DNA of 64,000 nt from Phycisphaerales bacterium. Its GTDB lineage: Bacteria; Planctomycetota; Phycisphaerae; Phycisphaerales; UBA5793. The translations under genes and the position numbers were made by a program. The DNA is taken from positions 248,001-312,000 of the forward strand of contig JADZAS010000013.1 in NCBI GenBank assembly GCA_020852515.1. The letters run 5' to 3'. Under the pieces are notes generated by a model. That model saw only the letters and a list, made by a program, of their open reading frames with translations, did not search any database and was not told where the DNA came from. How positions within the stretch are numbered: the first letter of the stretch is position 1; the number at the start of each line of letters is the position of its first letter. This document shows, in pieces, positions 1-64,000 of the stretch.

Positions 1-234
1 GAGGCTCCACGAGTAATACACCGCCTCCCACAGCGAGAGGCGCTCCGGAGCGTGGTAGACGCGAAAGATCAGCGCGCCCGTCGCGACAATGAGAACCATC
101 AGCAGCAGGCGCAGCCGAAAGTGTGCCACGGCGGTGCGGAAGAAGCACCATTCGCGCCACCAGCGCGAGCCGACGAACCGCGTCCGGCCATGCTCTGTTG
201 GGATGTGCAATCGGTCGAGCCGTCGCCCGGGCAT
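1..234 (-). CDS. Membrane protein N-terminus, possibly ion channel (partial)
   Basis: This open reading frame starts at an ATG (234-232) and runs off the left edge of the window, so only its first 78 residues are visible. A GGAGG ribosome binding site lies 6 bases before the ATG. The segment has a basic, Trp-rich start, then a hydrophobic stretch (FRLRLLLMVLIVATGALIF), then a VYHAPERLSLWEAVYYSWSL segment. The pattern TM helix plus E-x-x-S-x-x-EAVYYSWSL resembles the pore-preceding part of two-TM potassium/ion channel proteins, where an aromatic-rich pore helix follows the first TM. That family call is inference, because the selectivity filter lies outside the window. The gene is divergent from the exported protein at 420. 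Confidence 0.6.
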   Translation of the reverse strand, partial: MPGRRLDRLHIPTEHGRTRFVGSRWWREWCFFRTAVAHFRLRLLLMVLIVATGALIFRVYHAPERLSLWEAVYYSWSL

Positions 235-419
235 GCGCAGCCTCCGCAGGCACAGCGTATCCCCTCCGCGGCGATTGTTCCCGAGCGACTCCGATGCGCG
301 GGCCAACTGAGAATCAGCGCCGCCGGTCTGGCTTGGCGCAGGGCGATCTGTTAGGATGATCCTGGCCGGCCGCACGGAAGTCCGGCCGGCTCCATTGACT
401 TTGAGAGAGGGAGGCTGAC

Positions 420-1796
420 ATGCTTCACCTGATGCGTCGATCCGGATGCGCCGCCAGCGGCGCTGTGTTCGCCGCCTTTCTGGCCGTGACGGCGGTGGGG
501 CTGCCCGCGCGCGTGGCGCTCGCCCTGCCCCCCCTGCCCGATGACTTCGTCAATGACGAGACGATGGTGCTCGTGGTTGTCGATCTCGTGCAGGCCACGC
601 CCGCCGCGATCGACGCCACCGGCCGGGGCATCATCGAGAACATTCCCGAACTCGGCGAACAGATTGCCAAGTTGCGGACCGACTATGAACCGCTGGTGCG
701 GGCGGGCGGTCGCCTCATCGTCATCGCCGGCGCCGAGCCGGAGAATGACGACCTCTTCGCGTTCATGCCCGTGGCGGGAATCCACGTGGACGCCGACAGC
801 TGCGACGAAGCGGCGCTGACGGAGCTGCTCAAAAAGCACGCCAACGAGTTCACAAGTGAGCCCGTCATCGAGCGCCAGGGGGATTGGATGCTGCTCTGGC
901 AGTCGCACCGTCTCAAACTCACCAACCCGCCCAAGGACGGGCCCGATCTCGAGCTGCCGGGCTTCGATCCCGAGCGCTGCAATCGCGTGCGCGCTGCATA
1001 TGAATCAATGAACGGCCGGGCGATGGCCATCGCCTTCATCCCCACGCTGCGCGACCGCGACGAAGCGCGGGAACAGTGGGACGCCCTCCCCGACGAAATA
1101 CACGAGTCGCCGGCGGGAGCGGCGATGCTGCTGCGCATGGCGGTGCAGATGCACGGCTGGATCGATCTCGGCCACAACCCATCCGTCACCGGCGTCATCG
1201 AACTGCCCGAGGCGTCGATGGCCGCGAAGCTCAAGGCGATCATCGACTCCTTGCCGGGCCTGTTCATGATGCAGCTCGAATCGCTCGAGGATGAAGAGGC
1301 GATTCAACTCGAGCAGGAAATGGAGCCGGAAATGGCGCTGACGTTTCGCGTTCTGCGCTCGCTCTCGTGCGTGCACCAGGGCAGCAAAGTGACGCTCTCG
1401 ATCGGGCAGGCGGATCTGCGGCCGATTCTCGATCTCGCCGGGCCGATCCTCGTTAAGCAGCGCGAGCAGGCAAAGCAATACCAGGCCATGAGCCAGTCGC
1501 GACAGATCGGCATGTCGCTGCATTTGTACGCGAATGATCACAACAATCAGTGGCCGAATTCACTCGACGACCTCGTCACCGCCAAAATGATGACGCGCGA
1601 ACAACTCGACGAGATGCTCACGCATCCGGTCACTGGCGAAAAGAACGCATTCCAGTATGTCAAACCGGACAAGCCGCTCGATCAACTCGAGGAACCCGCC
1701 CTCGTCGCAGTGCTCTACGAACTCAAGAACGGCCAGATCAATCGCGCAGGCATCACCTGCTACGCCGACGGGCACGTCGAGGTCGGCGAGCAGTAG
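420..1796 (+). CDS. Exported protein of unknown function with pilin-like C-terminal segment
   Basis: This 458-residue protein has a good ribosome binding site (GGGAGG before ATG 420) and a Sec-type signal peptide over residues 1-35 (hydrophobic core around AVFAAFLAVTAVGLPARVALA). The mature region is acidic and mixed alpha/beta with no catalytic motif I recognise. Near residues 355-455 it contains QSRQIGMSLHLYANDHNNQW, followed by a proline-containing segment and ending in YADGHVEV. This resembles the region after the pilin helix in planctomycete DUF1559-type pseudopilin-like proteins, but here it sits at the end of a larger protein and lacks the pilin signal. The function is unknown; a periplasmic location is inferred from the signal peptide. 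Confidence 0.75.
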   Translation: MLHLMRRSGCAASGAVFAAFLAVTAVGLPARVALALPPLPDDFVNDETMVLVVVDLVQATPAAIDATGRGIIENIPELGEQIAKLRTDYEPLVRAGGRLIVIAGAEPENDDLFAFMPVAGIHVDADSCDEAALTELLKKHANEFTSEPVIERQGDWMLLWQSHRLKLTNPPKDGPDLELPGFDPERCNRVRAAYESMNGRAMAIAFIPTLRDRDEAREQWDALPDEIHESPAGAAMLLRMAVQMHGWIDLGHNPSVTGVIELPEASMAAKLKAIIDSLPGLFMMQLESLEDEEAIQLEQEMEPEMALTFRVLRSLSCVHQGSKVTLSIGQADLRPILDLAGPILVKQREQAKQYQAMSQSRQIGMSLHLYANDHNNQWPNSLDDLVTAKMMTREQLDEMLTHPVTGEKNAFQYVKPDKPLDQLEEPALVAVLYELKNGQINRAGITCYADGHVEVGEQ

Positions 1797-1824
1797 CGGC
1801 CGCCAGGCACCCTACGATTCGCGC

Positions 1825-2652
1825 GTGCCAAAGCCAGCCAATCGCCAGCCACCTCGCCACGACGGCGCTGCTCGACGACCGCCGCGCAAGCCGCCGCTGC
1901 GCCTGCAGACCACGACGCTGTGGGAATACCCAAGCCAGCACTACGACTCGCCCAACGTCGGCGCCATGCAGGGCGACAAGGACTACGCCGGCGCGACGCC
2001 CTCGTGGGTCATCTGGCAACTGCTCACGCGCTACACCCGTGAGACCGACACGATTCTCGATCCCATGTGCGGCAGCGGCACGACGCTGGACGTGGCGCGC
2101 GACCTTGGCCGCAAGGCGATCGGCTTCGATCTCGCCCCTTGCCGCCCCGACATGGCCAAAGCCGACGCGCGGCACCTTCCGCTCGAGTCGCACAGCGTCG
2201 ATTTCGTCTTCATCGACCCGCCCTACTCGACGCACATCGACTACTCGGATGATCCGGACTGCATCGGGCGGCTCGACGCGGGATCAGACGACGGCGGCAA
2301 GGCGTACTACGCCGCGATGCGGCAGGTCATCGACGAGTCGTTCCGCGTGCTGCGCAACCGGCGCTACTTCGCGCTGTACGTGAGCGATTCTTGGCGCAAG
2401 CGCAAGGGCCCGGCGGGCAGCGGCGCGGGCATCTTCATGCCAATCGGCTTCGAGCTGTTCAGCCTCATGCGCCGGCGCCTCCAGCCCGTGGACATCATTG
2501 CCGTGGTCCGCCACAACCAGAAGTTGAAGCGCGGCAACTGGCGCAAGGCGGCCGAGCAGGAGAACTTCTTCATGCGCGGCTTCAACTACCTGTTCATCAT
2601 GAAGAAGGTCGGCGATGCCACGCCCGGCCGCGCAGGACGCGGCGGCGAGTGA
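1825..2652 (+). CDS. N4/N6-type DNA methyltransferase, orphan
   Basis: A SAM-dependent DNA methylase of 275 residues. Motif I (DPMCGSGTTLDVAR, around residues 74-87) binds S-adenosylmethionine, and motif IV (FIDPPYSTHIDYSD, around 129-142) is the catalytic DPPY tetrad of amino-methyltransferases. Motif I precedes motif IV. The start is placed at GTG 1825, the first in-frame start after the upstream stop at 1796; an in-frame ATG at 1657 would overlap that gene by 140 bases. No restriction endonuclease or specificity subunit lies nearby, so a regulatory or protective orphan methylase is plausible. A TRM11-like RNA methylase is an alternative, because DPMCGSGT with DPPY occurs in both groups. 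Confidence 0.8.
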   Translation: MPKPANRQPPRHDGAARRPPRKPPLRLQTTTLWEYPSQHYDSPNVGAMQGDKDYAGATPSWVIWQLLTRYTRETDTILDPMCGSGTTLDVARDLGRKAIGFDLAPCRPDMAKADARHLPLESHSVDFVFIDPPYSTHIDYSDDPDCIGRLDAGSDDGGKAYYAAMRQVIDESFRVLRNRRYFALYVSDSWRKRKGPAGSGAGIFMPIGFELFSLMRRRLQPVDIIAVVRHNQKLKRGNWRKAAEQENFFMRGFNYLFIMKKVGDATPGRAGRGGE

Positions 2653-2699
2653 GCCATAAGATTGCCGCTGCACCAACGCAGGGCGGAGGCAGGCGGAAC

Positions 2700-3116
2700 A
2701 TGGAATCGAGCGTCGCGTCGAACATCGCGCGGGGAGTGCTGCTGGAGAATCACGGTGATCGCATCGTGCTGGGCATTTCCGGCACGGATTATCGCCTGCA
2801 CCTCAACGTCGCCGCGCCGATTGCCGCAGCACGCGGCTCGTCCATCACGGGCCGCATCGAAGCGCACGCGCGGCGGATCGACGTCACGCGCACCGGCGGG
2901 CACTTCATCGACCCGGTCTACGGCCGGCCGCGTATCATTCAGGGTCGCGTGATCGAGACGGCCCTGGAACATCCGATGATGGTGGTCAAAGCAGTTGTGC
3001 CGCTGCACATCCGCGTCCGGCCGCCGCAGAATCCATCAGATTTCGAGATCGGCGCGATTGTGAACTTCTCGGTCGATTCGGGCGCGCAGTTCATCCCCGT
3101 GGATGAGCCGCACTGA
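2700..3116 (+). CDS. Small conserved-looking protein of unknown function
   Basis: A 138-residue soluble protein with no signal peptide or membrane segment. ATG 2700 is preceded by purine-rich GGCGGAGGC and follows the methyltransferase stop by 47 bases in the same direction. The sequence alternates short hydrophobic strands (GVLLENHGDRIVLGISGTDYRL, then MMVVKAVVPLHIRV, then AIVNFSVDSGAQFIPVD), which suggests a small beta-rich fold. I do not recognise the family. It is kept as a gene because the frame is clean and it fits tightly between co-directional genes. Confidence 0.6.
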   Translation: MESSVASNIARGVLLENHGDRIVLGISGTDYRLHLNVAAPIAAARGSSITGRIEAHARRIDVTRTGGHFIDPVYGRPRIIQGRVIETALEHPMMVVKAVVPLHIRVRPPQNPSDFEIGAIVNFSVDSGAQFIPVDEPH

Positions 3117-3131
3117 GGCGAGGGAATCGTC

Positions 3132-3785
3132 ATGCACGATCGAGCGGCTCAAGGCGAGCCGCCCACCAGGCCGCTGGTCATCAGCCCCGATACGCGGCGC
3201 GGCTCGGGCAGCGCCGACGCGCGCACCCCGCCCGGCCAGACGCTTACGAAGAAGTGGCCAGTCCTGCACTACGGCTCCGTGCCGCACATCGACCCGGCGA
3301 AGTGGCAACTCAAAGTCTGGGGATTGTGCGAGAACCCCTACACGCTCGACTGGCGCCAGTTCAGCGATCTGCCGCACGTGGACCTGCGCTGCGACATCCA
3401 CTGCGTCACGCACTGGTCGCGCCTCGACAACGTGTTTACCGGCGTGCCGACGAGGCTGCTCATCGAGATGGCCCGGCCGCGCGCCGACGCCAAGTTCGTC
3501 ATGCAGCACGCCGCCAGCGCGCCCGGCAACGACTGGACAACGAATGTCTCCATCGACGAGTTCACCGCCGAAGACTGCATTCTGGCGACGCACCACGATG
3601 GCCGGCCGCTCGAGGCTGAGCACGGCTACCCGATCCGCGCCGTCGTGCCCCGCCTCTACTTCTGGAAAGGCGCCAAGTGGATCACCGGCATCGAACTCCG
3701 CGCCTCCGATGCGCCCGGGTTCTGGGAGGTGAACGGCTACCACATGCACGGCGACCCGTGGAAGGAAGAGCGCTTCGGCTGGTAA
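3132..3785 (+). CDS. Sulfite-oxidase-like molybdopterin oxidoreductase
   Basis: A 217-residue protein of the oxidoreductase molybdopterin-binding family (SUOX/YedY fold). The central CDIHCVTHWSRLDNVFTGV (about residues 92-110) contains the Cys expected to ligate molybdenum, followed by the conserved WS pair. Downstream, HGYPIRAVVPRLYFWKGAKW matches the conserved GxP-R-x-VP-x-YFW-K-x-KW block that contacts the cofactor. There is no Tat signal peptide, so a cytoplasmic enzyme is predicted, like the small 'sulfite oxidase-like oxidoreductases' and unlike exported YedY. The moaC gene follows 27 bases downstream, which fits Mo-cofactor use. The substrate is unknown. Confidence 0.85.
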   Translation: MHDRAAQGEPPTRPLVISPDTRRGSGSADARTPPGQTLTKKWPVLHYGSVPHIDPAKWQLKVWGLCENPYTLDWRQFSDLPHVDLRCDIHCVTHWSRLDNVFTGVPTRLLIEMARPRADAKFVMQHAASAPGNDWTTNVSIDEFTAEDCILATHHDGRPLEAEHGYPIRAVVPRLYFWKGAKWITGIELRASDAPGFWEVNGYHMHGDPWKEERFGW

Positions 3786-3812
3786 CGCCAGCCGTTGGCG
3801 GCGAAAGGCTCC

Positions 3813-4280
3813 ATGACTGGAAAACTCTCTCATGTCGATGAACGCGGGCGTGCCAGCATGGTGGATGTCGGCGGCAAGCCGCCCATGCGCCGCCGCGCCG
3901 TCGCCGAGGGCTTCTTCATCGCTCAATCCGCGACGCTCGACGCCGTCATGGACGGGCAGCTTCCCAAGGGCGAGGCCCTGGCGGTGGCGCGGGTCGCGGG
4001 CATCCTGGCGGCAAAGCGATGCGACGAATTGGTTCCCCTTTGCCACAGCCTGCCCATCGAGGCCGTGCAGGTGGACTTCGAACGCCGTGAACATGGAATC
4101 CGCATCACGGCCAGCGCGTCATTGACGGGCAAAACGGGCGTTGAGATGGAAGCCCTGACCGCCGTAGCGGTCGCGGCACTGACGCTCTATGACATGACCA
4201 AGGCCATCGATCGGGAACTGCGGATCGAAGGCATCCGGCTGCTTGAGAAGACCAAGGCGCCGGCGGCGGACGGTCGGTAA
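3813..4280 (+). CDS. moaC: Cyclic pyranopterin monophosphate synthase accessory protein MoaC
   Basis: A 155-residue MoaC, which acts with MoaA to convert GTP to cyclic pyranopterin monophosphate in the first stage of molybdenum cofactor synthesis. Visible signatures are MVDVGGKP near the N-terminus, the LCHSLPIEAVQVDF block carrying the active-site Cys-His, and EMEALTAVAVAALTLYDMTKA near the C-terminus. The length matches the family. I chose ATG 3813 (MTGKLSHVDE, preceded by GAAAGG) over TTG 3795. It follows a molybdopterin oxidoreductase, and the pair may be co-transcribed. No other moa or moe genes are in the window. Confidence 0.95.
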   Translation: MTGKLSHVDERGRASMVDVGGKPPMRRRAVAEGFFIAQSATLDAVMDGQLPKGEALAVARVAGILAAKRCDELVPLCHSLPIEAVQVDFERREHGIRITASASLTGKTGVEMEALTAVAVAALTLYDMTKAIDRELRIEGIRLLEKTKAPAADGR

Positions 4281-4454
4281 GTGGGGCCTGCACCGGAGTT
4301 TGGGGCCCGGCCGGGCGGGCAGGCAAGAATTGGTCCCCGCCGGGGCATCTGGCCGAAGTCAACGCATGGCAGGGGCCGGACCGGCCTTGGTTGGGGGTGG
4401 ACTCCCCGCTACCATTGCCCTTATTCATTCGATTTCCTCACGGGTGGTTCATCA

Positions 4455-5447
4455 ATGATCATCGACCTCGAAACGCAGGTGTGGACCAATGCGTCGCAAT
4501 TGGGAGCGGAGTCCACGGACTGGCGACTGAGGGAAGACGTAGAAACCTGGACTTCGATTGACGCCTCTCCCGCCGTGCATGAAGCGGCCATGTCGTGCGT
4601 GGATGTGGCCGTCGTGCTCGGGTTCCGCAGCCTCCACCTCGACGCGCACATTACTTCGGAGAGTGTCGCGGCATTTGTCGGCCGCCAGCCAAACCGGCGC
4701 ATCGGATTCGCCGGCATCGACCCGATGTGCGACGGCGCCCTCGATGACATCGACAAGGGCCTGGCCCTTGGTCTCTGCGGCGTGGTCATCGCGCCCGCCA
4801 CTCAGAATTTTCATCCGACCCACTCCCGGGCCATGCGCGTCTACGAGCGCTGCCAGGCCCTGGGCGTTCCCGTCCTGGTGCGGACCCAGCGCCGCCCCAC
4901 TGCCGCGACGAACATGTCCTACGGCCGGCCGTTGCTCTTTGATGAGGTGGCCCGGGCATTCCCGAATCTTCGGCTGGTCATCGGCGGACTCGGTTATCCG
5001 TGGACGGACGAGTCGTTCGTGCTCATCGGCAAGCACCGGCACGTGTACACGGATCTGGCCGGCCAGGTCTCGCGACCCTGGCAGTTGTACAACTCGCTGA
5101 TGGCCGCCTTCGAACACCGCGTGATGGAAAAGATCCTCTTCGCCTCCGGCTTCCCCTTCGACACTCCCGAGCGGGCGATCTCGCGCATCTACTCGCTCAA
5201 CAGTTACAGCCACGGCACGGACCTGCCCTCGATTCCGAGGCAGCACCTTCGCGGCATCGTCGAGCGCGATGTCTTCCACTGCCTGGGCATCGAGCGCCCC
5301 GGCGGTGCAAGCCTGACCGGCGGCATGTCGCTTCCCCCAGAGACAGTCGAAGTCATGGAAGAGGATGATGATCTTGATGCCCAGATCACGACGCTCACCG
5401 GCATGCTCCGGGAGAACGTCGAACCCGCGCCGCGCTGGAACGCCTGA
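4455..5447 (+). CDS. Amidohydrolase-2-fold protein lacking metal ligands
   Basis: A 330-residue protein whose layout follows the amidohydrolase-2 family (PF04909-like TIM barrel). It opens with MIIDLETQVW, has a central IGFAGIDPMCDGALDDIDKG, then VPVLVRTQ, FPNLRLVIGGLGYPW, VYTDLAGQ and ILFASGFPFDTPERAI. In the active family these blocks read IDxHxHxW, PxxIHxG, FPxLxxVxGHxG-x-PW and ILFGSDYP. Here the HxH, His, His and Asp ligands appear as ETQ, Arg, Gly and Gly. I therefore infer a metal-free pseudoenzyme or a protein with altered chemistry. The start is ATG 4455; the frame is open upstream to 4281 but without a better start. Confidence 0.75.
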   Translation: MIIDLETQVWTNASQLGAESTDWRLREDVETWTSIDASPAVHEAAMSCVDVAVVLGFRSLHLDAHITSESVAAFVGRQPNRRIGFAGIDPMCDGALDDIDKGLALGLCGVVIAPATQNFHPTHSRAMRVYERCQALGVPVLVRTQRRPTAATNMSYGRPLLFDEVARAFPNLRLVIGGLGYPWTDESFVLIGKHRHVYTDLAGQVSRPWQLYNSLMAAFEHRVMEKILFASGFPFDTPERAISRIYSLNSYSHGTDLPSIPRQHLRGIVERDVFHCLGIERPGGASLTGGMSLPPETVEVMEEDDDLDAQITTLTGMLRENVEPAPRWNA

Positions 5448-6066
5448 CCACCGCTCGCTGCTGGCGGCCCGATTCGCGCGAGCCCTTTTCGTCGCGCTGT
5501 GTCTGCTGCTGATGACCGGCTGCGGCCTGATGGGCCACTCCGGCGGCAACATCGAAGTCGTCGGCCTGGGCGACGATCCCGCCCGCCTCTCCGGCGATCT
5601 GAAAACGGCCGTCTACCGCTCGCGCGACGCCAATACCGCCACCTTCCTGTTCAGCGACCTCTCGCTGGACGATCTCAAGAACGGCCGCTTCGCCGACGGT
5701 CGCGTCATCTGCGTGGACATGGCCTGGCGCCCCAAGGCCGGCTCGACTCCTGTCGATCGCACCGCGACGAACTGCACCGTCCGGCAGGTCATTCTCACCG
5801 GCAGCGCCGCGGGAATCTATGACGGCGCCGGGTTCCTGGCTCCCGCGGACAGGGCGGGAAGCAACTCGTTCGGCGGATCAATCTCGGACGCGGTGCTGCG
5901 CCTTACCGAGTCCAGCAGCGGGTTCGATGACCTGCTCGGCCCGGCTGAACTGAGCGGCTCGTTCACGGCCCGGCGCGATGACGCATCGGTCGATCAGATC
6001 GCTGTGCGCCTCAACACCGAAGTGACGCGCCGCCTGGGCCACCGCTTTTACGTGCTGGGCTTCTGA
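5365..6066 (+). CDS. Predicted lipoprotein of unknown function (start uncertain)
   Basis: The hydrophobic segment ALFVALCLLLMTGC ends in a lipobox (LMTGC), so an outer-membrane or periplasmic lipoprotein is predicted, with the mature part starting at Cys (residue 53 from this start). The mature 180 residues contain RDANTATFLFSDLSLDDLKNG and end in GHRFYVLGF; I do not recognise a family. The start is unresolved. The in-frame ATGs at 5365, 5368 and 5377 overlap the upstream gene by 70-83 bases and give a long leader. The only later ATG (5512) would remove the signal, and a CTG at 5458 would fit the signal length. It precedes bamA, so an envelope role is plausible. Confidence 0.65.
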   Translation: MMILMPRSRRSPACSGRTSNPRRAGTPDHRSLLAARFARALFVALCLLLMTGCGLMGHSGGNIEVVGLGDDPARLSGDLKTAVYRSRDANTATFLFSDLSLDDLKNGRFADGRVICVDMAWRPKAGSTPVDRTATNCTVRQVILTGSAAGIYDGAGFLAPADRAGSNSFGGSISDAVLRLTESSSGFDDLLGPAELSGSFTARRDDASVDQIAVRLNTEVTRRLGHRFYVLGF

Positions 6067-6177
6067 AAGGCGTTCTGCGTGCACTCACTTGAGCCCTCCC
6101 GGGCGGTTGTGCCGCGCGGCGGGCGGCTCTACACTGTCCCCGCTGGCAGGCCGAACTCTCAGGTGAGGAACACACGG

Positions 6178-8565
6178 GTGAGATGGACATCACAATTGCT
6201 GGCCGGCTTGATGCTGGTCTTGGCGCTGGGTGCGGTGGGACGTCCCGGCGCTGCACGCGCTCAGGACGCGCCGCCTCCGGCATCGCCGCCCGTCGTCGAT
6301 GCCTTCGAAGGCCTGCCCGTCCGGCGCGTCGAATACGTCGGACTCAAGCGAGTCAGCCAGACGCTGGTGGAAAACAACATCCGCACCGCCGTCGGCGAGC
6401 CATACTCTGCCGCCACCATGCAGCAGGATGTTCGCAATCTCACGCGCCTCAACCAGTTTCGCGTCATCCTGCCCAAGGCCGAACTCACGCCCGACGGCCA
6501 GGCCGTCATCGTCACCTATCAGTTCGACGAGTGGCCGCTGGCCGAGGACGTGCAGGTCACCGGCAACCAGGCGGTGAATGACCAGGACATCTTCAACGCC
6601 ATTCTCATCCGCGTCGGCGATCCGCTCGACACGTTTCAGATCAACCGTGCCCGCGAGCAGATCGTCGAACTCTATCAGAACCGCGGTTTCTACCTCGCGC
6701 AGGTCGAAGTCGATCCCAACGTCCTGACGGACTCAAACATCATCCTGTTCAGGATCCGCGAGGGGCCGCGCGTCAAGATCAAGGCCATCGAGTATCGCGG
6801 CAACGTGGCGTTCAGCAACGAGCAGTTGAAGTCGAACCTCAAGACCAAGACCGCCATCTTCCTGCTGCGCACCGGCCAGCTCGATGAAGACGCCTTGGCC
6901 AACGACATCGCCGCACTCACGGACTACTACAAAGACCGCGGCTATCTCGACGTGCGCATCGAGCGGCAACTGGACCTCTCCAACGATCTCAAAGAAGCCA
7001 AAGTCGTGTTCCTTATCGAGGAAGGCCGCCTGTTCACGATGCGAGACGTCGTCGTCGAAGGCAGTCGCCGCCTGCTGCCGGCGCAGGTCAAGGCGCTCAT
7101 ATCGATCAAGACCGGCGACGTCTACAGCCGCGACCGCATTCAAAAGAGCCGCACCATTCTGATGGAGAGCCTGGGCCGGTTGGGTTACATCGACGTCGTC
7201 GTGGAGACGCAGGCGACGCGCGACCCCGAGCAGCCTTTCGTCGATCTGCTGATCACCATTCACGAAGGGGCGCTGGCATTCACGGGCGAAGTGACCACCA
7301 AGGGGAATCACCTCACCAAGAGCGAAGTCATCCTGCGCGAGGTGGACGTCCTGCCCAACCGCCCGCTCAACAGCGTCTACATCGAAAACGCCAAGCGCGA
7401 CATCCGCGCCACGGGACTGTTCCAGGACGTGAGCATCACGCCCTCGCAGCCCGACCTTTTCGATCCCAGTGATCTTTATCGAGATGTGAACATCGAAGTC
7501 AAGGAAGGCGACACCGGCTCGATCAACTTCGGCGCCGCAGTCAGTTCGGACCTGGGCGTCTTCGGCTCCATCGGCCTGACGCAGCGCAACTTTGACATCG
7601 CCGACTTTCCCGAGAGTTTCGACGAGTTCATCCGCGGGCGGGCGTTCCGCGGCGCCGGCCAGGTGTTCAACATCAACATTCAGCCCGGCAACGAGTTCAG
7701 CAACTACAGCGTCAGCCTGAGTGATCCCTACGTCTTCGGCACCGATAACGCGTTCTCCTCTTCGCTCGCGTACACCGAGCGGGTGCTGGAGAGTTACGAC
7801 GAGAAACGATGGGGCGGCTCGCTGCGCCTCTCGCGTCGCCTGGGCGAAGTCTGGACCGGCTACGTCTCCACGCGCTACCAGTCGATCGATCTTTCCGACA
7901 TCGACCAGTTCGCACCCGTGGACGTGTACGACGTGCAGAATGAGAACATCGTCACCGGCCTGGGCGCGGGCATCATCCGCACCACCGTCGACAATCGCGC
8001 CCGGCCGTCGCGCGGCAGCCGGCTCGAGCTGGGCATGGAGCAGATCGGCGCTCTGGGCGGCGACTTCGACTTCACCCGCCTCAGCGCCGAACACACCGTC
8101 TTTCTCACCATGGCCGAAGACTTTCTCGGCCGCAAGTCCATCCTTCAACTGCACACGCAGGTCGGCTACCAGTTCGGCGGCATGAGCCCGATCTACGAAC
8201 GCTTCTTCCTCGGCGGCCGGTCTTTCCGCGGGTTCGATTACCGCACCGTCGCGCCGCGCGGCTTGCGGCCCAACGGCCGCGTGAGCCCCGAGCCCACCGG
8301 CGGCGACTGGCTCTTCTTCGTCGGCGCCCAGTACGAATTTCCCGTCTTCGAGCGCTTCATCGGCGGCGTGGCCTTCATCGACACCGGAACCGTCACCGAA
8401 GACGTTAGTTTCGATCAGTATCGCGTCTCCGTCGGTCTGGGCGTCCGCCTCTACATCCCGCAACTGGGCCAGGCGCCGCTCGCGTTCGATTTCGGCTTCC
8501 CGATCGTGAAAGAGGACACCGACGACACGCAACTGCTCAGTTTCAGCATCGACGTGCCGTTCTGA
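6178..8565 (+). CDS. bamA: Outer membrane protein assembly factor BamA (Omp85)
   Basis: An Omp85-family protein that folds and inserts beta-barrels in the outer membrane. After a signal peptide (LLAGLMLVLALGAVGRPGAARAQ) come several POTRA repeats, recognisable by G-x-x-x-x-x-x-I-F-N/L-x-x-x-x-L blocks such as VTGNQAVNDQDIFNAILIRVG and IEYRGNVAFSNEQLKSNLKT. A C-terminal 16-strand barrel follows (about residues 420-795) with the loop-6 motif GGRSFRGFDY. It ends in Phe (DVPF), as expected for a barrel C-terminal signal. I prefer GTG 6178, with AGGTGAGGA about 10 bases upstream; the frame opens to a GTG at 6079. The following skp and lpx genes support the assignment. Confidence 0.95.
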   Translation: MRWTSQLLAGLMLVLALGAVGRPGAARAQDAPPPASPPVVDAFEGLPVRRVEYVGLKRVSQTLVENNIRTAVGEPYSAATMQQDVRNLTRLNQFRVILPKAELTPDGQAVIVTYQFDEWPLAEDVQVTGNQAVNDQDIFNAILIRVGDPLDTFQINRAREQIVELYQNRGFYLAQVEVDPNVLTDSNIILFRIREGPRVKIKAIEYRGNVAFSNEQLKSNLKTKTAIFLLRTGQLDEDALANDIAALTDYYKDRGYLDVRIERQLDLSNDLKEAKVVFLIEEGRLFTMRDVVVEGSRRLLPAQVKALISIKTGDVYSRDRIQKSRTILMESLGRLGYIDVVVETQATRDPEQPFVDLLITIHEGALAFTGEVTTKGNHLTKSEVILREVDVLPNRPLNSVYIENAKRDIRATGLFQDVSITPSQPDLFDPSDLYRDVNIEVKEGDTGSINFGAAVSSDLGVFGSIGLTQRNFDIADFPESFDEFIRGRAFRGAGQVFNINIQPGNEFSNYSVSLSDPYVFGTDNAFSSSLAYTERVLESYDEKRWGGSLRLSRRLGEVWTGYVSTRYQSIDLSDIDQFAPVDVYDVQNENIVTGLGAGIIRTTVDNRARPSRGSRLELGMEQIGALGGDFDFTRLSAEHTVFLTMAEDFLGRKSILQLHTQVGYQFGGMSPIYERFFLGGRSFRGFDYRTVAPRGLRPNGRVSPEPTGGDWLFFVGAQYEFPVFERFIGGVAFIDTGTVTEDVSFDQYRVSVGLGVRLYIPQLGQAPLAFDFGFPIVKEDTDDTQLLSFSIDVPF

Positions 8566-8710
8566 CGCTTGCGGCGGGAATGCGAGAGCCCTCGACCTGT
8601 CTTTTCTGCAGACGCCCGCTTGCCGGGCAACGTGCACAGTTTGCCCGGTTGTTGCCGGTCCAGCCCATTCCGAGCGTCACCAATCGCTATGATCACGGGA
8701 TACGTCGGGC

Positions 8711-8740
8711 TTGCGGTGGACGCGATGCCGAACGTAATAC
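8711..8740 (+). promoter_or_regulatory. Putative sigma70-type promoter for skp/lpx genes
   Basis: TTGCGG (8711-8716) and TAATAC (8735-8740) are separated by 18 bases, about 35 bases upstream of the OmpH-like start codon at 8775. The region lies in the 209-base gap after bamA. The match is moderate and was judged by eye only. Confidence 0.35.
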
Positions 8741-8774
8741 AAACATCGATTTCCATTCTCAGAGGGTGGTTCCC

Positions 8775-9398
8775 ATGAAGATCTGGTTCAAGAGAAACAG
8801 CGCCACGTTGCTGGCCATCGCCGGAATCTGCATTGGCCTGATGGCGACGCTCCGCGCTTCGGCTCTGTCGCGCAAGCCCGCGACCCCCACCGCCGTGGCC
8901 GTGGTGGACTGGATCGCGATCACCGACAAGTCCGCCGAGTGGAAGGAGATGCAGACGCAACTCGAGACGATCGGCGACGAACTCGAGCAGCAGAGCAGCG
9001 CCATGCAGAAGACGATTGCCGACCTCAAGGAAAGCGTCAGCGTGCTTCCCGAAGGCAGCGAGAACCGCCGCAAGGAGGAGGACAAGTTCATCCTTGAGTC
9101 GCTCAAGTACGACTCGTGGAAGAAGTTCGCCGAGAACAAGTACGGCTCGGAGAAGGCGCTCCGGCAGGTGCAGCTGTACAACAGGATCACCGCGGCCGTG
9201 GCTCAGGTCGCCGAGCGCGACGGCTGGGACATCGTGCTGTGGGACGACGCGCGCAGCAAGAAAGTCGACGAGGCTAAACTGGACGCCGCGGCCGAACTGA
9301 TCAGTCGCCGCCAGGTGTTCTACTCGCGCAAGGACGTGGTTGATATCACCGACGAAGTCATCCTGCTCATGAACAACGAGTTCAAGGCGGGCGGCTGA
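8775..9398 (+). CDS. OmpH/Skp-family periplasmic chaperone
   Basis: A 207-residue exported protein. It has an N-terminal signal (NSATLLAIAGICIGLMATLRASA), then a short strand TAVAVVDWIAITDKS, a long charged coiled-coil (about residues 55-140: WKEMQTQLETIGDELEQQSS and on), and a returning beta/alpha segment (ITAAVAQVAERDGWDIVLWD). This strand-tentacle-strand layout is that of Skp/OmpH, the trimeric holdase that carries outer-membrane proteins to BamA. The start is ATG 8775, preceded by GAGGGTGG. The order bamA-skp-lpxD matches many diderm genomes and supports the call more strongly than sequence motifs alone. Confidence 0.85.
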   Translation: MKIWFKRNSATLLAIAGICIGLMATLRASALSRKPATPTAVAVVDWIAITDKSAEWKEMQTQLETIGDELEQQSSAMQKTIADLKESVSVLPEGSENRRKEEDKFILESLKYDSWKKFAENKYGSEKALRQVQLYNRITAAVAQVAERDGWDIVLWDDARSKKVDEAKLDAAAELISRRQVFYSRKDVVDITDEVILLMNNEFKAGG

Positions 9399-9432
9399 TC
9401 CCGCCGCCGGCTGACTGACGGAGACACCATCG

Positions 9433-10533
9433 ATGACGCAGCAGGCCCACGATCAGGCCATCAACGGAGCGGCTGGAAAGTCGTTCACCGTCGGTGCGCT
9501 GGCGCAGCGGCTTGGCGCTGCCGTCGAAGGCCCTGAGTCGCTCGTGGTCAGCGGCCTGAACGCGCTCGATCTCGCCGGGCCGACGGACATCTCCTTCATC
9601 GGCTCCGACTCGTACGCGGCCCGGTGGGTGGAGTCGAAGGCCGTGGCCGCTGCAGTCACGAAAGATCTCATCGTGCCGGGCCACGATGCAAACCGTCGCG
9701 CTCTGCTGCGCGTGCCCAATGCCGACCTCGCCCTGGCCGAGTTGCTCTCGCTGTTTGCTCCAGTCGGCTCGCCCGTCAGGCCGGGCGTCCATCCCGACGC
9801 CACAGTCGATCCGACCGCGAGCATCGACGAGACCGCCGCGATCGGCGCGCGTGTCACAATTGCCGCCGGCTGCCGCATTGGCGCTCGCACCGTCATCGAA
9901 CCGGGCGTGCAGATCGGCAGCGACGTGGTCATCGGCGACGACTGCACGATCCGCGCGGGCGTGGTCATTCGCGAGCGCTGCATCCTCGGCCATCGCGTCA
10001 GCATCCACTCCAACTCCGTCATCGGTTCTGACGGGTTCGGCTACCGACCCGACGGGCGCGGCGGGATGCAGAAGCTGCCCCACATCGGCATCGTCGAGAT
10101 CCACGACGACGTCGAGATCGGCGCGTGCACGACCATCGACCGGGCCAAGTTCGGCAAGACGGTCATCGGCGCGCACACCAAGATCGACAACCTTGTGCAG
10201 ATCGGCCACAACGTGCGCATCGGGCGGTGCTGCGTACTCGCGTCGCAGACGGGTCTGGCCGGTACGGTGGTGCTTGAAGACTACTGCCAGCTCGGGGCCA
10301 AGTCCGGCGTTGCCGATCACCGCCGACTCGGCGCCGGCGCGCGCCTGGGAGCCATGACGGGCGTCCACAAGGACGTCGAGGCGGGGGCGGAACTGGTCGG
10401 CGCTCCCGCCACGGATCGGCGGCTGTTCTGGCAGATTCAGGCCGCCCTGCGTAAACTTCCCGACCTTGTCAAAACCGTGGCGCGCCTCGAGCAGCAGAGC
10501 CGGCGCAGCAGCGATGATCCAGACCCGGCATGA
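9433..10533 (+). CDS. lpxD: UDP-3-O-acylglucosamine N-acyltransferase LpxD
   Basis: A 366-residue enzyme of lipid A synthesis that transfers a 3-hydroxyacyl chain from ACP to the 2-amino group of UDP-3-O-acyl-glucosamine. The N-terminal uridine-binding domain (about residues 18-105) is followed by a left-handed beta-helix of hexapeptide repeats, for example [20 protein letters not shown] and [20 protein letters not shown]. The catalytic-His region is seen as [20 protein letters not shown], and a C-terminal helix follows. The ATG is 9433. Its stop overlaps the lpxC-fabZ start (ATGA), so the two are translationally coupled. Confidence 0.95.
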
Positions 10534-11996
10534 CCGACGTGCTTGAATCCAACTCGAAGTCGGCCGCACGCGTCTCTTCGGCGCCGACCGAGCCGGAAGC
10601 GTCCCGGGATGGCGCGCCCCCGCCGGTCAGAGCTGTTGAACGGCCCGCCGCCGCTTCAGCCGCCGAAACGCTCGAAGACGAGGCCCTGCACCAGCACACG
10701 CTCGCCGGACCCACTGAAGTCACTGGCCGCGGACTGTTCCATGGGGACCTGGTCACGTGCACGATTCTCCCGGCCCCGCCGGATCATGGCATCGTCTTCG
10801 AACGCATCGATCTGCCCAAGCCGGTGGAAATCCCCGCGACCATCGCCAATGTCACGCCGCGCAACCGGCGCACGACACTCAAAGTCGGCGATGTCACCAT
10901 CGAAACCGTCGAGCACTGCCTTTCCGCCCTGGCCGGTCTGGCCATTGACAACGCCGTGATCCGCCTCACCGGCCCGGAACTGCCCTGCGGCGACGGGTCC
11001 GCTCTGCCCTATGTCAACGCCATTCAGAAAGCGGGCATCGTCCGCCAGGATGCGCAGCGCCGCTACTGCCAGATCACCGAGCCGATCACCGTCGAGGAAG
11101 GCGATGCGCTGATTGCCGCCCTGCCGGCTGAGCGCGACGACCTCCAGATTCTCTACGACCTGAATTACCCCGACGAGCCTCGGATTCCGCGGCAATTGCA
11201 CGCGTTTCATCTCAATTCCGAGTCGTACGTCCGCGACATCGCCCCGGCCCGCACCTTCAGCCTCAAGGAAGAGGCCCAGGCGCTGTGGGATCGCGGCATG
11301 TGCCACCACGTCACGCCACGCGATGTGCTGGTCATCGATCAGAACGGCCCGATCGACAACGCCTTCCGCTTCGATAACGAGCCCGTGCGGCACAAAATCC
11401 TGGATGTGATCGGCGACATCTACTTGCTCGGTCGGCCGATTCACGGTCGCATCGTGGCCTACCGCTCGGGCCACTCGCTCAACCACCAGCTCGTGTACCG
11501 CCTGCTCGAGAAACTGCGGGCCGAACAGGGCCTCCAGACGCACCTGCAGCGGCAGATGGATGTCCGCTCCATCATGAAGGTGCTCCGTCACCGGTACCCC
11601 ATGCTCATGATCGACCGGGTCGTGGAGGTGCACGGCGACCAGCGGGCGATCGGCATCAAGAACGTGACGATCAACGAGCCTTTTTTTCAGGGTCATTACC
11701 CGGGGACGCCCATTATGCCCGGCGTGATGATCGTAGAGGCAATGGCGCAATTATCGGGCCTGCTGCTCAGCAGTGTGCTGGAGCACCGCGGAAAGATTGC
11801 CGTGCTATTGTCGCTGGATAAAGTTAAGCTTCGCCGCCCGGTGCTGCCGGGGGATCAGATGGTCATCGAAGCCGAGACCATCCGGGCCCAGGGACGGACG
11901 GCGAATGTGAAATGCAAGGCATTGGTCGGCGGGCAGTTGGCCGCTGAGGCCCAGATCAAATTCGTAATGGTCGATGCCGAGGACGAAACAGATTAG
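10530..11996 (+). CDS. lpxC-fabZ: Bifunctional LpxC deacetylase / FabZ dehydratase
   Basis: A 488-residue fusion. Residues about 55-340 are LpxC, the zinc deacetylase committing UDP-3-O-acyl-GlcNAc to lipid A. The zinc and catalytic signatures are [10 protein letters not shown] (Glu plus His), [18 protein letters not shown] (His and Asp) and YRSGHSLNH. Residues 344-488 are FabZ, 3-hydroxyacyl-ACP dehydratase, with [11 protein letters not shown], the catalytic His in [13 protein letters not shown] (about 389) and Glu in VEAMAQ (about 403). Such fusions are known from Bacteroidota and Planctomycetota. The N-terminal 50 residues are a low-complexity Ala/Pro/Glu extension. It couples deacetylation with supply of acyl chains and overlaps lpxD by 4 bases. 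Confidence 0.95.
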
Positions 11997-12127
11997 CCGC
12001 CGCCTTCCCGCGGCGACGGCCGAATCGGTGTGGTTGGACAACCCGCTGCAACTGGCGTGACCCGTGCCCGCTGCGATTCACGATTTCGCAGCCGCACAGC
12101 CGATTCCTTGAGGAATCAGTCCGTTCC

Positions 12128-13042
12128 ATGAGATCCATTCACCCCACCGCCATCATCGATCCGCGAGCCGAACTCGGCGAAAACGTCGAGATCGGCCCCT
12201 ACTGCGTCGTCGGCGCCTACGTCGAGATCGGCAGCGGGAGCCGCCTGCTCAGCCACGTCAGCATCACCGGCCCGACGACGATCGGCGTGGACAACACCGT
12301 CTACCCCTTCAGCGTCATCGGCGCCGATCCGCAGGATCTCAAGTTTCACGGCGAGCCGTCTCCGTGCATCATCGGCGACCGCAACGTCATCCGCGAACAC
12401 GTCACCGTGCATCGCGGCACCGAGGTCGGCGGCGGCGTCACGCGGGTCGGCAGCGACAACCTCATCATGGTCGCGGCCCACATCGCCCACGACTGCCTCG
12501 TCGGTTCGCACTGCGTCATCGCCAACCAGGTGATGATCGGCGGGCACGCCGTCGTGGAAGACTGCGCCAATATCGGCGGCGGGGCCGGAATCCACCACTA
12601 CACCACGATCGGCACGATGTCCTTCGTCGGCGGCCTGTGCCGCGTCAAGAAAGACGTCCCGCCGTACGTCAAGGTTGAGGGGGATCCGATGGAGGTGCGC
12701 GGCATCAACACCATCGCCCTGACGCGCCGCTGCTTCAGCGAAGATGAAATCAACGCGCTCAAGGAAGCCTACAAGCGGCTCTTCCTCCATGCCCGCACGA
12801 ACGGCGCCGACCGCCGCCACGCATCGAACATCAACGGCAACGGCAATGGCCACGCGCACGCCAAGCGAGCCGAGCGAGCCCTGGCGATGTCCGACCGGAT
12901 TGAGCAACTTCTCCACGATTACAAGCATTTCCCGGCGGTCGTGAGGCTCTGCGAATCGCTCCGCAGCGCCGCCAGCGGCGTTCACGGCCGCTCGCGCGAA
13001 CTGATGCGCGAAGACTCCAAGTACGCCACCCAGGCGAAGTAG
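12128..13042 (+). CDS. lpxA: UDP-N-acetylglucosamine acyltransferase LpxA
   Basis: A 304-residue LpxA, the first acyl transfer of lipid A synthesis. It starts SIHPTAIIDPRAELGENVEIGPY, followed by hexapeptide beta-helix repeats. It includes the conserved IREHVTVHRGT block and the catalytic-His segment MVAAHIAHDCLVGSHC, then GVNTI-like RGINTIALTRRCFS leading into the C-terminal helical domain. An insertion rich in Asn, Gly, His and Ala (about residues 225-250, around NINGNGNGHAHAKRAERA) lengthens that domain beyond the usual ~260 residues. It closes the bamA-skp-lpxD-lpxC/fabZ block; lpxB is not in the window. Confidence 0.95.
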   Translation: MRSIHPTAIIDPRAELGENVEIGPYCVVGAYVEIGSGSRLLSHVSITGPTTIGVDNTVYPFSVIGADPQDLKFHGEPSPCIIGDRNVIREHVTVHRGTEVGGGVTRVGSDNLIMVAAHIAHDCLVGSHCVIANQVMIGGHAVVEDCANIGGGAGIHHYTTIGTMSFVGGLCRVKKDVPPYVKVEGDPMEVRGINTIALTRRCFSEDEINALKEAYKRLFLHARTNGADRRHASNINGNGNGHAHAKRAERALAMSDRIEQLLHDYKHFPAVVRLCESLRSAASGVHGRSRELMREDSKYATQAK

Positions 13043-13068
13043 ACAGCCGTCGCGACCCCTTCTCCAGC

Positions 13069-13100
13069 CAAAAACACAAACGCCCGAATTGCTTCGGGCG
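13069..13100 (-). terminator. Intrinsic terminator of the ClpP/NfeD-like gene
   Basis: A perfect 8-bp stem CGCCCGAA / TTCGGGCG (13081-13088 and 13093-13100) with a 4-base loop is followed, on the minus strand, by TTTGTGTTTTT. It lies 30 bases past the stop of the minus-strand gene ending at 13131. There is no T tract on the plus strand, so it is assigned to the minus strand. Confidence 0.8.
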
Positions 13101-13130
13101 CTGTGGTTGCACAATGAATGTCGAATCCAG

Positions 13131-14375
13131 TCAGTTGCGCTGCCGCACGAGTTGCTTGAGCAGGCGCTCGAGGTCGCGCTCGTCGAGCGCGCCGCCGCTG
13201 CCATCGGGCATGGCGTACATCTCGGTGATCTGCGGCGCCCGGCGGACCCACTTGATGAACTCACGCACCACGCGGATCCGGTCGTCGAGCGTCGAGGCCG
13301 GATTCGCATACTCCCGGTACAGGCGCGGCAGGTCGATCTCCGCCTGCTCGTATGTCTGCTTCCACTGATCCATGATCTTGCGGCCGGCGTCGGAAACTTC
13401 CACCCAGCCGCTCAGGTTGAGCATGCGGGCAAACTCCTGTTTGTCGTCCACCGTGCCAAGGCTGATGTTGTAACGCTTGGCCTGCGAAGCGGTCAGGGTG
13501 AGAATCTCGCCCTCGCGGCAGATGACTTCAGCCCCTTCCTTGTAGTGGTCGTAGAAAGTCACGCGGCGCTCGCCGTCGGGCAATTCCTCGACTTCCGCCG
13601 TGAGAATGTACTGCGGATCGATCATGCATCGCGTCACGAACGGGTGGTAACCCGCGCGCTGCGACCAGTCGCAGGCCTCTTTGATGAGCTCCTCGAGGGC
13701 CTCGCCGGTAACGGCCTTCTCGCCGCTGCCGTCGTTGTACCACGCGGTGGCGGCGCCCATGTGCCCTTCCTTCATGAAGTAGATCTCGCGGCACATCATC
13801 GAAGTCATCGCCGCCGCGGAGATGGCCGACTTCACCCACACAACGATGCGGACCTCGTCGCGAACCTTGGAGATGTAGTCGCGCAACTTGAGCACTTCAG
13901 AGAGCGCGCCGCCGGGGCTGTCAATCTCGAGTACGATCACGTCCGGCTTGAACGGGCGCGACGCCTCGATCGCCTCCTCGAGTTTGTCCTGACGGAACGT
14001 CTGCCCGACCCCGCCGTGCATCGGGATGACGAACACCTTCTTGTTCACCAGATCAGCCGCCTGTGATCCGGTGTCGTCGGTCTTGGCGCCCGTCGCTTTC
14101 GTGCCCACGGTCTTGGCGGAAGCCGACTCGGTCGGCGACTCCTGGTCCTGGCCCGCGTTGCGGTCGAGTTTTTCGACGTCGTCTTTCCAGAACACGTAGG
14201 TCTGGATAATGCCGCCGACATCGACTTTCATGCGCACGATGTCTTTGGTTTCTTCGAGCACTTCGCCTTTGTACGTCTTGCCGTTCTTGAGCGTGATGAC
14301 GTCCTCGGCAAAGGCGCTCAGCGCCAGCGTGAGCATGAGCATTACGGTGAGCAGGCTCTTGAGAGCACGGGTCAT
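13131..14375 (-). CDS. Exported ClpP/crotonase-fold serine protease-like protein (NfeD/SppA type)
   Basis: A 414-residue protein with a clear signal peptide (SLLTVMLMLTLALSAFAED). An N-terminal ITLKNGKTYKGEVLEET segment looks like a small SH3-like domain. The protease-like core runs from VFVIPMHGGVG through VIVLEIDSPGGALSEVLKLRDYI to KSAISAAAMTSMMCREIYFMKEGHMGAA. That is the order seen in NfeD N-domains and SppA, where the DSPGG loop and a Ser in the SA-x-S-x-G/A helix form the active site. A helical C-terminal region follows. The ribosome binding site is GAGGAAG. Its neighbour at 14430 is a diverged paralogue. A periplasmic or membrane-associated quality-control role is inferred. Confidence 0.75.
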   Translation of the reverse strand: MTRALKSLLTVMLMLTLALSAFAEDVITLKNGKTYKGEVLEETKDIVRMKVDVGGIIQTYVFWKDDVEKLDRNAGQDQESPTESASAKTVGTKATGAKTDDTGSQAADLVNKKVFVIPMHGGVGQTFRQDKLEEAIEASRPFKPDVIVLEIDSPGGALSEVLKLRDYISKVRDEVRIVVWVKSAISAAAMTSMMCREIYFMKEGHMGAATAWYNDGSGEKAVTGEALEELIKEACDWSQRAGYHPFVTRCMIDPQYILTAEVEELPDGERRVTFYDHYKEGAEVICREGEILTLTASQAKRYNISLGTVDDKQEFARMLNLSGWVEVSDAGRKIMDQWKQTYEQAEIDLPRLYREYANPASTLDDRIRVVREFIKWVRRAPQITEMYAMPDGSGGALDERDLERLLKQLVRQRN

Positions 14376-14429
14376 GGTTACTTCCTCAATTCAGCAGTGC
14401 GGTGTTGGAGCGCCATTCATGGAACGAAC

Positions 14430-15773
14430 TCAGTTGCCGGGCTTGCCGGTCGGGCCGCCGCCGGGGTTGGTGGATCCCGGACGGTTCTGCTCGTTCAGGT
14501 TGCGCAGTTCCTTCTTGTACGTGTCGATTTCGAAATAGATCTGCTCAGGGTCGATGAAGACTTCCAGCGGGGGCCACTTCTTCATGAGGGCCTGCACCTC
14601 GCGCAATTTGGAGATCTTCTTGGCGATCCGACGCTCGACCGGCTCGTTGTACGTGTCGATCAGGTCCATGTCGGCCCGGATGTAGCGGTACTCCTCGAGG
14701 GCGTCCTTCCAGCCGTCGGCCCACTTCTCCGCCCAGTCGTCGGCGTGGCCTTCGACGTAGCGGTACTCGCGGAAGCCCAGCTTGAACATGAGATCGTCAA
14801 CCGAGCGGTACGTACCGCCCGAGATGCCGTATTTGTCCGCGTCCTTGGCCGAGAGTTCCAGGGCGTTGGCCGGCTCATCGCCGCTGTTGGCGTCAAGGAC
14901 GACTTCGCCTTCGGTGTCGTTGCGGAAGTGCGGGCGGTCGCCTTCGTAATCCATGCTCAGCACGCACTGAGGGCGGATCATCGCTTCGCAAAGCATGGCG
15001 TCGTGGCCGCCCTCTTCAGCCATGCCGCGGCAGATGCCCACCCACGCCGAGATCATCTTGGCGCGCACGGCGGGATCCGAAAATCGCTGACTGAGCATTT
15101 CGTTGATGGCCCAGCCGCCGCCCATTTCGCCATCCGGCTGGAAGTAGATCTCGGGAAACATCAGTGCGTACGCCAGCGCCACGCCGCGAGCCTGCTTGAT
15201 CCACACCACAACATGGATCTCCTTGCTGCGGGCGTCTCGCTTCAGGTCTTCGAAGAAATTGCGGTACTTCTCGATGTCAACGCCCGGGCCGAGTTCCTGC
15301 TCGCAGTCGAACTCAAGGATGATGGTCTTGGCTCGCGCCTCTTTCGCTTCATTCCAGATCATCTGCATGATGCGGATGTGCGAATCGAGGCCGACAATGC
15401 CGTGCACCGGCACCTTGTACACGACGTGGCGCGGATCGTTCGGATCGTACAGCGGACTCTTGGCCTCAGCAGGCGGCAGTTCGGCGTTGGTGTCGGACCC
15501 CGCCTCGTCGGTGACGGAAATCGAGTCGTGGAGAATCTCAAGGATCTCCTTGCGCGGCCACGTCTGCTTGGTGCGCATGCCCAGGTGGATCACTTCCATG
15601 GTGATCGAATCGTCCGTCTCTTCGACGATGTTGCCGGTGAACTGCCGGCCGTCGGCGAGGGTGATCTGATCGAGCATGTCCGCCCCGTCCTGCGCATAGG
15701 TCTGGGCGGCGCCAAACAGCACCGCCGAGGCGCACAGACAGGTGAGCAAACTTCGCAGTCGTGACGTGATCAT
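14430..15773 (-). CDS. Exported ClpP/NfeD-like paralogue with degenerate active site
   Basis: A 447-residue protein with a signal peptide (LLTCLCASAVLFGAAQTYAQD) and the same layout as the downstream gene. It has an ITLADGRQFTGNIVEETDDSITM domain, then YKVPVHGIVGLDSHIR, TIILEFDCEQELGPG and VVVWIKQARGVALAYALMFPEIYFQPDGEMGGG. Against the neighbour, DSPGG reads DCEQE and the SAISAAAM helix reads KQARGVALAYA, so the nucleophile-bearing motif is lost. A long helical C-terminal region and a Gly/Pro tail (NPGGGPTGKPGN) follow. The pair is separated by 54 bases and is probably co-transcribed. I infer a non-catalytic partner or regulator of the active paralogue. Confidence 0.7.
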   Translation of the reverse strand: MITSRLRSLLTCLCASAVLFGAAQTYAQDGADMLDQITLADGRQFTGNIVEETDDSITMEVIHLGMRTKQTWPRKEILEILHDSISVTDEAGSDTNAELPPAEAKSPLYDPNDPRHVVYKVPVHGIVGLDSHIRIMQMIWNEAKEARAKTIILEFDCEQELGPGVDIEKYRNFFEDLKRDARSKEIHVVVWIKQARGVALAYALMFPEIYFQPDGEMGGGWAINEMLSQRFSDPAVRAKMISAWVGICRGMAEEGGHDAMLCEAMIRPQCVLSMDYEGDRPHFRNDTEGEVVLDANSGDEPANALELSAKDADKYGISGGTYRSVDDLMFKLGFREYRYVEGHADDWAEKWADGWKDALEEYRYIRADMDLIDTYNEPVERRIAKKISKLREVQALMKKWPPLEVFIDPEQIYFEIDTYKKELRNLNEQNRPGSTNPGGGPTGKPGN

Positions 15774-15792
15774 TGAGGGCCCCTTTTTGTAC

Positions 15793-15811
15793 GATCGACG
15801 CGGCGTCGATC
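15793..15811. promoter_or_regulatory. Perfect inverted repeat upstream of the NfeD-like pair
   Basis: GATCGACG (15793-15800) and CGTCGATC (15804-15811) form a perfect 8-bp inverted repeat with a 3-base spacer, 20 bases upstream of the minus-strand start at 15773. There is no T tract on either exit side, so it is not a terminator. An operator or a leader hairpin are both possible. The 224-base gap up to 15997 holds nothing else I can name. Confidence 0.35.
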
Positions 15812-15997
15812 CTCATCATGTAGCGCAACGCCATCGCCGGCGGTTCCGGATGCCGCCAGACATCCATTCAGACGCGACCAACGGCCGGAAGTTCCGCCGC
15901 CCAAGCCTTTTACCCGGCTGGCGCGAGAAAAACGCCCGGTGTCGACGATTCTACCGGCTCGGGTGCGGGTTTTCGCCCGAATCTGCTTGGGCGAGCC

Positions 15998-17242
15998 TCA
16001 TTGCGACAGCAGCCGCCCCGCCAGCGCCAGGCCCTGCTCCGGCTCCGTCAGCCGGCCTTCCAGCTGCTCGTCATACACGGCATCGAGCGCCTGTTTGAAC
16101 TTCGGCCCCGGCTCGTATCCGGCGGCGACCAGATCATCGCCCGAAACCAGCGGCACGGGGGCGAGCCCTCCCGCATGACGGCTCAACCGCCCGACCTCAG
16201 CGGCCACGGCATCTCGCTGCCCCGGATCGACGGCCCCCAGCACCGCCAGCGCCGCGCCGAACCACGGTCCGGCCGCCAACCGCTTTCGCGCGGCGACGGG
16301 CATCCCGCTCCACTCGTGTTGCAGGCGCGGCAGGTGCTCGAACACCGCCCTCAGGCCATCGCGCTCGTCGTTGCTGAGCACCAGCGACTGGCGCCAGCGG
16401 CGGACGGTGTCAGCCGATTCGACGCCTCGATCATGCGCCCACGCCGCCAGGGACGCGATGACGATGTTCAGGTGCCCCATCGCCGGCTCGAGCGCCAGGC
16501 GGGCCACCGTGTCGGGCGGCCGGTTGCAGGCCGGCTGATCGAGCACGGGGCCGTCCAGACCCAGTTCGTGCAGCAGCGCCGTCGCCCGCCCACGATGCTC
16601 GTCGAGCAGCATGAGGCGGATTTCCTGGCCGATGCGTTCGCGGCTCACGCCGCGCAGTTCGGCCGCGTCGCGTCGCACGGCGGCGGCGGTGGCCGGGTCG
16701 ATCTGAAACCCGAAACGGGCCGCGAAGCGCACGGCCCGCAGCGCCCTCAAATGATCCTCGCCGAGGCGTGCGGCCGGGTCGCCGATGGCCCGGATAACCC
16801 CCGCCGCGATATCCGCCAGGCCGCCGACGTAGTCGATCACTTCGCCGCTGACCGGGTCCATCAGCAGGCCGTTGATGGTGAAATCGCGCCGCCGGGCATC
16901 GTTCTCGGCGTCGGTGAAGGTCACCGAATCCGGCCGGCGCTTGTCCGCGTAGCCCGACTCGTGTCGAAAGGTGGCCACTTCAACGGTGCAGCCTCGCTCG
17001 CGCACGAGGATGACGCCGAAGTGCTCGCCGACGGCCTGGGTGTTGCGGAAGATCTGTCGCACGCGCTCGGGCCGGGCGTCGGTGGCGACGTCGTAGTCCT
17101 TGGGCGCTTGTCCCATGACCTCATCGCGCACGCACCCGCCGGCGAGATAGGCGACAAACCCCTGCTCGCGCAGCGACCGAACGACCGACGTCGCCGCGTC
17201 GCGGGCGGGGGAAGCGGGCGAACTGAAGTGCGGCGCGGCCAT
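15998..17242 (-). CDS. CCA tRNA nucleotidyltransferase / poly(A) polymerase family
   Basis: A 414-residue class II nucleotidyltransferase. The head domain has AYLAGGCVRDEVMGQAPKDYDVATDA, holding the GG-x-VRD nucleotide-binding motif and the catalytic D-Y-D. RRRDFTINGLLMDP and ALRAVRFAARFGFQID follow, typical of CCA-adding enzymes and bacterial poly(A) polymerases. The C-terminal half is helical RNA-binding. The start ATG at 17242 gives MAAPHFSSPASP; the frame stays open upstream to 17653 but that stretch is low-complexity and overlaps the next gene. CCA addition versus poly(A) addition cannot be told apart by eye. Confidence 0.9.
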   Translation of the reverse strand: MAAPHFSSPASPARDAATSVVRSLREQGFVAYLAGGCVRDEVMGQAPKDYDVATDARPERVRQIFRNTQAVGEHFGVILVRERGCTVEVATFRHESGYADKRRPDSVTFTDAENDARRRDFTINGLLMDPVSGEVIDYVGGLADIAAGVIRAIGDPAARLGEDHLRALRAVRFAARFGFQIDPATAAAVRRDAAELRGVSRERIGQEIRLMLLDEHRGRATALLHELGLDGPVLDQPACNRPPDTVARLALEPAMGHLNIVIASLAAWAHDRGVESADTVRRWRQSLVLSNDERDGLRAVFEHLPRLQHEWSGMPVAARKRLAAGPWFGAALAVLGAVDPGQRDAVAAEVGRLSRHAGGLAPVPLVSGDDLVAAGYEPGPKFKQALDAVYDEQLEGRLTEPEQGLALAGRLLSQ

Positions 17243-17271
17243 GACGGGCAAGTGTAGGAGTAGGTCGGCGC

Positions 17272-18570
17272 TCACCGGTGTCGATGCGATCGAACGTACT
17301 CGTCGAGCCAGTCTCTTCCGACGTAATACATGTCGCCCTCCACATCGGTGCGAGCGAACGAGCCATGAGCTCCCGGCCCGAGACCGGCCGGCAACCTTGG
17401 CCTGCTCGCGACCGCCGTGGAAGCGCCGAGATCGAACAGGATCGCCTTGATGAGCAGCTCCTGCTGGCGGTCTTCGCATTCGGCGAGTGTTGCCTCGAGC
17501 GGGGCGATCACCGCCGATCCAAATCCGGCGAGTGCGGGGGCTGCCGCCTGTGCATCGCCGGGGATCTGGTTGTCCTCGAGACATTCGATGAGCACCGGAT
17601 ACGCTGCGTCGAGTGATTCGACAGAACCAAGATAGCCGCACAGCAGGGCGCACAGCAGTCGCTGTTGAGAATCGTCCGTTCGCCGGAGTGCTTCATCCAG
17701 CCGCCGTCGAATCATCGGCTCTGCCTGGCCGTGGCGGTAGAGGAAGCGCAGCCCAACGCGGGCGTTGCGGTAGAGCCACTCACTGTCGTCGCGAAGCGCC
17801 TCGATCGCCGCATCGATCACGCCGGCTTCGGCAGCGGGAGAACCACACTTTTCATCCAACCGCGCCAGCACGATGAAGGCGTATTGCCGCTGCTGCCAGT
17901 CTCGCGAACGCACCGCCTCGACGAGCAGCGGCCGCACGGCAGCGCCCATCTTTCCCAATTGGGACATGGCGGCGTGCGCGTTGAGTTCAAGCTCGTCAGC
18001 ATGCAGATCGCGCACGAGCAGCCGCGCCAGCCGTAATTCGACCCATTTCGATTCGCCACCGTTGCTCACGCGCGCGGACAGTTCCCGGCGCATGGTGGAC
18101 TGCTGCCAGGGTACCCCCGTCTCCTGGATGGCGATGAGAGCCACCGTCGGCGTCCATTGGATCCAATCGTCTGTTCGTGTTGAAACGGCCGCCAGGCAGC
18201 CCGTCGCCAGAATCGCGCCTGCCAGCGATGCTCGACCGGGCCGAAAATGAAACCGGGCGTGATGAACGCCGTCGGTGCGGTGCGCCCGGCCGCACTCGGG
18301 ACAGCGCACTTTGCCTTCGTCTGCCGCAACCTGCTGGGCGGAGAGGTCGTAGCCGCAGGTGTTCCGGAAGAAGTAGCGATGAGGAAGCAGCAGATCAAAC
18401 CACCAGACGGCGTGGTTCGTCGGGCAGTACATGGGTGAAGGCCGGCCCGACCGTCGTCGCCGGCGCAGCAGCCGCACCATCTGAAGGCGCACGGCCAACC
18501 AGACAAACGCGAGGAGCGACAAGCCTCCCAGCGTCAGCGCGCTTCCGACGAGAATGCGGTCGAGCAGCAC
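17272..18570 (-). CDS. Membrane-anchored zinc-ribbon and HEAT-like repeat protein
   Basis: A 432-residue protein. It begins with a TM helix (ALTLGGLSLLAFVWLAVRLQ), then an Arg-rich stretch, then a zinc-ribbon-like segment (TCGYDLSAQQ...VRCPECGRAHR), then a second hydrophobic segment (SLAGAILATGCLAAVS). Residues about 200-400 are helical repeats of HEAT/ARM character (GKMGAAVRPLLVEAVRSRDW and similar blocks of about 40 residues). The ribbon has only three of four expected Cys. The function is unknown; an inner-membrane scaffold is inferred. It is separated by 29 bases from the downstream nucleotidyltransferase gene. Confidence 0.65.
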   Translation of the reverse strand: MLLDRILVGSALTLGGLSLLAFVWLAVRLQMVRLLRRRRRSGRPSPMYCPTNHAVWWFDLLLPHRYFFRNTCGYDLSAQQVAADEGKVRCPECGRAHRTDGVHHARFHFRPGRASLAGAILATGCLAAVSTRTDDWIQWTPTVALIAIQETGVPWQQSTMRRELSARVSNGGESKWVELRLARLLVRDLHADELELNAHAAMSQLGKMGAAVRPLLVEAVRSRDWQQRQYAFIVLARLDEKCGSPAAEAGVIDAAIEALRDDSEWLYRNARVGLRFLYRHGQAEPMIRRRLDEALRRTDDSQQRLLCALLCGYLGSVESLDAAYPVLIECLEDNQIPGDAQAAAPALAGFGSAVIAPLEATLAECEDRQQELLIKAILFDLGASTAVASRPRLPAGLGPGAHGSFARTDVEGDMYYVGRDWLDEYVRSHRHR

Positions 18571-18693
18571 GATCGGCCCGTCCTGTTCTTCGCCCAGCGC
18601 CGCGGGTCAGAATTGCGAGCCGTGGCGCGAAGGGCCAGTCTCATCATCATCGCGTGCAGCAGGCCGAAGACTGTACAAAATGCGCGGCGGCCT

Positions 18694-19248
18694 TCACCGC
18701 CCCGGATGGTCCAGGTGCACGGTGGACAGCCCCGAGGTGATCGGCTTGCGGCCAGCCTGGGTGAACCGGGCCACGAGGTCGGCCGATTCGATTCTCAGGT
18801 CGTCCCCGGCGCGGTGATCATCGTCGAGTAGCGACACTTCGATGTAATAGCACGGCCCCGGCAGCGCCCTGGTGCGTGCAGCGCGCATCTGCTCGGGCGT
18901 GAACACCCACTCGCGCAGCGGCTGCGTCTGCGGGTCCGCGTAGTCGCCCACGCGATACATCGAGATCGTCAGCGTGCCGTCCTCGTGCAGGGGATACGGA
19001 TACGGCTCGGACCAGAGGTAGATCGTCGCATCGAGACGATCGCCCATGCCGTTGCCGTTCATGTCGCGCGCATACAGCGTCGGGTGAAAGGCGAGGCGAT
19101 TGACCAGCAGCGAAGACGGCTGGGAAGGGATCGTCGCCGGCTGCGGATTCAGCGGAGCCTGGCCGTCTTCGTATTCGGTCACGCAGCCCGCCGGGCCCAG
19201 CGCCAGCGCAGACAGCGACAGGATGCAGGCGCATCGAAAAATTCTCAC
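18694..19248 (-). CDS. Lipoprotein coupled to the giant secretin; candidate pilotin
   Basis: A 184-residue protein with a lipoprotein signal (CILSLSALALGPAGC). Its GTG start overlaps the secretin stop by 4 bases (GTGA), so translation is coupled. The mature part is beta-rich and contains a DMNGNGMGDRLD segment whose Asp/Asn spacing resembles a calcium-binding loop, then DATIYLWSEPYPYP and CYYIEVSLLDDD. I do not recognise the family, and it is not visibly similar to GspS or PilW. Position and lipidation suggest a pilotin or an outer-membrane partner of the secretin; this is inference only. Confidence 0.65.
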   Translation of the reverse strand: MRIFRCACILSLSALALGPAGCVTEYEDGQAPLNPQPATIPSQPSSLLVNRLAFHPTLYARDMNGNGMGDRLDATIYLWSEPYPYPLHEDGTLTISMYRVGDYADPQTQPLREWVFTPEQMRAARTRALPGPCYYIEVSLLDDDHRAGDDLRIESADLVARFTQAGRKPITSGLSTVHLDHPGR

Positions 19249-22200
19249 GATCGCTCCTCCTCTCGACTCGCGGGCTCCCGAGCCGCCGGCTGATCGCTCG
19301 GCTCGTCGCGGCGCGGCTTGCTCCTGCCCGGCGCCGGGTCTTCCCAGAGCGTCGGGTCGATGTCGCCTGCCCGGATCTGCTCTTTCGTCTTAGCCGGGAT
19401 CGTCATGTCGATGATCGCCTCATCCGTGAACTGGCGGGCCTCCTCAACCGAGCCGACCACGTGCGGCGTGATGACCACGAGAAACTCTGTCTTTTCGCGC
19501 CGGTGCAGCCGCGTGCGGAACGGCAGGCCGAAGATCGGAATGTCGCCCAGGAACGGGACCTTCTGGTTGCGCGTTTCGGTTCGCGTCGAGAACAGCCCGC
19601 CGATGACCACCGTCTGGCCGTCCTTGACCGTCACGACCGTGTCCACGGTGCGCGTGTCGATGATCGGCGCCTGGAAATCTTCGCTCACCTGCGTCGTGCG
19701 GGCCGACAGGCTCGAGATTTCCGGCTTGACCTCCATGCGCACGAACCGGTCCGGGCTGATGGAGGGCAGCACGTCGAGGATGATGCCGATGTCCTTGCGC
19801 GTCACGCTGGACCTCGCCGTGCCGGTGTCGGAGATCTGCACGTCTTCGACGATGCCGATGTTCTGGCCGACCTGGAAGGTCGCATTCACGTTGTTGTTGA
19901 CGAGGATCTGCGGCCGGCTGAGCACTTCAAGACGCCCCTGCGCTTCGAGGGCGCGGATGAGCAGTTCGAGATCGTCCGTGGACACGGAGAGATTGGGCAC
20001 ACCCAGGCCCGACAGCGTCGCCGCAGCCAGGCCGAACGTCGAGCCGGCCGTCACATTCTCGCCGCCCAGCGGACCCACGCTGACATCCATGCCCCACTGC
20101 TCATCCGAGTCGAGCGTCACCTCGGCGAGCATGACCGAGATGAGCACCTGCGGCGGGTTCTTGTCCAGTTCCCTGATCATGCTCTCGATCTTGTCCATGT
20201 AACGCGGCGAGGCGGAGATCATCAGCGTGTTCGAATCCTCCACGCCGACGACGGATACTTCGCGCTCGAGCTGTTGCAGGATCGAGCCGGCGCGATCCGG
20301 CCCCAGCGTGCGGAGGATGCGCTCCTGCTCTTGGGTCAGGAAAGTGTTGAGCGCCTGGGCGACGTCCGCGGCTCGCGCGTTGCGCAGCGGGTAGACCTGT
20401 TCGAGCCGCTGCGTGCCCGTCTTGGAATCGAGTTCGGTGATGACCTCTTCGACGAGATCGAGATAGCGCGGCGTGCCCGAGACGATGAGGCTGTTGGTCC
20501 GCGGATCAACCGTCATGGACAGTTGCTGCCGCTCGTCGGTCGCGGTGACCAGTTCGGTGTCGTTGAAGGTGGCGACGACGTTGTCGCCGGGCGGGCCGGA
20601 CGCCGGGTCGTCGTCGCGCGGCCGCAGGATGAGCCCCTGCTCTGGCAGGTTGAACAGTTGACCGAGCAGTTCGGCCATCTGCAGCGCATCGGAGTTGACC
20701 AGTTCAAAGATCCGCACCCGCTTCGAACCCGTCTCGGATGAATCGAGTTCATCGATGAGTTCGCGGATCATTCGCATGGACGACGCCGGTGCGGAGACGA
20801 CGATCGAATTGGTGCGCAGATCGGGAGTGAAGCGGATCGCCTCGCGCACGGCCATGGAGATTTCGGCCTCGGTCGGCTCGCCGTCGCGCTGATCTTCCAG
20901 TTTTTCGCGCGTCGAGTCGCGGATGAAGCGAATGATGGTCGCCTGGTCCTGGGTGCCGCCGCCGCGCCGCCCGCCGGAGAGCACGTTTTCAAGCAGCGGG
21001 ACGATCTCAATCGCGTTGGCTGCGTTGAGCGGGATCATCTGGATCTCGCGCACGTCGGTCACCTGCGTCGATTCGAGTTCGTTGATCAGGTCGCGCAGCG
21101 CGGCAATATCCGAAGCCGGCGCCGAAATGGCGATGGCGTTGAGCCGCATGTCGGGTGAAACGCGAATGGTGCCATCGCCGCGCGTGCGGTTGGCTTCGGT
21201 TACGTAGAGCGCGTTGAGCTGATCGACCATGCGGTCCGCACGCGAATTGCGCAGCGTGATGATCTCGACTTCGGCGCCGGTGGAGGCGAGGTTTTCGGCG
21301 TCGCTGAGCGTGGTGATCAGGCCGCGGATGATTTCAAGATTCTCATCGCTGGCGGCGACGATGAGGCTGTTGGTCGCCGCGTCGGGCTGGATCACCGTCC
21401 GGTCCTGCGCGCCGGCCGACTCGCCCAGCGAGCGCTCGCGCTCGCGCATGAGCGCCTCGAGGCGCGGGGCCAGCACTTCGACGCGCTGCCCGCTGATCGG
21501 GATGACGTGCAGGCTCAGCGCCGGGTTGAACGGCGCGTTCTCCAGGCGCGTCACGAGTTCGTTGATGCGCTTCAGATCGTCGGCGCTGGCAGTGACCAGC
21601 AGGCTGTTGGTGCGCGAGTCGGTGAGGACCAGCGGCTTTTCGCGCGAGGCGAGTTCGCTGGGCAGATCGGCGTACTGCCGATCCATCACGCGCTGAATCG
21701 TGTCGGCGACTTTGGCGGCATTGCCGCGATTGAGCGGGATGATCTGAACGTCGTTGGCGGTCGAGGCGCGCGTATTCTCGAGCGAACTGGCCAGTTGCTC
21801 GATCACTTCGAAACTCTCGTTGCCCGCCGTCACGAGCAGGCTGTTGGTGCGCGAGTCGGCGACGATGACCGCCTGCTGCTGGTCGGCCGTCTCCGGCTCG
21901 GTCTGGCGCAGGCGATCAAGCCGCGAATCCATCAGCCGCTGGATGAGCGGCGCAATTACCGTCGCAGACGCGTTGCTCAGGCGGATCATGCGGATGTCGT
22001 GCAGCTCGGCCGTCTTCTCGGAGTCGAGCGACTGCAGGAGCATCTCGGTGACCGCGAAACTGCGCGGGCTGGTGGTGATAATGAGCGAGTTGGTCCGTTC
22101 GTCAGCCTGCACGGCAAGCCGGTCTTCATCGCGGATCGCACCCGTCTGCGCCTGTCGATCGAACAGCGCCGTGAGAATGGACGCCACGCGGCTGGCCGTG

Positions 22201-25200
22201 GCGTGCCCGAGGGGATAGATGCGCACCGCGTTGGACGGCGCCGCCGCGGGCACGTCGAGCATCGCGACCAGTTCGCTCACGGCTTCAATATTCTCCGGCG
22301 TGCCGACGACGACGATCGCGTTCAGTTTGCTGTCGGGCCGAATGACCAGCCGCGTCATAGGCACGAAGAGATCGGCATCGACCATGTCCTGCGGCCCGCC
22401 GCCGCGCCGGGCGATGCGCAGGCGCCCGACCTGCTTCTGCATGGCCTGCGCCTCGGGGCCGGTCGCCTGGCCGCGCACGAGCACTTCATCGAGCATCTCG
22501 GCCAGCGCTTCAGCGTCGGCGTGGCGCAACGTGAGCACGCGCGGCTCAACCCACTTGGCGGCGATGTCGCTGTCGAGTTTGCCAATCAGCACCTCCACCA
22601 GCGCCACCGACGCCTCGCGGCCGGCGACGATCAGCGTGTTCGTCCGCTCGTCCACCGTCATGGCGACATCCTCGAGCAGCGCGCCGCCCACCTCGGTCAG
22701 CGGACGACCTTCAATGTTCGTGCCCGGCTGTGTCGCGAGTTTACGGCCCTGCGAGAAGAGATCTTCCGCGATCGACTTCATCATGGTCGCGGCGATGTTG
22801 CTCAGCGGGAACAGGCGCACCGTCACCGCTTCCGTCACCGGGAGCTTATCGAACAATCGCACGATCTCGGCCAGCGCTTCGCAATTGGCGGGCGTCGAAC
22901 TGATGAGCACGCCGTTCACGTTCGGCGCGGGCAGCACGCGAATCGGCTGCGTGAGATCGAGATTGAGATCTTCCTGCGTGGCTCCATCGCGGCGCAGGCT
23001 CAGCCGCCGCACCTGCTCCTGAATCGCCACGGCCATGGGCGTGTCGGCGTGCTGCTCGCCGGGCTTGAGCAGGTCGCGGATGATCGTCGCCACCGCGCTC
23101 GCCTCGGCCTGGCGCAGTTCGATGAGCCGCACCTGCGCCTGCGCAAAGTCCGGCGCTGCATCAAGCGCTGCGATGATCGAGAGAATGCGCTCGCGATCTC
23201 CCGGATTGCCGACCACGGCCAGCGCGCGCCGTCCGGGCAGAACGCTGACCTTGAGCGGCTCGCCGAGGATTCCCGCGGCCCCTTCCCGCTGCTTGTCGAG
23301 ATCGAGCGATTCGAGAATCCGCTTCATCTCTTCGGGGGCAATGTTTTCGATGGGCACGACGAAAATCTGCTGCCCGCCGGATGGCCCGAGGCGATCGAGT
23401 TCTTCCACCACCTGCACGATCTGCGAGTAGAGGCGCGCCGAAGAGGCGATAACGAGCGTATTGGCCACGCTGTCCACCTCGATAGCCAGCGGCTCTTCCA
23501 TGGATCGGGCCGTGGCGGTGAAGGTTTCGCGAATCGCCTCCGCCACGCGCGGCGCGCTCGCCTTGGCCAGCGCCAGCACCCGCACCGACATGCCTTCCTT
23601 GCGCGAAGTCTGTTCGAGCGCCCTGGCCAGCGCCTCGATCTGCGAGAACTCATCAGGTTCGGCGCGGACGATGATGGTGTTGGAGGCGGTGTCGGCGGAG
23701 ATGACGATCGACTTGCGTCCGCCGCGGCGGGCGCCGGCCCCGCTGCGCTCATCGGCGTACATGCTGGTGATCGTGGCGGCCACTTCGGCGGCTTTGGCCT
23801 CGTTGAGCGGGATCAGCTGAGCCGGCGGCAACTGCGCGTAGTCCGCCACGTCCAGGCTCGTCACGATCGCCTGGATCTTCTCGAGGTTGCGCCGAGACGC
23901 CGAGACGATGATCGAGTTCGTCAGCGGCTCGGCCGCGGCGCGGACGACGTCGGTGTCATCCACGAGCACGCGAGGCACGTTGCCGCCCTCGCCCTGTTCG
24001 CCGTTGCCGCGACGCACCGGCTGCTCGCCGCCGCGCCGCGCTTCGACCTGCGGCGCGAACGCCTGGTTGATCGCCGCGCTCACCGACGAGGCGTCTGCGT
24101 AGCGCAGTGCGATGACTTCCAGTTGCAGCGTCGCGTCGTATTCCTTGCCGTCCAGTTTGCTGATGAGTTCCTTGATTCCCGGCCACTCGCCTTCCTCGGC
24201 CGAAATGACCAGGCTGTTGCTCACCGGGTCTGAGACGATCGACACGTTCTGCTTGGAGGGCGTGTCCGCTTCGCTCGCCCACCGGCCGTAGAACATGTCC
24301 AGCGCCGAGGCGACCTTTTCGGCCTGCGCGAACTTGATCGGAATGAACTCGGTCGTGCGCACCGTCGCCGCAGGCAGGTCGATCTGCTTGAGGATCTGCT
24401 CGACCTCCGCGTGCTGTTCGGCTGTGGCGGCGATGATGAGGCCGTTGTCGCGGGGCGAAGTAGAGACGGTCGGCACAGGGTCGCTCGACGTGCCGCCGCG
24501 CTGCGCGAGCAGCGTCGAAAGCGTGAGGCGCACATCGCTGGCCACGATGTGCGTCAACGGGTAGATGCGATACTCGCGCACGCTCTTGACGGGCGCTTCA
24601 TCCAGTTCGCCCACGAACCGCGCGATGAGCGGCATCGACTCGGGGGTGGCCACGACGATCACCGCGTTGTTGCGCGTGTTGGCGGTGATGCGGGCGTCGA
24701 TGGCAATGGGCTGCTGGCCCTGCTCCTGGCCTTCGAGCATGAAGCGCGTCACTTCCTCCTGGATGTTCCGGGCCTGGTTGCGCTGCGGCTGGCGGCTCAG
24801 GTCGAACGCGTCATTGAGCACATCGGCCACTTCCGCGGCGCGGGCGTTGGCAAGCGCAAAGGTCTGGATGAGTTTCACTGTCCCCGCCGGCGGCGCATCG
24901 ATCATCGCGAGCACCGCGTCGATCTCCTCGAAGCGGTCTTCGGGCGCGCTGATGACGATGCTGTTGGTGCGCGCATCAGCGGTGACGACCACCTGCCGCG
25001 CCGGCGGCTCATTGCGCGTGGGGAAGAGATCGCGCAGCGTGCGCATCGCGTCGCTCGCGTCGCCATGCTCGAGCATGTGCAGCCGGAAGGCCCGGTCGTC
25101 GCCTTCGCTGGGCACGTCGATGCTGCTCAGCAGATCGCGGATGGTGGCGATCTGCTGAGCGGTGGCGGAGACGACGATCTTGCCCGATTCGTTGGCCGGC

Positions 25201-28200
25201 GTCATCGTGATGCCTGGATCGGGCAGATTCGCCGCTCGGGCCCGATCGTTGAAGAACCGCACCAGGCTCTGGGCCACGTCGCTGGGCCGCGCGTGCGCGA
25301 TAGTGAGGATTTCAATCGTCTGATCGGGCCTGAGCGACGCCTTGTCGAGTTCGGCGACGAAGTCCGCTATGCCGTCGAGTTCAGACTCGCGGCCGGACAC
25401 GATGAGCAGCTTGTTGTCCGGGTCGGCGATGATCTTCACCTCGTCCGGATCGGGCGGGTAATACCACCAGAAGTTGTTCGACTGCGAGGCGCCGTAGCTT
25501 TCGCGCGCGGCCCGGCTGATGATGTTCACATCGCCGTTTTCGATCTTCAGAATGCGCACCGAGCGCACCGCCTGCTGATCGGCCGGCGCGTCCAGAGCGC
25601 GGATCACGTTTTCGATGAGCGCAAAGTTCTCACCCGTGCCGCTGACCACGAGCGAATTGGTGCGCCGGTCTGGCTGGATGCTGATCTTGCCGCGCGACTC
25701 CGACCGTCCGCCCCACCGGCCCACCGCATCGTCGTAGGTCAGTTCCCAGCCCATGCTGCTGACGATGTTCGACACGTCCTCAGCCTTGGCGAACTTGAGC
25801 GGGATGATCTCGTACTTAAGGTCCTGCGCTTCGCTGGGCGCATCGAACGCCTTGAGCAGGTCCTGCATTTCGGCAAAGTCCTGGTCAGACGCCGCCACGA
25901 AGACCGTGCTGGAGCGCTGATCGCCCACCACGCTGATGCGCCGCGGCGGCCGCGCCTGGCCCGGCCGCTGATTCAGGCGGGCCCGGTCCTCGAAGAACTG
26001 CTGCAATGCGCTGGCGGCGCGTTGGGCATCGGCCCGCTCGAGCTTGATCGCGCGGATCGGCAGTTCCTTCGTTTCGAATCGATCGACTTCCTTCACAACA
26101 TCCTGAATCGCCCGCAAGTCTTCCTCGCCCGCGCGGATGAGCAGCAGTTGGGACGGATCATCGGGTACGATGACGATGCGCTCGCGCCGCTTCGGATCGC
26201 CGCCGATGAGAACCTGGTCGATGATCTGCTTGAGACGGCTGGGCGTCGCGCTCTGTGTTTCGAGAATCGTCAGCGGCGGAGCGTCTTCGATGGGCGTAAA
26301 CCGGTTCATCGCCGCCAGCACCCGGCCGATCACTTCGAAGTCCACGTCGTTGGCGCTGACGATCAGTCCCCCGCCCGGCTGGTCGGGTATGACGGCAACC
26401 TCACCCGTCAATCCACCCGCCACGCCTCGCCGGCGCATCTGGGTGAGCAACCCGTTGATCGTGTTGGCGATCTGGCCGGCGTTGGCGCGTTCATCGAGCG
26501 CGATGTAGTGGATCTGCTCGGGCAGACCGGGAATCTGCGACTGGATCTGCTCGGCCAGCTGCGCCAGCCGGTCGTTGGCCTGCGGTGAGCCGACCACGAT
26601 CAGGCTGTTGGACGCTTCGTCCACGGCGATGATGACATCCGGCTCCTGAGCCGGCGGATCGATCGCGAGCACCGACGCCGCGAGCGCAGCGGCGAAGCCG
26701 TCCAATCGCGTCGCATCCTCGTGCTTCAGTTCCGGCGCCACGGACAGATCGGCGCCGATGGGCGTCAGTTGAGCGCCATCATCACCGGCGTCCTGCTCTT
26801 CGCTCTTCTGCCGCCTGATGAGTTCATCGATGCTGATGATCTCGACGCGCGCGCCGCTGCGCTGTTCGAGCAGCCGGCGGAGCGTTTCGGCCGTCTGGGC
26901 CGCATCGGCCTTCGATCGGTCGATGGGAATCATGCGCACTTCGCGCGCTGCGCTGATCGTGGCGGTCTCGAGGTCGTTGATGATGCCTTCGATGACGGCG
27001 AACTGTTCGGAGGTGCCGCGCACGATCAGGCAGTTGCTCCCCGCGTCCACGCGGATGACCGGGGGAACCGCGCTGCCCGTCGTTTCGTCGCCGAGCACGG
27101 CTTGCAGATTCGCAGCAACGTCCTGCGCCCGCGCATTGAGCAGCGGCAGCACGCGCACCGAGCGCTGCGGCCCGGTCGCGATCTTGGTCGGATCGACGTC
27201 AAGTTGCCGCACCATCTCTTCGGCGAGGTTGAGCACAGAGGTCGGCGCGCTGATGACCACGGCGTTAAGTCGCGACTCCGCCGCCACGCGCACATCCGGC
27301 CCGAGATCGGGCAGTTGCCAGCCGCGCCGCATGAAGTCGAATCGCATCCACTGATCCATCTGCTCGCCGCGCAGCAGTTGCTCGACCATCGGCGCCACCC
27401 GGTCCGCCTGCGTGTGCTTGAGGAATACGGTGCGCACCTGCGGCTGATCGGACGCCTGGCCCGAGTCGAGGCTCTCCACGAGCGCGGCGATCTCCTTCAT
27501 CTCGTCGGGGGTCGCGGCAACGACGATCGAATTCGTCGATTCTTCGGCCATGACGCTCGCGACGCGGCCGGGCGGGCTGGAGCCCTGCCGGTTCTGGAGC
27601 AGACTCGAGATCGCCGGGGCAACGTTGGCGGCCCTGGCCTGCACGAGGTTGAACACCTGCAGTTCAACCGTCTCATCGCCGTTGCGCGGCTGGTCGTACT
27701 CGCGGATAATCGACTGGATGATCTGGTGCTGCGCCGGCTGGGCGGCGACGAGCAGCGAATTCGTCGCTTCGACGACTTCGACCAGCGGCGCCGGTCCGAT
27801 GGCGCCGCCCTGGAACGATTTCGAAGCCGACACGAGATCGGTGAGGAACTTCGCGGCCTTGGCCGCGCTGACGTTCTGCAGCGCCAGGAGGCGCACATCG
27901 CGTCCGCTGCCCAGCGTCTGCTGCAACTGCGTGAGGATCGCCATGTAGCGCGACATCGCCGGCGCATCGGCCACGACGTAGAACACGCCCGCAGTCGCAT
28001 CGTGCTCGACGCTGACCTCAGTCAGTGCCGCGTCGGCCTGGCGCTGCTGGGCGTAGATCTCGCCGGCTCGCGCGAGAATCTGCGCCGCGTCGGCATTGCC
28101 GACGTTGACCACGCGGAACTGCACGTCGCGGCTGCGCTTCTCATCGAGCGTCTTGACCACCGAGTCAATCACCGGCGCCTGCTCGGGCAGCGCCGTGACG

Positions 28201-29936
28201 AGAATCACATCCAGCGCATCGACGGGCACGATCTCGGGCGCGACAAACGGCGAGCCGTCATCCGGAGTGAGCAGTTGGGCGCACAGCGTCTTAAGCGGCG
28301 CCGCGATTCGGCTGGCCTGTCCGGGCGAAACGCTGATCTGCCGGGTCTCGCGCTCGATGGGCAGAGCCGATTCGACCGTGGTGAGCAACTGCTGCCAGCG
28401 GGTGATGGCGTCGCGCCGGCCGATCAGCGTGATGGCGTTCGACTCCGGATCGCGCTCGACGACCACCTGGCTCATCGGGTCCGCCTCGGCTGAACCGACC
28501 TCGCGGCCGTAGAGGTCGCTCACGCGCCGGATCACGTCGTCGGCGTCGCCGCGCGCCAGGCGGATGATCCGCACCTCGCGCGGGCGGTCGGTCGGCTCGA
28601 CATCGAGCGTCTGCGCCAATTGCCGCACGAGTTCGACATCCGACGCCGGGCCGGCGAGGATAAGTGAGCGACCGTCGGGTGAGGGCAGCGTATTGACCAG
28701 GCGCGCCTGCCGCGGCGTCATGAGTTGCCTGAGCGCCTGCTGCACGCTGGCGGGCGCGGCAAAGCGCAGCGGCACGACAGCCGCGGTGCGGGCGAAATTC
28801 ACCGGGTCGTCTCCCCCGCCGTCCACCTCTTTAAGCAGCGTCACCGCCCGCTCGAGCGCGATCGCCGAGCCGACGATGGTGATGCGATTGAGTTCTTCCA
28901 GCGGCAGGATGACGGGCTTCTCTTCGTTCTTGAGCGGCTTGAACAGGTCAGTGAGCAGCCTCGCCGCTTCCTGCGTCGAGATGCGGCCGAGGTTGATCGT
29001 CGTCATGTCCGTGCCGTCGGCCCCCTGCTGGCCGGGCACGTCGAGCATGTTGATCATGTCCTCGAGCGTTTCGAGCCGGCCGATGGGCCCCTTGGCGATG
29101 ATGGTGTTCGTGCGGCTGTCGGGCTGGATGCGCAGGCCGGCAAGGTCGTCTTCCTCGAGTTTGACCTGCTGGCCCTGCTGATTGATGACATACTTGACAA
29201 TGCGCTCGCTCATGAGGATCTTGAGCGTGTCCACCAGCGCGCTGGCCTGCGCGTTCTTGATGGGGAAGATGCGCACCTGGTCCTGGTAGTCGCCGGCCGT
29301 GTCGAGCGCGTCGATGATGGTCTGCAGCCGGCGGATCTGGCCGGCGGTTTCCGTGACCAGCAGCGCGTTCTGCTGAGGCAGCGGCGTGAGCCCGCCGTAG
29401 GCGCCAACCAGCGACTGCAGCCGCTCGGAGAGTTCAGCGGCGGTGATGTTCTGCAGCGGGATGAGGACGGTGACCAATTGCTCGTTGGTCACGTCGCCGG
29501 GGATCGTCCCGGCGAGATAGGTCGGCCCGGGATTGGTCTTGTCGAATGTTCCGAGGTACAGAAACTCGCCGTCGCGCGACAGCGTTACGCCCTTGGTCTG
29601 CAGGATGATGTTGAGAATGCGCAGCGCTTCGGTGTACGAGTAGGAGTCGGGCGAGAAATAGGTCAGCGCGCCCTTGGGCGGCTCGACCTTGGCAATCACC
29701 GGCAGTCCTACCGCCCGGCTGAAGAAGTCGATGACGTCGGCGTAGGGCGCATCCTTAAAGTTGAACTGCACCGTCGGCTCGGGCGCGTCAGGCGCCGGCT
29801 GCGAGGCTGGCTGCGCTTGTGTTGAAAGCGCGGGCTCCGGCGCCGGCTCGTCTTGCCCATGTACCGCCGAGGCGAAGCCCAGCGCGGCGAGAGTTGCAAC
29901 GTGCAGCAGGCAAGACCTGATGCTGGTGTTCAGCAT
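19245..29936 (-). CDS. gspD: Giant type II secretion-like secretin with about 37 N-domains
   Basis: A single uninterrupted frame of 3563 residues. A signal peptide (residues 1-27, ending SAVHGQ) and a Pro/Ala linker lead to an N0/STN-like domain (about 52-130: VQFNFKDAPYADVIDFFSRA). About 37 consecutive N1-type secretin modules follow (about 140-3260), averaging 84 residues. Each has an opening strand (V-R-I-x-P-L), a helix, an Asp-x-x-TNSLIVSA strand and a closing helix ending near LD. The last 303 residues are an ordinary secretin pore domain with LEVLSRPQILVNNN, GQTVVIGGLFS and the VPFLGDIPIFG signature. Normal GspD is about 650-700 residues with three N1-type domains. The ATG has AAGGAG upstream. 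It is preceded by gspM/C and followed by a coupled lipoprotein gene. It should form the outer-membrane channel. Confidence 0.95.
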   Translation of the reverse strand: MLNTSIRSCLLHVATLAALGFASAVHGQDEPAPEPALSTQAQPASQPAPDAPEPTVQFNFKDAPYADVIDFFSRAVGLPVIAKVEPPKGALTYFSPDSYSYTEALRILNIILQTKGVTLSRDGEFLYLGTFDKTNPGPTYLAGTIPGDVTNEQLVTVLIPLQNITAAELSERLQSLVGAYGGLTPLPQQNALLVTETAGQIRRLQTIIDALDTAGDYQDQVRIFPIKNAQASALVDTLKILMSERIVKYVINQQGQQVKLEEDDLAGLRIQPDSRTNTIIAKGPIGRLETLEDMINMLDVPGQQGADGTDMTTINLGRISTQEAARLLTDLFKPLKNEEKPVILPLEELNRITIVGSAIALERAVTLLKEVDGGGDDPVNFARTAAVVPLRFAAPASVQQALRQLMTPRQARLVNTLPSPDGRSLILAGPASDVELVRQLAQTLDVEPTDRPREVRIIRLARGDADDVIRRVSDLYGREVGSAEADPMSQVVVERDPESNAITLIGRRDAITRWQQLLTTVESALPIERETRQISVSPGQASRIAAPLKTLCAQLLTPDDGSPFVAPEIVPVDALDVILVTALPEQAPVIDSVVKTLDEKRSRDVQFRVVNVGNADAAQILARAGEIYAQQRQADAALTEVSVEHDATAGVFYVVADAPAMSRYMAILTQLQQTLGSGRDVRLLALQNVSAAKAAKFLTDLVSASKSFQGGAIGPAPLVEVVEATNSLLVAAQPAQHQIIQSIIREYDQPRNGDETVELQVFNLVQARAANVAPAISSLLQNRQGSSPPGRVASVMAEESTNSIVVAATPDEMKEIAALVESLDSGQASDQPQVRTVFLKHTQADRVAPMVEQLLRGEQMDQWMRFDFMRRGWQLPDLGPDVRVAAESRLNAVVISAPTSVLNLAEEMVRQLDVDPTKIATGPQRSVRVLPLLNARAQDVAANLQAVLGDETTGSAVPPVIRVDAGSNCLIVRGTSEQFAVIEGIINDLETATISAAREVRMIPIDRSKADAAQTAETLRRLLEQRSGARVEIISIDELIRRQKSEEQDAGDDGAQLTPIGADLSVAPELKHEDATRLDGFAAALAASVLAIDPPAQEPDVIIAVDEASNSLIVVGSPQANDRLAQLAEQIQSQIPGLPEQIHYIALDERANAGQIANTINGLLTQMRRRGVAGGLTGEVAVIPDQPGGGLIVSANDVDFEVIGRVLAAMNRFTPIEDAPPLTILETQSATPSRLKQIIDQVLIGGDPKRRERIVIVPDDPSQLLLIRAGEEDLRAIQDVVKEVDRFETKELPIRAIKLERADAQRAASALQQFFEDRARLNQRPGQARPPRRISVVGDQRSSTVFVAASDQDFAEMQDLLKAFDAPSEAQDLKYEIIPLKFAKAEDVSNIVSSMGWELTYDDAVGRWGGRSESRGKISIQPDRRTNSLVVSGTGENFALIENVIRALDAPADQQAVRSVRILKIENGDVNIISRAARESYGASQSNNFWWYYPPDPDEVKIIADPDNKLLIVSGRESELDGIADFVAELDKASLRPDQTIEILTIAHARPSDVAQSLVRFFNDRARAANLPDPGITMTPANESGKIVVSATAQQIATIRDLLSSIDVPSEGDDRAFRLHMLEHGDASDAMRTLRDLFPTRNEPPARQVVVTADARTNSIVISAPEDRFEEIDAVLAMIDAPPAGTVKLIQTFALANARAAEVADVLNDAFDLSRQPQRNQARNIQEEVTRFMLEGQEQGQQPIAIDARITANTRNNAVIVVATPESMPLIARFVGELDEAPVKSVREYRIYPLTHIVASDVRLTLSTLLAQRGGTSSDPVPTVSTSPRDNGLIIAATAEQHAEVEQILKQIDLPAATVRTTEFIPIKFAQAEKVASALDMFYGRWASEADTPSKQNVSIVSDPVSNSLVISAEEGEWPGIKELISKLDGKEYDATLQLEVIALRYADASSVSAAINQAFAPQVEARRGGEQPVRRGNGEQGEGGNVPRVLVDDTDVVRAAAEPLTNSIIVSASRRNLEKIQAIVTSLDVADYAQLPPAQLIPLNEAKAAEVAATITSMYADERSGAGARRGGRKSIVISADTASNTIIVRAEPDEFSQIEALARALEQTSRKEGMSVRVLALAKASAPRVAEAIRETFTATARSMEEPLAIEVDSVANTLVIASSARLYSQIVQVVEELDRLGPSGGQQIFVVPIENIAPEEMKRILESLDLDKQREGAAGILGEPLKVSVLPGRRALAVVGNPGDRERILSIIAALDAAPDFAQAQVRLIELRQAEASAVATIIRDLLKPGEQHADTPMAVAIQEQVRRLSLRRDGATQEDLNLDLTQPIRVLPAPNVNGVLISSTPANCEALAEIVRLFDKLPVTEAVTVRLFPLSNIAATMMKSIAEDLFSQGRKLATQPGTNIEGRPLTEVGGALLEDVAMTVDERTNTLIVAGREASVALVEVLIGKLDSDIAAKWVEPRVLTLRHADAEALAEMLDEVLVRGQATGPEAQAMQKQVGRLRIARRGGGPQDMVDADLFVPMTRLVIRPDSKLNAIVVVGTPENIEAVSELVAMLDVPAAAPSNAVRIYPLGHATASRVASILTALFDRQAQTGAIRDEDRLAVQADERTNSLIITTSPRSFAVTEMLLQSLDSEKTAELHDIRMIRLSNASATVIAPLIQRLMDSRLDRLRQTEPETADQQQAVIVADSRTNSLLVTAGNESFEVIEQLASSLENTRASTANDVQIIPLNRGNAAKVADTIQRVMDRQYADLPSELASREKPLVLTDSRTNSLLVTASADDLKRINELVTRLENAPFNPALSLHVIPISGQRVEVLAPRLEALMRERERSLGESAGAQDRTVIQPDAATNSLIVAASDENLEIIRGLITTLSDAENLASTGAEVEIITLRNSRADRMVDQLNALYVTEANRTRGDGTIRVSPDMRLNAIAISAPASDIAALRDLINELESTQVTDVREIQMIPLNAANAIEIVPLLENVLSGGRRGGGTQDQATIIRFIRDSTREKLEDQRDGEPTEAEISMAVREAIRFTPDLRTNSIVVSAPASSMRMIRELIDELDSSETGSKRVRIFELVNSDALQMAELLGQLFNLPEQGLILRPRDDDPASGPPGDNVVATFNDTELVTATDERQQLSMTVDPRTNSLIVSGTPRYLDLVEEVITELDSKTGTQRLEQVYPLRNARAADVAQALNTFLTQEQERILRTLGPDRAGSILQQLEREVSVVGVEDSNTLMISASPRYMDKIESMIRELDKNPPQVLISVMLAEVTLDSDEQWGMDVSVGPLGGENVTAGSTFGLAAATLSGLGVPNLSVSTDDLELLIRALEAQGRLEVLSRPQILVNNNVNATFQVGQNIGIVEDVQISDTGTARSSVTRKDIGIILDVLPSISPDRFVRMEVKPEISSLSARTTQVSEDFQAPIIDTRTVDTVVTVKDGQTVVIGGLFSTRTETRNQKVPFLGDIPIFGLPFRTRLHRREKTEFLVVITPHVVGSVEEARQFTDEAIIDMTIPAKTKEQIRAGDIDPTLWEDPAPGRSKPRRDEPSDQPAAREPASREEERS
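20157..29519 (-). repeat. Array of about 37 secretin N-domain modules inside gspD
   Basis: By reading the translation I counted 37 repeats of the pattern strand-helix-strand-(D-x-R-TNSLIV)-helix-LD, each roughly 70-115 residues. Most are highly diverged in protein sequence. Modules 31 and 32 share the DSRTNSLLVTA core and are near-identical in DNA there (around 21593-21625 and 21831-21863 on the plus strand), which suggests recent duplication or conversion. Modules near 6, 7, 13, 14, 15 and 26 lack the TNS core. The count could be off by one or two. Confidence 0.85.
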
Positions 29937-30020
29937 GGCGCATCCACTCCTTCACTCAACCCACCCCCGAGCGGGGGCTCGCCCCTGCGGGCGACTCGAA
30001 CATCAATGCGTGCCGACAGT

Positions 30021-30977
30021 CTACTGGTTTACCGGCCGACGTTCTTCAAGACTCTGTCCGATTTGGATCGAGAACAGCGATCCCTCGATGCTGACGACCG
30101 CCTGCGCCCGCGATATCTCCTCCACCTGCGCTTCGAGAATCCGATCCCCGGCCCGCAGCTGCTTCGCCTCGCTGGTCTTGCGGTTGCGCAGCCAGAGTTC
30201 CGGCTGCTGGTCGATCCAGACGATGCCCGTCACCACCCAGTCGCCCCACGGCACGGGCGCCGGCGCAGGCGGCTGGACCGCCACGGCCGGCTTGACCTCG
30301 GGCTTCACTTCGGGAGCGGGCGGCGGCGCGCGGAAGAGGTTCTTGCCGCTGATCGACGCGTACGAAGGCGCCTGCGCCAGACCTGGAGCCGGCTGGGGCG
30401 GCGGATCGGCGCCCGGCAGGATCACGGTCGTCAGCGAGACCGACAGATCCACGACTTCTCCCCCCCGGCGCGGCCGCAGCGAGAAACGATCGATCCGGCT
30501 CAGGTATGGCTCGGCCGCGATGACTTCAACCGCGCGCACCGCCTGCTCGAAGGTCCCCTGCCCACTGAACTCGGCGCCAAGCGTGTAGAAATCGGGCTGG
30601 GCCGTCAGGCTCTTCCACCGGCGGTCGCGGTACTCCGATCTTGCCGGGGATGCGACAGACTTGGGGTTGCCGGTGGACACGCGCAGGTCAGTCAGGCCGA
30701 TGCCGTGCCCGATCGTATTGAGCCGCTCGCGCAGGATGCTGACCGCTTCCTCCGACGTCCCCGCCAGCGTTCGCGCTGCTGCGTCGCGCAGCTCCCGACG
30801 CTGTGCCACTTCCTTGTTGATCGTCTCCTGCAGCCGCGCGATGGTTGTGCGCTCCTCGTCAATCCGGTTGAGCAGGTCGCGGCGCGGCGCAAAATACGAT
30901 TTCGACGCCGTGGACCACAGCAGCCATGCAGCGGCAGCGCCGGCGACCGAAAGGAAGATGAGCCGCGCCCGCGTCAT
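30021..30977 (-). CDS. GspM/PilO-like protein with GspC/PilP-like C-terminal domain
   Basis: A 318-residue inner-membrane protein. It has an N-terminal TM (IFLSVAGAAAAWLLWSTA), then a coiled coil (LLNRIDEERTTIARLQETINK) and a ferredoxin-like region of GspM/PilO type. An Ala/Pro linker (APEVKPEVKPAVAVQPPAPAPVP) is followed by a C-terminal domain: GKNLFRAPP before the linker, then WVVTGIVWIDQQPELWLRNRKT, LRAGDRILEAQVEEI and AVVSIEGSLFSIQIG. That last part follows the strand order of the GspC homology region and PilP, which contact secretin N0. There is no PDZ domain. I read it as a GspM-GspC fusion. It overlaps gspL by 4 bases. Confidence 0.75.
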   Translation of the reverse strand: MTRARLIFLSVAGAAAAWLLWSTASKSYFAPRRDLLNRIDEERTTIARLQETINKEVAQRRELRDAAARTLAGTSEEAVSILRERLNTIGHGIGLTDLRVSTGNPKSVASPARSEYRDRRWKSLTAQPDFYTLGAEFSGQGTFEQAVRAVEVIAAEPYLSRIDRFSLRPRRGGEVVDLSVSLTTVILPGADPPPQPAPGLAQAPSYASISGKNLFRAPPPAPEVKPEVKPAVAVQPPAPAPVPWGDWVVTGIVWIDQQPELWLRNRKTSEAKQLRAGDRILEAQVEEISRAQAVVSIEGSLFSIQIGQSLEERRPVNQ

Positions 30978-32668
30978 CCGCCGCTTCCTCTCCGGCTCGA
31001 TCGGCGACCGCGACCACCCGCCGGCGACGTCTCCTCAGCCGGGACGCTCGGCTCCTGCGGGGCGATCTGCTCGGGCGCGCCCGCCGCGGCGGCTTCGCCT
31101 GGTTGCTGGGAAGTTGCCTGCTCGGGCGCGGCGCCGGCGCTCGACGCCAGCGGCTGAGTCGCCCCGCCACCGGCCGGCGGGACTGGCAGCGGCGTGATCA
31201 ACCTCAACCCGAACGCTTCGGTGTAGGTCTTGTCATTCGACGACGTGTCGGCGACGATCGGCTCGGTGCGGTAGGTATCGAGATCCACGAACGCGGCGCG
31301 GATGGCGTCGGCGATCGGGCGACTGACCGCGGCTCCGCTGAATTGCAGCGAAGCCTCCATCTCGACCCCGAGCCACTTGCCCTCTTTGCGGCGCATCACC
31401 GGCTCATTCATCGACGCGCTGAACGAGCCGAGAATCGCCTGCTGGGTCTGCGGCAGGTGTTCGGACACAAACGCGAGATGATCGAGCCAGTTGAACCGCG
31501 CTCTCTCCCAGCGGCTCAGGTGTTCGAGCCGAAACCGTTCATGCTCGTAACCGAGAAAGTCGGGCAGCAGGGCGTCCTTCTCGTCGGTGAGTGACTTGAG
31601 TTGCCCCTCCAGCCGCCGCAGGTGCATGTTCCCGGCCGTCCAGATCGAGCCGAGCACGATGATGATCGCGGCGACGGCGCCCAGCACGCGCTGGCGGCGG
31701 TGCGCCGCCAGATCGGGCGCCTGCTTGGGCTGGAAGAAGTTGACGCCGTCAAGACCCTCGGCCGCCGCAAGCCCGACGCCCACCAGCGGCCAGGCGGGCC
31801 CGAGCGTGGCCGTGTCGCCGGACACCTTGGGGTGGCTGAGCAGCACCTCGGTCGGGCGGCCCAGCAGGCTGCGCACTTCCGTCGCCACGCCGCCGGCGAG
31901 CCCGTCATTGCCGATGACCACGATGTGCTCGACGTCGGGCGACTCTTCCGTGGCGCGGTAACTCATCCACGAGCGCTTCGCCTCGGTCGCCAGCCGCCTC
32001 GCCTCTTCGTGGCGATCGACCTTCTCGGAGGCCGAGATCACTTCCGCGGCGCGGGCGAAGCACACCCGGCCATCGCACGCAACGACCAGCTCCACTTCGC
32101 CGTAGCGGCGCAGGTCAATCGCCAGCAGCGAGCCGCTGCGCTGCCGCGACATCTCGGCGATGAGCGAGCCCGTCGCCAGCGGCCGCAGCGCGATGCGGTC
32201 GATCCTGAATCCGCCAGCCAGCGCCAGCGATTTGTAACGATCGATGAGTTCTTCGCGGACAGCGGCGGCGATGACTTCCGATTCGCCTTCGGATTCGCGC
32301 TCGGCCGCATAGTCGATGATCGACCCCGCCGCAGGGAAGGGCAATTGGCCGGCCATCTTGATCGCCACCATGCCCGGCAGTTCGTCGAGGCGCGTGCTCG
32401 GCAGCACGAGATGCTTGAGACCCACCGACTGTCGAGGGACGACGAACACCACCGGCCCGGGGCCGAAGCGATGTTCCTTCATCGTCCGCGCCATCCACTT
32501 GCCGATCCACTCGTCGTCGCTGGGCTCGATGTCCGGCGGGATGTCCAGCGACACGCGAGCCCCCACCTTCACTCCCGATCGCGCAGCCGTAAGGTGCACG
32601 GCCGTGAACTGGTCGCTGCTGAGGTCGATGGCGGTGAAGCGGCTCACGCGGCCGCGCGGCGAAAACAT
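30974..32668 (-). CDS. gspL: GspL-like assembly protein (PilM-PilN type)
   Basis: A 564-residue protein. Residues about 1-330 form an actin-like PilM/GspL cytoplasmic domain (FTAIDLSSDQFTAVHL, SGSLLAIDLRRYGEVELVV, VEHIVVIGNDGLAGG). One TM helix follows (VLGAVAAIIIVLGSIWTAG, about 337-355), then a coiled coil and a PilN/GspL periplasmic ferredoxin-like domain. A Pro/Ala/Gln/Glu-rich tail of about 70 residues ends in RGRRSSRRGSGG. It anchors the inner-membrane platform and would normally recruit the GspE ATPase, which is not encoded here. It starts 3 bases after the gspK stop. Confidence 0.85.
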   Translation of the reverse strand: MFSPRGRVSRFTAIDLSSDQFTAVHLTAARSGVKVGARVSLDIPPDIEPSDDEWIGKWMARTMKEHRFGPGPVVFVVPRQSVGLKHLVLPSTRLDELPGMVAIKMAGQLPFPAAGSIIDYAAERESEGESEVIAAAVREELIDRYKSLALAGGFRIDRIALRPLATGSLIAEMSRQRSGSLLAIDLRRYGEVELVVACDGRVCFARAAEVISASEKVDRHEEARRLATEAKRSWMSYRATEESPDVEHIVVIGNDGLAGGVATEVRSLLGRPTEVLLSHPKVSGDTATLGPAWPLVGVGLAAAEGLDGVNFFQPKQAPDLAAHRRQRVLGAVAAIIIVLGSIWTAGNMHLRRLEGQLKSLTDEKDALLPDFLGYEHERFRLEHLSRWERARFNWLDHLAFVSEHLPQTQQAILGSFSASMNEPVMRRKEGKWLGVEMEASLQFSGAAVSRPIADAIRAAFVDLDTYRTEPIVADTSSNDKTYTEAFGLRLITPLPVPPAGGGATQPLASSAGAAPEQATSQQPGEAAAAGAPEQIAPQEPSVPAEETSPAGGRGRRSSRRGSGG

Positions 32669-32670
32669 GA

Positions 32671-34296
32671 TCAGCGGTCTCCTGTCCAGCGCCCGATTGG
32701 CTTGACGCGCGGCTTGGGAGGCGAAGGCTCGGCCCCGTCCTCCGGCGGCGGGCTGTCCTCGCCGGAGGCATCGTAGCGACCCGGCTCGGGCGGCGCAGCC
32801 GACGCGTTCTCTTCATCATTGTCAAACGTCGCCGGATCGATCAGGCGACCCGACGCATCCCGACGCGAGGTGTACCGGGAACCCGGCTCGGGCGCTGCAT
32901 TCGGCTGCCCACCCGCGCGGCCTGGCTCTTCTGCACGTTCCGCGTCATCCTCCTCGGCCGCAGGCGGGGCCGGCACGAGGCTCCGCAGCGCGATCACCGT
33001 TTCGAGCATCGTCACGTCGCGCAGGTATGCAACGCGCGGCTGCGGGCTGGAAAGGTCGATGACCGCCTCGTACACACACTCCGCCGCCACGTCAGACCCC
33101 TCGCCGTCGCCCGTCAGCACGCGCCCGAGCACGAGGACGCGCCACGCCGAGGTGCGCCACGTCAGTCGCGGCGCCGCGGCGATCCACTGCTCGCTCGTGA
33201 GCGCGCCCGAGTTGACCAGCCACGACACGCCGGCTCGCTCACTGGCGCTGATCGTCTCGCGGGCCGAGATAATCGCCGTCGCCAGTTCGCCGTCCAGGCC
33301 GGGTAGAGCCGACAGGACTTCGAGCGGCGCGCGGTTGAGATCGACGTGCCCCTGCGCGAAGTGCTGGTCATCGAGGCAGAAGCCGTCGATGTACTCGTCC
33401 GGCTTGCTTTCATCTATGTCCGCCTGCGACAGCAGCGTGTACCACGTCTTCTCGTCGATGACGAGGTCCGGCTCGTTCTGGCGGAAGGTGCGCACCGTGT
33501 TGGCCAGTTCATCGCCAAAGCGCCGCGCGATGCGCCGGTGCATGCTGTCGTCGTATTGCGCGTTGAGATTGATGCGGTATCGGCCGCTGGACTGGAGCAC
33601 GGGCTCGATGCTGTAGACGGTGAGCACGTCCGCCAGGCCGCGCGGCGCCGGCCCGCCCACGCCTCGCTCGAGGTAGCGCAGGCGCCGGTCAAACTGCGCA
33701 TCGGCGTCGGGCGATTCCGCCGCAGCGCGCTGCACGTCGATGCGCTCGAGCGGGCCGTAGAGCATCTCGGGCGTGATGCCTTCGACCAGCAGCAGGTCGG
33801 CAATGGAGTCGAAGCGCCCGCCGGGCCGCTGCTGGCGCGCCGCGACGATCGCCTGGGCCTGCTCGGGCGTGAGCATGTCACCGAGGCGCGAGAGCGAATC
33901 GGCGTCGGCCTTGTTGAGGTCGAGTTTGGCGCTTTCGGAGACGAACAACTCATCTTCGAGCCCGACGGGCAGCAGATAGACCATGCCGCGCTCCGTCTCG
34001 CTGCCGTAGAGGCTCCAGTTGTCGGTGATCTGTGGCTCGGCGCCGTTGAGCAGATCGGATCGCTGGCGATCGAGTTCCGCCATCACGGCCTGCACGCCCG
34101 ACCACGCCAGAGCGTGCGCCTGCGAAGTGCGGTTGACCAGCGCCGCGCTGCGCATCTCGGCGCGACCGAGAAACGAGAGGCTCGTCATGATCAGCGCCGC
34201 ACCGCTGATGATGACAAACACCACCAGCAGGATCACGCCGCGGCGATCCGCGCGCGGAGGCTGCAGCGCACCGGCATTCCCGGTGGAGCGCCTCAC
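32671..34296 (-). CDS. gspK: Type II secretion minor pseudopilin GspK
   Basis: A 541-residue protein, larger than typical GspK (about 330). It has a prepilin leader ending DRRG followed by VILLVVFVIISGAALIM. Lack of Glu at +5 is characteristic of GspK, which caps the pseudopilus tip. Downstream, AKLDLNKADADSLSRLGDMLTPEQAQAIV and FDSIADLLLVEGI are the helix-hairpin-helix-like SAM domain of GspK. The C-terminal 150 residues are a Pro/Glu/Ala-rich extension (for example PAPPAAEEDDAERAEEPGRA) without counterpart in model GspK. It overlaps gspJ by 4 bases. Confidence 0.9.
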   Translation of the reverse strand: MRRSTGNAGALQPPRADRRGVILLVVFVIISGAALIMTSLSFLGRAEMRSAALVNRTSQAHALAWSGVQAVMAELDRQRSDLLNGAEPQITDNWSLYGSETERGMVYLLPVGLEDELFVSESAKLDLNKADADSLSRLGDMLTPEQAQAIVAARQQRPGGRFDSIADLLLVEGITPEMLYGPLERIDVQRAAAESPDADAQFDRRLRYLERGVGGPAPRGLADVLTVYSIEPVLQSSGRYRINLNAQYDDSMHRRIARRFGDELANTVRTFRQNEPDLVIDEKTWYTLLSQADIDESKPDEYIDGFCLDDQHFAQGHVDLNRAPLEVLSALPGLDGELATAIISARETISASERAGVSWLVNSGALTSEQWIAAAPRLTWRTSAWRVLVLGRVLTGDGEGSDVAAECVYEAVIDLSSPQPRVAYLRDVTMLETVIALRSLVPAPPAAEEDDAERAEEPGRAGGQPNAAPEPGSRYTSRRDASGRLIDPATFDNDEENASAAPPEPGRYDASGEDSPPPEDGAEPSPPKPRVKPIGRWTGDR

Positions 34297-35123
34297 TGTG
34301 AACCTCCGGTTTCGAGCGGCGGCGGGGCGTCGAGCGCCGTCTCATCGCTGTAACTGCGCCCGTACTCAAACTCCGGCGCATCGGGAATGATGATGAGCCG
34401 CACGCGATCCGGCGGCGGCCAATCGCGCCGCTCCTCTTCCATCACTTCGACGGGAACGTCAGTCGAATCCGGCGAGGCTGGCCGCGGCGAGCCGAACATC
34501 GCCGCCAGCGGATCATCCGGCTCTTGCGCCAGCAGGTCTTCCTCGAGGCCCGGCTCCTGCGGATCGCGCGGCGGAGCGACGAACCACACCGCCACCTCCA
34601 CCGCCACCGGCAGCCGCCCGCTCGCGCCGCTGTCAAACCGTTCGACCCAGCCGCTGCCGTTGTGGTAGCGCCACTGCACATAGCCGAGGTCGTCGGCAAT
34701 ATTCGACAATGCCGGATCCGCCGACGCCGCGCCGCGACTGCCCTGCAGCAGTCGCGCGCCGTCATCCCAGCGGAACTCGCTTCGCTGCAGGTCACTCAAT
34801 GCGGTCGCCAGGCCCTGCGACTGGCCCATCGCCCCGACGCTGCGGCTGAGCACCTTGATCGACGAGCCGTCGCCCACGATCCCCGCACCCTGGCCCGCAT
34901 CGCTCGCCACCGACGTGCGCAGGTCCTGCTCGAGGCGGTCGAGAAACACCCGCACCGCCTGCGACCGCCGCATGTGCCGGTTCAGTCGATCGCGGCTGGC
35001 GGTGAGATTCATGCCGAACGCGAAGACGAGCCCGACGAGGACGAGCAGCAGCCCAAGCGCGACGAGCGTCTCCATCAGCGTGAAGGCGCGGGATGGAGGT
35101 TGATGCAGCCGACCACCCTTCAT
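34293..35123 (-). CDS. gspJ: Type II secretion minor pseudopilin GspJ
   Basis: A 276-residue pseudopilin. The leader MKGGRLHQPPSRA precedes FTLMETLVALGLLLVLVGLVFAFG, with Glu at +5 of the mature helix. The residue before the cleavage site is Ala rather than the usual Gly. The globular part contains SQAVRVFLDRLEQDLRTS and YVQWRYHNGSGWVERF, typical of GspJ. The C-terminus is extended by acidic and proline-rich sequence. Its start overlaps the gspI stop and its stop overlaps gspK, so translation is coupled throughout. Confidence 0.88.
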   Translation of the reverse strand: MKGGRLHQPPSRAFTLMETLVALGLLLVLVGLVFAFGMNLTASRDRLNRHMRRSQAVRVFLDRLEQDLRTSVASDAGQGAGIVGDGSSIKVLSRSVGAMGQSQGLATALSDLQRSEFRWDDGARLLQGSRGAASADPALSNIADDLGYVQWRYHNGSGWVERFDSGASGRLPVAVEVAVWFVAPPRDPQEPGLEEDLLAQEPDDPLAAMFGSPRPASPDSTDVPVEVMEEERRDWPPPDRVRLIIIPDAPEFEYGRSYSDETALDAPPPLETGGSQ

Positions 35124-35614
35124 CCGCCACCACCTTCCAGCGGCAGCGGCGGCGCGCCATTGAGCAGCGGGTCCGACTCGAACTCCTCCGGCGCCGACGC
35201 ATTGAGTCGGATGAGTTGATGGAGCACGGCCAGCTCGGTCTCGTTGCCCACCGAGCCGCTGCGCGCATCGAGAACGCGGATCGTGACGTTGGTCAGCGGG
35301 CTGAAGCGCGACGGCTCGGTCTCGACGACGAGCCGCCAGCGCGCCTGGGGCATCTCCGCATTGAATTCGACCTCGCTTTCGCTGAACAGTTCCACATCGA
35401 CGAGCGAGTCGTTCAGTTGCTCCGCGGTCGTGAGCCCCGCCTCAAGAGCCGCCATCTTCGACACGGCCAGGTCGGCGGCAATCTGCCGGTCGCGCGAGCG
35501 CGCCAGCGACGCCGTCATGCTCGTGGTCGAGACGAGGATGATCGATCCCGCCGTCACGAACAGCGACAGCGCGATGAGAATCTCCAGCAGCAGGGCGCCG
35601 CGGCGGGCGATCAT
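35120..35614 (-). CDS. gspI: Type II secretion minor pseudopilin GspI
   Basis: A 164-residue pseudopilin with the very short leader MIARRG, then ALLLEILIALSLFVTAGSIIL carrying Glu at +5. The following helix (LARSRDRQIAADLAVSKMAALEAG) and the small beta domain fit GspI, which nucleates the pseudopilus tip with GspJ and GspK. Four-base overlaps occur with gspH (upstream) and gspJ (downstream). The C-terminus ends in a Pro/Gly run. Confidence 0.85.
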   Translation of the reverse strand: MIARRGALLLEILIALSLFVTAGSIILVSTTSMTASLARSRDRQIAADLAVSKMAALEAGLTTAEQLNDSLVDVELFSESEVEFNAEMPQARWRLVVETEPSRFSPLTNVTIRVLDARSGSVGNETELAVLHQLIRLNASAPEEFESDPLLNGAPPLPLEGGGG

Positions 35615-36447
35615 GGCCCGGTCTCCGTTTCCGCTTCACTGTCGGGTTCGAGCGCGTCGCCGACGTCCGCCGGCGCTGACTCCATGACCGTCACGGTGGC
35701 CTGCCCGGTCCAGGGATTGACCTCGATGCGCGATTGTCGCCCGGCCGCATCCACAATCGTGAAGGACGCATCACCAAAGGTCGATCCGTCAGGCATGTAG
35801 ACAAGAAGGGAGACGGGCTGCGCGTCATGCAGCGAGAAGCGGGCCGCATCGCCCGCAAGCGCCCAAGCCCCGCTCAGGGGCGCCTGCCCATCGGCGTCAT
35901 CCTCCGCGGGCGGGCGGGTCTGGATGCGAAATCCCTCTGGCAGAACCAGACGCAGTCGCGAGCCTCCCAGCGCCAGCGCCTTGGGATCCCCACCCGCCGC
36001 CGCGCCGAGGCGGGCCGACAGGGGCTCGTCTTCACTCGCTGCATCGGGTGTCGCTGCGCTGTCAACCCGATCATCAGGCGAAGCACCCGCGTCCTGTTCT
36101 TCGAGTGCGCCGGTGTCGAGCCACGCCGCGTAGAGCGCGCGCTCGCCTGGCTCCCACAGCATCTGCACCGGCCGCCGCTGCCTTTGCGACTCCGCGCGCG
36201 ACAGCGCCAGCATGGCGATGACCTGATCGGCCGTGGCGTCGAAGCGCGTGCTTTCGAAGCGCCGCGTCATGGCCGGGATGGCCACGGCTGCGGCCGCAAT
36301 GAGCAGCACGAGCACGATGAGAATCTCGATGAGCGTCAGGCCCGCGCGGCGAGAATGGGCTGGCGACCTCCGGCGGAGCGATCCCGGCCGCGCGGCGGCG
36401 AGCCGCGGGCGGACCTTCTCAGCCGCAGCGTCGATGCTCGCGGACAG
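35611..36447 (-). CDS. gspH: Type II secretion minor pseudopilin GspH (probable CTG start)
   Basis: The pilin signature RRAG followed by LTLIEILIVLVLLIAAAAVAIPAM lies in this frame, with Glu at +5. The first conventional start codon (GTG 36315) falls inside that helix and would delete the leader and half the TM. Between the gspG stop (36466) and the signature there is no in-frame ATG, GTG or TTG. A CTG at 36447-36445 is preceded by GGGAGG with 6-base spacing and gives a 36-residue leader ending in Gly, so I chose it. The mature protein continues RRFESTRFDATADQVIAMLALSRAESQRQ, as in GspH, with an Asp/Glu/Ala-rich insertion. The call of GspH rests on operon position. Confidence 0.75.
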   Translation of the reverse strand: MSASIDAAAEKVRPRLAAARPGSLRRRSPAHSRRAGLTLIEILIVLVLLIAAAAVAIPAMTRRFESTRFDATADQVIAMLALSRAESQRQRRPVQMLWEPGERALYAAWLDTGALEEQDAGASPDDRVDSAATPDAASEDEPLSARLGAAAGGDPKALALGGSRLRLVLPEGFRIQTRPPAEDDADGQAPLSGAWALAGDAARFSLHDAQPVSLLVYMPDGSTFGDASFTIVDAAGRQSRIEVNPWTGQATVTVMESAPADVGDALEPDSEAETETGP

Positions 36448-36465
36448 GCTGCACCTCCCACTCGG

Positions 36466-36990
36466 TCAGATTCCGCTCTCGCCGGCGTCGGTCTCTTCGT
36501 CGTTGGACTCGTCGAGCTTGATGTCGTCGGCCGTGCCCTCTTCGCCGTCCTTGCCGTTGGACCAGAGTTCGTACTTGCGGCCGTCGGCTTCCTCGCCCGT
36601 GACCCCCGCCTCTTCATCGATGGGCCGATAGCCGTACTCGTTTCCCCAGCGGTCCTTGAGGTTCTTCTTTCCCTGGGCGAAGTAGTTGCCCATGTGCTTG
36701 CCTTGTTCGTTCTCGTCTTCGAGTTTGGTCTTGTCCCAAAGCACGGCGATACCTTCATCCTCAGTGGGATAGCGGCCCATGTCGAGATAGAACTGCTCGA
36801 GCGCCGACTCGATCATGCGCAACTGCACGCGCTCAGTGTCTTCAAGCGCCTGGTCGCGGCGGGGCATGAGATTCACCGCCACGATGGCGCCGATCGCCAG
36901 GACGATCACCAGCACGATGAGCACTTCAATGAGCGTAAAGCCCGCGGCAGCGCGTCGGCGCATCGCGCGGGGCGAGAATCGGTGAGCCAT
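36466..36990 (-). CDS. gspG: Major pseudopilin GspG
   Basis: A 174-residue major pseudopilin of the type II secretion pseudopilus. The leader MAHRFSPRAMRRRAAAG precedes FTLIEVLIVLVIVLAIGAIV with Glu at +5. The globular domain has LEQFYLDMGRYPTEDEGIAVL, DRWGNEYGYRP and YELWSNGKDGEEGTADDI. The last is the calcium-binding loop region conserved in GspG. The acidic C-terminal tail (ESNDEETDAGESGI) is longer than usual. AAGGAG lies 6 bases before ATG 36990 and directly abuts the alternative ATG 36996, so 36990 is preferred. Confidence 0.95.
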   Translation of the reverse strand: MAHRFSPRAMRRRAAAGFTLIEVLIVLVIVLAIGAIVAVNLMPRRDQALEDTERVQLRMIESALEQFYLDMGRYPTEDEGIAVLWDKTKLEDENEQGKHMGNYFAQGKKNLKDRWGNEYGYRPIDEEAGVTGEEADGRKYELWSNGKDGEEGTADDIKLDESNDEETDAGESGI

Positions 36991-37040
36991 GTTCATCTCC
37001 TTGCACTCGGCGTCAGATGGGCCGCAACGGCGTTGCGTCG

Positions 37041-37046
37041 ATTATA
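37041..37046 (-). promoter_or_regulatory. Perfect -10 hexamer upstream of gspG
   Basis: On the minus strand this reads TATAAT, 51 bases upstream of the gspG ATG, in the 109-base gap between gspF and gspG. No good -35 is visible. A 6-bp stem (CGCAAC/GTTGCG, 37023-37037) follows, near the expected transcription start. An extra promoter for the abundant major pseudopilin would make sense. Confidence 0.4.
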
Positions 37047-37099
37047 CCGACCGGACCCCGTTCGGATTTCACCTCAGCCCGGCCCGGAGCCGGTGCAGT

Positions 37100-38293
37100 T
37101 CAGCCGCCGGCCTGGGCGCTGAGCAGCACGAGCGGCACGACCAGCGCCAGAATGATGAAAAGCAGCGTGGCGCCCAGCAAAAGCAGCAGCAGCGGCTCGA
37201 GCAGCCGCACCGCCGTGCTCAGCAGCCGATCGACGCGCGACTCGATCGTCTCGGCAATCGACACCAGCACCTCTTCCAGGTTGTTGGCCGACTCGCCGAT
37301 TCGAATGACTTCAATCACGTCCTCTTCAAACAGGCCGCTCGACGCCAGCGGCTCGGCGAGCGTCTCGCCGGATTGAACCGACTTGGTCGCCTTCTCGATG
37401 GCCTCGATCATCACGGCGTTACCGGTCGCCTCCTTGCTGATCGACATGGCCTGGAGCATCGGAATGCCGTTGGCCAGCAGCGTGCCGAGAATGCGGCAGA
37501 AGCGAGCCACTGCTGTGCTCGACACGAGCGGCCCGATGATCCACACGTGCAGCACGTGGCGCGACGCCCACTGCCGCACTTCCGCCTGCTGCCGGGCCCA
37601 CCACGCGAAAGCAATCAGCCCGGCCGCGGCGACGAACACGAGCCAGCCGTGCTGCGTGAGAAGATCGCTGGCGCCCATGACGATGCGCGTGGGCAGGGGC
37701 AGCGTGCCGATGCCTTCGAGCATCGAGCGGAACTTGGGAACAAAAATGATCATGACCGACACAACCACGATCGTGCCCACCACCACGAGCACGATCGGAT
37801 AGATCATCGAACTGAGAATCGTCGAGCGCAGCTCCGCCTGGCGGTGCAGGAACATCGCCAGGCGCTTGAGGACCTCTTCGAGAAACCCGCCGCGCTCGCC
37901 GGCGCGCACCATCGCGATGTGGATGGTTGGAAACGTCCGCGGGTGTTTGGCCATCGACTCGGCCAGTCCCTCGCCATCCGATACGTCTTCCGCGATGCGG
38001 CCGATGACCGCGCCGAGTTTGGGATTGCTCTTGCTGCGGCTGAGCAGTTGCAGCGCGCGGAGAATCGGCACGCCGCTGTGGAGCAGTTCGCCCAGCTGCC
38101 GGTAGAACGTGGACATCGCCCGGGTCGAGACGCGCACGCCGCGCTCCGAAACGCCCGACTGCTCGCGCACCGAAACGGGGAAGAGCGACTTGGCTTCGAG
38201 ATCGGCCACGACGGCTTGCGTGCTGTGCCCAGCCGCCTGGCCGACCACGCGCTCGCCCGCGGTGTTCCTGGCGATGTACTCGAAGACGGGCAT
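37100..38293 (-). CDS. gspF: Type II secretion inner-membrane platform protein GspF
   Basis: A 397-residue polytopic protein of the GspF/PilC family, the inner-membrane platform above the ATPase. It starts MPVFEYIARNTAGERVVGQ and has two GspF cytoplasmic helical domains (around FYRQLGELLHSGVPILRALQLL and FCRILGTLLANGIPMLQAMSI). TM segments are MIYPIVLVVVGTIVVVSVMIIFV, WLVFVAAAGLIAFAWWA and LLEPLLLLLLGATLLFIILALVVPLV. ATG 38293 is chosen because it begins the family consensus; upstream in-frame sequence to 38440 is repetitive. No gspE precedes it, the upstream genes being divergent. Confidence 0.95.
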   Translation of the reverse strand: MPVFEYIARNTAGERVVGQAAGHSTQAVVADLEAKSLFPVSVREQSGVSERGVRVSTRAMSTFYRQLGELLHSGVPILRALQLLSRSKSNPKLGAVIGRIAEDVSDGEGLAESMAKHPRTFPTIHIAMVRAGERGGFLEEVLKRLAMFLHRQAELRSTILSSMIYPIVLVVVGTIVVVSVMIIFVPKFRSMLEGIGTLPLPTRIVMGASDLLTQHGWLVFVAAAGLIAFAWWARQQAEVRQWASRHVLHVWIIGPLVSSTAVARFCRILGTLLANGIPMLQAMSISKEATGNAVMIEAIEKATKSVQSGETLAEPLASSGLFEEDVIEVIRIGESANNLEEVLVSIAETIESRVDRLLSTAVRLLEPLLLLLLGATLLFIILALVVPLVLLSAQAGG

Positions 38294-38316
38294 GGGAAAG
38301 GGTAGGAAGGGGCGTG

Positions 38317-38379
38317 GAGGAGTCGAGGCTGAAGGCGAGGGGACACCGAGGCATCGAGGAGTCGAGGAGTCGAGGCTGA
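38317..38379. repeat. Short GAGGAGTCGAGG repeats upstream of gspF
   Basis: A 16-base unit (GAGGAGTCGAGGCTGA) occurs at 38317-38332 and again at 38364-38379, with an overlapping partial copy at 38356. It lies in the 291-base divergent region between gspF and the PTPS-like gene. The rest of that region shows no clear promoter by eye. Confidence 0.7.
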
Positions 38380-38584
38380 GTGCCGTGGTCAAGCGAGGCT
38401 TTGGGAGCGCAGGCCACGCGAGCGCGCGGATCGCGGGCAAACTCCTCTGAAACTCGTGCGCGCTAAAGCGTGGCCCGCCCGTCGCAGCCTTCGATCAGAC
38501 TCAGGCGAGGAAGCCGACCTCCGGACCATGGCACCCGGCCATGCGAGCGAAACACGAGACCCGCGTCCGACTCTATGATTGCCA

Positions 38585-39373
38585 ATGCTCCTGCTCACCC
38601 GCACCGTCCGCTTCTGCATTGGACAGCCCGGCGCGCGGGTGGATGAGGCCACCGGCGGCCGGCACAACACCTTCGCCGCCTGGCCGAGCATGCGCGGCCT
38701 GGGCCGGTACTACGAGATCGACGTGCAGTGCGCCGGGCAGGCCGATCCCGTCACGGGCTACTTCCGCAACATCCGCGACATCGACCAGGCGGTGCGGAAT
38801 GGCGCGCTGCCCATCATCGACGCCGCGATCCGCGACGATCCCAACGTCGAGCCGTGGACGCTCATGACCCGGCTCGTGCAGGCGGTGAACGAAGAATTGG
38901 GCGGCTGCGTACGGCAGTTGACGTGGCGCCTCACGCCCTTCTACAGCGTTTCGATGGAGACCGATTCCATGCCCCAGTGCGTGATCCGACAGCAGTTCGA
39001 GTTCGCCGCGTCGCACCGGCTCGATTGCGAGAGACTTTCGCCGCAGGAGAACCGCCGCATCTTCGGCAAGTGCAACAACGAAGCGGGCCACGGGCACAAC
39101 TACCGCGTCGAAGTCGCCGTGGCGATCGATCCCGGCTCGCCGTTCAGCCTGGCGGACCTCGAGGCGATCGTCAGCCGCGCGCTCATCGAGCGCTTCGACC
39201 ACAAGTATCTCAATGTGGACTGCGCCGAGTTCGCCGATCTGAATCCGAGCGTGGAGAACATCGCGCGCGTGTCGCACGATCTGCTCGAGCCCGAGCTGGC
39301 TGCCGCGCGAATGCCGCTGCGCGCTGTGACGGTCTGGGAGACGGAAAAGACCAGTTGCACCTACCCGGGATAG
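38585..39373 (+). CDS. Tandem 6-pyruvoyl-tetrahydropterin synthase / QueD-like protein
   Basis: A 262-residue protein made of two T-fold halves. The C-terminal half (about 133-262) is a complete PTPS/QueD: QQFEFAASHRL (first zinc His), FGKCNNEAGHGHNYRVEV (catalytic Cys and two zinc His), SVENIARVSHDLL and VTVWETEKTSCTY (substrate-anchoring Glu). It should act on dihydroneopterin triphosphate, giving carboxy- or pyruvoyl-tetrahydropterin in queuosine or pterin synthesis. The N-terminal half has the same strand order, but GHGHNY reads GLGRYYE and the first His is missing, so it is probably non-catalytic. The start is ATG 38585 or TTG 38579. Family members are usually about 120-140 residues. Confidence 0.85.
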   Translation: MLLLTRTVRFCIGQPGARVDEATGGRHNTFAAWPSMRGLGRYYEIDVQCAGQADPVTGYFRNIRDIDQAVRNGALPIIDAAIRDDPNVEPWTLMTRLVQAVNEELGGCVRQLTWRLTPFYSVSMETDSMPQCVIRQQFEFAASHRLDCERLSPQENRRIFGKCNNEAGHGHNYRVEVAVAIDPGSPFSLADLEAIVSRALIERFDHKYLNVDCAEFADLNPSVENIARVSHDLLEPELAAARMPLRAVTVWETEKTSCTYPG

Positions 39374-39382
39374 AAAGTCGCC

Positions 39383-42300
39383 TTGCCGCTCATTCGCGTT
39401 GAACATCCCGAGGCGCTCTGGCTGCTGCTGCTGGCGATTCCGCTGGCCGCGGCCGGCTGGTGGCTGCTGTCTTCCTCGGACCAGTTCCGCAAGGGCGTGA
39501 TCGTCGCCTTGCGCGTGATCGTTTTCGTGCTGCTCGTGCTCGTGCTGGCGGGGCTGTCGCGCGAGGAGAAGCACGATCAGCTGACGGTGATCGGTCTGGC
39601 GGATATCAGCGGCTCGGTGCGCCACTTTGCCGATTTCCCGCCCGTCGCCGAGACCGCGCCGCCTGACAACCTGGCCTATATCCGTAAGTGGTTTCGCGAA
39701 GCGGCGCGACAGCGCCGCACCGGCGACCGCTTCGGCCTGATCGTCTTCGACGGAGCAGCGCGCGCCGTCACCGCGCCCACGGCGGCCAGGCAATACCACG
39801 ATCACCCGTTCGACATCGTGCAGCGCGAAGGCACCAACCTTGCGCAGGCCATCGAGTTCGGCCTGGCGATGTTCCCGCCGGACTCGGCCCGGCGGCTCGT
39901 GCTCTTCACGGATGGAGTTGAGACCGCAGGCTCCGCGCTGGCCGCCGCGATGGATGCCGCCGGCGTCACGCAAGGCAGTCGCGGCGTGCCCATCGACATC
40001 GTTCCCGTCTCCTATCGCGAGGGCGCCGAGGTGCAGGTCGATCGCGTCGAAGTGCCCGCCAACGCGCGGCCGGGCCAGCGCATCACGGCCCGCGTCGTGA
40101 TCCAGTCCACCGCAGCCGCGTCGGGCCGGCTCGATCTGCTGCTCGAAGGCGAGCCGCTCGATCTCAACGGCCGCGAGCCGGGCCGCTCGCGACCCGTTCA
40201 ACTCAAGCCCGGCACCAACGTGCAGCTCATTGAAGTCGAACTGGTGCCCACGGCGGTCAATCGCTTCAACGCGGTGTTCACGCTCGACGACCCATCGCAG
40301 GACACGATGCTCGAGAACAACGTCGCCGAGGCGTTTACCGTAACGCCTCAGCAGGGCGCGGTGCTCGTGGTCAACAACGTCTACAACGGAGACGGCACGA
40401 TTCTGCCCAAGGTGCTCGAGGAAGCCGGCCTGACCGTCAAGATCGTCGGCCCGCGCGACCTGCCGCCCAGTCCCGTCGAACTCCAGGCCTACGACCTCGT
40501 CATTCTCGAAAACCTCCCCGCCGAGGAAGTGCCCGCCGACCAGCAGAAGCTGCTCGCGCAGTACGTGCAGGACTTTGGCGGCGGTCTAGTCATGGTCGGC
40601 GGCTACGACAGTTTCGGCGCCGGCGGGTGGATCAACACGCCGCTCGATCCCATCATCCCCGTGGACATGCGCATCCCCGATGAACTGCGCGTGCCCACCG
40701 CAGCCATCGCCATCGTGCTCGACCGGTCCGGATCGATGAACGACGCGGGCGGCCCGGGCCAGACCAAGCAGGAAGTCGCCAACGAAGGCGCGGCTGTCGC
40801 CATCGGCACGCTCGACCGCATGGACTACATCACCGTCATCGCCTTCAGCGGCGGCGCCGACGTCGTCGTGCCCATCCGGCGCGTCGGCGACTCAAAAGAC
40901 ATCGCCAAAAAAGTGCGATCAATCACCGGCGACGGCGGCACGAACATGGGCCCGGCGCTGCGCCAGGCCGAGCAGTCGCTCAAGAGCGTCGAGGCCGACG
41001 TCAAGCACGTCATCTGCCTCACCGACGGCCGCAGCATGCCTGATGACTTCATCGGCATCGCGCGCTCCATGCGGCAAAGCGGCATCACGCTCAGCACCAT
41101 CGCGGTCGGCCAGGACATCGACGGCCCCCTGCTGAGCCAGTTGGCGACGGAAGGTGGCGGCGAGTTCTACGCCGTCATCAACCCGCGCATCCTGCCGCGC
41201 ATCTTCGTCAAGGAGATTCGCGTCGTGCGCCGCCCGCTGGTGCGCGAAATACCCTTCACGCCGTTTGTCGAAGCGGCCGGCTCGCCGCTCACGGACGCCC
41301 TGCCGCGCCCGATTCCGCAACTGGGCGGACTGGTGCTGACCCAGCCGCGCGACAATCCGGATGTGAACCTGCTGATGGTTGCGCCCGAGGGCCAGCCGAT
41401 TCTCGCGCACTGGCAGGCGGGCCTGGGACGCGTCGCGGCGTTTACCTCCGACGCGCACGACCGCTGGGCCCGCGAGTGGATCGACTGGCCCGGCTACCGG
41501 CAGATGTGGACAGCGCTGGCCCGCACCATCGCCCGCCCCGCCGGAAGCAGCAACTTCGAGCTCATGACGACCTTCGATGGCGACCGGCTCGTCGTCACGC
41601 TGCGCCACATCGACGTCGATGAAGACGAGTCGAAACAGCCCTCTCCCACCATGGTCTCCGTGCCCGGAGTCGCCTACATGCCCGACGGCCGGCGCCTCGA
41701 GCTGCGCCTGCGCCCCACCGGGCCCGGCGCCTATTCGGCGGTACTTCCGGCCGAGGACAGCGGTCACTACGTCGTCGCGCTCACGCCGCGCCTGGCCGGC
41801 GGCGCGGTGGACCTGGTCATCGGGGGCGTCAGTCGCAGTTCAGGGATCGAATACCGCCGGCTCGTGAGCAACATCGACCTGCTCGAAGAGATCGCCAGTC
41901 GCACGGGCGGCCGACTGCTCGACTGGCAACGCCCGGCCGAGGCGGATCTCTTCGACCGCAAGGAAATCCCGCCCAGCATCGGGCTCGTGCCGATGTGGGG
42001 GCCGCTGCTCATATTGGCGACGCTGCTGTTTGTCATGGATGTGGCGTCGCGCCGCATCGCGTGGAGCACGCCGGCGATCGTGGCCGCCCTGCAGCGAGCC
42101 CGCGCTCGCGTGGGCATGGGCGGCGTCGTCACCACGGGCGAGGCGACCGCGGTCGGCTCGCTGCGGCGCGCCGTCGATGCGATCGAGCAGCGGCTCAATT
42201 CCGAGCGCGAAACCTTCGAGCAGCGCCGCCAACCGCAGCGCACAGGCCAGGCCGAGCCCGGCGAGCCGATCGAACTGGCCACCGAGATCGAGGCGGCAGC

Positions 42301-42535
42301 GCGTGCCGCCGCGGAACCGACGCCGGAAGATCTTGAGAAGATCGAACGGGAGCGCGAAACCCGGCGGCGGGCCCTGGCTCAGAAGCGGCGCGAAGCGCTC
42401 GCGGCGATCAAGGGCAAAGAGCGCCCTCCCGATCCCAAGGCAGCCGCCGAACCGCCGCCGCCCGCCGACGGCCCGCGCACCTCCCAGACGCTCGCCGAGC
42501 GCATGCGAAAACGCCGCGAGCAGGAGCGAGGCTGA
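39383..42535 (+). CDS. Large vWA and GATase-like membrane protein
   Basis: A 1050-residue protein starting at TTG 39383. Two N-terminal TM helices (ALWLLLLAIPLAAAGWWLL and VIVALRVIVFVLLVLVLAGL) are followed by a first vWA-like domain (VIGLADISGSVRHF, FGLIVFDGAA, RRLVLFTDGVETAG). A beta-sandwich comes next, then a glutamine-amidotransferase-like domain (ILPKVLEEAGLTVKIVG, YDLVILENL, FGGGLVMVGG). A second vWA carries a full MIDAS (IAIVLDRSGSM, DGGTNMGPAL, CLTDGRSMPDD). A third TM (GPLLILATLLFVMDVA, about 873-888) and a charged coiled-coil tail end the protein. This layout is common among planctomycete and BatA-like proteins; no enzymatic Cys is seen in the GATase-like part. It probably senses or binds ligands in the periplasm. 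Confidence 0.8.
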   Translation: MPLIRVEHPEALWLLLLAIPLAAAGWWLLSSSDQFRKGVIVALRVIVFVLLVLVLAGLSREEKHDQLTVIGLADISGSVRHFADFPPVAETAPPDNLAYIRKWFREAARQRRTGDRFGLIVFDGAARAVTAPTAARQYHDHPFDIVQREGTNLAQAIEFGLAMFPPDSARRLVLFTDGVETAGSALAAAMDAAGVTQGSRGVPIDIVPVSYREGAEVQVDRVEVPANARPGQRITARVVIQSTAAASGRLDLLLEGEPLDLNGREPGRSRPVQLKPGTNVQLIEVELVPTAVNRFNAVFTLDDPSQDTMLENNVAEAFTVTPQQGAVLVVNNVYNGDGTILPKVLEEAGLTVKIVGPRDLPPSPVELQAYDLVILENLPAEEVPADQQKLLAQYVQDFGGGLVMVGGYDSFGAGGWINTPLDPIIPVDMRIPDELRVPTAAIAIVLDRSGSMNDAGGPGQTKQEVANEGAAVAIGTLDRMDYITVIAFSGGADVVVPIRRVGDSKDIAKKVRSITGDGGTNMGPALRQAEQSLKSVEADVKHVICLTDGRSMPDDFIGIARSMRQSGITLSTIAVGQDIDGPLLSQLATEGGGEFYAVINPRILPRIFVKEIRVVRRPLVREIPFTPFVEAAGSPLTDALPRPIPQLGGLVLTQPRDNPDVNLLMVAPEGQPILAHWQAGLGRVAAFTSDAHDRWAREWIDWPGYRQMWTALARTIARPAGSSNFELMTTFDGDRLVVTLRHIDVDEDESKQPSPTMVSVPGVAYMPDGRRLELRLRPTGPGAYSAVLPAEDSGHYVVALTPRLAGGAVDLVIGGVSRSSGIEYRRLVSNIDLLEEIASRTGGRLLDWQRPAEADLFDRKEIPPSIGLVPMWGPLLILATLLFVMDVASRRIAWSTPAIVAALQRARARVGMGGVVTTGEATAVGSLRRAVDAIEQRLNSERETFEQRRQPQRTGQAEPGEPIELATEIEAAARAAAEPTPEDLEKIERERETRRRALAQKRREALAAIKGKERPPDPKAAAEPPPPADGPRTSQTLAERMRKRREQERG

Positions 42536-42541
42536 CGGCGA

Positions 42542-44503
42542 TCACTCCGCCCCGTCTGCCCGGCGCGACCATTCGAATTCCAGCGGCTCGAGTTCGGCCG
42601 CCAGCGACGCCCGCTCATCGCTGAGCTTCTTCGTCTTGCGCCCATCGGTGTGCACGCGCACGTCCATCAGCGACTCGTCAATCGCCCGGATGCGATTCTC
42701 GATCTCTTCGATGCGCGCTTCGAGTTTGGACATGCTCATCTTCGTGAGCGAACCGCTCGAAGCGGGCGCCTTATTCACATTCTTCGACTTCACGACCGGC
42801 GCCGGGGGCTGCTCGCGCTTGCGCTCCGCCGCCTGGGCTTTGGCCTGCGCTGCCGCCGCGTTTTCGCGCTGCCGGAGTTCTTTCCACGCCGTGTAATTGC
42901 CGGCCATCTGCCGCACCTGACCCTGGCCGTCGAGCGCGATGATCCGGTCCACGCACGCGTCGAGCAGCGCGCGGTCGTGGCTGATGAGCAGCATCGTGCC
43001 GTCAAAGCCCGTCTCCGGGTTGAGCGCTGCTTCGAGCCGTTCGGACGACGGAATGTCGAAGTGGTTCGTCGGCTCGTCGAGCACGAGCACGTTGTGCCCG
43101 CCCGCCACGAGGCCGGCGAGGATCACGCGGCTGCGCTCGCCGCCGCTGAGCACGCGCAGCACCTTGTCCTGATCATCCCCGCTGAACAGAAATGCTCCCG
43201 CCAGGTCGCGCGCCTGCTGCTCGCTGGCGCGCCGCCCGCCGTCGATCGACAGGATGACGGACTGCAGGTACTCCCACACCGTCAGATCGAGATCGAGCCC
43301 TTCGTGCAACTGGCTGAAGTGTCCGATGCTCACGTTACTGCCGATGCGCACCTTCCCGCCGTCGGGGTTCATCTCGCCGATGAGGCACTTGGCCAGCGTG
43401 GATTTGCCGCTCCCGTTGGGCCCGATGATGCCGATGCGCTCGCCGCGCCCGATGGATATCTCCAGGTCGTGAAACAGAGTGCGGCCGTCGTAGGCCTTGC
43501 TCAACCCGTCGGCGCTGAAGACGATGTCGCCCGTGCGCGGCGCCTTGGGAAGGTTCAGCCGCATCACGTTCATTTCCATCGGCCGGTCGATCGTCTCGTT
43601 GTCGATGTAGCGCTCGAGGCGCGAGAGGCGCCCCTGCGCCTGCCTCGCCCGCTGGCCCGCGCGGTAGCGGTCGATGAACTTCTGCTCGCTGCGGATGCGG
43701 TCCTGCTGCTTCTCGTACACGCGCTGCTCGACCACCTTGCGCTCCGCCCGCAGTTCGCGGAACTTGGCGTAGTTGCCCGGATACGTCGAGACGCGGCCGG
43801 GCTCGAGTTCGATGATCCGATGCACGACGCGATCAAGCAGGTACCGGTCGTGGCTGACGAGGATGACCGTACCCTTGAACTGCTCGGCGAGGAAGTTCTC
43901 GAGCCACTGCCGCCCGTCGATGTCGAGGTGGTTCGTCGGCTCGTCGAGCAGCAGCAGGTCCGGATTCTCCAGCAGCAGCCGGGCCAGCGCAACCCGCGAG
44001 CGCTGCCCGCCGGAGAGCGCGCTGACCGGCAGTTCAAACTGCTCATCGACGAAACCCAGGCCGTGCAGCGTCTCCTTGATCCGGTGCTCCACCGCATAGC
44101 CGCCGAGGCGGTCCATCTCTGCTTCGAGGCGCTCGTAGCGCTTCATGATGCGCTCAAGTTCGTCGCCGCTGGTCTCGCCCATGCGGTGGGCCAGTTCGTG
44201 CATCTGCTCGTGGGCGGCGTGGAGTTCGGCAAAGGCGCTCTCCGCCACGTCAAAGAGCGTCATCGCCGCGTCGAACTTCGGATCCTGCGCGAGGTAGCCC
44301 ACGCGCGCGCCGCGCTGCACGATCGCCTCGCCGCTCTCGGCCGCAAACTCGCCGGCAATCAACCGCAGCAGCGTCGACTTGCCCGCGCCGTTGCGCCCGA
44401 CCAGACCGACCCGCTCGCCCGGCTCGACTGAAAACGTCACGCCGTCGAGCACCCGGCGGATGCCGATCGAATACGTCACATTCGTCAATGCCAGAAGGGG
44501 CAT
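42542..44503 (-). CDS. ABC-F family ATPase (Uup/EttA-like)
   Basis: A 653-residue soluble protein with two ABC domains and no TM. Domain 1 has Walker A GRNGAGKST, signature LSGGQRSRVALARLLL and Walker B LLLLDEPTNHLD. Domain 2 has GPNGSGKST, LSGGERSRVILAGLV and VLVLDEPTNHFD. The interdomain arm (ELRAERKVVEQRVYEKQQDR and on) is the P-site tRNA interaction motif linker of ABC-F proteins. The C-terminal 100 residues form a coiled coil as in Uup. Such proteins act on the ribosome. The gene ends 6 bases from the convergent vWA gene. Confidence 0.93.
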   Translation of the reverse strand: MPLLALTNVTYSIGIRRVLDGVTFSVEPGERVGLVGRNGAGKSTLLRLIAGEFAAESGEAIVQRGARVGYLAQDPKFDAAMTLFDVAESAFAELHAAHEQMHELAHRMGETSGDELERIMKRYERLEAEMDRLGGYAVEHRIKETLHGLGFVDEQFELPVSALSGGQRSRVALARLLLENPDLLLLDEPTNHLDIDGRQWLENFLAEQFKGTVILVSHDRYLLDRVVHRIIELEPGRVSTYPGNYAKFRELRAERKVVEQRVYEKQQDRIRSEQKFIDRYRAGQRARQAQGRLSRLERYIDNETIDRPMEMNVMRLNLPKAPRTGDIVFSADGLSKAYDGRTLFHDLEISIGRGERIGIIGPNGSGKSTLAKCLIGEMNPDGGKVRIGSNVSIGHFSQLHEGLDLDLTVWEYLQSVILSIDGGRRASEQQARDLAGAFLFSGDDQDKVLRVLSGGERSRVILAGLVAGGHNVLVLDEPTNHFDIPSSERLEAALNPETGFDGTMLLISHDRALLDACVDRIIALDGQGQVRQMAGNYTAWKELRQRENAAAAQAKAQAAERKREQPPAPVVKSKNVNKAPASSGSLTKMSMSKLEARIEEIENRIRAIDESLMDVRVHTDGRKTKKLSDERASLAAELEPLEFEWSRRADGAE

Positions 44504-44549
44504 GGTGGAGGGAAGTCTACTTCTGAAGTGGAACGAAACGCCGCCGCGC

Positions 44550-45107
44550 TCACATCGGCTTGTCGCCGATCGTCTGGTCGAAGACCTCGAGCAGTTTGGT
44601 CTTGTCGAAGATCATCTCGGGCCGGGACATGCCGACGATGGCGTACTGCGGCGTGAGTTCGATTGCATCGACCGGGCACGCCTCTTCGCACATGCCGCAG
44701 TAGATGCACCGCAGTTCGTCGATGTCGAACTGCTTGGGGTACTTCTCCCGATCGTCCCAGGGCGACTCTTCGGCGACGATGTGAATGCAGTGCGCCGGAC
44801 AAGCCGTCGAGCACATGAAGCACGCGACGCACTTGACGCGCCCGTCCTCATCCTTGTTGAGCCGGTGCACGCCGCGGAAGTTGCCAGGATAGATCCCGCC
44901 GTCGAGTACGTCGTGGTCCTCGCGCCGCTCTTCGGGGTACTGCAGCACGCGGTCGTGGTACGCGCCCTTGCCGTCGCGCCCGATGTTGCCCAGCATGTGG
45001 CGCAGCGTCACGCCCAGGCCCTTGAACACGGCGGGCAGAAACGCCGACTCGTAGCGCCCCAGACTCGGGGGCGTCAGGACGACGACATCTTCATCGCGCA
45101 TTGGCAT
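44550..45107 (-). CDS. nuoI: NuoI-type 2[4Fe-4S] subunit, solitary
   Basis: A 185-residue protein with two classical 4Fe-4S motifs: CVACFMCSTACPAHCI and CIYCGMCEEACPVDAIEL. The N-terminal FLPAVFKGLGVTLRHML and the NFRGVHRLN segment before the first cluster match NuoI of NADH-quinone oxidoreductase (the R-G-x-H/P-x-L motif). It passes electrons toward NuoB in the peripheral arm. The start ATG is 45107 or 45101. No other nuo genes are in the window, so it is either a dispersed complex I gene or serves a related complex. Confidence 0.88.
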   Translation of the reverse strand: MPMRDEDVVVLTPPSLGRYESAFLPAVFKGLGVTLRHMLGNIGRDGKGAYHDRVLQYPEERREDHDVLDGGIYPGNFRGVHRLNKDEDGRVKCVACFMCSTACPAHCIHIVAEESPWDDREKYPKQFDIDELRCIYCGMCEEACPVDAIELTPQYAIVGMSRPEMIFDKTKLLEVFDQTIGDKPM

Positions 45108-45347
45108 AAGGCCAATTGTAGCGGCCGGCCCGGCGCGGCGGAAGTCGGGGGATTCCCGGACCTCCACCCACGGGACTGAGAATCCAGCATCAGCGCGTGG
45201 AATAGCCGCGCCGCCGGGCGCATCTCCAATGCAGCCCGCATCGAGCCGATGCGGCAAGTCAGATCGGACGGCCAGGCGCAGCCACTTGGGCCGCGTGAAA
45301 GCGGCAAGGCGATTGTGCGTCCGACTCGAACGAGAAAGGAGACCGTC

Positions 45348-46199
45348 ATGCTCACCCGCGCCAACACCTCCCTCTTCCACCGCCACCTCGCGCTGGCCGC
45401 GCCCATCTTCGGCGCTGCACTCTGGCTGCTGGCGCCGGCGAGCACCGCCCTGGCCGCCGACCCACCCTGCCGCCGCGGACCCACCGTGCACCGCACCTCC
45501 GTGCGCATCGTCATCGGCGGCCGCCTCGGCGACCGGCGCGACCGCAGCCGCTGCGACAGCCGATGCGATGACCGCTGCGACGGCCGGCACGACGACCGCT
45601 GGGGAGACTGGGATCGCGGACGCGACTGGGATCGCGATCGGGGACGCGACTACGGCCGCCACGACGACCTGCTCTACCGGGGCGATTCGCGCTTCGGCGG
45701 TGACCGGTACTACGGCCTCGACTCCCAGGCCTGGTGCGAACTCACCAGCGGCCGCTACACGCGCGCCAAGCGCGACTTCCTCGACCAGATCGAGTGCCAC
45801 CCCTGCGAGCCCGTGCCGCGCATCGGCTACTCCATCGCGTGCGGCCGGCTGGAGCACTGGCGCGAGGCCGAATCCTCGATGCGCCGGGCCGTGGAGCTGG
45901 ATGTCAAAGCGTTCGACGCCATCTGCGTCGATTCCGATCTTCGCCGGGAAATCCGCTGCCTCCTCGACCAGTACGAATCACAACTGCGCCACTGCAGCAC
46001 CGAAGCCGATGTGCACTTCATGATCGCCTCGCTGCAGAGCCTGCTTGGCAACTGGAACGCGGCGCTGTGCTCGATCGAAAACGCCCAGCGCTTCGGCGAC
46101 TGCTCCGTCTCGGCCCGCGAACTCGAGTGCTTCATCGAGTCGCACCTCAAGTGCGAACCGCATCGTGAAGGAAGAGAAACAGGCCGCGGACGCCATTGA
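45348..46199 (+). CDS. Secreted Cys/Arg/Asp-rich protein with TPR-like C-terminus
   Basis: A 283-residue protein. ATG 45348 has AAAGGAG upstream; the frame is open earlier but lacks a signal. A signal peptide (LALAAPIFGAALWLLAPASTALAAD) is followed by a strongly biased stretch (about residues 55-105) alternating Arg, Asp, Cys, Gly and Trp, such as RDRSRCDSRCDDRCDGRHDD. The C-terminal 150 residues are helical with TPR-like spacing (YTRAKRDFLDQIECHPCEP, HWREAESSMRRAVELDVKAF, WNAALCSIENAQRFG) and 12 or so Cys, suggesting disulfides. I do not recognise the family. Confidence 0.7.
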   Translation: MLTRANTSLFHRHLALAAPIFGAALWLLAPASTALAADPPCRRGPTVHRTSVRIVIGGRLGDRRDRSRCDSRCDDRCDGRHDDRWGDWDRGRDWDRDRGRDYGRHDDLLYRGDSRFGGDRYYGLDSQAWCELTSGRYTRAKRDFLDQIECHPCEPVPRIGYSIACGRLEHWREAESSMRRAVELDVKAFDAICVDSDLRREIRCLLDQYESQLRHCSTEADVHFMIASLQSLLGNWNAALCSIENAQRFGDCSVSARELECFIESHLKCEPHREGRETGRGRH

Positions 46200-46290
46200 T
46201 GGATGAGCCGCGCCCGCGCCTGCCGCGGCGCGGCGGTCATCCAAATTCGTATCCGCCGGACAATCGGGGCGAGCCACTTCGCCCCGGTTG

Positions 46291-47373
46291 TCATTTGGAG
46301 CCCGGCTGCACCCGCAGGTCCTGCTGCGCGTTGATCGTCGAACCCGGCGCCGGCGGCAGTCCCAGCAGCGCCAGCGCCAGATTGCCCGCGTCGCCGTTGC
46401 GGATCGGCTGGAGCCGCCGCGCTGCTTTATCTTCGGCGCTGCCTGGCCGGCCGGAACCGGGATCGCGGCGCGTCTCGGCGTTGATCTCGTACAGATCGAC
46501 ACGCTGCGCCTGATCGCCCAGCCACACCACGAACGGGATCGTGTAGTTCGCCGCTTTCGTTTCGTCGAGGTGCGTCTTGAACGGAGCGCCGCCGCCGTGG
46601 TCCGTGGTGAGAATGACGGCGGTGCGGCCGCAGTGCGCCTCGTCGCCGTCGACCGCCGCGAGCAGGCGACCAAGTTGCGCGTCGATCGACTGCACCGTCT
46701 GCATGTAGGGCGAGCCGACCGCGCGGTCCCACCCGCTGCGGTGCCCGACGAGATCCGTGTCGGCGTAGTGCAGGAACACCAAGCCGCGATCCCACTCACG
46801 GAGCGTCTCAACGGCGCGACTGGTAACTTCCTCAATGCTCGCGCACCGCGCCGCTCTGGTGATGGTCAGGTCCTGCTCATCATCGCCGCCGTTGAAACTC
46901 TTGACCCACAGCGAGAACTTGCTTTTGCCGTAGTAGAGGGCCGTCGACACGCCGTGCTCGTGTGCGACGTCAAAGATACTGACGATCTCCCGGCCCGCGT
47001 GCGACTGCAGCGTGGCCAGCGGCGGCGGATCGGTGTTGGCCGTCCACAGGTGCCCGTGCGGTCCCTTTACGGGCCGGCCGGTGATCATGCTGGTGTGGTT
47101 CGGCAGCGTGAGGGTGTAATCCGGATCGGTGCGGGCGTTGTGCGTGCTCGCCCCGCTCTCGAGCCGCGCGAAGTTCGGCAGCGCATCGGCGCCGTGTTCG
47201 GCCACCAGCCCCGGGAGCAGGCCATCGACACTCACGACGAAGACAAAGTTATACCGCGCTTCAACCGGCGCCGGCGAAGGCGCTTCGGCAGGCCCCGGTT
47301 CAAGCACGGGAGGATCGGCGAACCCGGCGAAGCACAGCGCCGCGACGACAAAAAAGGAGAATATGCGTTGCAT
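46291..47373 (-). CDS. Exported type I phosphodiesterase / alkaline-phosphatase-superfamily enzyme
   Basis: A 360-residue protein with signal peptide IFSFFVVAALCFAGFA. The metal and nucleophile motifs of the nucleotide pyrophosphatase/phosphodiesterase family are visible: FVVSVDGLLPGL (Asp), YTLTLPNHTSMITGR (Thr nucleophile and Asn), LHYADTDLVGHRSGW (Asp, His) and TTDHGGGAPFKTH (Asp-His and His). It should hydrolyse phosphodiesters or phosphomonoesters in the periplasm. The start ATG 47373 gives a compact signal; ATG 47397 is also possible. It follows the transporter gene by 33 bases in the same direction. Confidence 0.85.
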   Translation of the reverse strand: MQRIFSFFVVAALCFAGFADPPVLEPGPAEAPSPAPVEARYNFVFVVSVDGLLPGLVAEHGADALPNFARLESGASTHNARTDPDYTLTLPNHTSMITGRPVKGPHGHLWTANTDPPPLATLQSHAGREIVSIFDVAHEHGVSTALYYGKSKFSLWVKSFNGGDDEQDLTITRAARCASIEEVTSRAVETLREWDRGLVFLHYADTDLVGHRSGWDRAVGSPYMQTVQSIDAQLGRLLAAVDGDEAHCGRTAVILTTDHGGGAPFKTHLDETKAANYTIPFVVWLGDQAQRVDLYEINAETRRDPGSGRPGSAEDKAARRLQPIRNGDAGNLALALLGLPPAPGSTINAQQDLRVQPGSK

Positions 47374-47406
47374 GCCTCGACCCTCGCTCCACGCCATCGA
47401 CGGACT

Positions 47407-48975
47407 TCACTTGGCGAGCAGCGCCGGCGCCACGTCAAAGTACGTAAGCACAAAGACCAGCGCGATGCCGATGATGTTAAGCCACAGCCCCGCCCTGCAC
47501 ATTTGCGCGATCGTAATTTCACCAGAGCCGAACACGATCGCGTTGGGCGGCGTGGCCACCGGCATCATGAACGCCAGGCTCACGGAGATCGTCGCCGGCA
47601 CGATGAGCAGAATCGGCTCGATGTTCAGCCCCAGGGCGATGGCGCTGAGCACCGGCAGGAACGTCGCGATCGTAGCGGTGTTGCTCGTCAGTTCGGTCAA
47701 AAAGACCAGCAGCGTGATCACCGCCAGCACCAGCAGCCACTCCGGCACATTCTGCATCGACTGCACACCAAGGCCGATCGAATCCGCCAGCCCGGAACTC
47801 CTGACCGCCGCGGCAAGGCTGAGTCCGCCGCCGAACAGCAGCAGCGTACCCCACGGCAGTTTCACCGCCTGTTCCCAGGTGAGCAGGAACACGCCACGCT
47901 TCCAGTCGATGGGCAGCCCGAAAAGCACGAGCGCGGCGCCGATCGCGATCACCGAGTCGTTCACGCCCGCCAGCGGCCGCCACGGCGGCGCGCCGATCTC
48001 GATGAGCGCCAGCATCGGCCGCGTCACCCACAGGATCGCGGTGATGAGGAACACGATCAGCACCGCGAGTTCGGCTCGCGACATCGGACCCTGGTTCTCG
48101 AGTTCGCGCCGGATCAGCGCCCGGCCGCCGGGAATCTCGCGGATCCTGATGGGATACACGATGCGCGTGAGCACCGCCCAGGCAATGGGGATGAACACGA
48201 CGACAAACGGCACGCCGACAAGCATCCATCGCGCAAAGGAGATCTCGATGCCGAGTTCGGCAAGGTGTTCCACCATGAAGATGTTGGGCGGCGTGCCGAT
48301 GATCGTGCCCACGCCGCCGATCGACGCGCCGTACGCCGTGCCCAGCAGCAGACACACAGCAAAGTTGAACTGCCCGCCGGCGCCGGTGGGAACCTGCCCG
48401 CCTGTCTTCTCGATCTCGCGCCGCACGAGCGTGATGACGCTGATGGCGATGGGCAGCATCATCACGACCGTGGCGGTGTTGGAAACCCACATGCTCAGTG
48501 CCGCGCTGGCGATCATGAAGCCCGCCACGAGCGCCGCCGGCCGCGTGCCCACGAGCAGGACGATGCTCAGCGCCAGGCGCCGGTGCAGCCCCCAGCGCTC
48601 CATGGCCAGCGCCATCATGAACCCGCCCATGAACAGGAAGATCACATCGTCGGCATACGGCGCGGTCGCCTTTGCCGCGCTGATCTCACCGCCGGTGAGC
48701 AGCGGAAACAGCGCGATGGGCAGCAGAGCCGTCGCCGCAATCGGGAGCGCTTCAGTGATCCACAGCGTGGCCATGAACACCCCCACGGCGGCGACGACGC
48801 GCCCGGTGGAGCCCATGATGACCTCGCCGCCGGCGCCGCGCACCTCCGCCGGCACCAAGGCCCACACGACCAGGCCCAGAGCCGGCGCCAGCCCAAGACC
48901 GATCCACCGCGCCAGGTGCGATCGCGCCTCGGTCGGCTCGTCGGCGCGCGGCATGTTCGAGCCGGTCGCGGTCAT
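47407..48975 (-). CDS. DASS/SLC13 family anion:sodium symporter
   Basis: A 522-residue polytopic protein of the divalent anion:Na+ symporter family (dicarboxylate, sulfate or phosphate import). Both Ser-Asn-Thr signatures are present: ALSMWVSNTATVVMMLPIA and LTELTSNTATIATFLPVL. YGASIGGVGTIIGTPPNIF and the C-terminal MPVATPPNAIVFGSGEI loop, which build the substrate and sodium sites, are also seen. There are about 11-12 TM segments. Its ATG overlaps the acylphosphatase stop by 4 bases, so the two are coupled. The substrate cannot be told from the sequence. Confidence 0.92.
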   Translation of the reverse strand: MTATGSNMPRADEPTEARSHLARWIGLGLAPALGLVVWALVPAEVRGAGGEVIMGSTGRVVAAVGVFMATLWITEALPIAATALLPIALFPLLTGGEISAAKATAPYADDVIFLFMGGFMMALAMERWGLHRRLALSIVLLVGTRPAALVAGFMIASAALSMWVSNTATVVMMLPIAISVITLVRREIEKTGGQVPTGAGGQFNFAVCLLLGTAYGASIGGVGTIIGTPPNIFMVEHLAELGIEISFARWMLVGVPFVVVFIPIAWAVLTRIVYPIRIREIPGGRALIRRELENQGPMSRAELAVLIVFLITAILWVTRPMLALIEIGAPPWRPLAGVNDSVIAIGAALVLFGLPIDWKRGVFLLTWEQAVKLPWGTLLLFGGGLSLAAAVRSSGLADSIGLGVQSMQNVPEWLLVLAVITLLVFLTELTSNTATIATFLPVLSAIALGLNIEPILLIVPATISVSLAFMMPVATPPNAIVFGSGEITIAQMCRAGLWLNIIGIALVFVLTYFDVAPALLAK

Positions 48976-49256
48976 CTGCGAATCTCAAAGGAATCGAATT
49001 CACCCGAGGCGGCGGAGCGCTCAATGCGCTCGCTTGAGATGAAGCCGGGCATGTCAGCGCGGATGAGGGCGAGCAGTTCGTCGAGCCGCTGAGGCGTGTC
49101 CTCGGCCGTGAGACGAACGGACCCGTCCGGCTGATTGCGCACCCAGCCGGGAATGCCCAGCCGCCGCGCGGCCCTGGCGGCGGTGATTCGAAATCCGACC
49201 CCCTGCACGCACCCCTCGAAAACTACCGTCCATCGCTCGGTCTGCGAGCCGCTCAT
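48972..49256 (-). CDS. acyP: Acylphosphatase
   Basis: A 94-residue protein matching acylphosphatase in length. FEGCVQGVGFRITAARAARRLG holds the phosphate-binding loop and catalytic Arg (the R of GFR). GWVRNQPDGSVRL holds the catalytic Asn. It hydrolyses acyl phosphates such as acetyl- or carbamoyl-phosphate. The position before Val of the loop is Cys instead of the usual Arg. It is the first gene of an operon with the DASS transporter, divergent from the GbsR-like regulator with an operator between them. Confidence 0.9.
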   Translation of the reverse strand: MSGSQTERWTVVFEGCVQGVGFRITAARAARRLGIPGWVRNQPDGSVRLTAEDTPQRLDELLALIRADMPGFISSERIERSAASGEFDSFEIRR

Positions 49257-49343
49257 GTCCGCCTCCATCGGGCGTGTCCCGGGCATTGAAGCACAACGCG
49301 CCATCGAATCCAGCCGGGGCGGCGGGATCGGGTCCTCCTCCCT

Positions 49344-49363
49344 GTTTCAAATATTTTTGAAAC
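49344..49363. promoter_or_regulatory. Palindromic operator between acylphosphatase/DASS and gbsR-like genes
   Basis: GTTTCAAA (49344-49351) and TTTGAAAC (49356-49363) form a perfect 8-bp inverted repeat around a TATT spacer. It is a strikingly AT-rich island in GC-rich DNA, 29 bases upstream of the regulator start and 88 bases upstream of the divergent acylphosphatase start. The size fits a winged-helix dimer site, so autoregulation plus control of the transporter operon is inferred. Confidence 0.65.
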
Positions 49364-49392
49364 AACTAGTGGCCGGCGAAGAGGCGGCCGCT

Positions 49393-49998
49393 ATGCTCGC
49401 AAGAACCCCCATGACCGCTTCCTCCAAGCCACATCGGGCCGCCGACCACAGCCGCCAGGGCCGCTCGGGCCAGCCGCTGCACGAGGGGCAAAACCGCTTC
49501 GTCAGCATCTGGGGCGAGATGGGATCTTCGTGGGGCATCCCGCGCACCATGGCTGAGGTCCACGCCCTGCTCTACATCGTGGGCCAGCCGCTCAACACCG
49601 ACCAGATCATGGAGCGACTCTCCATCAGCCGGGGCAGCGCGAGCATGTCGCTCAAGTCCCTCCACGACTGGGGCCTCATCAGCCGGGTCCACAAGCGCGG
49701 CGACCGCAAGGAATACTACCGCGCCGAGCAGGATGTCTGGCAGGTCTTTCGCATCATCACCCGCGAGCGCAAGCGGCGCGAGATCGACCCCGTTCTCATG
49801 GCACTGCACGACTGCCGCGATCTCACCGGACCGCGGCGCCAGCAGGATGCCGGCGATCAGCAGGTCGAGTCGCACAATGATCGCCTCGATCGGATGATCG
49901 AGTTCATCGAACTCATCGACTCGCTCGCGGACCAGTTCGTCAGCCCGGCGGGCAAGGGTCTCCAACTGGCCGTGGGCCTGCTCGGGAAGGTGGTCTGA
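49393..49998 (+). CDS. GbsR/MarR-family transcriptional regulator
   Basis: A 201-residue winged-helix regulator. RFVSIWGEMGSSWGIPRTMAEVHALLYIVG is the GbsR-type dimer and helix region. LNTDQIMERLSISRGSASMSLKSL is the helix-turn-helix and WGLISRVHKRGDRKEYYRAE the wing. GbsR-like proteins often repress osmolyte uptake or choline pathways; here the divergent target is an anion symporter operon. ATG 49393 has GAGG 8 bases upstream; ATG 49411 is an alternative. A palindromic site lies just upstream. Confidence 0.88.
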   Translation: MLARTPMTASSKPHRAADHSRQGRSGQPLHEGQNRFVSIWGEMGSSWGIPRTMAEVHALLYIVGQPLNTDQIMERLSISRGSASMSLKSLHDWGLISRVHKRGDRKEYYRAEQDVWQVFRIITRERKRREIDPVLMALHDCRDLTGPRRQQDAGDQQVESHNDRLDRMIEFIELIDSLADQFVSPAGKGLQLAVGLLGKVV

Positions 49999-49999
49999 T

Positions 50000-50575
50000 G
50001 TGACGCGCGCTCCGCAGGTCATTGAGGCCCCCCGCAACCGCCTTGCCGATGCGCCCGCGGCCGACGCCACGCGCACGAGCCTGGCCCGCGCCACATGGAG
50101 CATCCATGTGCCCGGCGAAGGTGGCGACATGCCGACCACTGCCCTCGCCGGCGCCGAAGTGGACTGGCTCGAACGGCCCGCGCCTCGCCGGCAGACCGAC
50201 GGGCGTCCGCCGGTGCTCGTCCTCACCTTCTGGCGCCAGTCGGCGCCGGGCGACGACGCCTCGCGCCGCGTGCTGGCCGTGTTCTCGAGCGATGCTTGCG
50301 TGGGCGCTGCCAGGCACACGCCGCAGGTCGCGTCCTTCGATCTCGCGGAGGCGCCTTCGGGCTTGAACCTCGAGGTCCGGTGCGGCGGACCGGTCTTTCG
50401 GATCGCACAGTGGAAGGCTGCGGGCGCTGCAGCGCCTCTGGCGTGGTGCCGGAGCATTGCACCCAGCCTGCTCGGCCTGGCCGGCGGGCAGTATCGCCTC
50501 GTCGAGGCGTCCATCGAGGCGAACCTGGCGCTTCGCCTGGCGCAGCGCGCCCGGCGCTCGCGCGAAGCGGTGTGA
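50000..50575 (+). CDS. Unknown protein overlapping the regulator's transcription unit
   Basis: A 191-residue soluble protein whose GTG start (50000) directly follows the regulator stop (TGA 49996-49998), so co-translation is likely. It has no signal peptide or TM. The sequence is Ala/Arg-rich with short hydrophobic strands (PPVLVLTFWRQSAPGDD, RRVLAVFSSDACVG, FRIAQWKAAG). I do not recognise the family. It ends at the start of the dnaA upstream region. Confidence 0.55.
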   Translation: MTRAPQVIEAPRNRLADAPAADATRTSLARATWSIHVPGEGGDMPTTALAGAEVDWLERPAPRRQTDGRPPVLVLTFWRQSAPGDDASRRVLAVFSSDACVGAARHTPQVASFDLAEAPSGLNLEVRCGGPVFRIAQWKAAGAAAPLAWCRSIAPSLLGLAGGQYRLVEASIEANLALRLAQRARRSREAV

Positions 50576-50703
50576 GCCACCACGTATCCACAATTCGTTC
50601 GCAATGTACACACGCGCGCCCTGTGAAAAAAATTTACACGGCGCAAACACTTGTGTTTGCAATGTTCCCGGACGTGTGGACGCGAATTGCGCTCACGAGA
50701 TGC
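50576..50703. other. Putative oriC / DnaA-binding region upstream of dnaA
   Basis: This is part of a 435-base gap before dnaA. It holds GTATCCACA (50584-50592, 8 of 9 to the DnaA box TTATCCACA) and, on the minus strand, TTTTTCACA (50622-50630, fits TTWTNCACA). Weaker partial sites are at 50604-50612 and 50675-50683 (minus strand TCCACA core). An A/T-rich run GAAAAAAATTTA lies at 50625-50636, and an inverted repeat GCAAACAC-TT-GTGTTTGC at 50643-50660. GCAATGT is repeated at 50601 and 50659. These are consistent with an origin or dnaA autoregulatory region, but the number of good boxes is small. Confidence 0.45.
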
Positions 50704-50732
50704 TTGTGAATCGCTCACCGGTGTGGTATTCT
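50704..50732 (+). promoter_or_regulatory. sigma70-type promoter of dnaA
   Basis: TTGTGA (50704-50709) and TATTCT (50727-50732) are separated by exactly 17 bases. It is the best promoter match I see in the window. Transcription would start near 50740, leaving a leader of about 270 bases before the dnaA GTG at 51011. That leader has no long open frame and no riboswitch I can recognise. Confidence 0.6.
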
Positions 50733-51010
50733 GTAGCCGAACCAGGACGGTTCCGAGGATCGGGCCGAGGGTGGTCTCAAAAAGTTTTCATTCCTTCTGA
50801 TTGCTGCCGGCCCCCATCGCGCCGCGCAGCCTTCCACCCGCCCCGCTCCTCCACGATAGTGTTTGCCCGCCGAGGTGCGAACGGACTCCCCCGCAGGTAA
50901 TGACAAAAGAGTGTGGCATCGGCGCCGCGAGGCTCCGATGACGGGGTGGACTTGAACCGTTTCGGCTGATATTCGCATCGAGACATCAGAACTCGAAGGA
51001 AGAGGGAACA

Positions 51011-52459
51011 GTGGCTGCAACCGCTGCGGCAAACGGTATGGCTGCGCGCCTGTGCGAAGACTTGGCACATCGACTTGGACCCGCCAAGTTCGGCCTCTGG
51101 TTTGAACAGACTGCGCAGCTGCACGTCGAAAAAGACCGCCTGCGGATCACCGTGCCCACCCGCTTTCACGCCGACTGGATCGAACGCCACTTCCGTCAGG
51201 ATCTCCGCGATTCAACCGCAAGCGCCGCCGGCGTCGATCTGCCGCTCGAACTCGCGGTTGAGCCCAAGGCCTTCCCCGGCCTTGCCGCCGAGGCGCCCTC
51301 GGGAGCCGCGCCCGTGGCGCCGCACCTGCCGCGGCGGCGCCGGACCGGCGGTTCGCTCGGGTCGCGCTTCGACGCGCGCTTCGACCTTGAGCGCTTCGTC
51401 GTCGGCGTGAGCAACGAGATGGCCTACCGCGCCGCGTGCGCCATGGCCGACGGCAACGCGACGTTCAACCCATTGTTCATTCACGGCGGATGCGGGCTGG
51501 GCAAGACCCACCTGCTCCAGGGCATCTGCCGCCGCTGCCGCGAGAGCCGGCCGGACTTCCGCCTGCGTTACGTCACCGGCGAGCAGTTCACCAATGAGTT
51601 CATCGCCGCGGTGCGCTCCAACGATCTCGATTCCTTCCGCCGGCCGTATCGGGAACTGGACCTGCTGGCGATCGACGACGTTCATTTCCTCTCCAACAAG
51701 AAGGCGACGCAGAACGAGTTCCTGGCCACCTTCGACGCCATCGGGCTCGTCGGCTCGCGCGTCGTGCTCGCCAGCGACGAGCACCCGCGGCAGATCCGCC
51801 AGTTCCACCAGCGGCTGGTGAGCCGCCTGCTCTCGGGCATGGTCGTCGAGATTCAACTTCCGGACATCGAGACGAGGCGGCAGATCATCGCGCGATGGGC
51901 GCGCGAAAAAGGGCTGACGTTCCATCCGGCGGCGGTGGAGGCGCTGGCGGAACGCTGCATCGGGTCCGTGCGCGAGATCGAGGGCACACTGACCCGGCTC
52001 GAGGCGCTGGCGATGATCAGCGACGGCCAGCAGGCGGCTCACGGCACATGCGGCGGCGAAGTCGGCATGGTGCTCGTGAGCCGCCTGTTCGGCGAGCAGG
52101 CGGAGGATCTGCGCCCCAACGTCCGCGTCGAGTCGATCATGTCCACCGTCGCCCAGCGCCTCGGCGTCGAGCCCAGCCGGCTCGCCGGCACCAGCCGGCA
52201 CCGCGACGTGGTGCTGGCGCGCTCGCTCACGGCCTATCTGGCGCGGAAACTCACCACCCGGAGTTTCCCCGAAATCGCCCGCGCCATGGGCCGCTCCAAT
52301 CACAGCACTATCGTCACCGCCGCCCAGCGCATCGAGCGCCAACTCTCCGCCGACGCCCGCGTGACCCTCCGCGACGCCGAGGCGCCCATGTCGTTGCGAT
52401 ACCTTGTCGATTCCCTGCGCGTCGCCCTCACGCGGCCGCGCTCCGCCGCCTCGACCTGA
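51011..52459 (+). CDS. dnaA: Chromosomal replication initiator DnaA
   Basis: A 482-residue DnaA. Domain I (about 10-75) is followed by a short Pro/Arg linker. Domain III is the AAA+ core: FNPLFIHGGCGLGKTHLLQ (Walker A about 159-166), DLLAIDDVHFLSNKKATQ (Walker B about 218-226), and sensor/arginine-finger segments QFHQRLVSRLLSGMVVEI. Domain IV ends in ARAMGRSNHSTIVTAAQRIERQL, the DnaA-box binding signature, with Asn in place of the usual Asp of DHST. The start is GTG 51011, preceded by GAAGGAAGAGGG. dnaN and gyrB are not adjacent. A strong terminator follows. Confidence 0.97.
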   Translation: MAATAAANGMAARLCEDLAHRLGPAKFGLWFEQTAQLHVEKDRLRITVPTRFHADWIERHFRQDLRDSTASAAGVDLPLELAVEPKAFPGLAAEAPSGAAPVAPHLPRRRRTGGSLGSRFDARFDLERFVVGVSNEMAYRAACAMADGNATFNPLFIHGGCGLGKTHLLQGICRRCRESRPDFRLRYVTGEQFTNEFIAAVRSNDLDSFRRPYRELDLLAIDDVHFLSNKKATQNEFLATFDAIGLVGSRVVLASDEHPRQIRQFHQRLVSRLLSGMVVEIQLPDIETRRQIIARWAREKGLTFHPAAVEALAERCIGSVREIEGTLTRLEALAMISDGQQAAHGTCGGEVGMVLVSRLFGEQAEDLRPNVRVESIMSTVAQRLGVEPSRLAGTSRHRDVVLARSLTAYLARKLTTRSFPEIARAMGRSNHSTIVTAAQRIERQLSADARVTLRDAEAPMSLRYLVDSLRVALTRPRSAAST

Positions 52460-52490
52460 TTCGGGCGGCTCCAACCGAATCCCCTCCGAC

Positions 52491-52532
52491 CGCGGCGTCG
52501 GCCACCCCTTCGGCCGACGCCGCGCGTTCTTC
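52491..52532 (+). terminator. Intrinsic terminator of dnaA
   Basis: A perfect 13-bp stem (52491-52503 with 52512-52524, CGCGGCGTCGGCC and its complement) encloses an 8-base loop and is followed by CGTTCTTCT. It lies 31 bases after the dnaA stop. The T tract is interrupted, but the stem is very strong. Confidence 0.8.
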
Positions 52533-52593
52533 TGGACCGGCGCGAATTCCACTTTCGCACGCGTCAGGCGGCACGCCTGAATAGACTCCAGCG

Positions 52594-54114
52594 ATGCGCT
52601 GCACGCCACTGCTGAGCTATTTCCTGCTGCTGCTGGTCCTGACCGTCGCCGCACCGGGCGCCCTGGCCGGCGACGATCGATTCGATGACGCCGTCCGCGT
52701 CATGCGCCGCGCCACGACCGTGCGCTCGACCGGCGAACACGTTCTGTTTCTGAGCAGCCTGCGTCAACTGAGCGACCCAGATCTGCAGCCGCTGTTCAGT
52801 TCGCTCAGCCAGGTGAAGAACTCGACGATCCAGACCAACGCGGTGCTCGGCCTGGCGGAACTGTCCAAGACCCACCGCATCGACCCGTGGAAGCTCAGCC
52901 AGATCAAGGACACTCGCTTCCGCGCCATGGCCATCATCCAGGCGCGCAAGGACGATCTCATCGGCCCCGAGGAACTGCGGCAGATCCTCACCTGGGACGA
53001 TCTCACCGAAGACCTCCGCGTGTACGTGATGATGGTCCTGGTGGGCGTGGACGAACCGGTCGATGTCGAAGCGCTGCGCAAACTGATGCAGGACGGCAAA
53101 CTGCCCGGCACACGCGCCTACGCCGCGCTGGCGCTGCGCCACCTCGGCCACCCCGAAGAGACCGACGAGCCTCTCAAGGGCGTCGATGCGCTCCCGCCGC
53201 AGGTGCGCGACAGCGCCTTGCGCGAAATCTTCGGCACGATAGAATACATGAAACTCACCGGCGCCGCCCCCTGGGTGCGCGAGCAGATCAAGAGTGGTCA
53301 ACTCAGCCCCGGTACCGAAGACGCGGCGCTGCACGTGCTGCTGAAACTCGATCCGAAATCCGGCGCCGAACAATGGCAGGCGCACTACGCCGACGCGGCC
53401 GGCGCCGGCGTCAAGGTGCGCCTGACGCTGATGCTGCTCGACGTGGCCGGTCAGGTGGATGCGAGCCTCTTTGCGGCGGCGGCCGGAGACGAAAACGAAC
53501 TGCTCGCCACTCTCGGCCGCGCCGGTCAGGCGATCGCCGCACAGCAAAACGACGTCGGCGTGCTCGTGGACCTCATCGGCCAGCACCACGTTCCGAGTAC
53601 GGCGTGGGTCCTGAATCATGCAGGCGATCTGCCGCCCGAACAGGCCTCCCCCATCTACGCCGCCATGATCGCCGACACGCTCGAAGAGGGCGCCTCTCGA
53701 AACGACCGGCTCGAACTGGCCCGGCTGGCCAGCGCTGAACTCATCAAGATCGACGCGACCGCGCTTCGCACCGTGCTCGACCAGGCCTTGGCCCACCAGC
53801 GCCTGGTCACCATCGAGAGCATCCTCTCAGGCGCGCTGACCGGCGCGAGTCCTGAGGCGCTGCGACTCATCGAAGACGTCGAGCAGTGGAACTCCAACCG
53901 CGCCCAGTCACTGGCGCTGATCATCAAGGCGCGCTATGCCGAAGCGCTCACGGACGAAGACCTCGCGCAACTGAGCCTCGTGTTCCGCGGCGGCGGCTCG
54001 GTGACCGACGCAGCCGAAGTGCAGGCGGCGTGGCTCTACCTCCGCCGCACCCAGCAGCAGGGCCAGGCGCTCGCGGCTATCCTCAGCGACCTCTCAGACG
54101 GCGCCGACCATTGA
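52594..54114 (+). CDS. Exported helical-repeat protein of unknown function
   Basis: A 506-residue protein with signal peptide SYFLLLLVLTVAAPGALAGD. The mature part is almost wholly helical with HEAT-like spacing of about 35-40 residues (IQTNAVLGLAELSKTHRIDP, TRAYAALALRHLGHPEET, VRDSALREIFGTIEYMKLTG). No catalytic motif is visible. It probably serves as a periplasmic scaffold or interaction protein. The downstream aminotransferase begins 21 bases after its stop, so they may share a transcript. Confidence 0.7.
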   Translation: MRCTPLLSYFLLLLVLTVAAPGALAGDDRFDDAVRVMRRATTVRSTGEHVLFLSSLRQLSDPDLQPLFSSLSQVKNSTIQTNAVLGLAELSKTHRIDPWKLSQIKDTRFRAMAIIQARKDDLIGPEELRQILTWDDLTEDLRVYVMMVLVGVDEPVDVEALRKLMQDGKLPGTRAYAALALRHLGHPEETDEPLKGVDALPPQVRDSALREIFGTIEYMKLTGAAPWVREQIKSGQLSPGTEDAALHVLLKLDPKSGAEQWQAHYADAAGAGVKVRLTLMLLDVAGQVDASLFAAAAGDENELLATLGRAGQAIAAQQNDVGVLVDLIGQHHVPSTAWVLNHAGDLPPEQASPIYAAMIADTLEEGASRNDRLELARLASAELIKIDATALRTVLDQALAHQRLVTIESILSGALTGASPEALRLIEDVEQWNSNRAQSLALIIKARYAEALTDEDLAQLSLVFRGGGSVTDAAEVQAAWLYLRRTQQQGQALAAILSDLSDGADH

Positions 54115-54135
54115 CACATTGAAAGATCGAACGCC

Positions 54136-55326
54136 ATGAGCAACGGCCAGGACATCCCGCTCAGCAGACCGGACATCACCGCGCTGGAAATCGACCACGT
54201 CGTGAAGGTGCTCAAGTCGGGTCGGCTGAGCATCGGGCCGGTGCAGGAGCAGTTCGAAGCGCTCGTCGCGGGCCGCGCCGGCGCCGAGCACGCCGTCGCC
54301 GTGTCCAGCGGCACATGCGGCCTGCACCTGGCGCTGCTGGCTCTGGGCATCAAGCCCGGCGACGAAGTCATCACCACGCCCTTCTCCTTCGTCGCCTCTT
54401 CCAACGCCATTCTCTACGTCGGCGCCAAACCCGTCTTCGTGGACATCAACCCGCGCACGCTCAACCTCGACCCGACCCAGGTCGAGGCGGCCATCACGCC
54501 GCGCACCAAAGCGGTGCTCGCGGTCGAGGCGTTCGGCAATCCGGCGCACATGCCCGAATTGGCCAGCCTGTGCTACAAGCACGAGATTCCGCTCATCGAA
54601 GACTCCTGCGAAGGCTTCGGCGGCTCCCATCGTGGCCGGCCCATCGGCAGTTTCGGCCGCGTGGGCGTATTCGCGTTCTATCCCAACAAGCAGATCACCT
54701 GCGGCGAGGGCGGGATGATCGTCACCGACGACGAGCGCATCGCCAACCTTTGCCGCTCAATGCGCAACCAGGGCCGGCCCATCGATCCCGCCGACTCCGC
54801 CGAACCCTCCTGGCAGAATCCCGGCTCCTGGCTTATGCACGAGCGGCTCGGCTACAACTACCGCCTGAGCGAAATCCACGCCGCGCTCGGCGTGGCGCAG
54901 TGCAAGCGGCTCGATGAAATCCTCGAAAAGCGAAACACCGTCGCAAGCAAGTACATGTCGCGCCTCATGGGGATGCCCGACGTCATCCTCCCCACGATCG
55001 ATCCCGAGACGACGATGTCCTGGTTCGTGTTCGTCGTGCGTCTCAGCAGCGAGTTCCACGCCGAAAACCGCGATCGGATTCTCGCGGGGATGCGCCGCCA
55101 CGAAGTGGGCGTGAGCAACTACTTCCCGCCCATCCACCTCCAGCCCTTCTACATGCGGCAGTTCGGCTTCAGCGCTGGCGACTTCCCCATCACCGAGTCC
55201 GTCGCCCAGCGCACCATCGCCCTGCCCTTCCACACCCGCCTCGGTGAGCGAGAGATCGATCTCGTCTGCCAGACGCTCGAAGTCATGATCCAGCGCGAAA
55301 AGTTCACCATCGATCGCGGCTCGTGA
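54136..55326 (+). CDS. DegT/DnrJ/EryC1/StrS family sugar aminotransferase
   Basis: A 396-residue PLP-dependent aminotransferase of nucleotide-sugar pathways. It starts with IPLSRPDITALEIDHVVKVLKSGRLSIGPV, has the PLP-phosphate loop VSSGTCGLHLALLALGI, and the Schiff-base Lys in FAFYPNKQITCGEGGMIV. GYNYRLSEIHAALGVAQ follows. It would aminate a UDP- or dTDP-keto-sugar for surface polysaccharide or glycan. No partner dehydratase is in the window. The next gene overlaps by 4 bases. Confidence 0.93.
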   Translation: MSNGQDIPLSRPDITALEIDHVVKVLKSGRLSIGPVQEQFEALVAGRAGAEHAVAVSSGTCGLHLALLALGIKPGDEVITTPFSFVASSNAILYVGAKPVFVDINPRTLNLDPTQVEAAITPRTKAVLAVEAFGNPAHMPELASLCYKHEIPLIEDSCEGFGGSHRGRPIGSFGRVGVFAFYPNKQITCGEGGMIVTDDERIANLCRSMRNQGRPIDPADSAEPSWQNPGSWLMHERLGYNYRLSEIHAALGVAQCKRLDEILEKRNTVASKYMSRLMGMPDVILPTIDPETTMSWFVFVVRLSSEFHAENRDRILAGMRRHEVGVSNYFPPIHLQPFYMRQFGFSAGDFPITESVAQRTIALPFHTRLGEREIDLVCQTLEVMIQREKFTIDRGS

Positions 55327-55991
55327 CTCGCCCCGGCATCCAACTTGTCTGCTTCGATCTCGGCGGAGTGCTCGTGCGCATCTGCCGCACCTGGGAAGAA
55401 GCGTGTGCCCGCATCGGCCTTGACGTGCGCTCAAACGACGCGTGGGAGCGCACACGCCCCCAGCGCCGCGAACTCACGCGGCTCTACGGCATCGGTCGCA
55501 TCGACTGCGCCTCGTACGCCCGCGGCATCTCCGAACTCATGGGCGGTCTCTATAGCCCCGAGGAAATCACGCGCGTCCACGATGCCTGGACCATCCAGGA
55601 CTATCCCGACGTGCACCACATCGTCTCCGCACTCAACGAACGCGGCACGCCGACTGCCTGCCTCTCGAACACGAACCACGGCCACTGGGTGCGACTCGCG
55701 CACGAAGACAGCGGCTGCGCCTGCCCGGGTCAACCGGAGTTTCCCGTGGTGCGTCTCATCCGCCACCGCTACGCGTCGCACCTCATGGGCCTGGCCAAAC
55801 CCGACGCCGCCATCTACGCCGCGTTCCAGCGCGCCCTCGGCGTCGCGCCGGGCGGGATTCTCTTCTTCGATGACCTCGAAGAGAACATCGCCGCAGCGCA
55901 GCAGGCCGGCTGGGTGGCTCGACAGATCGACTATCGTGTTGACACGGCGCCGCAGATCGAGTCGCACCTGCGCGAATTCGGCCTGATCTGA
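55323..55991 (+). CDS. HAD-superfamily hydrolase
   Basis: A 222-residue HAD-like phosphatase with GTG start overlapping the aminotransferase stop (GTGA). Motif I is VCFDLGGVLVRI, with the nucleophile Asp but Gly at the usual second Asp, as in YihX-like members. Motif II is TACLSNTNHGHW, motif III Lys in HLMGLAKPDAAIY, and motif IV ILFFDDLEENIAAAQQAG. Coupling to the aminotransferase suggests sugar-phosphate dephosphorylation, but this is inference. Confidence 0.85.
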   Translation: MTRPGIQLVCFDLGGVLVRICRTWEEACARIGLDVRSNDAWERTRPQRRELTRLYGIGRIDCASYARGISELMGGLYSPEEITRVHDAWTIQDYPDVHHIVSALNERGTPTACLSNTNHGHWVRLAHEDSGCACPGQPEFPVVRLIRHRYASHLMGLAKPDAAIYAAFQRALGVAPGGILFFDDLEENIAAAQQAGWVARQIDYRVDTAPQIESHLREFGLI

Positions 55992-56020
55992 CTCCGCCGC
56001 CCCGCCCCTACCATTTTCCC

Positions 56021-56548
56021 GTGTCGGATGAGCCTGATGATCCCGGCGACGAACTGCAGCAGCCGGCGCGACCCCTTCCCAAGGGTCCGCTGCGCCCCAT
56101 CTGCCCGGGCTGCGGCTATGACTTGAGCGGCACTCTCGAGTCGCCGCAGCGCCGCTGCCCCGAGTGCGGCCGGGAATGGACCATCGATGAACTCGCCCTC
56201 CAGCACGTGCAGCAGGTCTCAGGCCGGCGGTCGCCCAATCGTTTCTTCGAGGCGGTTTCGCCGGGCCTCACCATCGCCGGCCTGCTGCTCGTCGGGCTCA
56301 TCTTCGGCCCGCCCGTGACGTGGCTGACCATCCCCGTCGCGGTGGTGCTGGCGGTGATCGCCACGGTCGAGTGGGGCCGCGATGCGCATCGGCGCGCTCT
56401 CAAGCAGAAGCAAAACAGGCTCAGCCGCCTCGTATACGTGGCGCTCATGACTGCGCTGTTTCTGGCGGGCAATGCCGTGGTGGTCGCGCTGCTCGGGCTG
56501 CTCATGCTCCTGGCGGTAACGTCGTGCAGCCTGACGGGTTCGCGCTGA
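56021..56548 (+). CDS. Small zinc-ribbon membrane protein
   Basis: A 175-residue protein starting at GTG 56021. The N-terminal segment holds a complete zinc ribbon (CPGCGYDLSGTL...RRCPECGREW), followed by hydrophobic segments: LTIAGLLLVGLIFGPPV, TIPVAVVLAVIATVEW and ALFLAGNAVVVALLGLLMLLA. A basic loop (RDAHRRALKQKQNRLSRL) lies between them. A similar ribbon occurs in the protein at 17272. The function is unknown. Confidence 0.65.
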   Translation: MSDEPDDPGDELQQPARPLPKGPLRPICPGCGYDLSGTLESPQRRCPECGREWTIDELALQHVQQVSGRRSPNRFFEAVSPGLTIAGLLLVGLIFGPPVTWLTIPVAVVLAVIATVEWGRDAHRRALKQKQNRLSRLVYVALMTALFLAGNAVVVALLGLLMLLAVTSCSLTGSR

Positions 56549-56655
56549 CGGCCGCACCCCGAAACACGCCCCAATCCGCCGTCGCGGCCTGTCCCCTCGG
56601 GGCAGCGGCGACTACCGTTGTCCCCTGCCGCCCGCAACTGATCTGGAGGACGCCC

Positions 56656-57771
56656 GTGCCCGCCCTCGTGAGTGATTTCGAAAAGGCCATGGAGTCCATC
56701 GCCTCGCTCGCCTGCGCCGAGCGCTGGGACAACGTCGGCCTGCTCGTCGGCAGCCGGTCGGCACCGACCACGCGCGTGCTGCTGACCATTGATCTCACTT
56801 CCAAGGTGCTCGACGAGGCAATCGGCCAGGGCGTCGATCTCATCTGCACCTACCACCCCGTCATGTTCAAGCCGATCCAGCGGCTCAACGATTCGGATGC
56901 AAAGAGCGAGACCCTGCTCCGCGCCATCCGCGCCGGCATCGCCGTCTATTCGCCGCACACCGCGCTCGACTCGGCGGCCGGCGGACTGACGGACTGGCTG
57001 GCCGACGCCGTGGGCCAGGGCTACCGCCGGCCGCTGGTCGTGGCCGAGTCGCTGCCCGCCTCTCAGGAACTCAAGGTCGTCACCTTCGCGCCGGCGGACG
57101 CCATCGACCGGCTGCGCGACGTGATGTCCAGCGCCGGGGCCGGCCGCATCGGCGCGTACGACCACTGCTCGTTCAGCGGGCCCGGCACCGGCACGTTCCG
57201 CGGCGACGCGAGCACCAGCCCGGCCGTGGGCGCCAAGGAGCGCTTCCAGCGCGTCGAAGAGCAGCGCCTCGAGATGGTCTGCCCCGCCTCGGCCCTGCAC
57301 GTGCTCATCTCAACGCTGCGCCAGTTCCACCCCTACGAAGAACCGGCCGTCGATGTCTACCCGCTTCGGGCCAAGCCGCTGTTCAACGTCGGTGGCGGGC
57401 GCAAGGTCGTGCTCGATCAGCCGACGACGGTGGCCGAGATCGCCGAGCGCATCAAGTCGCATCTCAATATCCCCGCGGTCAAGTCGACCGATCCGACGCA
57501 GCTCGTGCGGCAGGTGGGCGTCGTGCCCGGCTCAGGAGGCGATTTCGTCGAAACCGCGATGAGCCAGGAGTGCGAACTGTTCATCACCGGCGAACTCACC
57601 TACCACACCGCGCTCAGCGCGTGGACCAGAGGCTGCGCCGTCATGCTCACCGGGCACGCCAACAGCGAGCGCGGCTTCCTGCCCATCCTCGCCAGACGCC
57701 TCGGCGAAAAACTCGACGGCGTCGAGATCCTCCTCAGCAGCGCCGATCGCACGTTCTTCGAAATCATCTGA
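56656..57771 (+). CDS. Nif3-like dinuclear metal-centre protein (YqfO type)
   Basis: A 371-residue Nif3-family protein, which forms hexamers with a dinuclear metal site of uncertain function. Metal ligand regions are DLICTYHPVMFKPIQRL (His), AVYSPHTALDSAAGGLTDWLA (His, Asp) and GHANSERGFLPIL (His, Glu). Between them, an inserted domain (about 125-225) including FHPYEEPAVDVYPL matches the CutA/PII-like insertion of B. subtilis YqfO, whose 373-residue length agrees. GTG 56656 has GGAGGA upstream. A role in GTP cyclohydrolase regulation has been proposed for some relatives. Confidence 0.88.
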   Translation: MPALVSDFEKAMESIASLACAERWDNVGLLVGSRSAPTTRVLLTIDLTSKVLDEAIGQGVDLICTYHPVMFKPIQRLNDSDAKSETLLRAIRAGIAVYSPHTALDSAAGGLTDWLADAVGQGYRRPLVVAESLPASQELKVVTFAPADAIDRLRDVMSSAGAGRIGAYDHCSFSGPGTGTFRGDASTSPAVGAKERFQRVEEQRLEMVCPASALHVLISTLRQFHPYEEPAVDVYPLRAKPLFNVGGGRKVVLDQPTTVAEIAERIKSHLNIPAVKSTDPTQLVRQVGVVPGSGGDFVETAMSQECELFITGELTYHTALSAWTRGCAVMLTGHANSERGFLPILARRLGEKLDGVEILLSSADRTFFEII

Positions 57772-57803
57772 TCCGCTCCTGCCCGACGTACGAAGAGTTT
57801 TTT

Positions 57804-57893
57804 ACCGCAGAGACCGGGCAGAGCGCAGAGGGATTCAGAAAACGTGCTTTGAGCCATGCGTCAATCCTGTTCTTTCTGCGGTCTCGGCGGTTG
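57804..57893. repeat. Degenerate intergenic inverted-repeat element
   Basis: Between convergent genes, ACCGCAGAGACCG...CGCAGAGG (57804-57831) is mirrored on the other strand by ACCGCCGAGACCGCAGAAAG (about 57874-57893). The left end is preceded by TTTTTT. It looks like a worn copy of the ACCGCAGAG/CGCAGAGG type of intergenic repeat, possibly also serving as a bidirectional terminator. Only one copy is in the window. Confidence 0.4.
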
Positions 57894-57917
57894 ATAAATC
57901 TGATCGAAGCTTGCGGT

Positions 57918-60900
57918 TCACTTCTTCGGCTTGAAGAGGTCGTCGATGACGTTGTCGATCAGGTTGCCGCCGATGTTCTTGAAGAACTCGTCCGCCACGC
58001 GCTTGGCGCCCTTGGGATCGGGCTTGATCTCCGGCTTGTCGATCGGGCCGCGCACCACGAGATAGAACGGCACGTTGAGCGGAATGTCCGTCAGGAACGC
58101 CGGCGCGATCTTGGTCATATCCGCAAACACGCTCTTCCAGCCGATGAGCGGCACCGACGCGAGCAGATCGAGTTTGCGATTCACCAGGTCCACCTTGCCG
58201 CTGGTCGTGATCTCGAACGCCTGCGACTGCATGATGAATTGGTCGTACTCCAGCACGCCCTTGGTGATCCGCCCCGTGATCGGCGGGATCGTCGTCTCGA
58301 CGCGGTCGGGTTCGCTCTGGTCGGTCTTGGGTTTCAACTGCCCGAGGAACTCGCCGAGAATCCCCTTGGTCGGCACGTACAACTGCCCGAGATCGAGCGT
58401 GAACTGCCCGTCGAGCTTCGACACGTCGCCGTCGAGCGGCAGCACGAGCCGCGGTGCATTGAATGCGATCGGCCCTGCCTTCTTGCGCACGTCGTAGAGC
58501 AGCGGGTTGACGTTGGTCAGCAGCGTCGAAGACATTTCCGGCGTCACTTCGAGCGACGCCGATACGGGATTGGCCGCCTCGATGACCAGCGTGTTGTCGC
58601 GGAGATCCGCCTTGGGAATCGCGAGTGTGCCGTTGGGCGTGGTGAACGACGCGGCCAGCGTGCCGCCGCCGGCGTGTGCATCGGCCAGGTCGAGGCGAAG
58701 GTCCATCGCCGGGCCAAGGGCTGCCACGAGTTTGCCGTTCATCCGCGCCAGGGCGTCGATGATGGCCACGGGCGCGCTCTTCATTTCGCCGCGCAGGCCG
58801 TAGCGCCGATCCTCCGCCGTCGAAGAGGCCGCTCGCACCGAACTGGTCAGTTCGATTCCCCGGGCGGGCGCGCTGCCCATCTGCGTAGCGCTGCGCAACT
58901 GTGCGATAATGCCCTCGGCCAGGTTCGTGCCGCCGATGGTCAGCAGCGTATCCGACAGCGACAGGTCCGTCTCGCCCTGCCGCAGCGCGAGGCGCGGCAC
59001 GCGCACGTCGGCGTCGATGGCCAGCTGGCTCGGGTCGTAGACGCCGCCGCTCAACGCCGCCAGCGGCAGCGAGACGCTGCGCACCGTCGCGCTGAAGTCT
59101 GAATCCTCCAGCGCCGTCCACGTCACGGGCGACTCGCCGGCGCCGCCGGCCCATTCATTGAGCAGCGATGTGAGCCGCGCGCGATTGAGATGCGCCGTCA
59201 CCGTGCCGGGCGTATTGACGACGAGCCGATCTTCCGTGATGCGACCGGCAATGCTCGCGGACGCCTGGTCGAACTGTGCCGACACGCGCACGTCATCGGT
59301 CAACTCACCCTGTTCGTTGACGACCGAGCCCAGTTCCAGGTTTCCCCGCCGGCCCAGCCACGACGTGAGCAGTCCGGTGTCGAGCGCCAGCGTGCGTTCG
59401 AGGCCGGTGACGTTGATATCGCTCACCGTGACGCGGCCGCGCGACCGCGTCCAGTCGCCGCCGATGGTGTAGCGCAGCTCGGATGTCACGCCGGCGATCG
59501 GGCTCTGGCCGTCACTCACCTGCCCGGTCAATGCATAGCGGCCCACGCCGTCGAGCCCCGCGGCCCAGTCGCCGTTGAGTTTCGCATCGACGGCCGTGAT
59601 CGTGCCGGGCACCTTTGCAATGCCGGTCAGCACCGCGCGCGGCGAGGAGGCGTCGAGTTTGAGCGGCCAGGTGTTGAACTCGGCGCCGGCGGGCGCCGCG
59701 CCGGGCGTGCTCAGCGCAAAGGTCAGGTCGGCCGGCTCAGCCAGGGCCGCGACGGGCTCGGGCCCCAGCAGCGCCGCCACCAGCGCCGGCGTGGCGCGCT
59801 GCGTGCCGCGCAATTCAAACAGCGGCTGCTCGTTCTGCACGGCATAAGTCAACTCGGCATTCGTGCGCTCGCCGCGCACGGACGCGTTGGCTGACAAGCC
59901 CGCCGCGTGCACCAGCCCGTTGACCGACACGCGCACCGGCCCGCCGAGCGTCTCGGTGACCACGTCCTGCCGCTCACCCGCCCAGGCGGTGATGATGTCG
60001 AGCGCCACGGGCACATCAACGGTCTCGAATGCGATCGTCCGCGCCGCTGTATCGAGTGCGTTGGTCACTTCGCCCTTGGCGTTGAGATTCAACGCCGACC
60101 CGTTCTGCCTGAGCGATGTCTTGATGTCGGCTGCAATCGACTTACTCATGGATTCGGTGCGGAAGTCGATCGCGAGATGGTCAATGTCATACTGCTTGGG
60201 CGCCTGCGCTTCGCCCTCCGCCGCCGGCGGCGCGTAGATGCCGCGAGCGCCATCGAGCACCACCGAACCGCGCAGCGCCGCGGCTTTCCATGAATCCGGA
60301 TTCGACTCCGTGGGCAGCGCGAGTTCAAGCGAGTCGAGCCGAACCTGCACGCGCCCGCCTTCGATCAACTCAACTTCCGGCGCCGACTCGGCCAGCAATG
60401 CAGCGAGGCGGTCGCGTAGGGCTGGCCGGACGGTCAGCGAGACCAGGATCGGCGCGACTGTTACGGAACCGCCGACGGCCTGCGTCGTGACCTTCCCGCC
60501 TTCGAGTCGAAGCAGCGCGTGTGCGTCACCGAGCCCCGGCGTGGACGTGGCGATGAAATTCAAGTCGGTCGAATCCTTGCGAAGACGATCCTGCCGCGCA
60601 GCGACTTCAAGGCCGCCAACCATCGGGCCCAGTGCATCGACAATCCACCCATCCGCGCCGGCGAGCGAATCGATCAGCGAGGTCGGCACACCGCCGGTTT
60701 GCACGCGCCCTTCAACACCCAGCGTTTCAGCCGACCACTGGCCGCTCGGCTGGAACGCGTGGAGCAGACCCACATCAACATCCAACGGGGCCATCACCGG
60801 ATCATTGGACGCGGCCAGATGCGAATTAACCTCAGCGCTTCCCTTCAGATTGACGCGCTGCGTGGGGTCAACGCTGGTCACGCGCACGGCTAGGTTGCGC

Positions 60901-62090
60901 ACCTCTGCAGCCTTCACGTCTTCGCGCCCGGTTTCAAACGACGCCGCGTCGATCGCCAGCGTCGCATCGACCCTCGCCGTCGAAAGGTCGAGCGGCGCCT
61001 CGCCCGTGGGCAACTGCACGGTCAGCGTCTGAATGTGCAGGTTCGCCGTGGCTCGCTGCGAGAGCGTGAGGCCCGACAGCGCGTCGATGCCGACGAGCGC
61101 CTCAAGAGTTTGCTGCTCGGCGCGCAGTTGAGCGGTTCCGGTGGTGACGTTCAGCCGCCGCTGGGCGTCCACGGTAGCGACCAGTTCGGCCTTGGCGCGC
61201 GGCGCATCGAACTTCAGCGTCGCCTCTCCGCCGTTCATTCCGCCGCTGGCGATGACACTCACGCTGGCCGATTCGCCGATGGCTGCGCTGAGCCGCCCGC
61301 GCTCGCCGAGCATCTGTTCGATGATCGGCACGGGAAGATTTTCGCCCCTGAGATCGACGTTGATGCGCGCCTGGTCCACCTGCAGCGATCCATCCGCCGC
61401 GGCAAAATCGCTCAGCGACGCATCGATGTGGAACGAACCCTCCGATGCGCCCACTTCGGTCGCGCCGGCCAGGTTGACCGTCATCGGCGAGCGGCCGTCG
61501 ATGGCGAAGCGGCCCTGCACATCGCGCACCGCCATGGCCGGCTGTGCCGAACCCGGCAGCGGCACGTATTTGACGTTCACCTGGTCGAGTTCGACCGCCG
61601 CCTTTACCCCTTCGGGGATGATGATGTCGCTGAGGTCTTCAGCCTTGCCGGTTGGCGCCGGCTTCGAGTCGCGCCCCGGTTTTGGCCCGGGCGGCGAATC
61701 GCGCTTCGCCGGCGACTCGTAGACCGTCACATCGCCCGATAGCGCCACCGTGCCAAAATCGCGCGACCCCTGCGCCCAGGACCACAGCGAGCCCTTGAAC
61801 GAAGCCGACACGTCGGCAATCTCGCGCCCCTGCGCATCGCGCACCTGCAGACCGCTGATGGACTGATTCCCGCTCCACGTCAGATCGAGCGCGTCGATCG
61901 AGATCTGCGCCGCCGGCGAAGAAATCTTCGATGCGACGAACGATCGACCCGCCGAAGTGCCCAGCAGCCAGGGCAACTGCCACAGCGCCGCAAGAATGAG
62001 CACGACGACTGCCGCAAAGGCGATCGCCAGCCATTTCATCCATCGCCGCGGCTTTCGCCGCACCTGTGTCTCTGCGCTGCTGACCATCAT
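57918..62090 (-). CDS. AsmA-like giant membrane-anchored protein
   Basis: A 1390-residue protein. A basic N-terminus is followed by one TM helix (WLAIAFAAVVVLILAALWQLPWLLG, about 19-43), then GRSFVASKISSPAAQISIDALDLTWSGNQSISGLQV, the AsmA-type opening. The rest is a very long beta-rich periplasmic repeat region without catalytic motifs. The C-terminal part (TGRITKGVLEYDQFIMQSQAFEITTSGKVDLVNRKLDLLASVPLIG) matches the AsmA C-terminal region. AsmA/TamB/YhdP relatives form grooved bridges moving lipid between membranes; this is the likely role. A Pro/Lys linker (RDSPPGPKPGRDSKPAPTGK) lies at about 127-146. Confidence 0.8.
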   Translation of the reverse strand: MMVSSAETQVRRKPRRWMKWLAIAFAAVVVLILAALWQLPWLLGTSAGRSFVASKISSPAAQISIDALDLTWSGNQSISGLQVRDAQGREIADVSASFKGSLWSWAQGSRDFGTVALSGDVTVYESPAKRDSPPGPKPGRDSKPAPTGKAEDLSDIIIPEGVKAAVELDQVNVKYVPLPGSAQPAMAVRDVQGRFAIDGRSPMTVNLAGATEVGASEGSFHIDASLSDFAAADGSLQVDQARINVDLRGENLPVPIIEQMLGERGRLSAAIGESASVSVIASGGMNGGEATLKFDAPRAKAELVATVDAQRRLNVTTGTAQLRAEQQTLEALVGIDALSGLTLSQRATANLHIQTLTVQLPTGEAPLDLSTARVDATLAIDAASFETGREDVKAAEVRNLAVRVTSVDPTQRVNLKGSAEVNSHLAASNDPVMAPLDVDVGLLHAFQPSGQWSAETLGVEGRVQTGGVPTSLIDSLAGADGWIVDALGPMVGGLEVAARQDRLRKDSTDLNFIATSTPGLGDAHALLRLEGGKVTTQAVGGSVTVAPILVSLTVRPALRDRLAALLAESAPEVELIEGGRVQVRLDSLELALPTESNPDSWKAAALRGSVVLDGARGIYAPPAAEGEAQAPKQYDIDHLAIDFRTESMSKSIAADIKTSLRQNGSALNLNAKGEVTNALDTAARTIAFETVDVPVALDIITAWAGERQDVVTETLGGPVRVSVNGLVHAAGLSANASVRGERTNAELTYAVQNEQPLFELRGTQRATPALVAALLGPEPVAALAEPADLTFALSTPGAAPAGAEFNTWPLKLDASSPRAVLTGIAKVPGTITAVDAKLNGDWAAGLDGVGRYALTGQVSDGQSPIAGVTSELRYTIGGDWTRSRGRVTVSDINVTGLERTLALDTGLLTSWLGRRGNLELGSVVNEQGELTDDVRVSAQFDQASASIAGRITEDRLVVNTPGTVTAHLNRARLTSLLNEWAGGAGESPVTWTALEDSDFSATVRSVSLPLAALSGGVYDPSQLAIDADVRVPRLALRQGETDLSLSDTLLTIGGTNLAEGIIAQLRSATQMGSAPARGIELTSSVRAASSTAEDRRYGLRGEMKSAPVAIIDALARMNGKLVAALGPAMDLRLDLADAHAGGGTLAASFTTPNGTLAIPKADLRDNTLVIEAANPVSASLEVTPEMSSTLLTNVNPLLYDVRKKAGPIAFNAPRLVLPLDGDVSKLDGQFTLDLGQLYVPTKGILGEFLGQLKPKTDQSEPDRVETTIPPITGRITKGVLEYDQFIMQSQAFEITTSGKVDLVNRKLDLLASVPLIGWKSVFADMTKIAPAFLTDIPLNVPFYLVVRGPIDKPEIKPDPKGAKRVADEFFKNIGGNLIDNVIDDLFKPKK

Positions 62091-62307
62091 CGCTCACCCG
62101 TGCCTTAAGATCGGCTAATCCTAGCCCTCAGCGCGGCAACATGAGAATCGCCGGGGCGCGGCGTCGTCTTTGCCAGCACAGGCAGGTATGCCTCTGGACG
62201 ACCGTGCGGCGAAGGCCGGTGATCGGCGAGCGCTGCTTCCTCACCGGCACGGCTCGTCTCGGCCTTCGGCCTCGTCACGCACGATGCGGTGAGCCACGAC
62301 TATCGCA

Positions 62308-64000
62308 TTACGGCGCCGTGCAGCGCACCACGACCTCTTCGATCTTCACGAGTTCGCCCCGGCCGAGCGAGCCATCGCGCCGGACCATCTCCACGCAGCC
62401 CTGCGCCAACGCCTTGTCGCCGATCGTCAGGCGCGTCGGAATGCCGATGAGGTCCGCGTCCTTGAACTTCGGCCCCGGGCGCTCGTCGCGGTCATCCACG
62501 AGCACATCGAGCCCCGCCTCGGTCAGGTCGCGCTCGAGGCGGTCGGTCACATCGCGCGCTTCGCCCTCGTACTTGATCGGAGTGATGACGACGTCAAACG
62601 GCGCAATCGACGCCGGCCAGCGGATGCCGTTCTCATCGTTGTTCATCTCGATGGCCGAGGCGACGATGCGCCCGATGCCGATGCCGTAGCAGCCCATGAT
62701 GACGGAGCGCTTCTGCTGCTTCTCATCCGACACGGCAAAGCCCATGGCGTCAGAATACTTCGTGCCGAGTTTGAATACGTGCCCGACTTCGATGCCCTTG
62801 CTGGCCTTGAGTACGCCACCGTCGTTGAGCGGCGACGGGTCGCCCTCCATCGCGTTGCGGATGTCGGCGACGTGCACCTGCACGCCCTTGTCGAGCACTT
62901 CGCGCTTCCAGTTGAAGTGCTTGACGTGGTGGTCCATCTCGTCGGCGCCCGTCGCCCAGAAGCCGCCCTGGGCCGCATCGGCATCGACAATGACCCAACA
63001 CTCCGCGCGCCCCGCCGCGGCCGCCGGCGAGACGTAGCCGATCGCAAAACCCGCCGCGCGCGCAGCGCCTTCGCTTCCTTCGCTCTGCAGCGTGAGCGAC
63101 CGGTCGATCTGCTCGCGCAGCGCATCGCGCACCTTGCCTTCGTTCACATCGTGATGGCCGCACACCACCGCGAGCACCCAGCCGCTCCGCTCGCCGGCCG
63201 ACCACGGCCAGACGATCGTCTTGAGCATGCGCTGCGGCTTGACCTTCAGAAAATCGGACACGCCCTCGATGCCCGGCAGGTTCGGCGTGTGCACCCTGGC
63301 CAGTTCACCCGTCGGCGCCGCGCTGAGATCGTGCGGCCGCTCACCGATGCCGCATTTCTCTACGTTTGCGGCGTAGTTGCCCTTGTCGCTCTTGAGGATC
63401 GTGTCTTCGCCCACCGGCGAATTGCACATGAACTCGTGGCTCGCGCTGCCGCCGATCGGCCCGCTTTCGGCCTCGACGATCGAGTAGTCCAGCCCGCAGC
63501 GGTCAAAGATGTTGCAGTACGCCTGGTACATCTTGTCGTAGGTCTCGTTGAGCCCGCCGGGCCCCTCCACCTCGACGTGGAACGAGTACGCATCCTTCAT
63601 GAGAAACTCGCGGCAGCGCAGCACGCCGAAGCGCGGCCGAAACTCGTCGCGATACTTCGTCTGGATCTGGTAGAGGTTGAGCGGCAACTGGCGATACGAC
63701 GTGACGTACGCCATCATGAGTTCGGTGATGACTTCCTCGTGCGTCGGCCCCAGCGCGCTGGCCCGGCCGTGGCGGTCGGTCAGTTTGAACAGGTTGTCGC
63801 CGTAATCCACATCGCGCTTCGTGTCGGCGTAGAACTCCATGGGGATGAGCGCGGGCATGAGCAATTCGCTCGCGCCCGCGCCGTTCATCTCCTCGCGGAC
63901 GATGTTCATGACCCGCTGCAGGACGCGCAGGCCCAGCGGCAGGTAGTCGTAGAGCCCGGCGCCGACCTGGCGGATCAGCCCGGCGCGGAGCATCAACTGG
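62308..64000 (-). CDS. proS: Prolyl-tRNA synthetase (5' end outside window)
   Basis: At least 564 residues of a bacterial-type ProS; the first about 20 residues lie beyond the right edge. The frame is open to the edge and reads QLMLRAGLIRQVGAGLYDYLPLG, which in the family is about residue 24 onward. Class II motifs are REEMNGAGASELLMPALIP, ALGPTHEEVITELM, TKYRDEFRPRFGVLRCREFLMKDAYSFH and the C-terminal CYGIGIGRIVAS. The editing (INS) domain with GGSASHEFM is present. The anticodon-binding domain ends DERPGPKFKDADLIGIPTRLTIG. Confidence 0.95.
   Translation of the reverse strand, partial: QLMLRAGLIRQVGAGLYDYLPLGLRVLQRVMNIVREEMNGAGASELLMPALIPMEFYADTKRDVDYGDNLFKLTDRHGRASALGPTHEEVITELMMAYVTSYRQLPLNLYQIQTKYRDEFRPRFGVLRCREFLMKDAYSFHVEVEGPGGLNETYDKMYQAYCNIFDRCGLDYSIVEAESGPIGGSASHEFMCNSPVGEDTILKSDKGNYAANVEKCGIGERPHDLSAAPTGELARVHTPNLPGIEGVSDFLKVKPQRMLKTIVWPWSAGERSGWVLAVVCGHHDVNEGKVRDALREQIDRSLTLQSEGSEGAARAAGFAIGYVSPAAAAGRAECWVIVDADAAQGGFWATGADEMDHHVKHFNWKREVLDKGVQVHVADIRNAMEGDPSPLNDGGVLKASKGIEVGHVFKLGTKYSDAMGFAVSDEKQQKRSVIMGCYGIGIGRIVASAIEMNNDENGIRWPASIAPFDVVITPIKYEGEARDVTDRLERDLTEAGLDVLVDDRDERPGPKFKDADLIGIPTRLTIGDKALAQGCVEMVRRDGSLGRGELVKIEEVVVRCTAP

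Follow-up and report, generated by a model that had tools for sequence, protein, structure and literature searches.

Repeated loss of the metal ligands in an amidohydrolase-like protein of the Phycisphaerae

We describe an amidohydrolase-like gene, carried on a 64,000-nt stretch of a Phycisphaerales genome (hereafter "the window"), whose protein has, as judged from alignments, lost its whole metal site, and whose orthologues across the planctomycete class Phycisphaerae (hereafter "the class") have on the same basis lost each ligand repeatedly, many times, from ligand-bearing ancestors. Most accounts of pseudoenzymes concern a single event; here, the same five ligands were seemingly lost again and again from one orthologous gene, which is yet kept in most genomes of the class. 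We think it probable that these proteins form a class-wide pseudo-amidohydrolase with a non-catalytic role, perhaps that of a binding or regulatory subunit working alongside a lipoprotein and, in some families, a symporter. The members grade naturally from intact to empty sites, which makes the new role testable apart from the old chemistry, and the pipeline label "amidohydrolase" would mislead for most of the 112 class members compared here.

The gene and its emptied metal site

An open reading frame check of the window places the ATG of the gene at 4455 and the end of its stop codon at 5447. The product contains a single Pfam family, Amidohydro_2 (PF04909; E 2.3e-23, scoring 83.8 bits where the cut-off is 26.4), of which the genome has one clear copy, the other match reaching only 35.9 bits. 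We aligned 92 orthologues, one per genome and including the window's own copy, and read columns 6, 8, 143, 178, and 232. Many orthologues keep HxH, H, H, and D in these same columns, which are therefore the ligand columns. The features of the gene, with codon positions taken from this alignment, are:

4455..5447, + strand, coding sequence of the Amidohydro_2 fold without metal ligands (330 aa; PF04909, 83.8 bits)
4470..4478, + strand, E6-T7-Q8 replacing the strand-1 HxH
4881..4883, + strand, R143 replacing the strand-5 His
4986..4988, + strand, G178 replacing the strand-6 His
5148..5150, + strand, G232 replacing the strand-8 Asp

All five ligand positions are replaced in the window protein (E6, Q8, R143, G178, and G232), leaving it with none of the metal-site features of the ACMSD type (strand-1 HxH, strand-5 His, strand-6 His, and strand-8 Asp). 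A previous reading of the sequence alone (the sequence-only reading) had picked out four altered motifs, and these are present as described: LETQVW (4467-4484), VRTQ (4878-4889), GGLGYPW (4983-5003), and ASGFP (5142-5156). The same five replacements recur in 5/5 genomes of the genus, with synonymous codon differences at codons 8, 143, and 178, a recurrence that goes beyond chance, and the sister genus carries ETQ/R/Q/N. The pattern ETQ/R/G/G, whose conservation among homologues had been raised as a question, is in the sample confined to the window's genus, and elsewhere the replacements differ; the ligand loss itself is real in this gene but not peculiar to it, being class-wide. A relative titled Phycisphaerales bacterium UBA5793 has 91% identity. 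A sigma-70 consensus scan of 4100-6300 returned no promoter- or terminator-like site, with a chance expectation about as low, and is hence uninformative.

Loss and selection across the class

Matches at E 0.001 were obtained in 50/61 near relatives, 253/298 class genomes, and 85/246 phylum genomes, and the best match was at E 2e-25 or better in 237/298 class genomes (16 weak best matches left out). Beyond the class, the best match in the phylum sample reached E 7.0e-48, so that distant homologues are present elsewhere. One locus (L003, WYBR01000029.1; f-, G-, and L-numbers denote families, genomes, and loci in our sample) is titled Vicinamibacteraceae and encodes a protein 87% identical to the window's; the title is probably misassigned.

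The 92 orthologues range from intact to empty sites, with five, four, three, two, one, and no ligands kept in 7, 21, 16, 6, 11, and 31 members, the last figure including one locus (L069) that is gapped in columns 6 and 8, probably through a misread start. After 20 extra class members from far families had been added via the family profile, the corresponding numbers among the resulting 112 were 7, 23, 30, 9, 11, and 32. Eight homologues from other classes (seven genomes) served as the outgroup, six with the state HHHHD and two with HNHHD. A lysine occupies column 111 in 8/8 outgroup sequences and in 0/112 class members. The outgroup states thus place an intact site ahead of the origin of the class, and its decay within the class. 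Homologues with intact ligands, which the sequence-only reading had named as grounds for refuting it, do exist (7/112 in the class and 6/8 in the outgroup), but what they reveal is loss rather than misalignment.

To follow repeated loss, we built a tree of 120 proteins from which the five ligand columns were left out and in which a branch with full support (100) set the outgroup apart. For columns 6, 8, 143, 178, and 232, in that order, the minimum numbers of switches between a ligand and another residue were 8, 13, 14, 10, and 10, and the losses, if ligands are never regained, were 11, 18, 16, 15, and 13 (gaps scored as loss; one column-8 loss may be the outgroup's), counts that are approximate because many inner branches are poorly supported (43/117 open). 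The tree of the 92 orthologues gave 8, 12, 13, 9, and 10 fewest changes.

The gene is not simply decaying, given a dN/dS of 0.046-0.134 in 10 pairs drawn from the five genomes of the genus. When 280 columns of the 92 orthologues were ranked for conservation by entropy, the ligand columns 6, 8, 143, 178, and 232 came at ranks 171, 155, 238, 196, and 122, with D4, W10, G180, P182, W183, S231, and P234 in the top 30 and T7 at rank 50. In an enzyme, one would expect the opposite of such drifting ligand columns beside near-invariant neighbours. With purifying selection in the genus added, these columns support the earlier proposal that selection acts on something other than metal-dependent hydrolysis; the gene combines lost catalytic residues with purifying selection, as that of a pseudoenzyme would. 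Several other residues are characteristic of the class, i.e., R262 (91/92 orthologues, 1/8 outgroup sequences), R167 (89/92, 0/8), W209 (88/92, 2/8), E270 (88/92, 0/8), and H120 (82/92, 2/8), and these are candidates for the new function.

The lipoprotein and symporter genes

Directly downstream in the window lies a second gene, whose start is uncertain, with in-frame ATGs at 5365, 5368, and 5377, all of which fall within the 3' terminal part of the amidohydrolase-like gene:

5365..6066, + strand, downstream partner coding sequence, a predicted lipoprotein (Cys codon 5521-5523 in ...LLLMTGC...)

A member of this lipoprotein family comes directly after the amidohydrolase-like gene, on its strand, in 69/92 loci and, marginally (E 0.052), in one more, its matched part starting -26 to 186 nt from the amidohydrolase-like stop; three loci without it cover just 1.1-2.3 kb from the start of the target gene onward. 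The neighbour is present in 7/7 loci whose protein keeps five ligands and in 28/31 whose protein keeps none. The next commonest neighbour family, whose members resemble UbiE-like methyltransferases by eye, occurs in 18/89 loci. Within the lipoprotein family, the Cys is invariant in 55/55 aligned members and a strict lipobox pattern fits 53/68. Pfam gave no family beyond LPAM_1 in 1/55 members, and the family profile found nothing better than E 0.19 among PDB sequences. The structural model (pLDDT 78.0) had LpqH as its best fold match (4xin, Z 8.0), which is unconvincing, and a Foldseek search with it returned no match at E 0.001 or better. As judged by profile searches, the family is nearly confined to the class, having been found in 13/246 genomes of the phylum-wide sample, 12 of them in the class and one outside it at E 8.9e-5. 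It is a second undescribed family and, as a conserved neighbour, offers a concrete candidate for a partner.

By best match, 142 of the 298 class genomes have both genes, 95 the amidohydrolase-like gene only, 30 the lipoprotein only, and 31 neither, the spread of the lipoprotein being a lower bound with 10 candidates scored per genome; obligate pairing of the two genes is rejected by these counts. No amidohydrolase-like remnant was detected (hmmsearch, E up to 10) in 20 lipoprotein loci where that gene is missing or elsewhere. Lipoprotein genes without the amidohydrolase-like gene were seen in several genomes (G020, G038, G006, and others), mostly of family f2, and the reverse case occurs in the same family (G023, G027, G046, and G049).

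In four families (f18, f20, f23, and f24), a sodium:neurotransmitter-type symporter gene (PF00209) lies downstream on the same strand in 14/14 loci, at 17-160 nt in 13 of them and, in the remaining locus, with a matched part at a distance of 737 nt, and the lipoprotein gene is not beside the amidohydrolase-like gene. In the main set, a symporter gene was found in 7/92 loci, being directly downstream in L119, 4.6 kb away in L053, and just past the lipoprotein gene in L013, L055, L058, L065, and L074 (on the opposite strand in the last four). One of the 20 fetched lipoprotein loci (L174, genome G080) has the lipoprotein gene adjoining a symporter gene, the target gene being far away. The window's genome does not have the two side by side, its sole symporter match lying 132 kb away, and because of this distance and the low count in the main set the link to transport is carried mainly by the distant families. 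None of the 8 outgroup loci has the lipoprotein or the symporter within about 5 kb of the homologue, and 5/8 adjoin genes that act in the metabolism of small molecules (creatininase, class-III aminotransferase, 3-hydroxyacyl-CoA dehydrogenase, and enolase-superfamily enzymes).

Elsewhere, the window holds an outer-membrane assembly cluster with a BamA-type protein (6079-8565; POTRA, Omp85) and an LpxD-like open reading frame (9433-10533), just after which comes a 488-aa open reading frame (10530-11996, + strand) that looks by eye like an LpxC-FabZ fusion. A 458-aa open reading frame (420-1796, + strand) has no Pfam family at E 0.001. One 3563-aa open reading frame (19245-29936, - strand) combines a secretin domain (PF00263, residues 3329-3494) with 33 Secretin_N stretches (PF03958), an array whose length is, to our knowledge, unusual.

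Interpretation and comparison with known systems

Read as the history of a non-catalytic subunit, these data would start from a metal-dependent ancestral enzyme with HxH, His, His, Asp, and the column-111 lysine, which we take to have been an ACMSD/COG2159-type enzyme of planctomycetes. Both the lysine and the dependence on metal chemistry would have gone at, or close to, the root of the class. The ligand residues then drifted off independently in many lineages, until none was left in the window's family, while the residues round the emptied site and the class-specific H120, R167, W209, R262, and E270 were retained, as the barrel presumably was. As a binding or regulatory subunit, its most likely role, the protein may hold a small molecule in the former pocket or associate with another protein, and would form a unit with the lipoprotein and, in some families, also with a Na+-coupled amino-acid-type transporter. 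The data show homology, ligand loss, its repetition, purifying selection, and the gene neighbours; we infer the loss of catalysis from sequence, and the binding or regulatory role and the link to the envelope and to transport are presumed. A limit is set by the 7/112 members with all five ligands, which could still be enzymes.

What fills the emptied site bears on the choice between readings. Opposite charges occur among the five positions in 26/42 members with at most one ligand (the gapped row dropped), against a mean of 15.8 in column shuffles, 0/2000 of which reached 26. Their arrangements vary, with E6 and R143 in the window's family and R8 with E143, R8 with D/E178, or an acid at 6 with R8 elsewhere, and the 42 members show 31 different states at the ligand columns. 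Salt bridges in place of the metal are on this account suggestive and go no further, because a tree-aware pair test of the charge pairing was not significant (no support; median p 1, few pairs).

The same charges could instead belong to a metal-independent enzyme, its site rebuilt for other chemistry with, e.g., Arg or acid residues, to which we assign a small but appreciable probability. Within this Pfam family, a precedent for metal independence is the lactonase LigI, and both the conserved barrel mouth (G180, P182, W183, S231, and P234) and the excess of opposite charges over the shuffles would suit such an enzyme. However, the replacements vary between lineages, so that no common new catalytic set is visible at the ligand columns, and the excess of charge pairs draws no support from the tree-aware test. 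We regard as rather unlikely a proposal that would make the family, across the class, a ligand sensor or a gating subunit that serves Na+-coupled solute uptake without a metal, paired with the class-specific lipoprotein, its site erased independently more than 10 times and repacked with salt bridges in several lineages.

That the intact-ligand members are still hydrolases or decarboxylases, with unrelated decay elsewhere and no common new role, seems improbable. The members with five (7/112) and four (23/112) ligands would be in keeping with it, but the lipoprotein neighbour accompanies full and empty sites alike, which fits one ligand-independent role, and the column-111 lysine is gone from all 112, the intact members included. 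A relocated metal site, in which other His, Asp, or Glu residues bind the metal near the old place, is more improbable still. H120 is conserved, and E6, H65, and D236 are found in the genus; H120 is, however, also present in intact-ligand members and is therefore no substitute ligand, and the other three are, by eye, not common to other degenerate members. An alignment placing other His or Asp residues in the metal site had been named as a further ground for refutation, and the alignments, to which this search was confined, contain no alternative His/Asp set specific to degenerate members and able to rebuild the site. A pseudogene in decay, to which the lost active site might point, has next to no probability in view of the open frame, the low dN/dS in all 10 pairs, and the retention of a match in 237/298 class genomes.

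In the open-licence literature, we found nothing joining pseudoenzyme, amidohydrolase, and metal ligand, nothing on BB4693 (see below), nothing on topic by title for amidohydrolases in the Phycisphaerae or for pseudoenzymes with amidohydrolase, and no usable lead on metal-independent members, LigI, lipoproteins of the class, or accessory subunits of symporters. The decarboxylases and hydrolases of the ACMSD/COG2159 group (PF04909) share the family and probably the fold of the window protein. These enzymes hold a metal through HxH, His, and Asp, ligands of which none is left in the window protein. A model of the latter, made from an alignment of six close sequences and of low confidence (mean pLDDT 48.8), matched 3irs_A best (Z 11.6, rmsd 4.3, 213 aligned), with ACMSD next (human ACMSD, 7pwy, Z 10.5). 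The 3irs structure is that of BB4693 from Bordetella bronchiseptica (PDB 3irs, 3k4w), an uncharacterised TIM barrel that is also the best sequence match (E 9.3e-5 with the window protein alone, 2e-18 with the family profile). In an alignment whose matched part leaves strand 1 outside, BB4693 too has lost ligands, with Met for the strand-5 His and Ala for the strand-8 Asp; unlike the window protein, it has the strand-6 His. Its host belongs to another phylum, and with two ligands missing there, the loss in this branch may extend past the class.

Two further systems share the retention of an amidohydrolase chain that no longer catalyses. The CRMP or dihydropyrimidinase-related proteins of animals are amidohydrolase-superfamily members without catalysis; they belong to another branch and have one family-wide loss, against many parallel losses in the class. 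The pseudo-dihydroorotase (pDHO) of Pseudomonas aeruginosa is an inactive amidohydrolase-superfamily chain with a structural role, on which its partner ATCase depends for activity (PMC7053772), and thus a precedent for a chain that is kept although inactive. It differs in lying in the dihydroorotase branch, in serving pyrimidine synthesis, and in having an enzyme as its partner, whereas the window protein has a lipoprotein as its neighbour, with a symporter elsewhere.

Follow-up and report, generated by a model that had tools for sequence, protein, structure and literature searches.

A type II secretion system secretin with 37 N1-type modules in Phycisphaerales and its one-chain and two-chain relatives

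The window analysed here, a stretch of 64,000 nucleotides from Phycisphaerales bacterium (JADZAS010000013.1), carries on its minus strand a single unbroken open reading frame with an ATG start that encodes 3563 amino acids (19245-29936). Its product is best explained as GspD, the secretin that a type II secretion system (T2SS) places in the outer membrane, with a periplasmic N-domain array expanded from 3 to 37 modules. The 37 modules are conserved throughout the genus, and in several related lineages the array is divided over two chains. We cautiously favour a reading of this giant secretin as a T2SS GspD whose modules would stack as rings and so make up a conduit some 100 nm long.

Domain content, predicted fold and operon

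The usual GspD consists of an N0 domain and three N1-type modules in about 650-700 amino acids. A sequence-only reading of the window had described a single frame with a signal peptide, an N0-like domain, about 37 N1-type modules and one pore, and this description proved right. The domain count that it called for (PF03958, PF07660 and PF00263 types) gave, in a Pfam scan, Secretin_N (PF03958) in 36 stretches with 1109 bits and Secretin (PF00263) once; the same scan found no AMIN domain. A module HMM, built from the giant secretin and iterated on relatives, set the number of modules at exactly 37, with a median spacing of 77 amino acids, a median linker of 14 and one linker above 30 (Table 1). 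The GspD N0 profile PF21305 matched residues 58-119 under the Pfam cut-off, and a family-specific N0 profile delimited the domain at residues 56-127. Instead of few N-domain hits, a broken frame or an absence of long secretins among close relatives, we thus found plentiful matches, an intact frame and relatives that carry long secretins.

Table 1. Features of the giant secretin and its operon (positions in the window)
Feature	Position	Strand	Basis
Small downstream gene with lipobox-like N-terminus, candidate pilotin	18694..19248	-	GTGA overlap with secretin stop; conserved in many relatives
Giant T2SS secretin (GspD), 3563 aa, calculated 386 kDa	19245..29936	-	Single ATG frame; PF03958 x36 and PF00263 x1
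Secretin pore domain, residues 3329-3494	19455..19952	-	PF00263, 159.7 bits
37 N1-type modules, residues 166-3260	20157..29441	-	Module HMM; AF2 beta-alpha-beta-beta-alpha
Module 26, putative counterpart of the f97/f11 split module	23154..23345	-	By eye; local matches weak
Module 12, residues 1010-1133, long alpha1-beta2 loop	26538..26909	-	Gene-split module in genus g22 and in G053
Hydrophobic signal-peptide-like stretch FAAALAASVLAI, residues 1081-1092, module 12 loop	26661..26696	-	AF2 low-confidence helix
N0 domain, residues 56-127	29556..29771	-	Family N0 profile E 2e-30; PF21305 weak, E 0.064
Signal peptide, residues 1-27, ...LAALGFASAVHGQ	29856..29936	-	Translation, by eye
GspM-like inner-membrane platform protein	30021..30977	-	Weak T2SSB match; conserved position
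GspL-like (PilM_2 fold)	30974..32668	-	PF11104 E 4e-4; conserved
GspK minor pseudopilin	32671..34296	-	PF03934 E 4e-8
GspJ minor pseudopilin	34293..35123	-	PF11612 E 3.5e-4, N_methyl
GspI-like minor pseudopilin	35120..35614	-	ComGE-like prepilin match; position
GspH minor pseudopilin	35611..36315	-	PF12019 E 1e-5
GspG major pseudopilin	36466..36996	-	PF08334 E 8e-19
GspF platform protein, start uncertain	37100..38440	-	PF00482 x2, E 2e-57

Single-chain AF2 models were computed from the window sequence with its relatives. Each full module was predicted as beta-alpha-beta-beta-alpha, with a block pLDDT mostly of 70-88 in module cores; the pTM values were 0.39 and 0.32, and inter-module confidence was low. 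Foldseek placed the T2SS secretins at the top for the module models, GspD, ExeD and XcpQ being the nearest PDB folds, and an internal module pair superimposed on N1-N2 of XcpQ at about 4.5 A over 146 columns. The structure prediction of module pairs that had been proposed recovered an N-domain fold with T2SS as its nearest kin, but AF2 gave no inter-module geometry.

The best matches of the giant secretin, in sequence and in fold, are GspD proteins. With GspD/PulD (PDB 6hcg, 5wq7, 6i1x) it shares a signal peptide, N0, N1-type modules, a single PF00263 pore and a pseudopilin operon; it differs in having 37 modules rather than 3 and 3563 amino acids rather than about 650-700, roughly a fivefold increase in length, in an operon without GspC and GspE, and in an array that is often carried by two chains in relatives. 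Two other identities were considered. PilQ secretins are marked by AMIN domains and a PilMNOP operon, and the Tad secretin RcpA by a CpaF-type ATPase alongside. A type IV pilus PilQ was rejected because the Pfam scan gave no AMIN and the operon is of the pseudopilin type with T2SSG/J/K, and RcpA because no CpaF-type ATPase adjoins the giant secretin.

The genes follow the order F-G-H-I-J-K-L-M-D on one strand with the giant secretin as the last Gsp gene, and most giants of the class are surrounded by genes in this order, as far as the fetched stretches reach. The intact pseudopilin operon claimed from the sequence is borne out by GspF, GspG, H, I, J and K and the L-like and M-like genes upstream, and the secretin, which had been called probably functional, is of T2SS type and very probably functional. 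The small gene downstream, for which no Pfam match was found, is a candidate pilotin by its position only. No GspC was recognised for this operon, and GspE is not in it, 17 T2SSE matches lying elsewhere in the genome.

The genome encodes seven further secretins; those on contigs C29, C37 and C39 adjoin an ATPase, and the giant one has no neighbouring ATPase. On contig C19 (L074, G000:C19, 2851-7590), a 1580-amino-acid frame has an ABC transporter (PF00664, PF00005) on its N-terminal side and PF00263 on its C-terminal side, a possible ABC transporter-secretin fusion judging from the frame. Long frames with this secretin recur in each of the five genomes that make up the genus (1580-1728 amino acids) and in the sister genus (1310). 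The C19 frame was rejected as a second giant array since it contains no modules. Another secretin frame, of 1163 amino acids (L078, G000:C16, 4584-8072), bears TPR-like repeats ahead of its pore and has counterparts of about 1150 amino acids in the other genomes of the genus.

Conservation, distribution and age of the array

Orthologous frames of 3569, 3580, 3602 and 3765 amino acids are present in the four other genomes of the genus. All five species have 37 modules that align one to one throughout, and dN/dS values of 0.06-0.19 indicate purifying selection over the whole array. Conservation is highest in the pore (91-100% identity within the genus). For the order, 151 genomes were surveyed with a profile that covers the pore together with the last modules: 61 matches exceeded 530 bits, the next best reaching 385, and they place the same secretin clade in 60 genomes. 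Frames above 3000 amino acids hold 52 of these 61 matches, the longest having 5073 amino acids (counted from the match table). Across the class, 93 of 248 genomes matched at E 1e-110, mostly with giant frames, up to a maximum of 6169 amino acids with 61 modules. The named loci among the matches listed belong to Phycisphaerales/Phycisphaerae. The search for secretins above 2000 residues in related genomes, as the sequence-only reading had suggested, was thus positive at both ranks.

The array, which is class-wide, runs from about 20 to 61 modules, a roughly threefold spread between genera, and about 30 relatives scanned with the module HMM show the same regular spacing and uniformly short linkers. 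In a tree of the pores, the giants, the split forms and the Planctomycetia forms are united (support 96/97), apart from ordinary GspD. Three giants from MAGs labelled Verrucomicrobia or Proteobacteria (L095, L096, L101) fall among Phycisphaerae in this tree, and judging from that placement the labels are probably wrong. One giant of 4557 amino acids (L070, G465:C1) has a gap of 440 amino acids between recognised modules, which points to divergent modules or to an inserted domain.

Could the array be a neutral or recent repeat expansion, a pseudogene or an assembly artefact, and functionally inconsequential? Tandem duplication does occur, since modules 27 and 29 of another giant (L062) are 92% identical and represent a recent event, and some relatives carry broken copies, with frameshifts in G005 and an in-frame TAG flanked by modules on either side in L101, whose MAG is labelled Verrucomicrobia. 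However, module identity within the giant secretin averages 26% and reaches 42% for the best pair, so the duplications are old and a recent tandem expansion is ruled out for it. An assembly artefact is likewise ruled out by the orthologues across the genus, the many separate assemblies and the dN/dS values, and a constant 37 modules in five species under such selection makes the explanation as a whole very improbable.

The G005 copy (L052, G005:C1:2223507-2243400), from the sister genus, consists of frames of 2199, 1710 and 1519 amino acids with 54 modules in total, linked via frameshifts without new signal peptides. The 1519-amino-acid frame was rejected as a genuinely short orthologue because the upstream frames of 2199 and 1710 bear modules; from the frames, the copy would be either a broken gene or a sequencing error. 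Sequencing error was rejected as a general explanation of short frames, since in genus g22 and in families f97 and f11 the downstream chains have signal peptides of their own.

Arrays divided over two chains and the loop of module 12

In two Phycisphaerae families, in one genus and in several Planctomycetia, the array is shared between two polypeptides: an N0-bearing chain without pore and a pore chain that has no N0. The end of the array chain usually falls within a module's alpha1-beta2 loop, and in the Phycisphaerae splits the complementary half-module opens the pore chain, after its own signal peptide. In genus g22, the upstream gene encodes a signal peptide, N0 and 16-18 modules, with no pore, and breaks off partway through a module; the downstream gene opens with a second signal peptide, followed by the other half of the split module, 24 modules and the pore. 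The two genes overlap by ATGA in one member (L091). In the clearest cases the two halves map to adjacent parts of one module of unsplit relatives, 17-53 amino acids apart, and this module corresponds to module 12 of the window. A g22-like split at module 12 was also seen in G053, at a contig end. The upstream chain of f97 has 2600-2813 amino acids and 22-24 modules (its f11 counterpart is cut by the contig) and ends after beta1-alpha1 of a module other than module 12, which by eye corresponds to module 26 of the window, local matches being weak. The downstream chain of both families, of 1570-1745 amino acids, comprises a signal peptide, the complementary half-module and 14-16 modules.

The Planctomycetia pore chains are of about 1260-1500 amino acids, with 7-9 modules and no N0. 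Their separate array, N0-bearing and poreless, has 1100-3265 amino acids, and most of those examined end in a half-module; the longer ones (L109, L111, L206-L210) carry 13-28 modules. This pair resembles the giant secretin in its modules and N0 and has a pore of the same clade, and differs in being two separate genes. In L109, the pore chain examined most closely, the start showed nothing that would complement the terminal half-module. N0 is always N-terminal; in the two-chain systems it lies on the poreless array chain, and the pore chains examined lack it.

The same loop also receives nearly all long insertions. Among 33 giants, 296 of 297 inserts of at least 10 amino acids lie in the alpha1-beta2 loop, the site of loop 288-303 of PulD N3, which is unresolved in the structure (PMC6882859). 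Inserts are confined as if all other faces of the modules were buried. Hydrophobic 12-mers occur in 18 of the 297 inserts, and 16 of these 18 belong to module 12, where such a stretch recurs in most fused giants of three families; in the split species a signal peptide sits at this very place. The stretch could be what is left of a gene fusion, or else a co-opted loop, a luminal gate or a processing site. If it were an internal signal-peptidase site, the mature protein would be two chains even when encoded by a single gene. The recurrence of the stretch, its concentration in module 12, the equivalent signal peptide of split species and the VxA or AxA-like motif in which many stretches terminate all speak for such cleavage. 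Nevertheless, we consider it improbable: the stretch is short and without a clear basic n-region, its richness in alanine means that AxA may arise by chance, the loop is the least conserved part of the giant secretin (36-61% identity within the genus), one giant (L082) lacks the stretch, and the relic, co-opted loop and gate are alternatives for it.

A possible modular conduit across the periplasm

What is directly established is the sequence with its domain count, the class of fold that AF2 predicts, the operon, the conservation and the recurrent division into two chains that each bear a signal peptide. As for the architecture, about 15 protomers would form one ring per module, as in solved GspD, with a mass of about 5.8 MDa for the 15-mer. 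If most modules stack, the rings would make a conduit that leads from the pore in the outer membrane to an N0 ring, which would dock to the inner-membrane platform, and the pseudopilus would push folded substrates through it. In split lineages, the conduit would consist of two coaxial segments that meet again at a half-module, either shared or terminal. PulD has a length of 20 nm (PMC6882859), and Thermus thermophilus PilQ, with six stacked N-rings, measures 35 nm or 350 A (PMC5745081); these two, with 4 and 6 N-rings, bracket our estimate of 2.5-3.5 nm per ring, which would put the conduit at roughly 90-140 nm and the 37 modules at roughly 90-130 nm.

A long tube of stacked modules is supported indirectly by short uniform linkers, a single insertion site, N0 at the far end and splits within modules. 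The uniform linkers and the single insertion site along the whole array suggest that every module is packed alike. The N-domain fold, the regular spacing, the conservation of the operon and the purifying selection over 37 modules also count for the conduit. Against it are the low global confidence of the single-chain AF2 models, the spread of about threefold in module number, which implies that length is not tightly tuned, the position of GspE outside the operon, the unrecognised GspC, the half-module of L109 without partner, and the described Phycisphaerae, which give no sign of long envelope-spanning tubes.

Another explanation could be that only the pore-proximal modules form rings and that the rest fold back, make flexible arms, or bind to peptidoglycan, the inner membrane or cargo; they would then serve as a tether or selectivity filter and not as tube wall. 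The low inter-module confidence of AF2, the pore being the most conserved part, the drift of module number between genera and the flexibility often seen in the N0-N2 regions of solved secretins (PMC6532946) are in line with it. Against it are linkers and an insertion site that stay the same along the whole array and the retention of N0 at the far end, even on a separate chain, and we regard it as rather unlikely. The favoured stacked conduit can be extended to the Planctomycetota, above all the Phycisphaerae, as a modular conduit whose length would run from tens of nanometres to about 200 nm (38 rings in the giant secretin, about 62 at most), built of one chain or of two joined within one module, lengthened by added modules and possibly gated at the hydrophobic module 12 ring, a proposal that is plausible and that we advance only tentatively.

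Thermus PilQ is the best precedent for elongation via added rings (PMC5745081, PMC4463427), in a periplasm about 70 nm wide (PMC4463427), although it belongs to a type IV pilus system, has six rings as against 38 and another N0 fold. The mitochondrial T2SS has N-domains and half N-domains as separate proteins (GspDN1-DN3); this T2SS-like system is similar in that it encodes PF03958 domains apart from the pore, among them half domains, C-terminal and N-terminal, each as a polypeptide of its own, and differs in being eukaryotic, with single small domains and no long array (PMC8134430). The planctomycete periplasm can be greatly enlarged (PMC5394234, PMC8567305). Cryo-ET of Planctopirus places crateriform complexes where the membranes lie close (PMC5394234), and known Phycisphaerae are without crateriform structures (PMC7783415), so that tube and periplasm may, but need not, match. 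The open-licence literature searched contained no account of giant or array-split secretins, and one may exist elsewhere; the arrays on two polypeptides appear to be new, and the closest precedents are Thermus PilQ for extra rings and the mitochondrial GspDN proteins for splitting.

The structures cited have up to six N-rings, and the giant clade, conserved across the class, has up to 61 N-type modules per chain. The splits inside modules bring to mind the half N-domains known from the mitochondrial T2SS and, with a signal peptide on both chains, constitute a natural experiment on the cohesion of secretin rings. If the modules are stacked, this conduit would be longer than any inferred to date for a periplasm, and two questions would be open to testing: by what means a secretion machine spans a periplasm that is enlarged or variable, and whether the number of rings sets its length. 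Planctomycetota are rich in polysaccharide-degrading enzymes whose export is unclear, and the giant secretin and its operon provide a concrete secretion machine to examine in this phylum.
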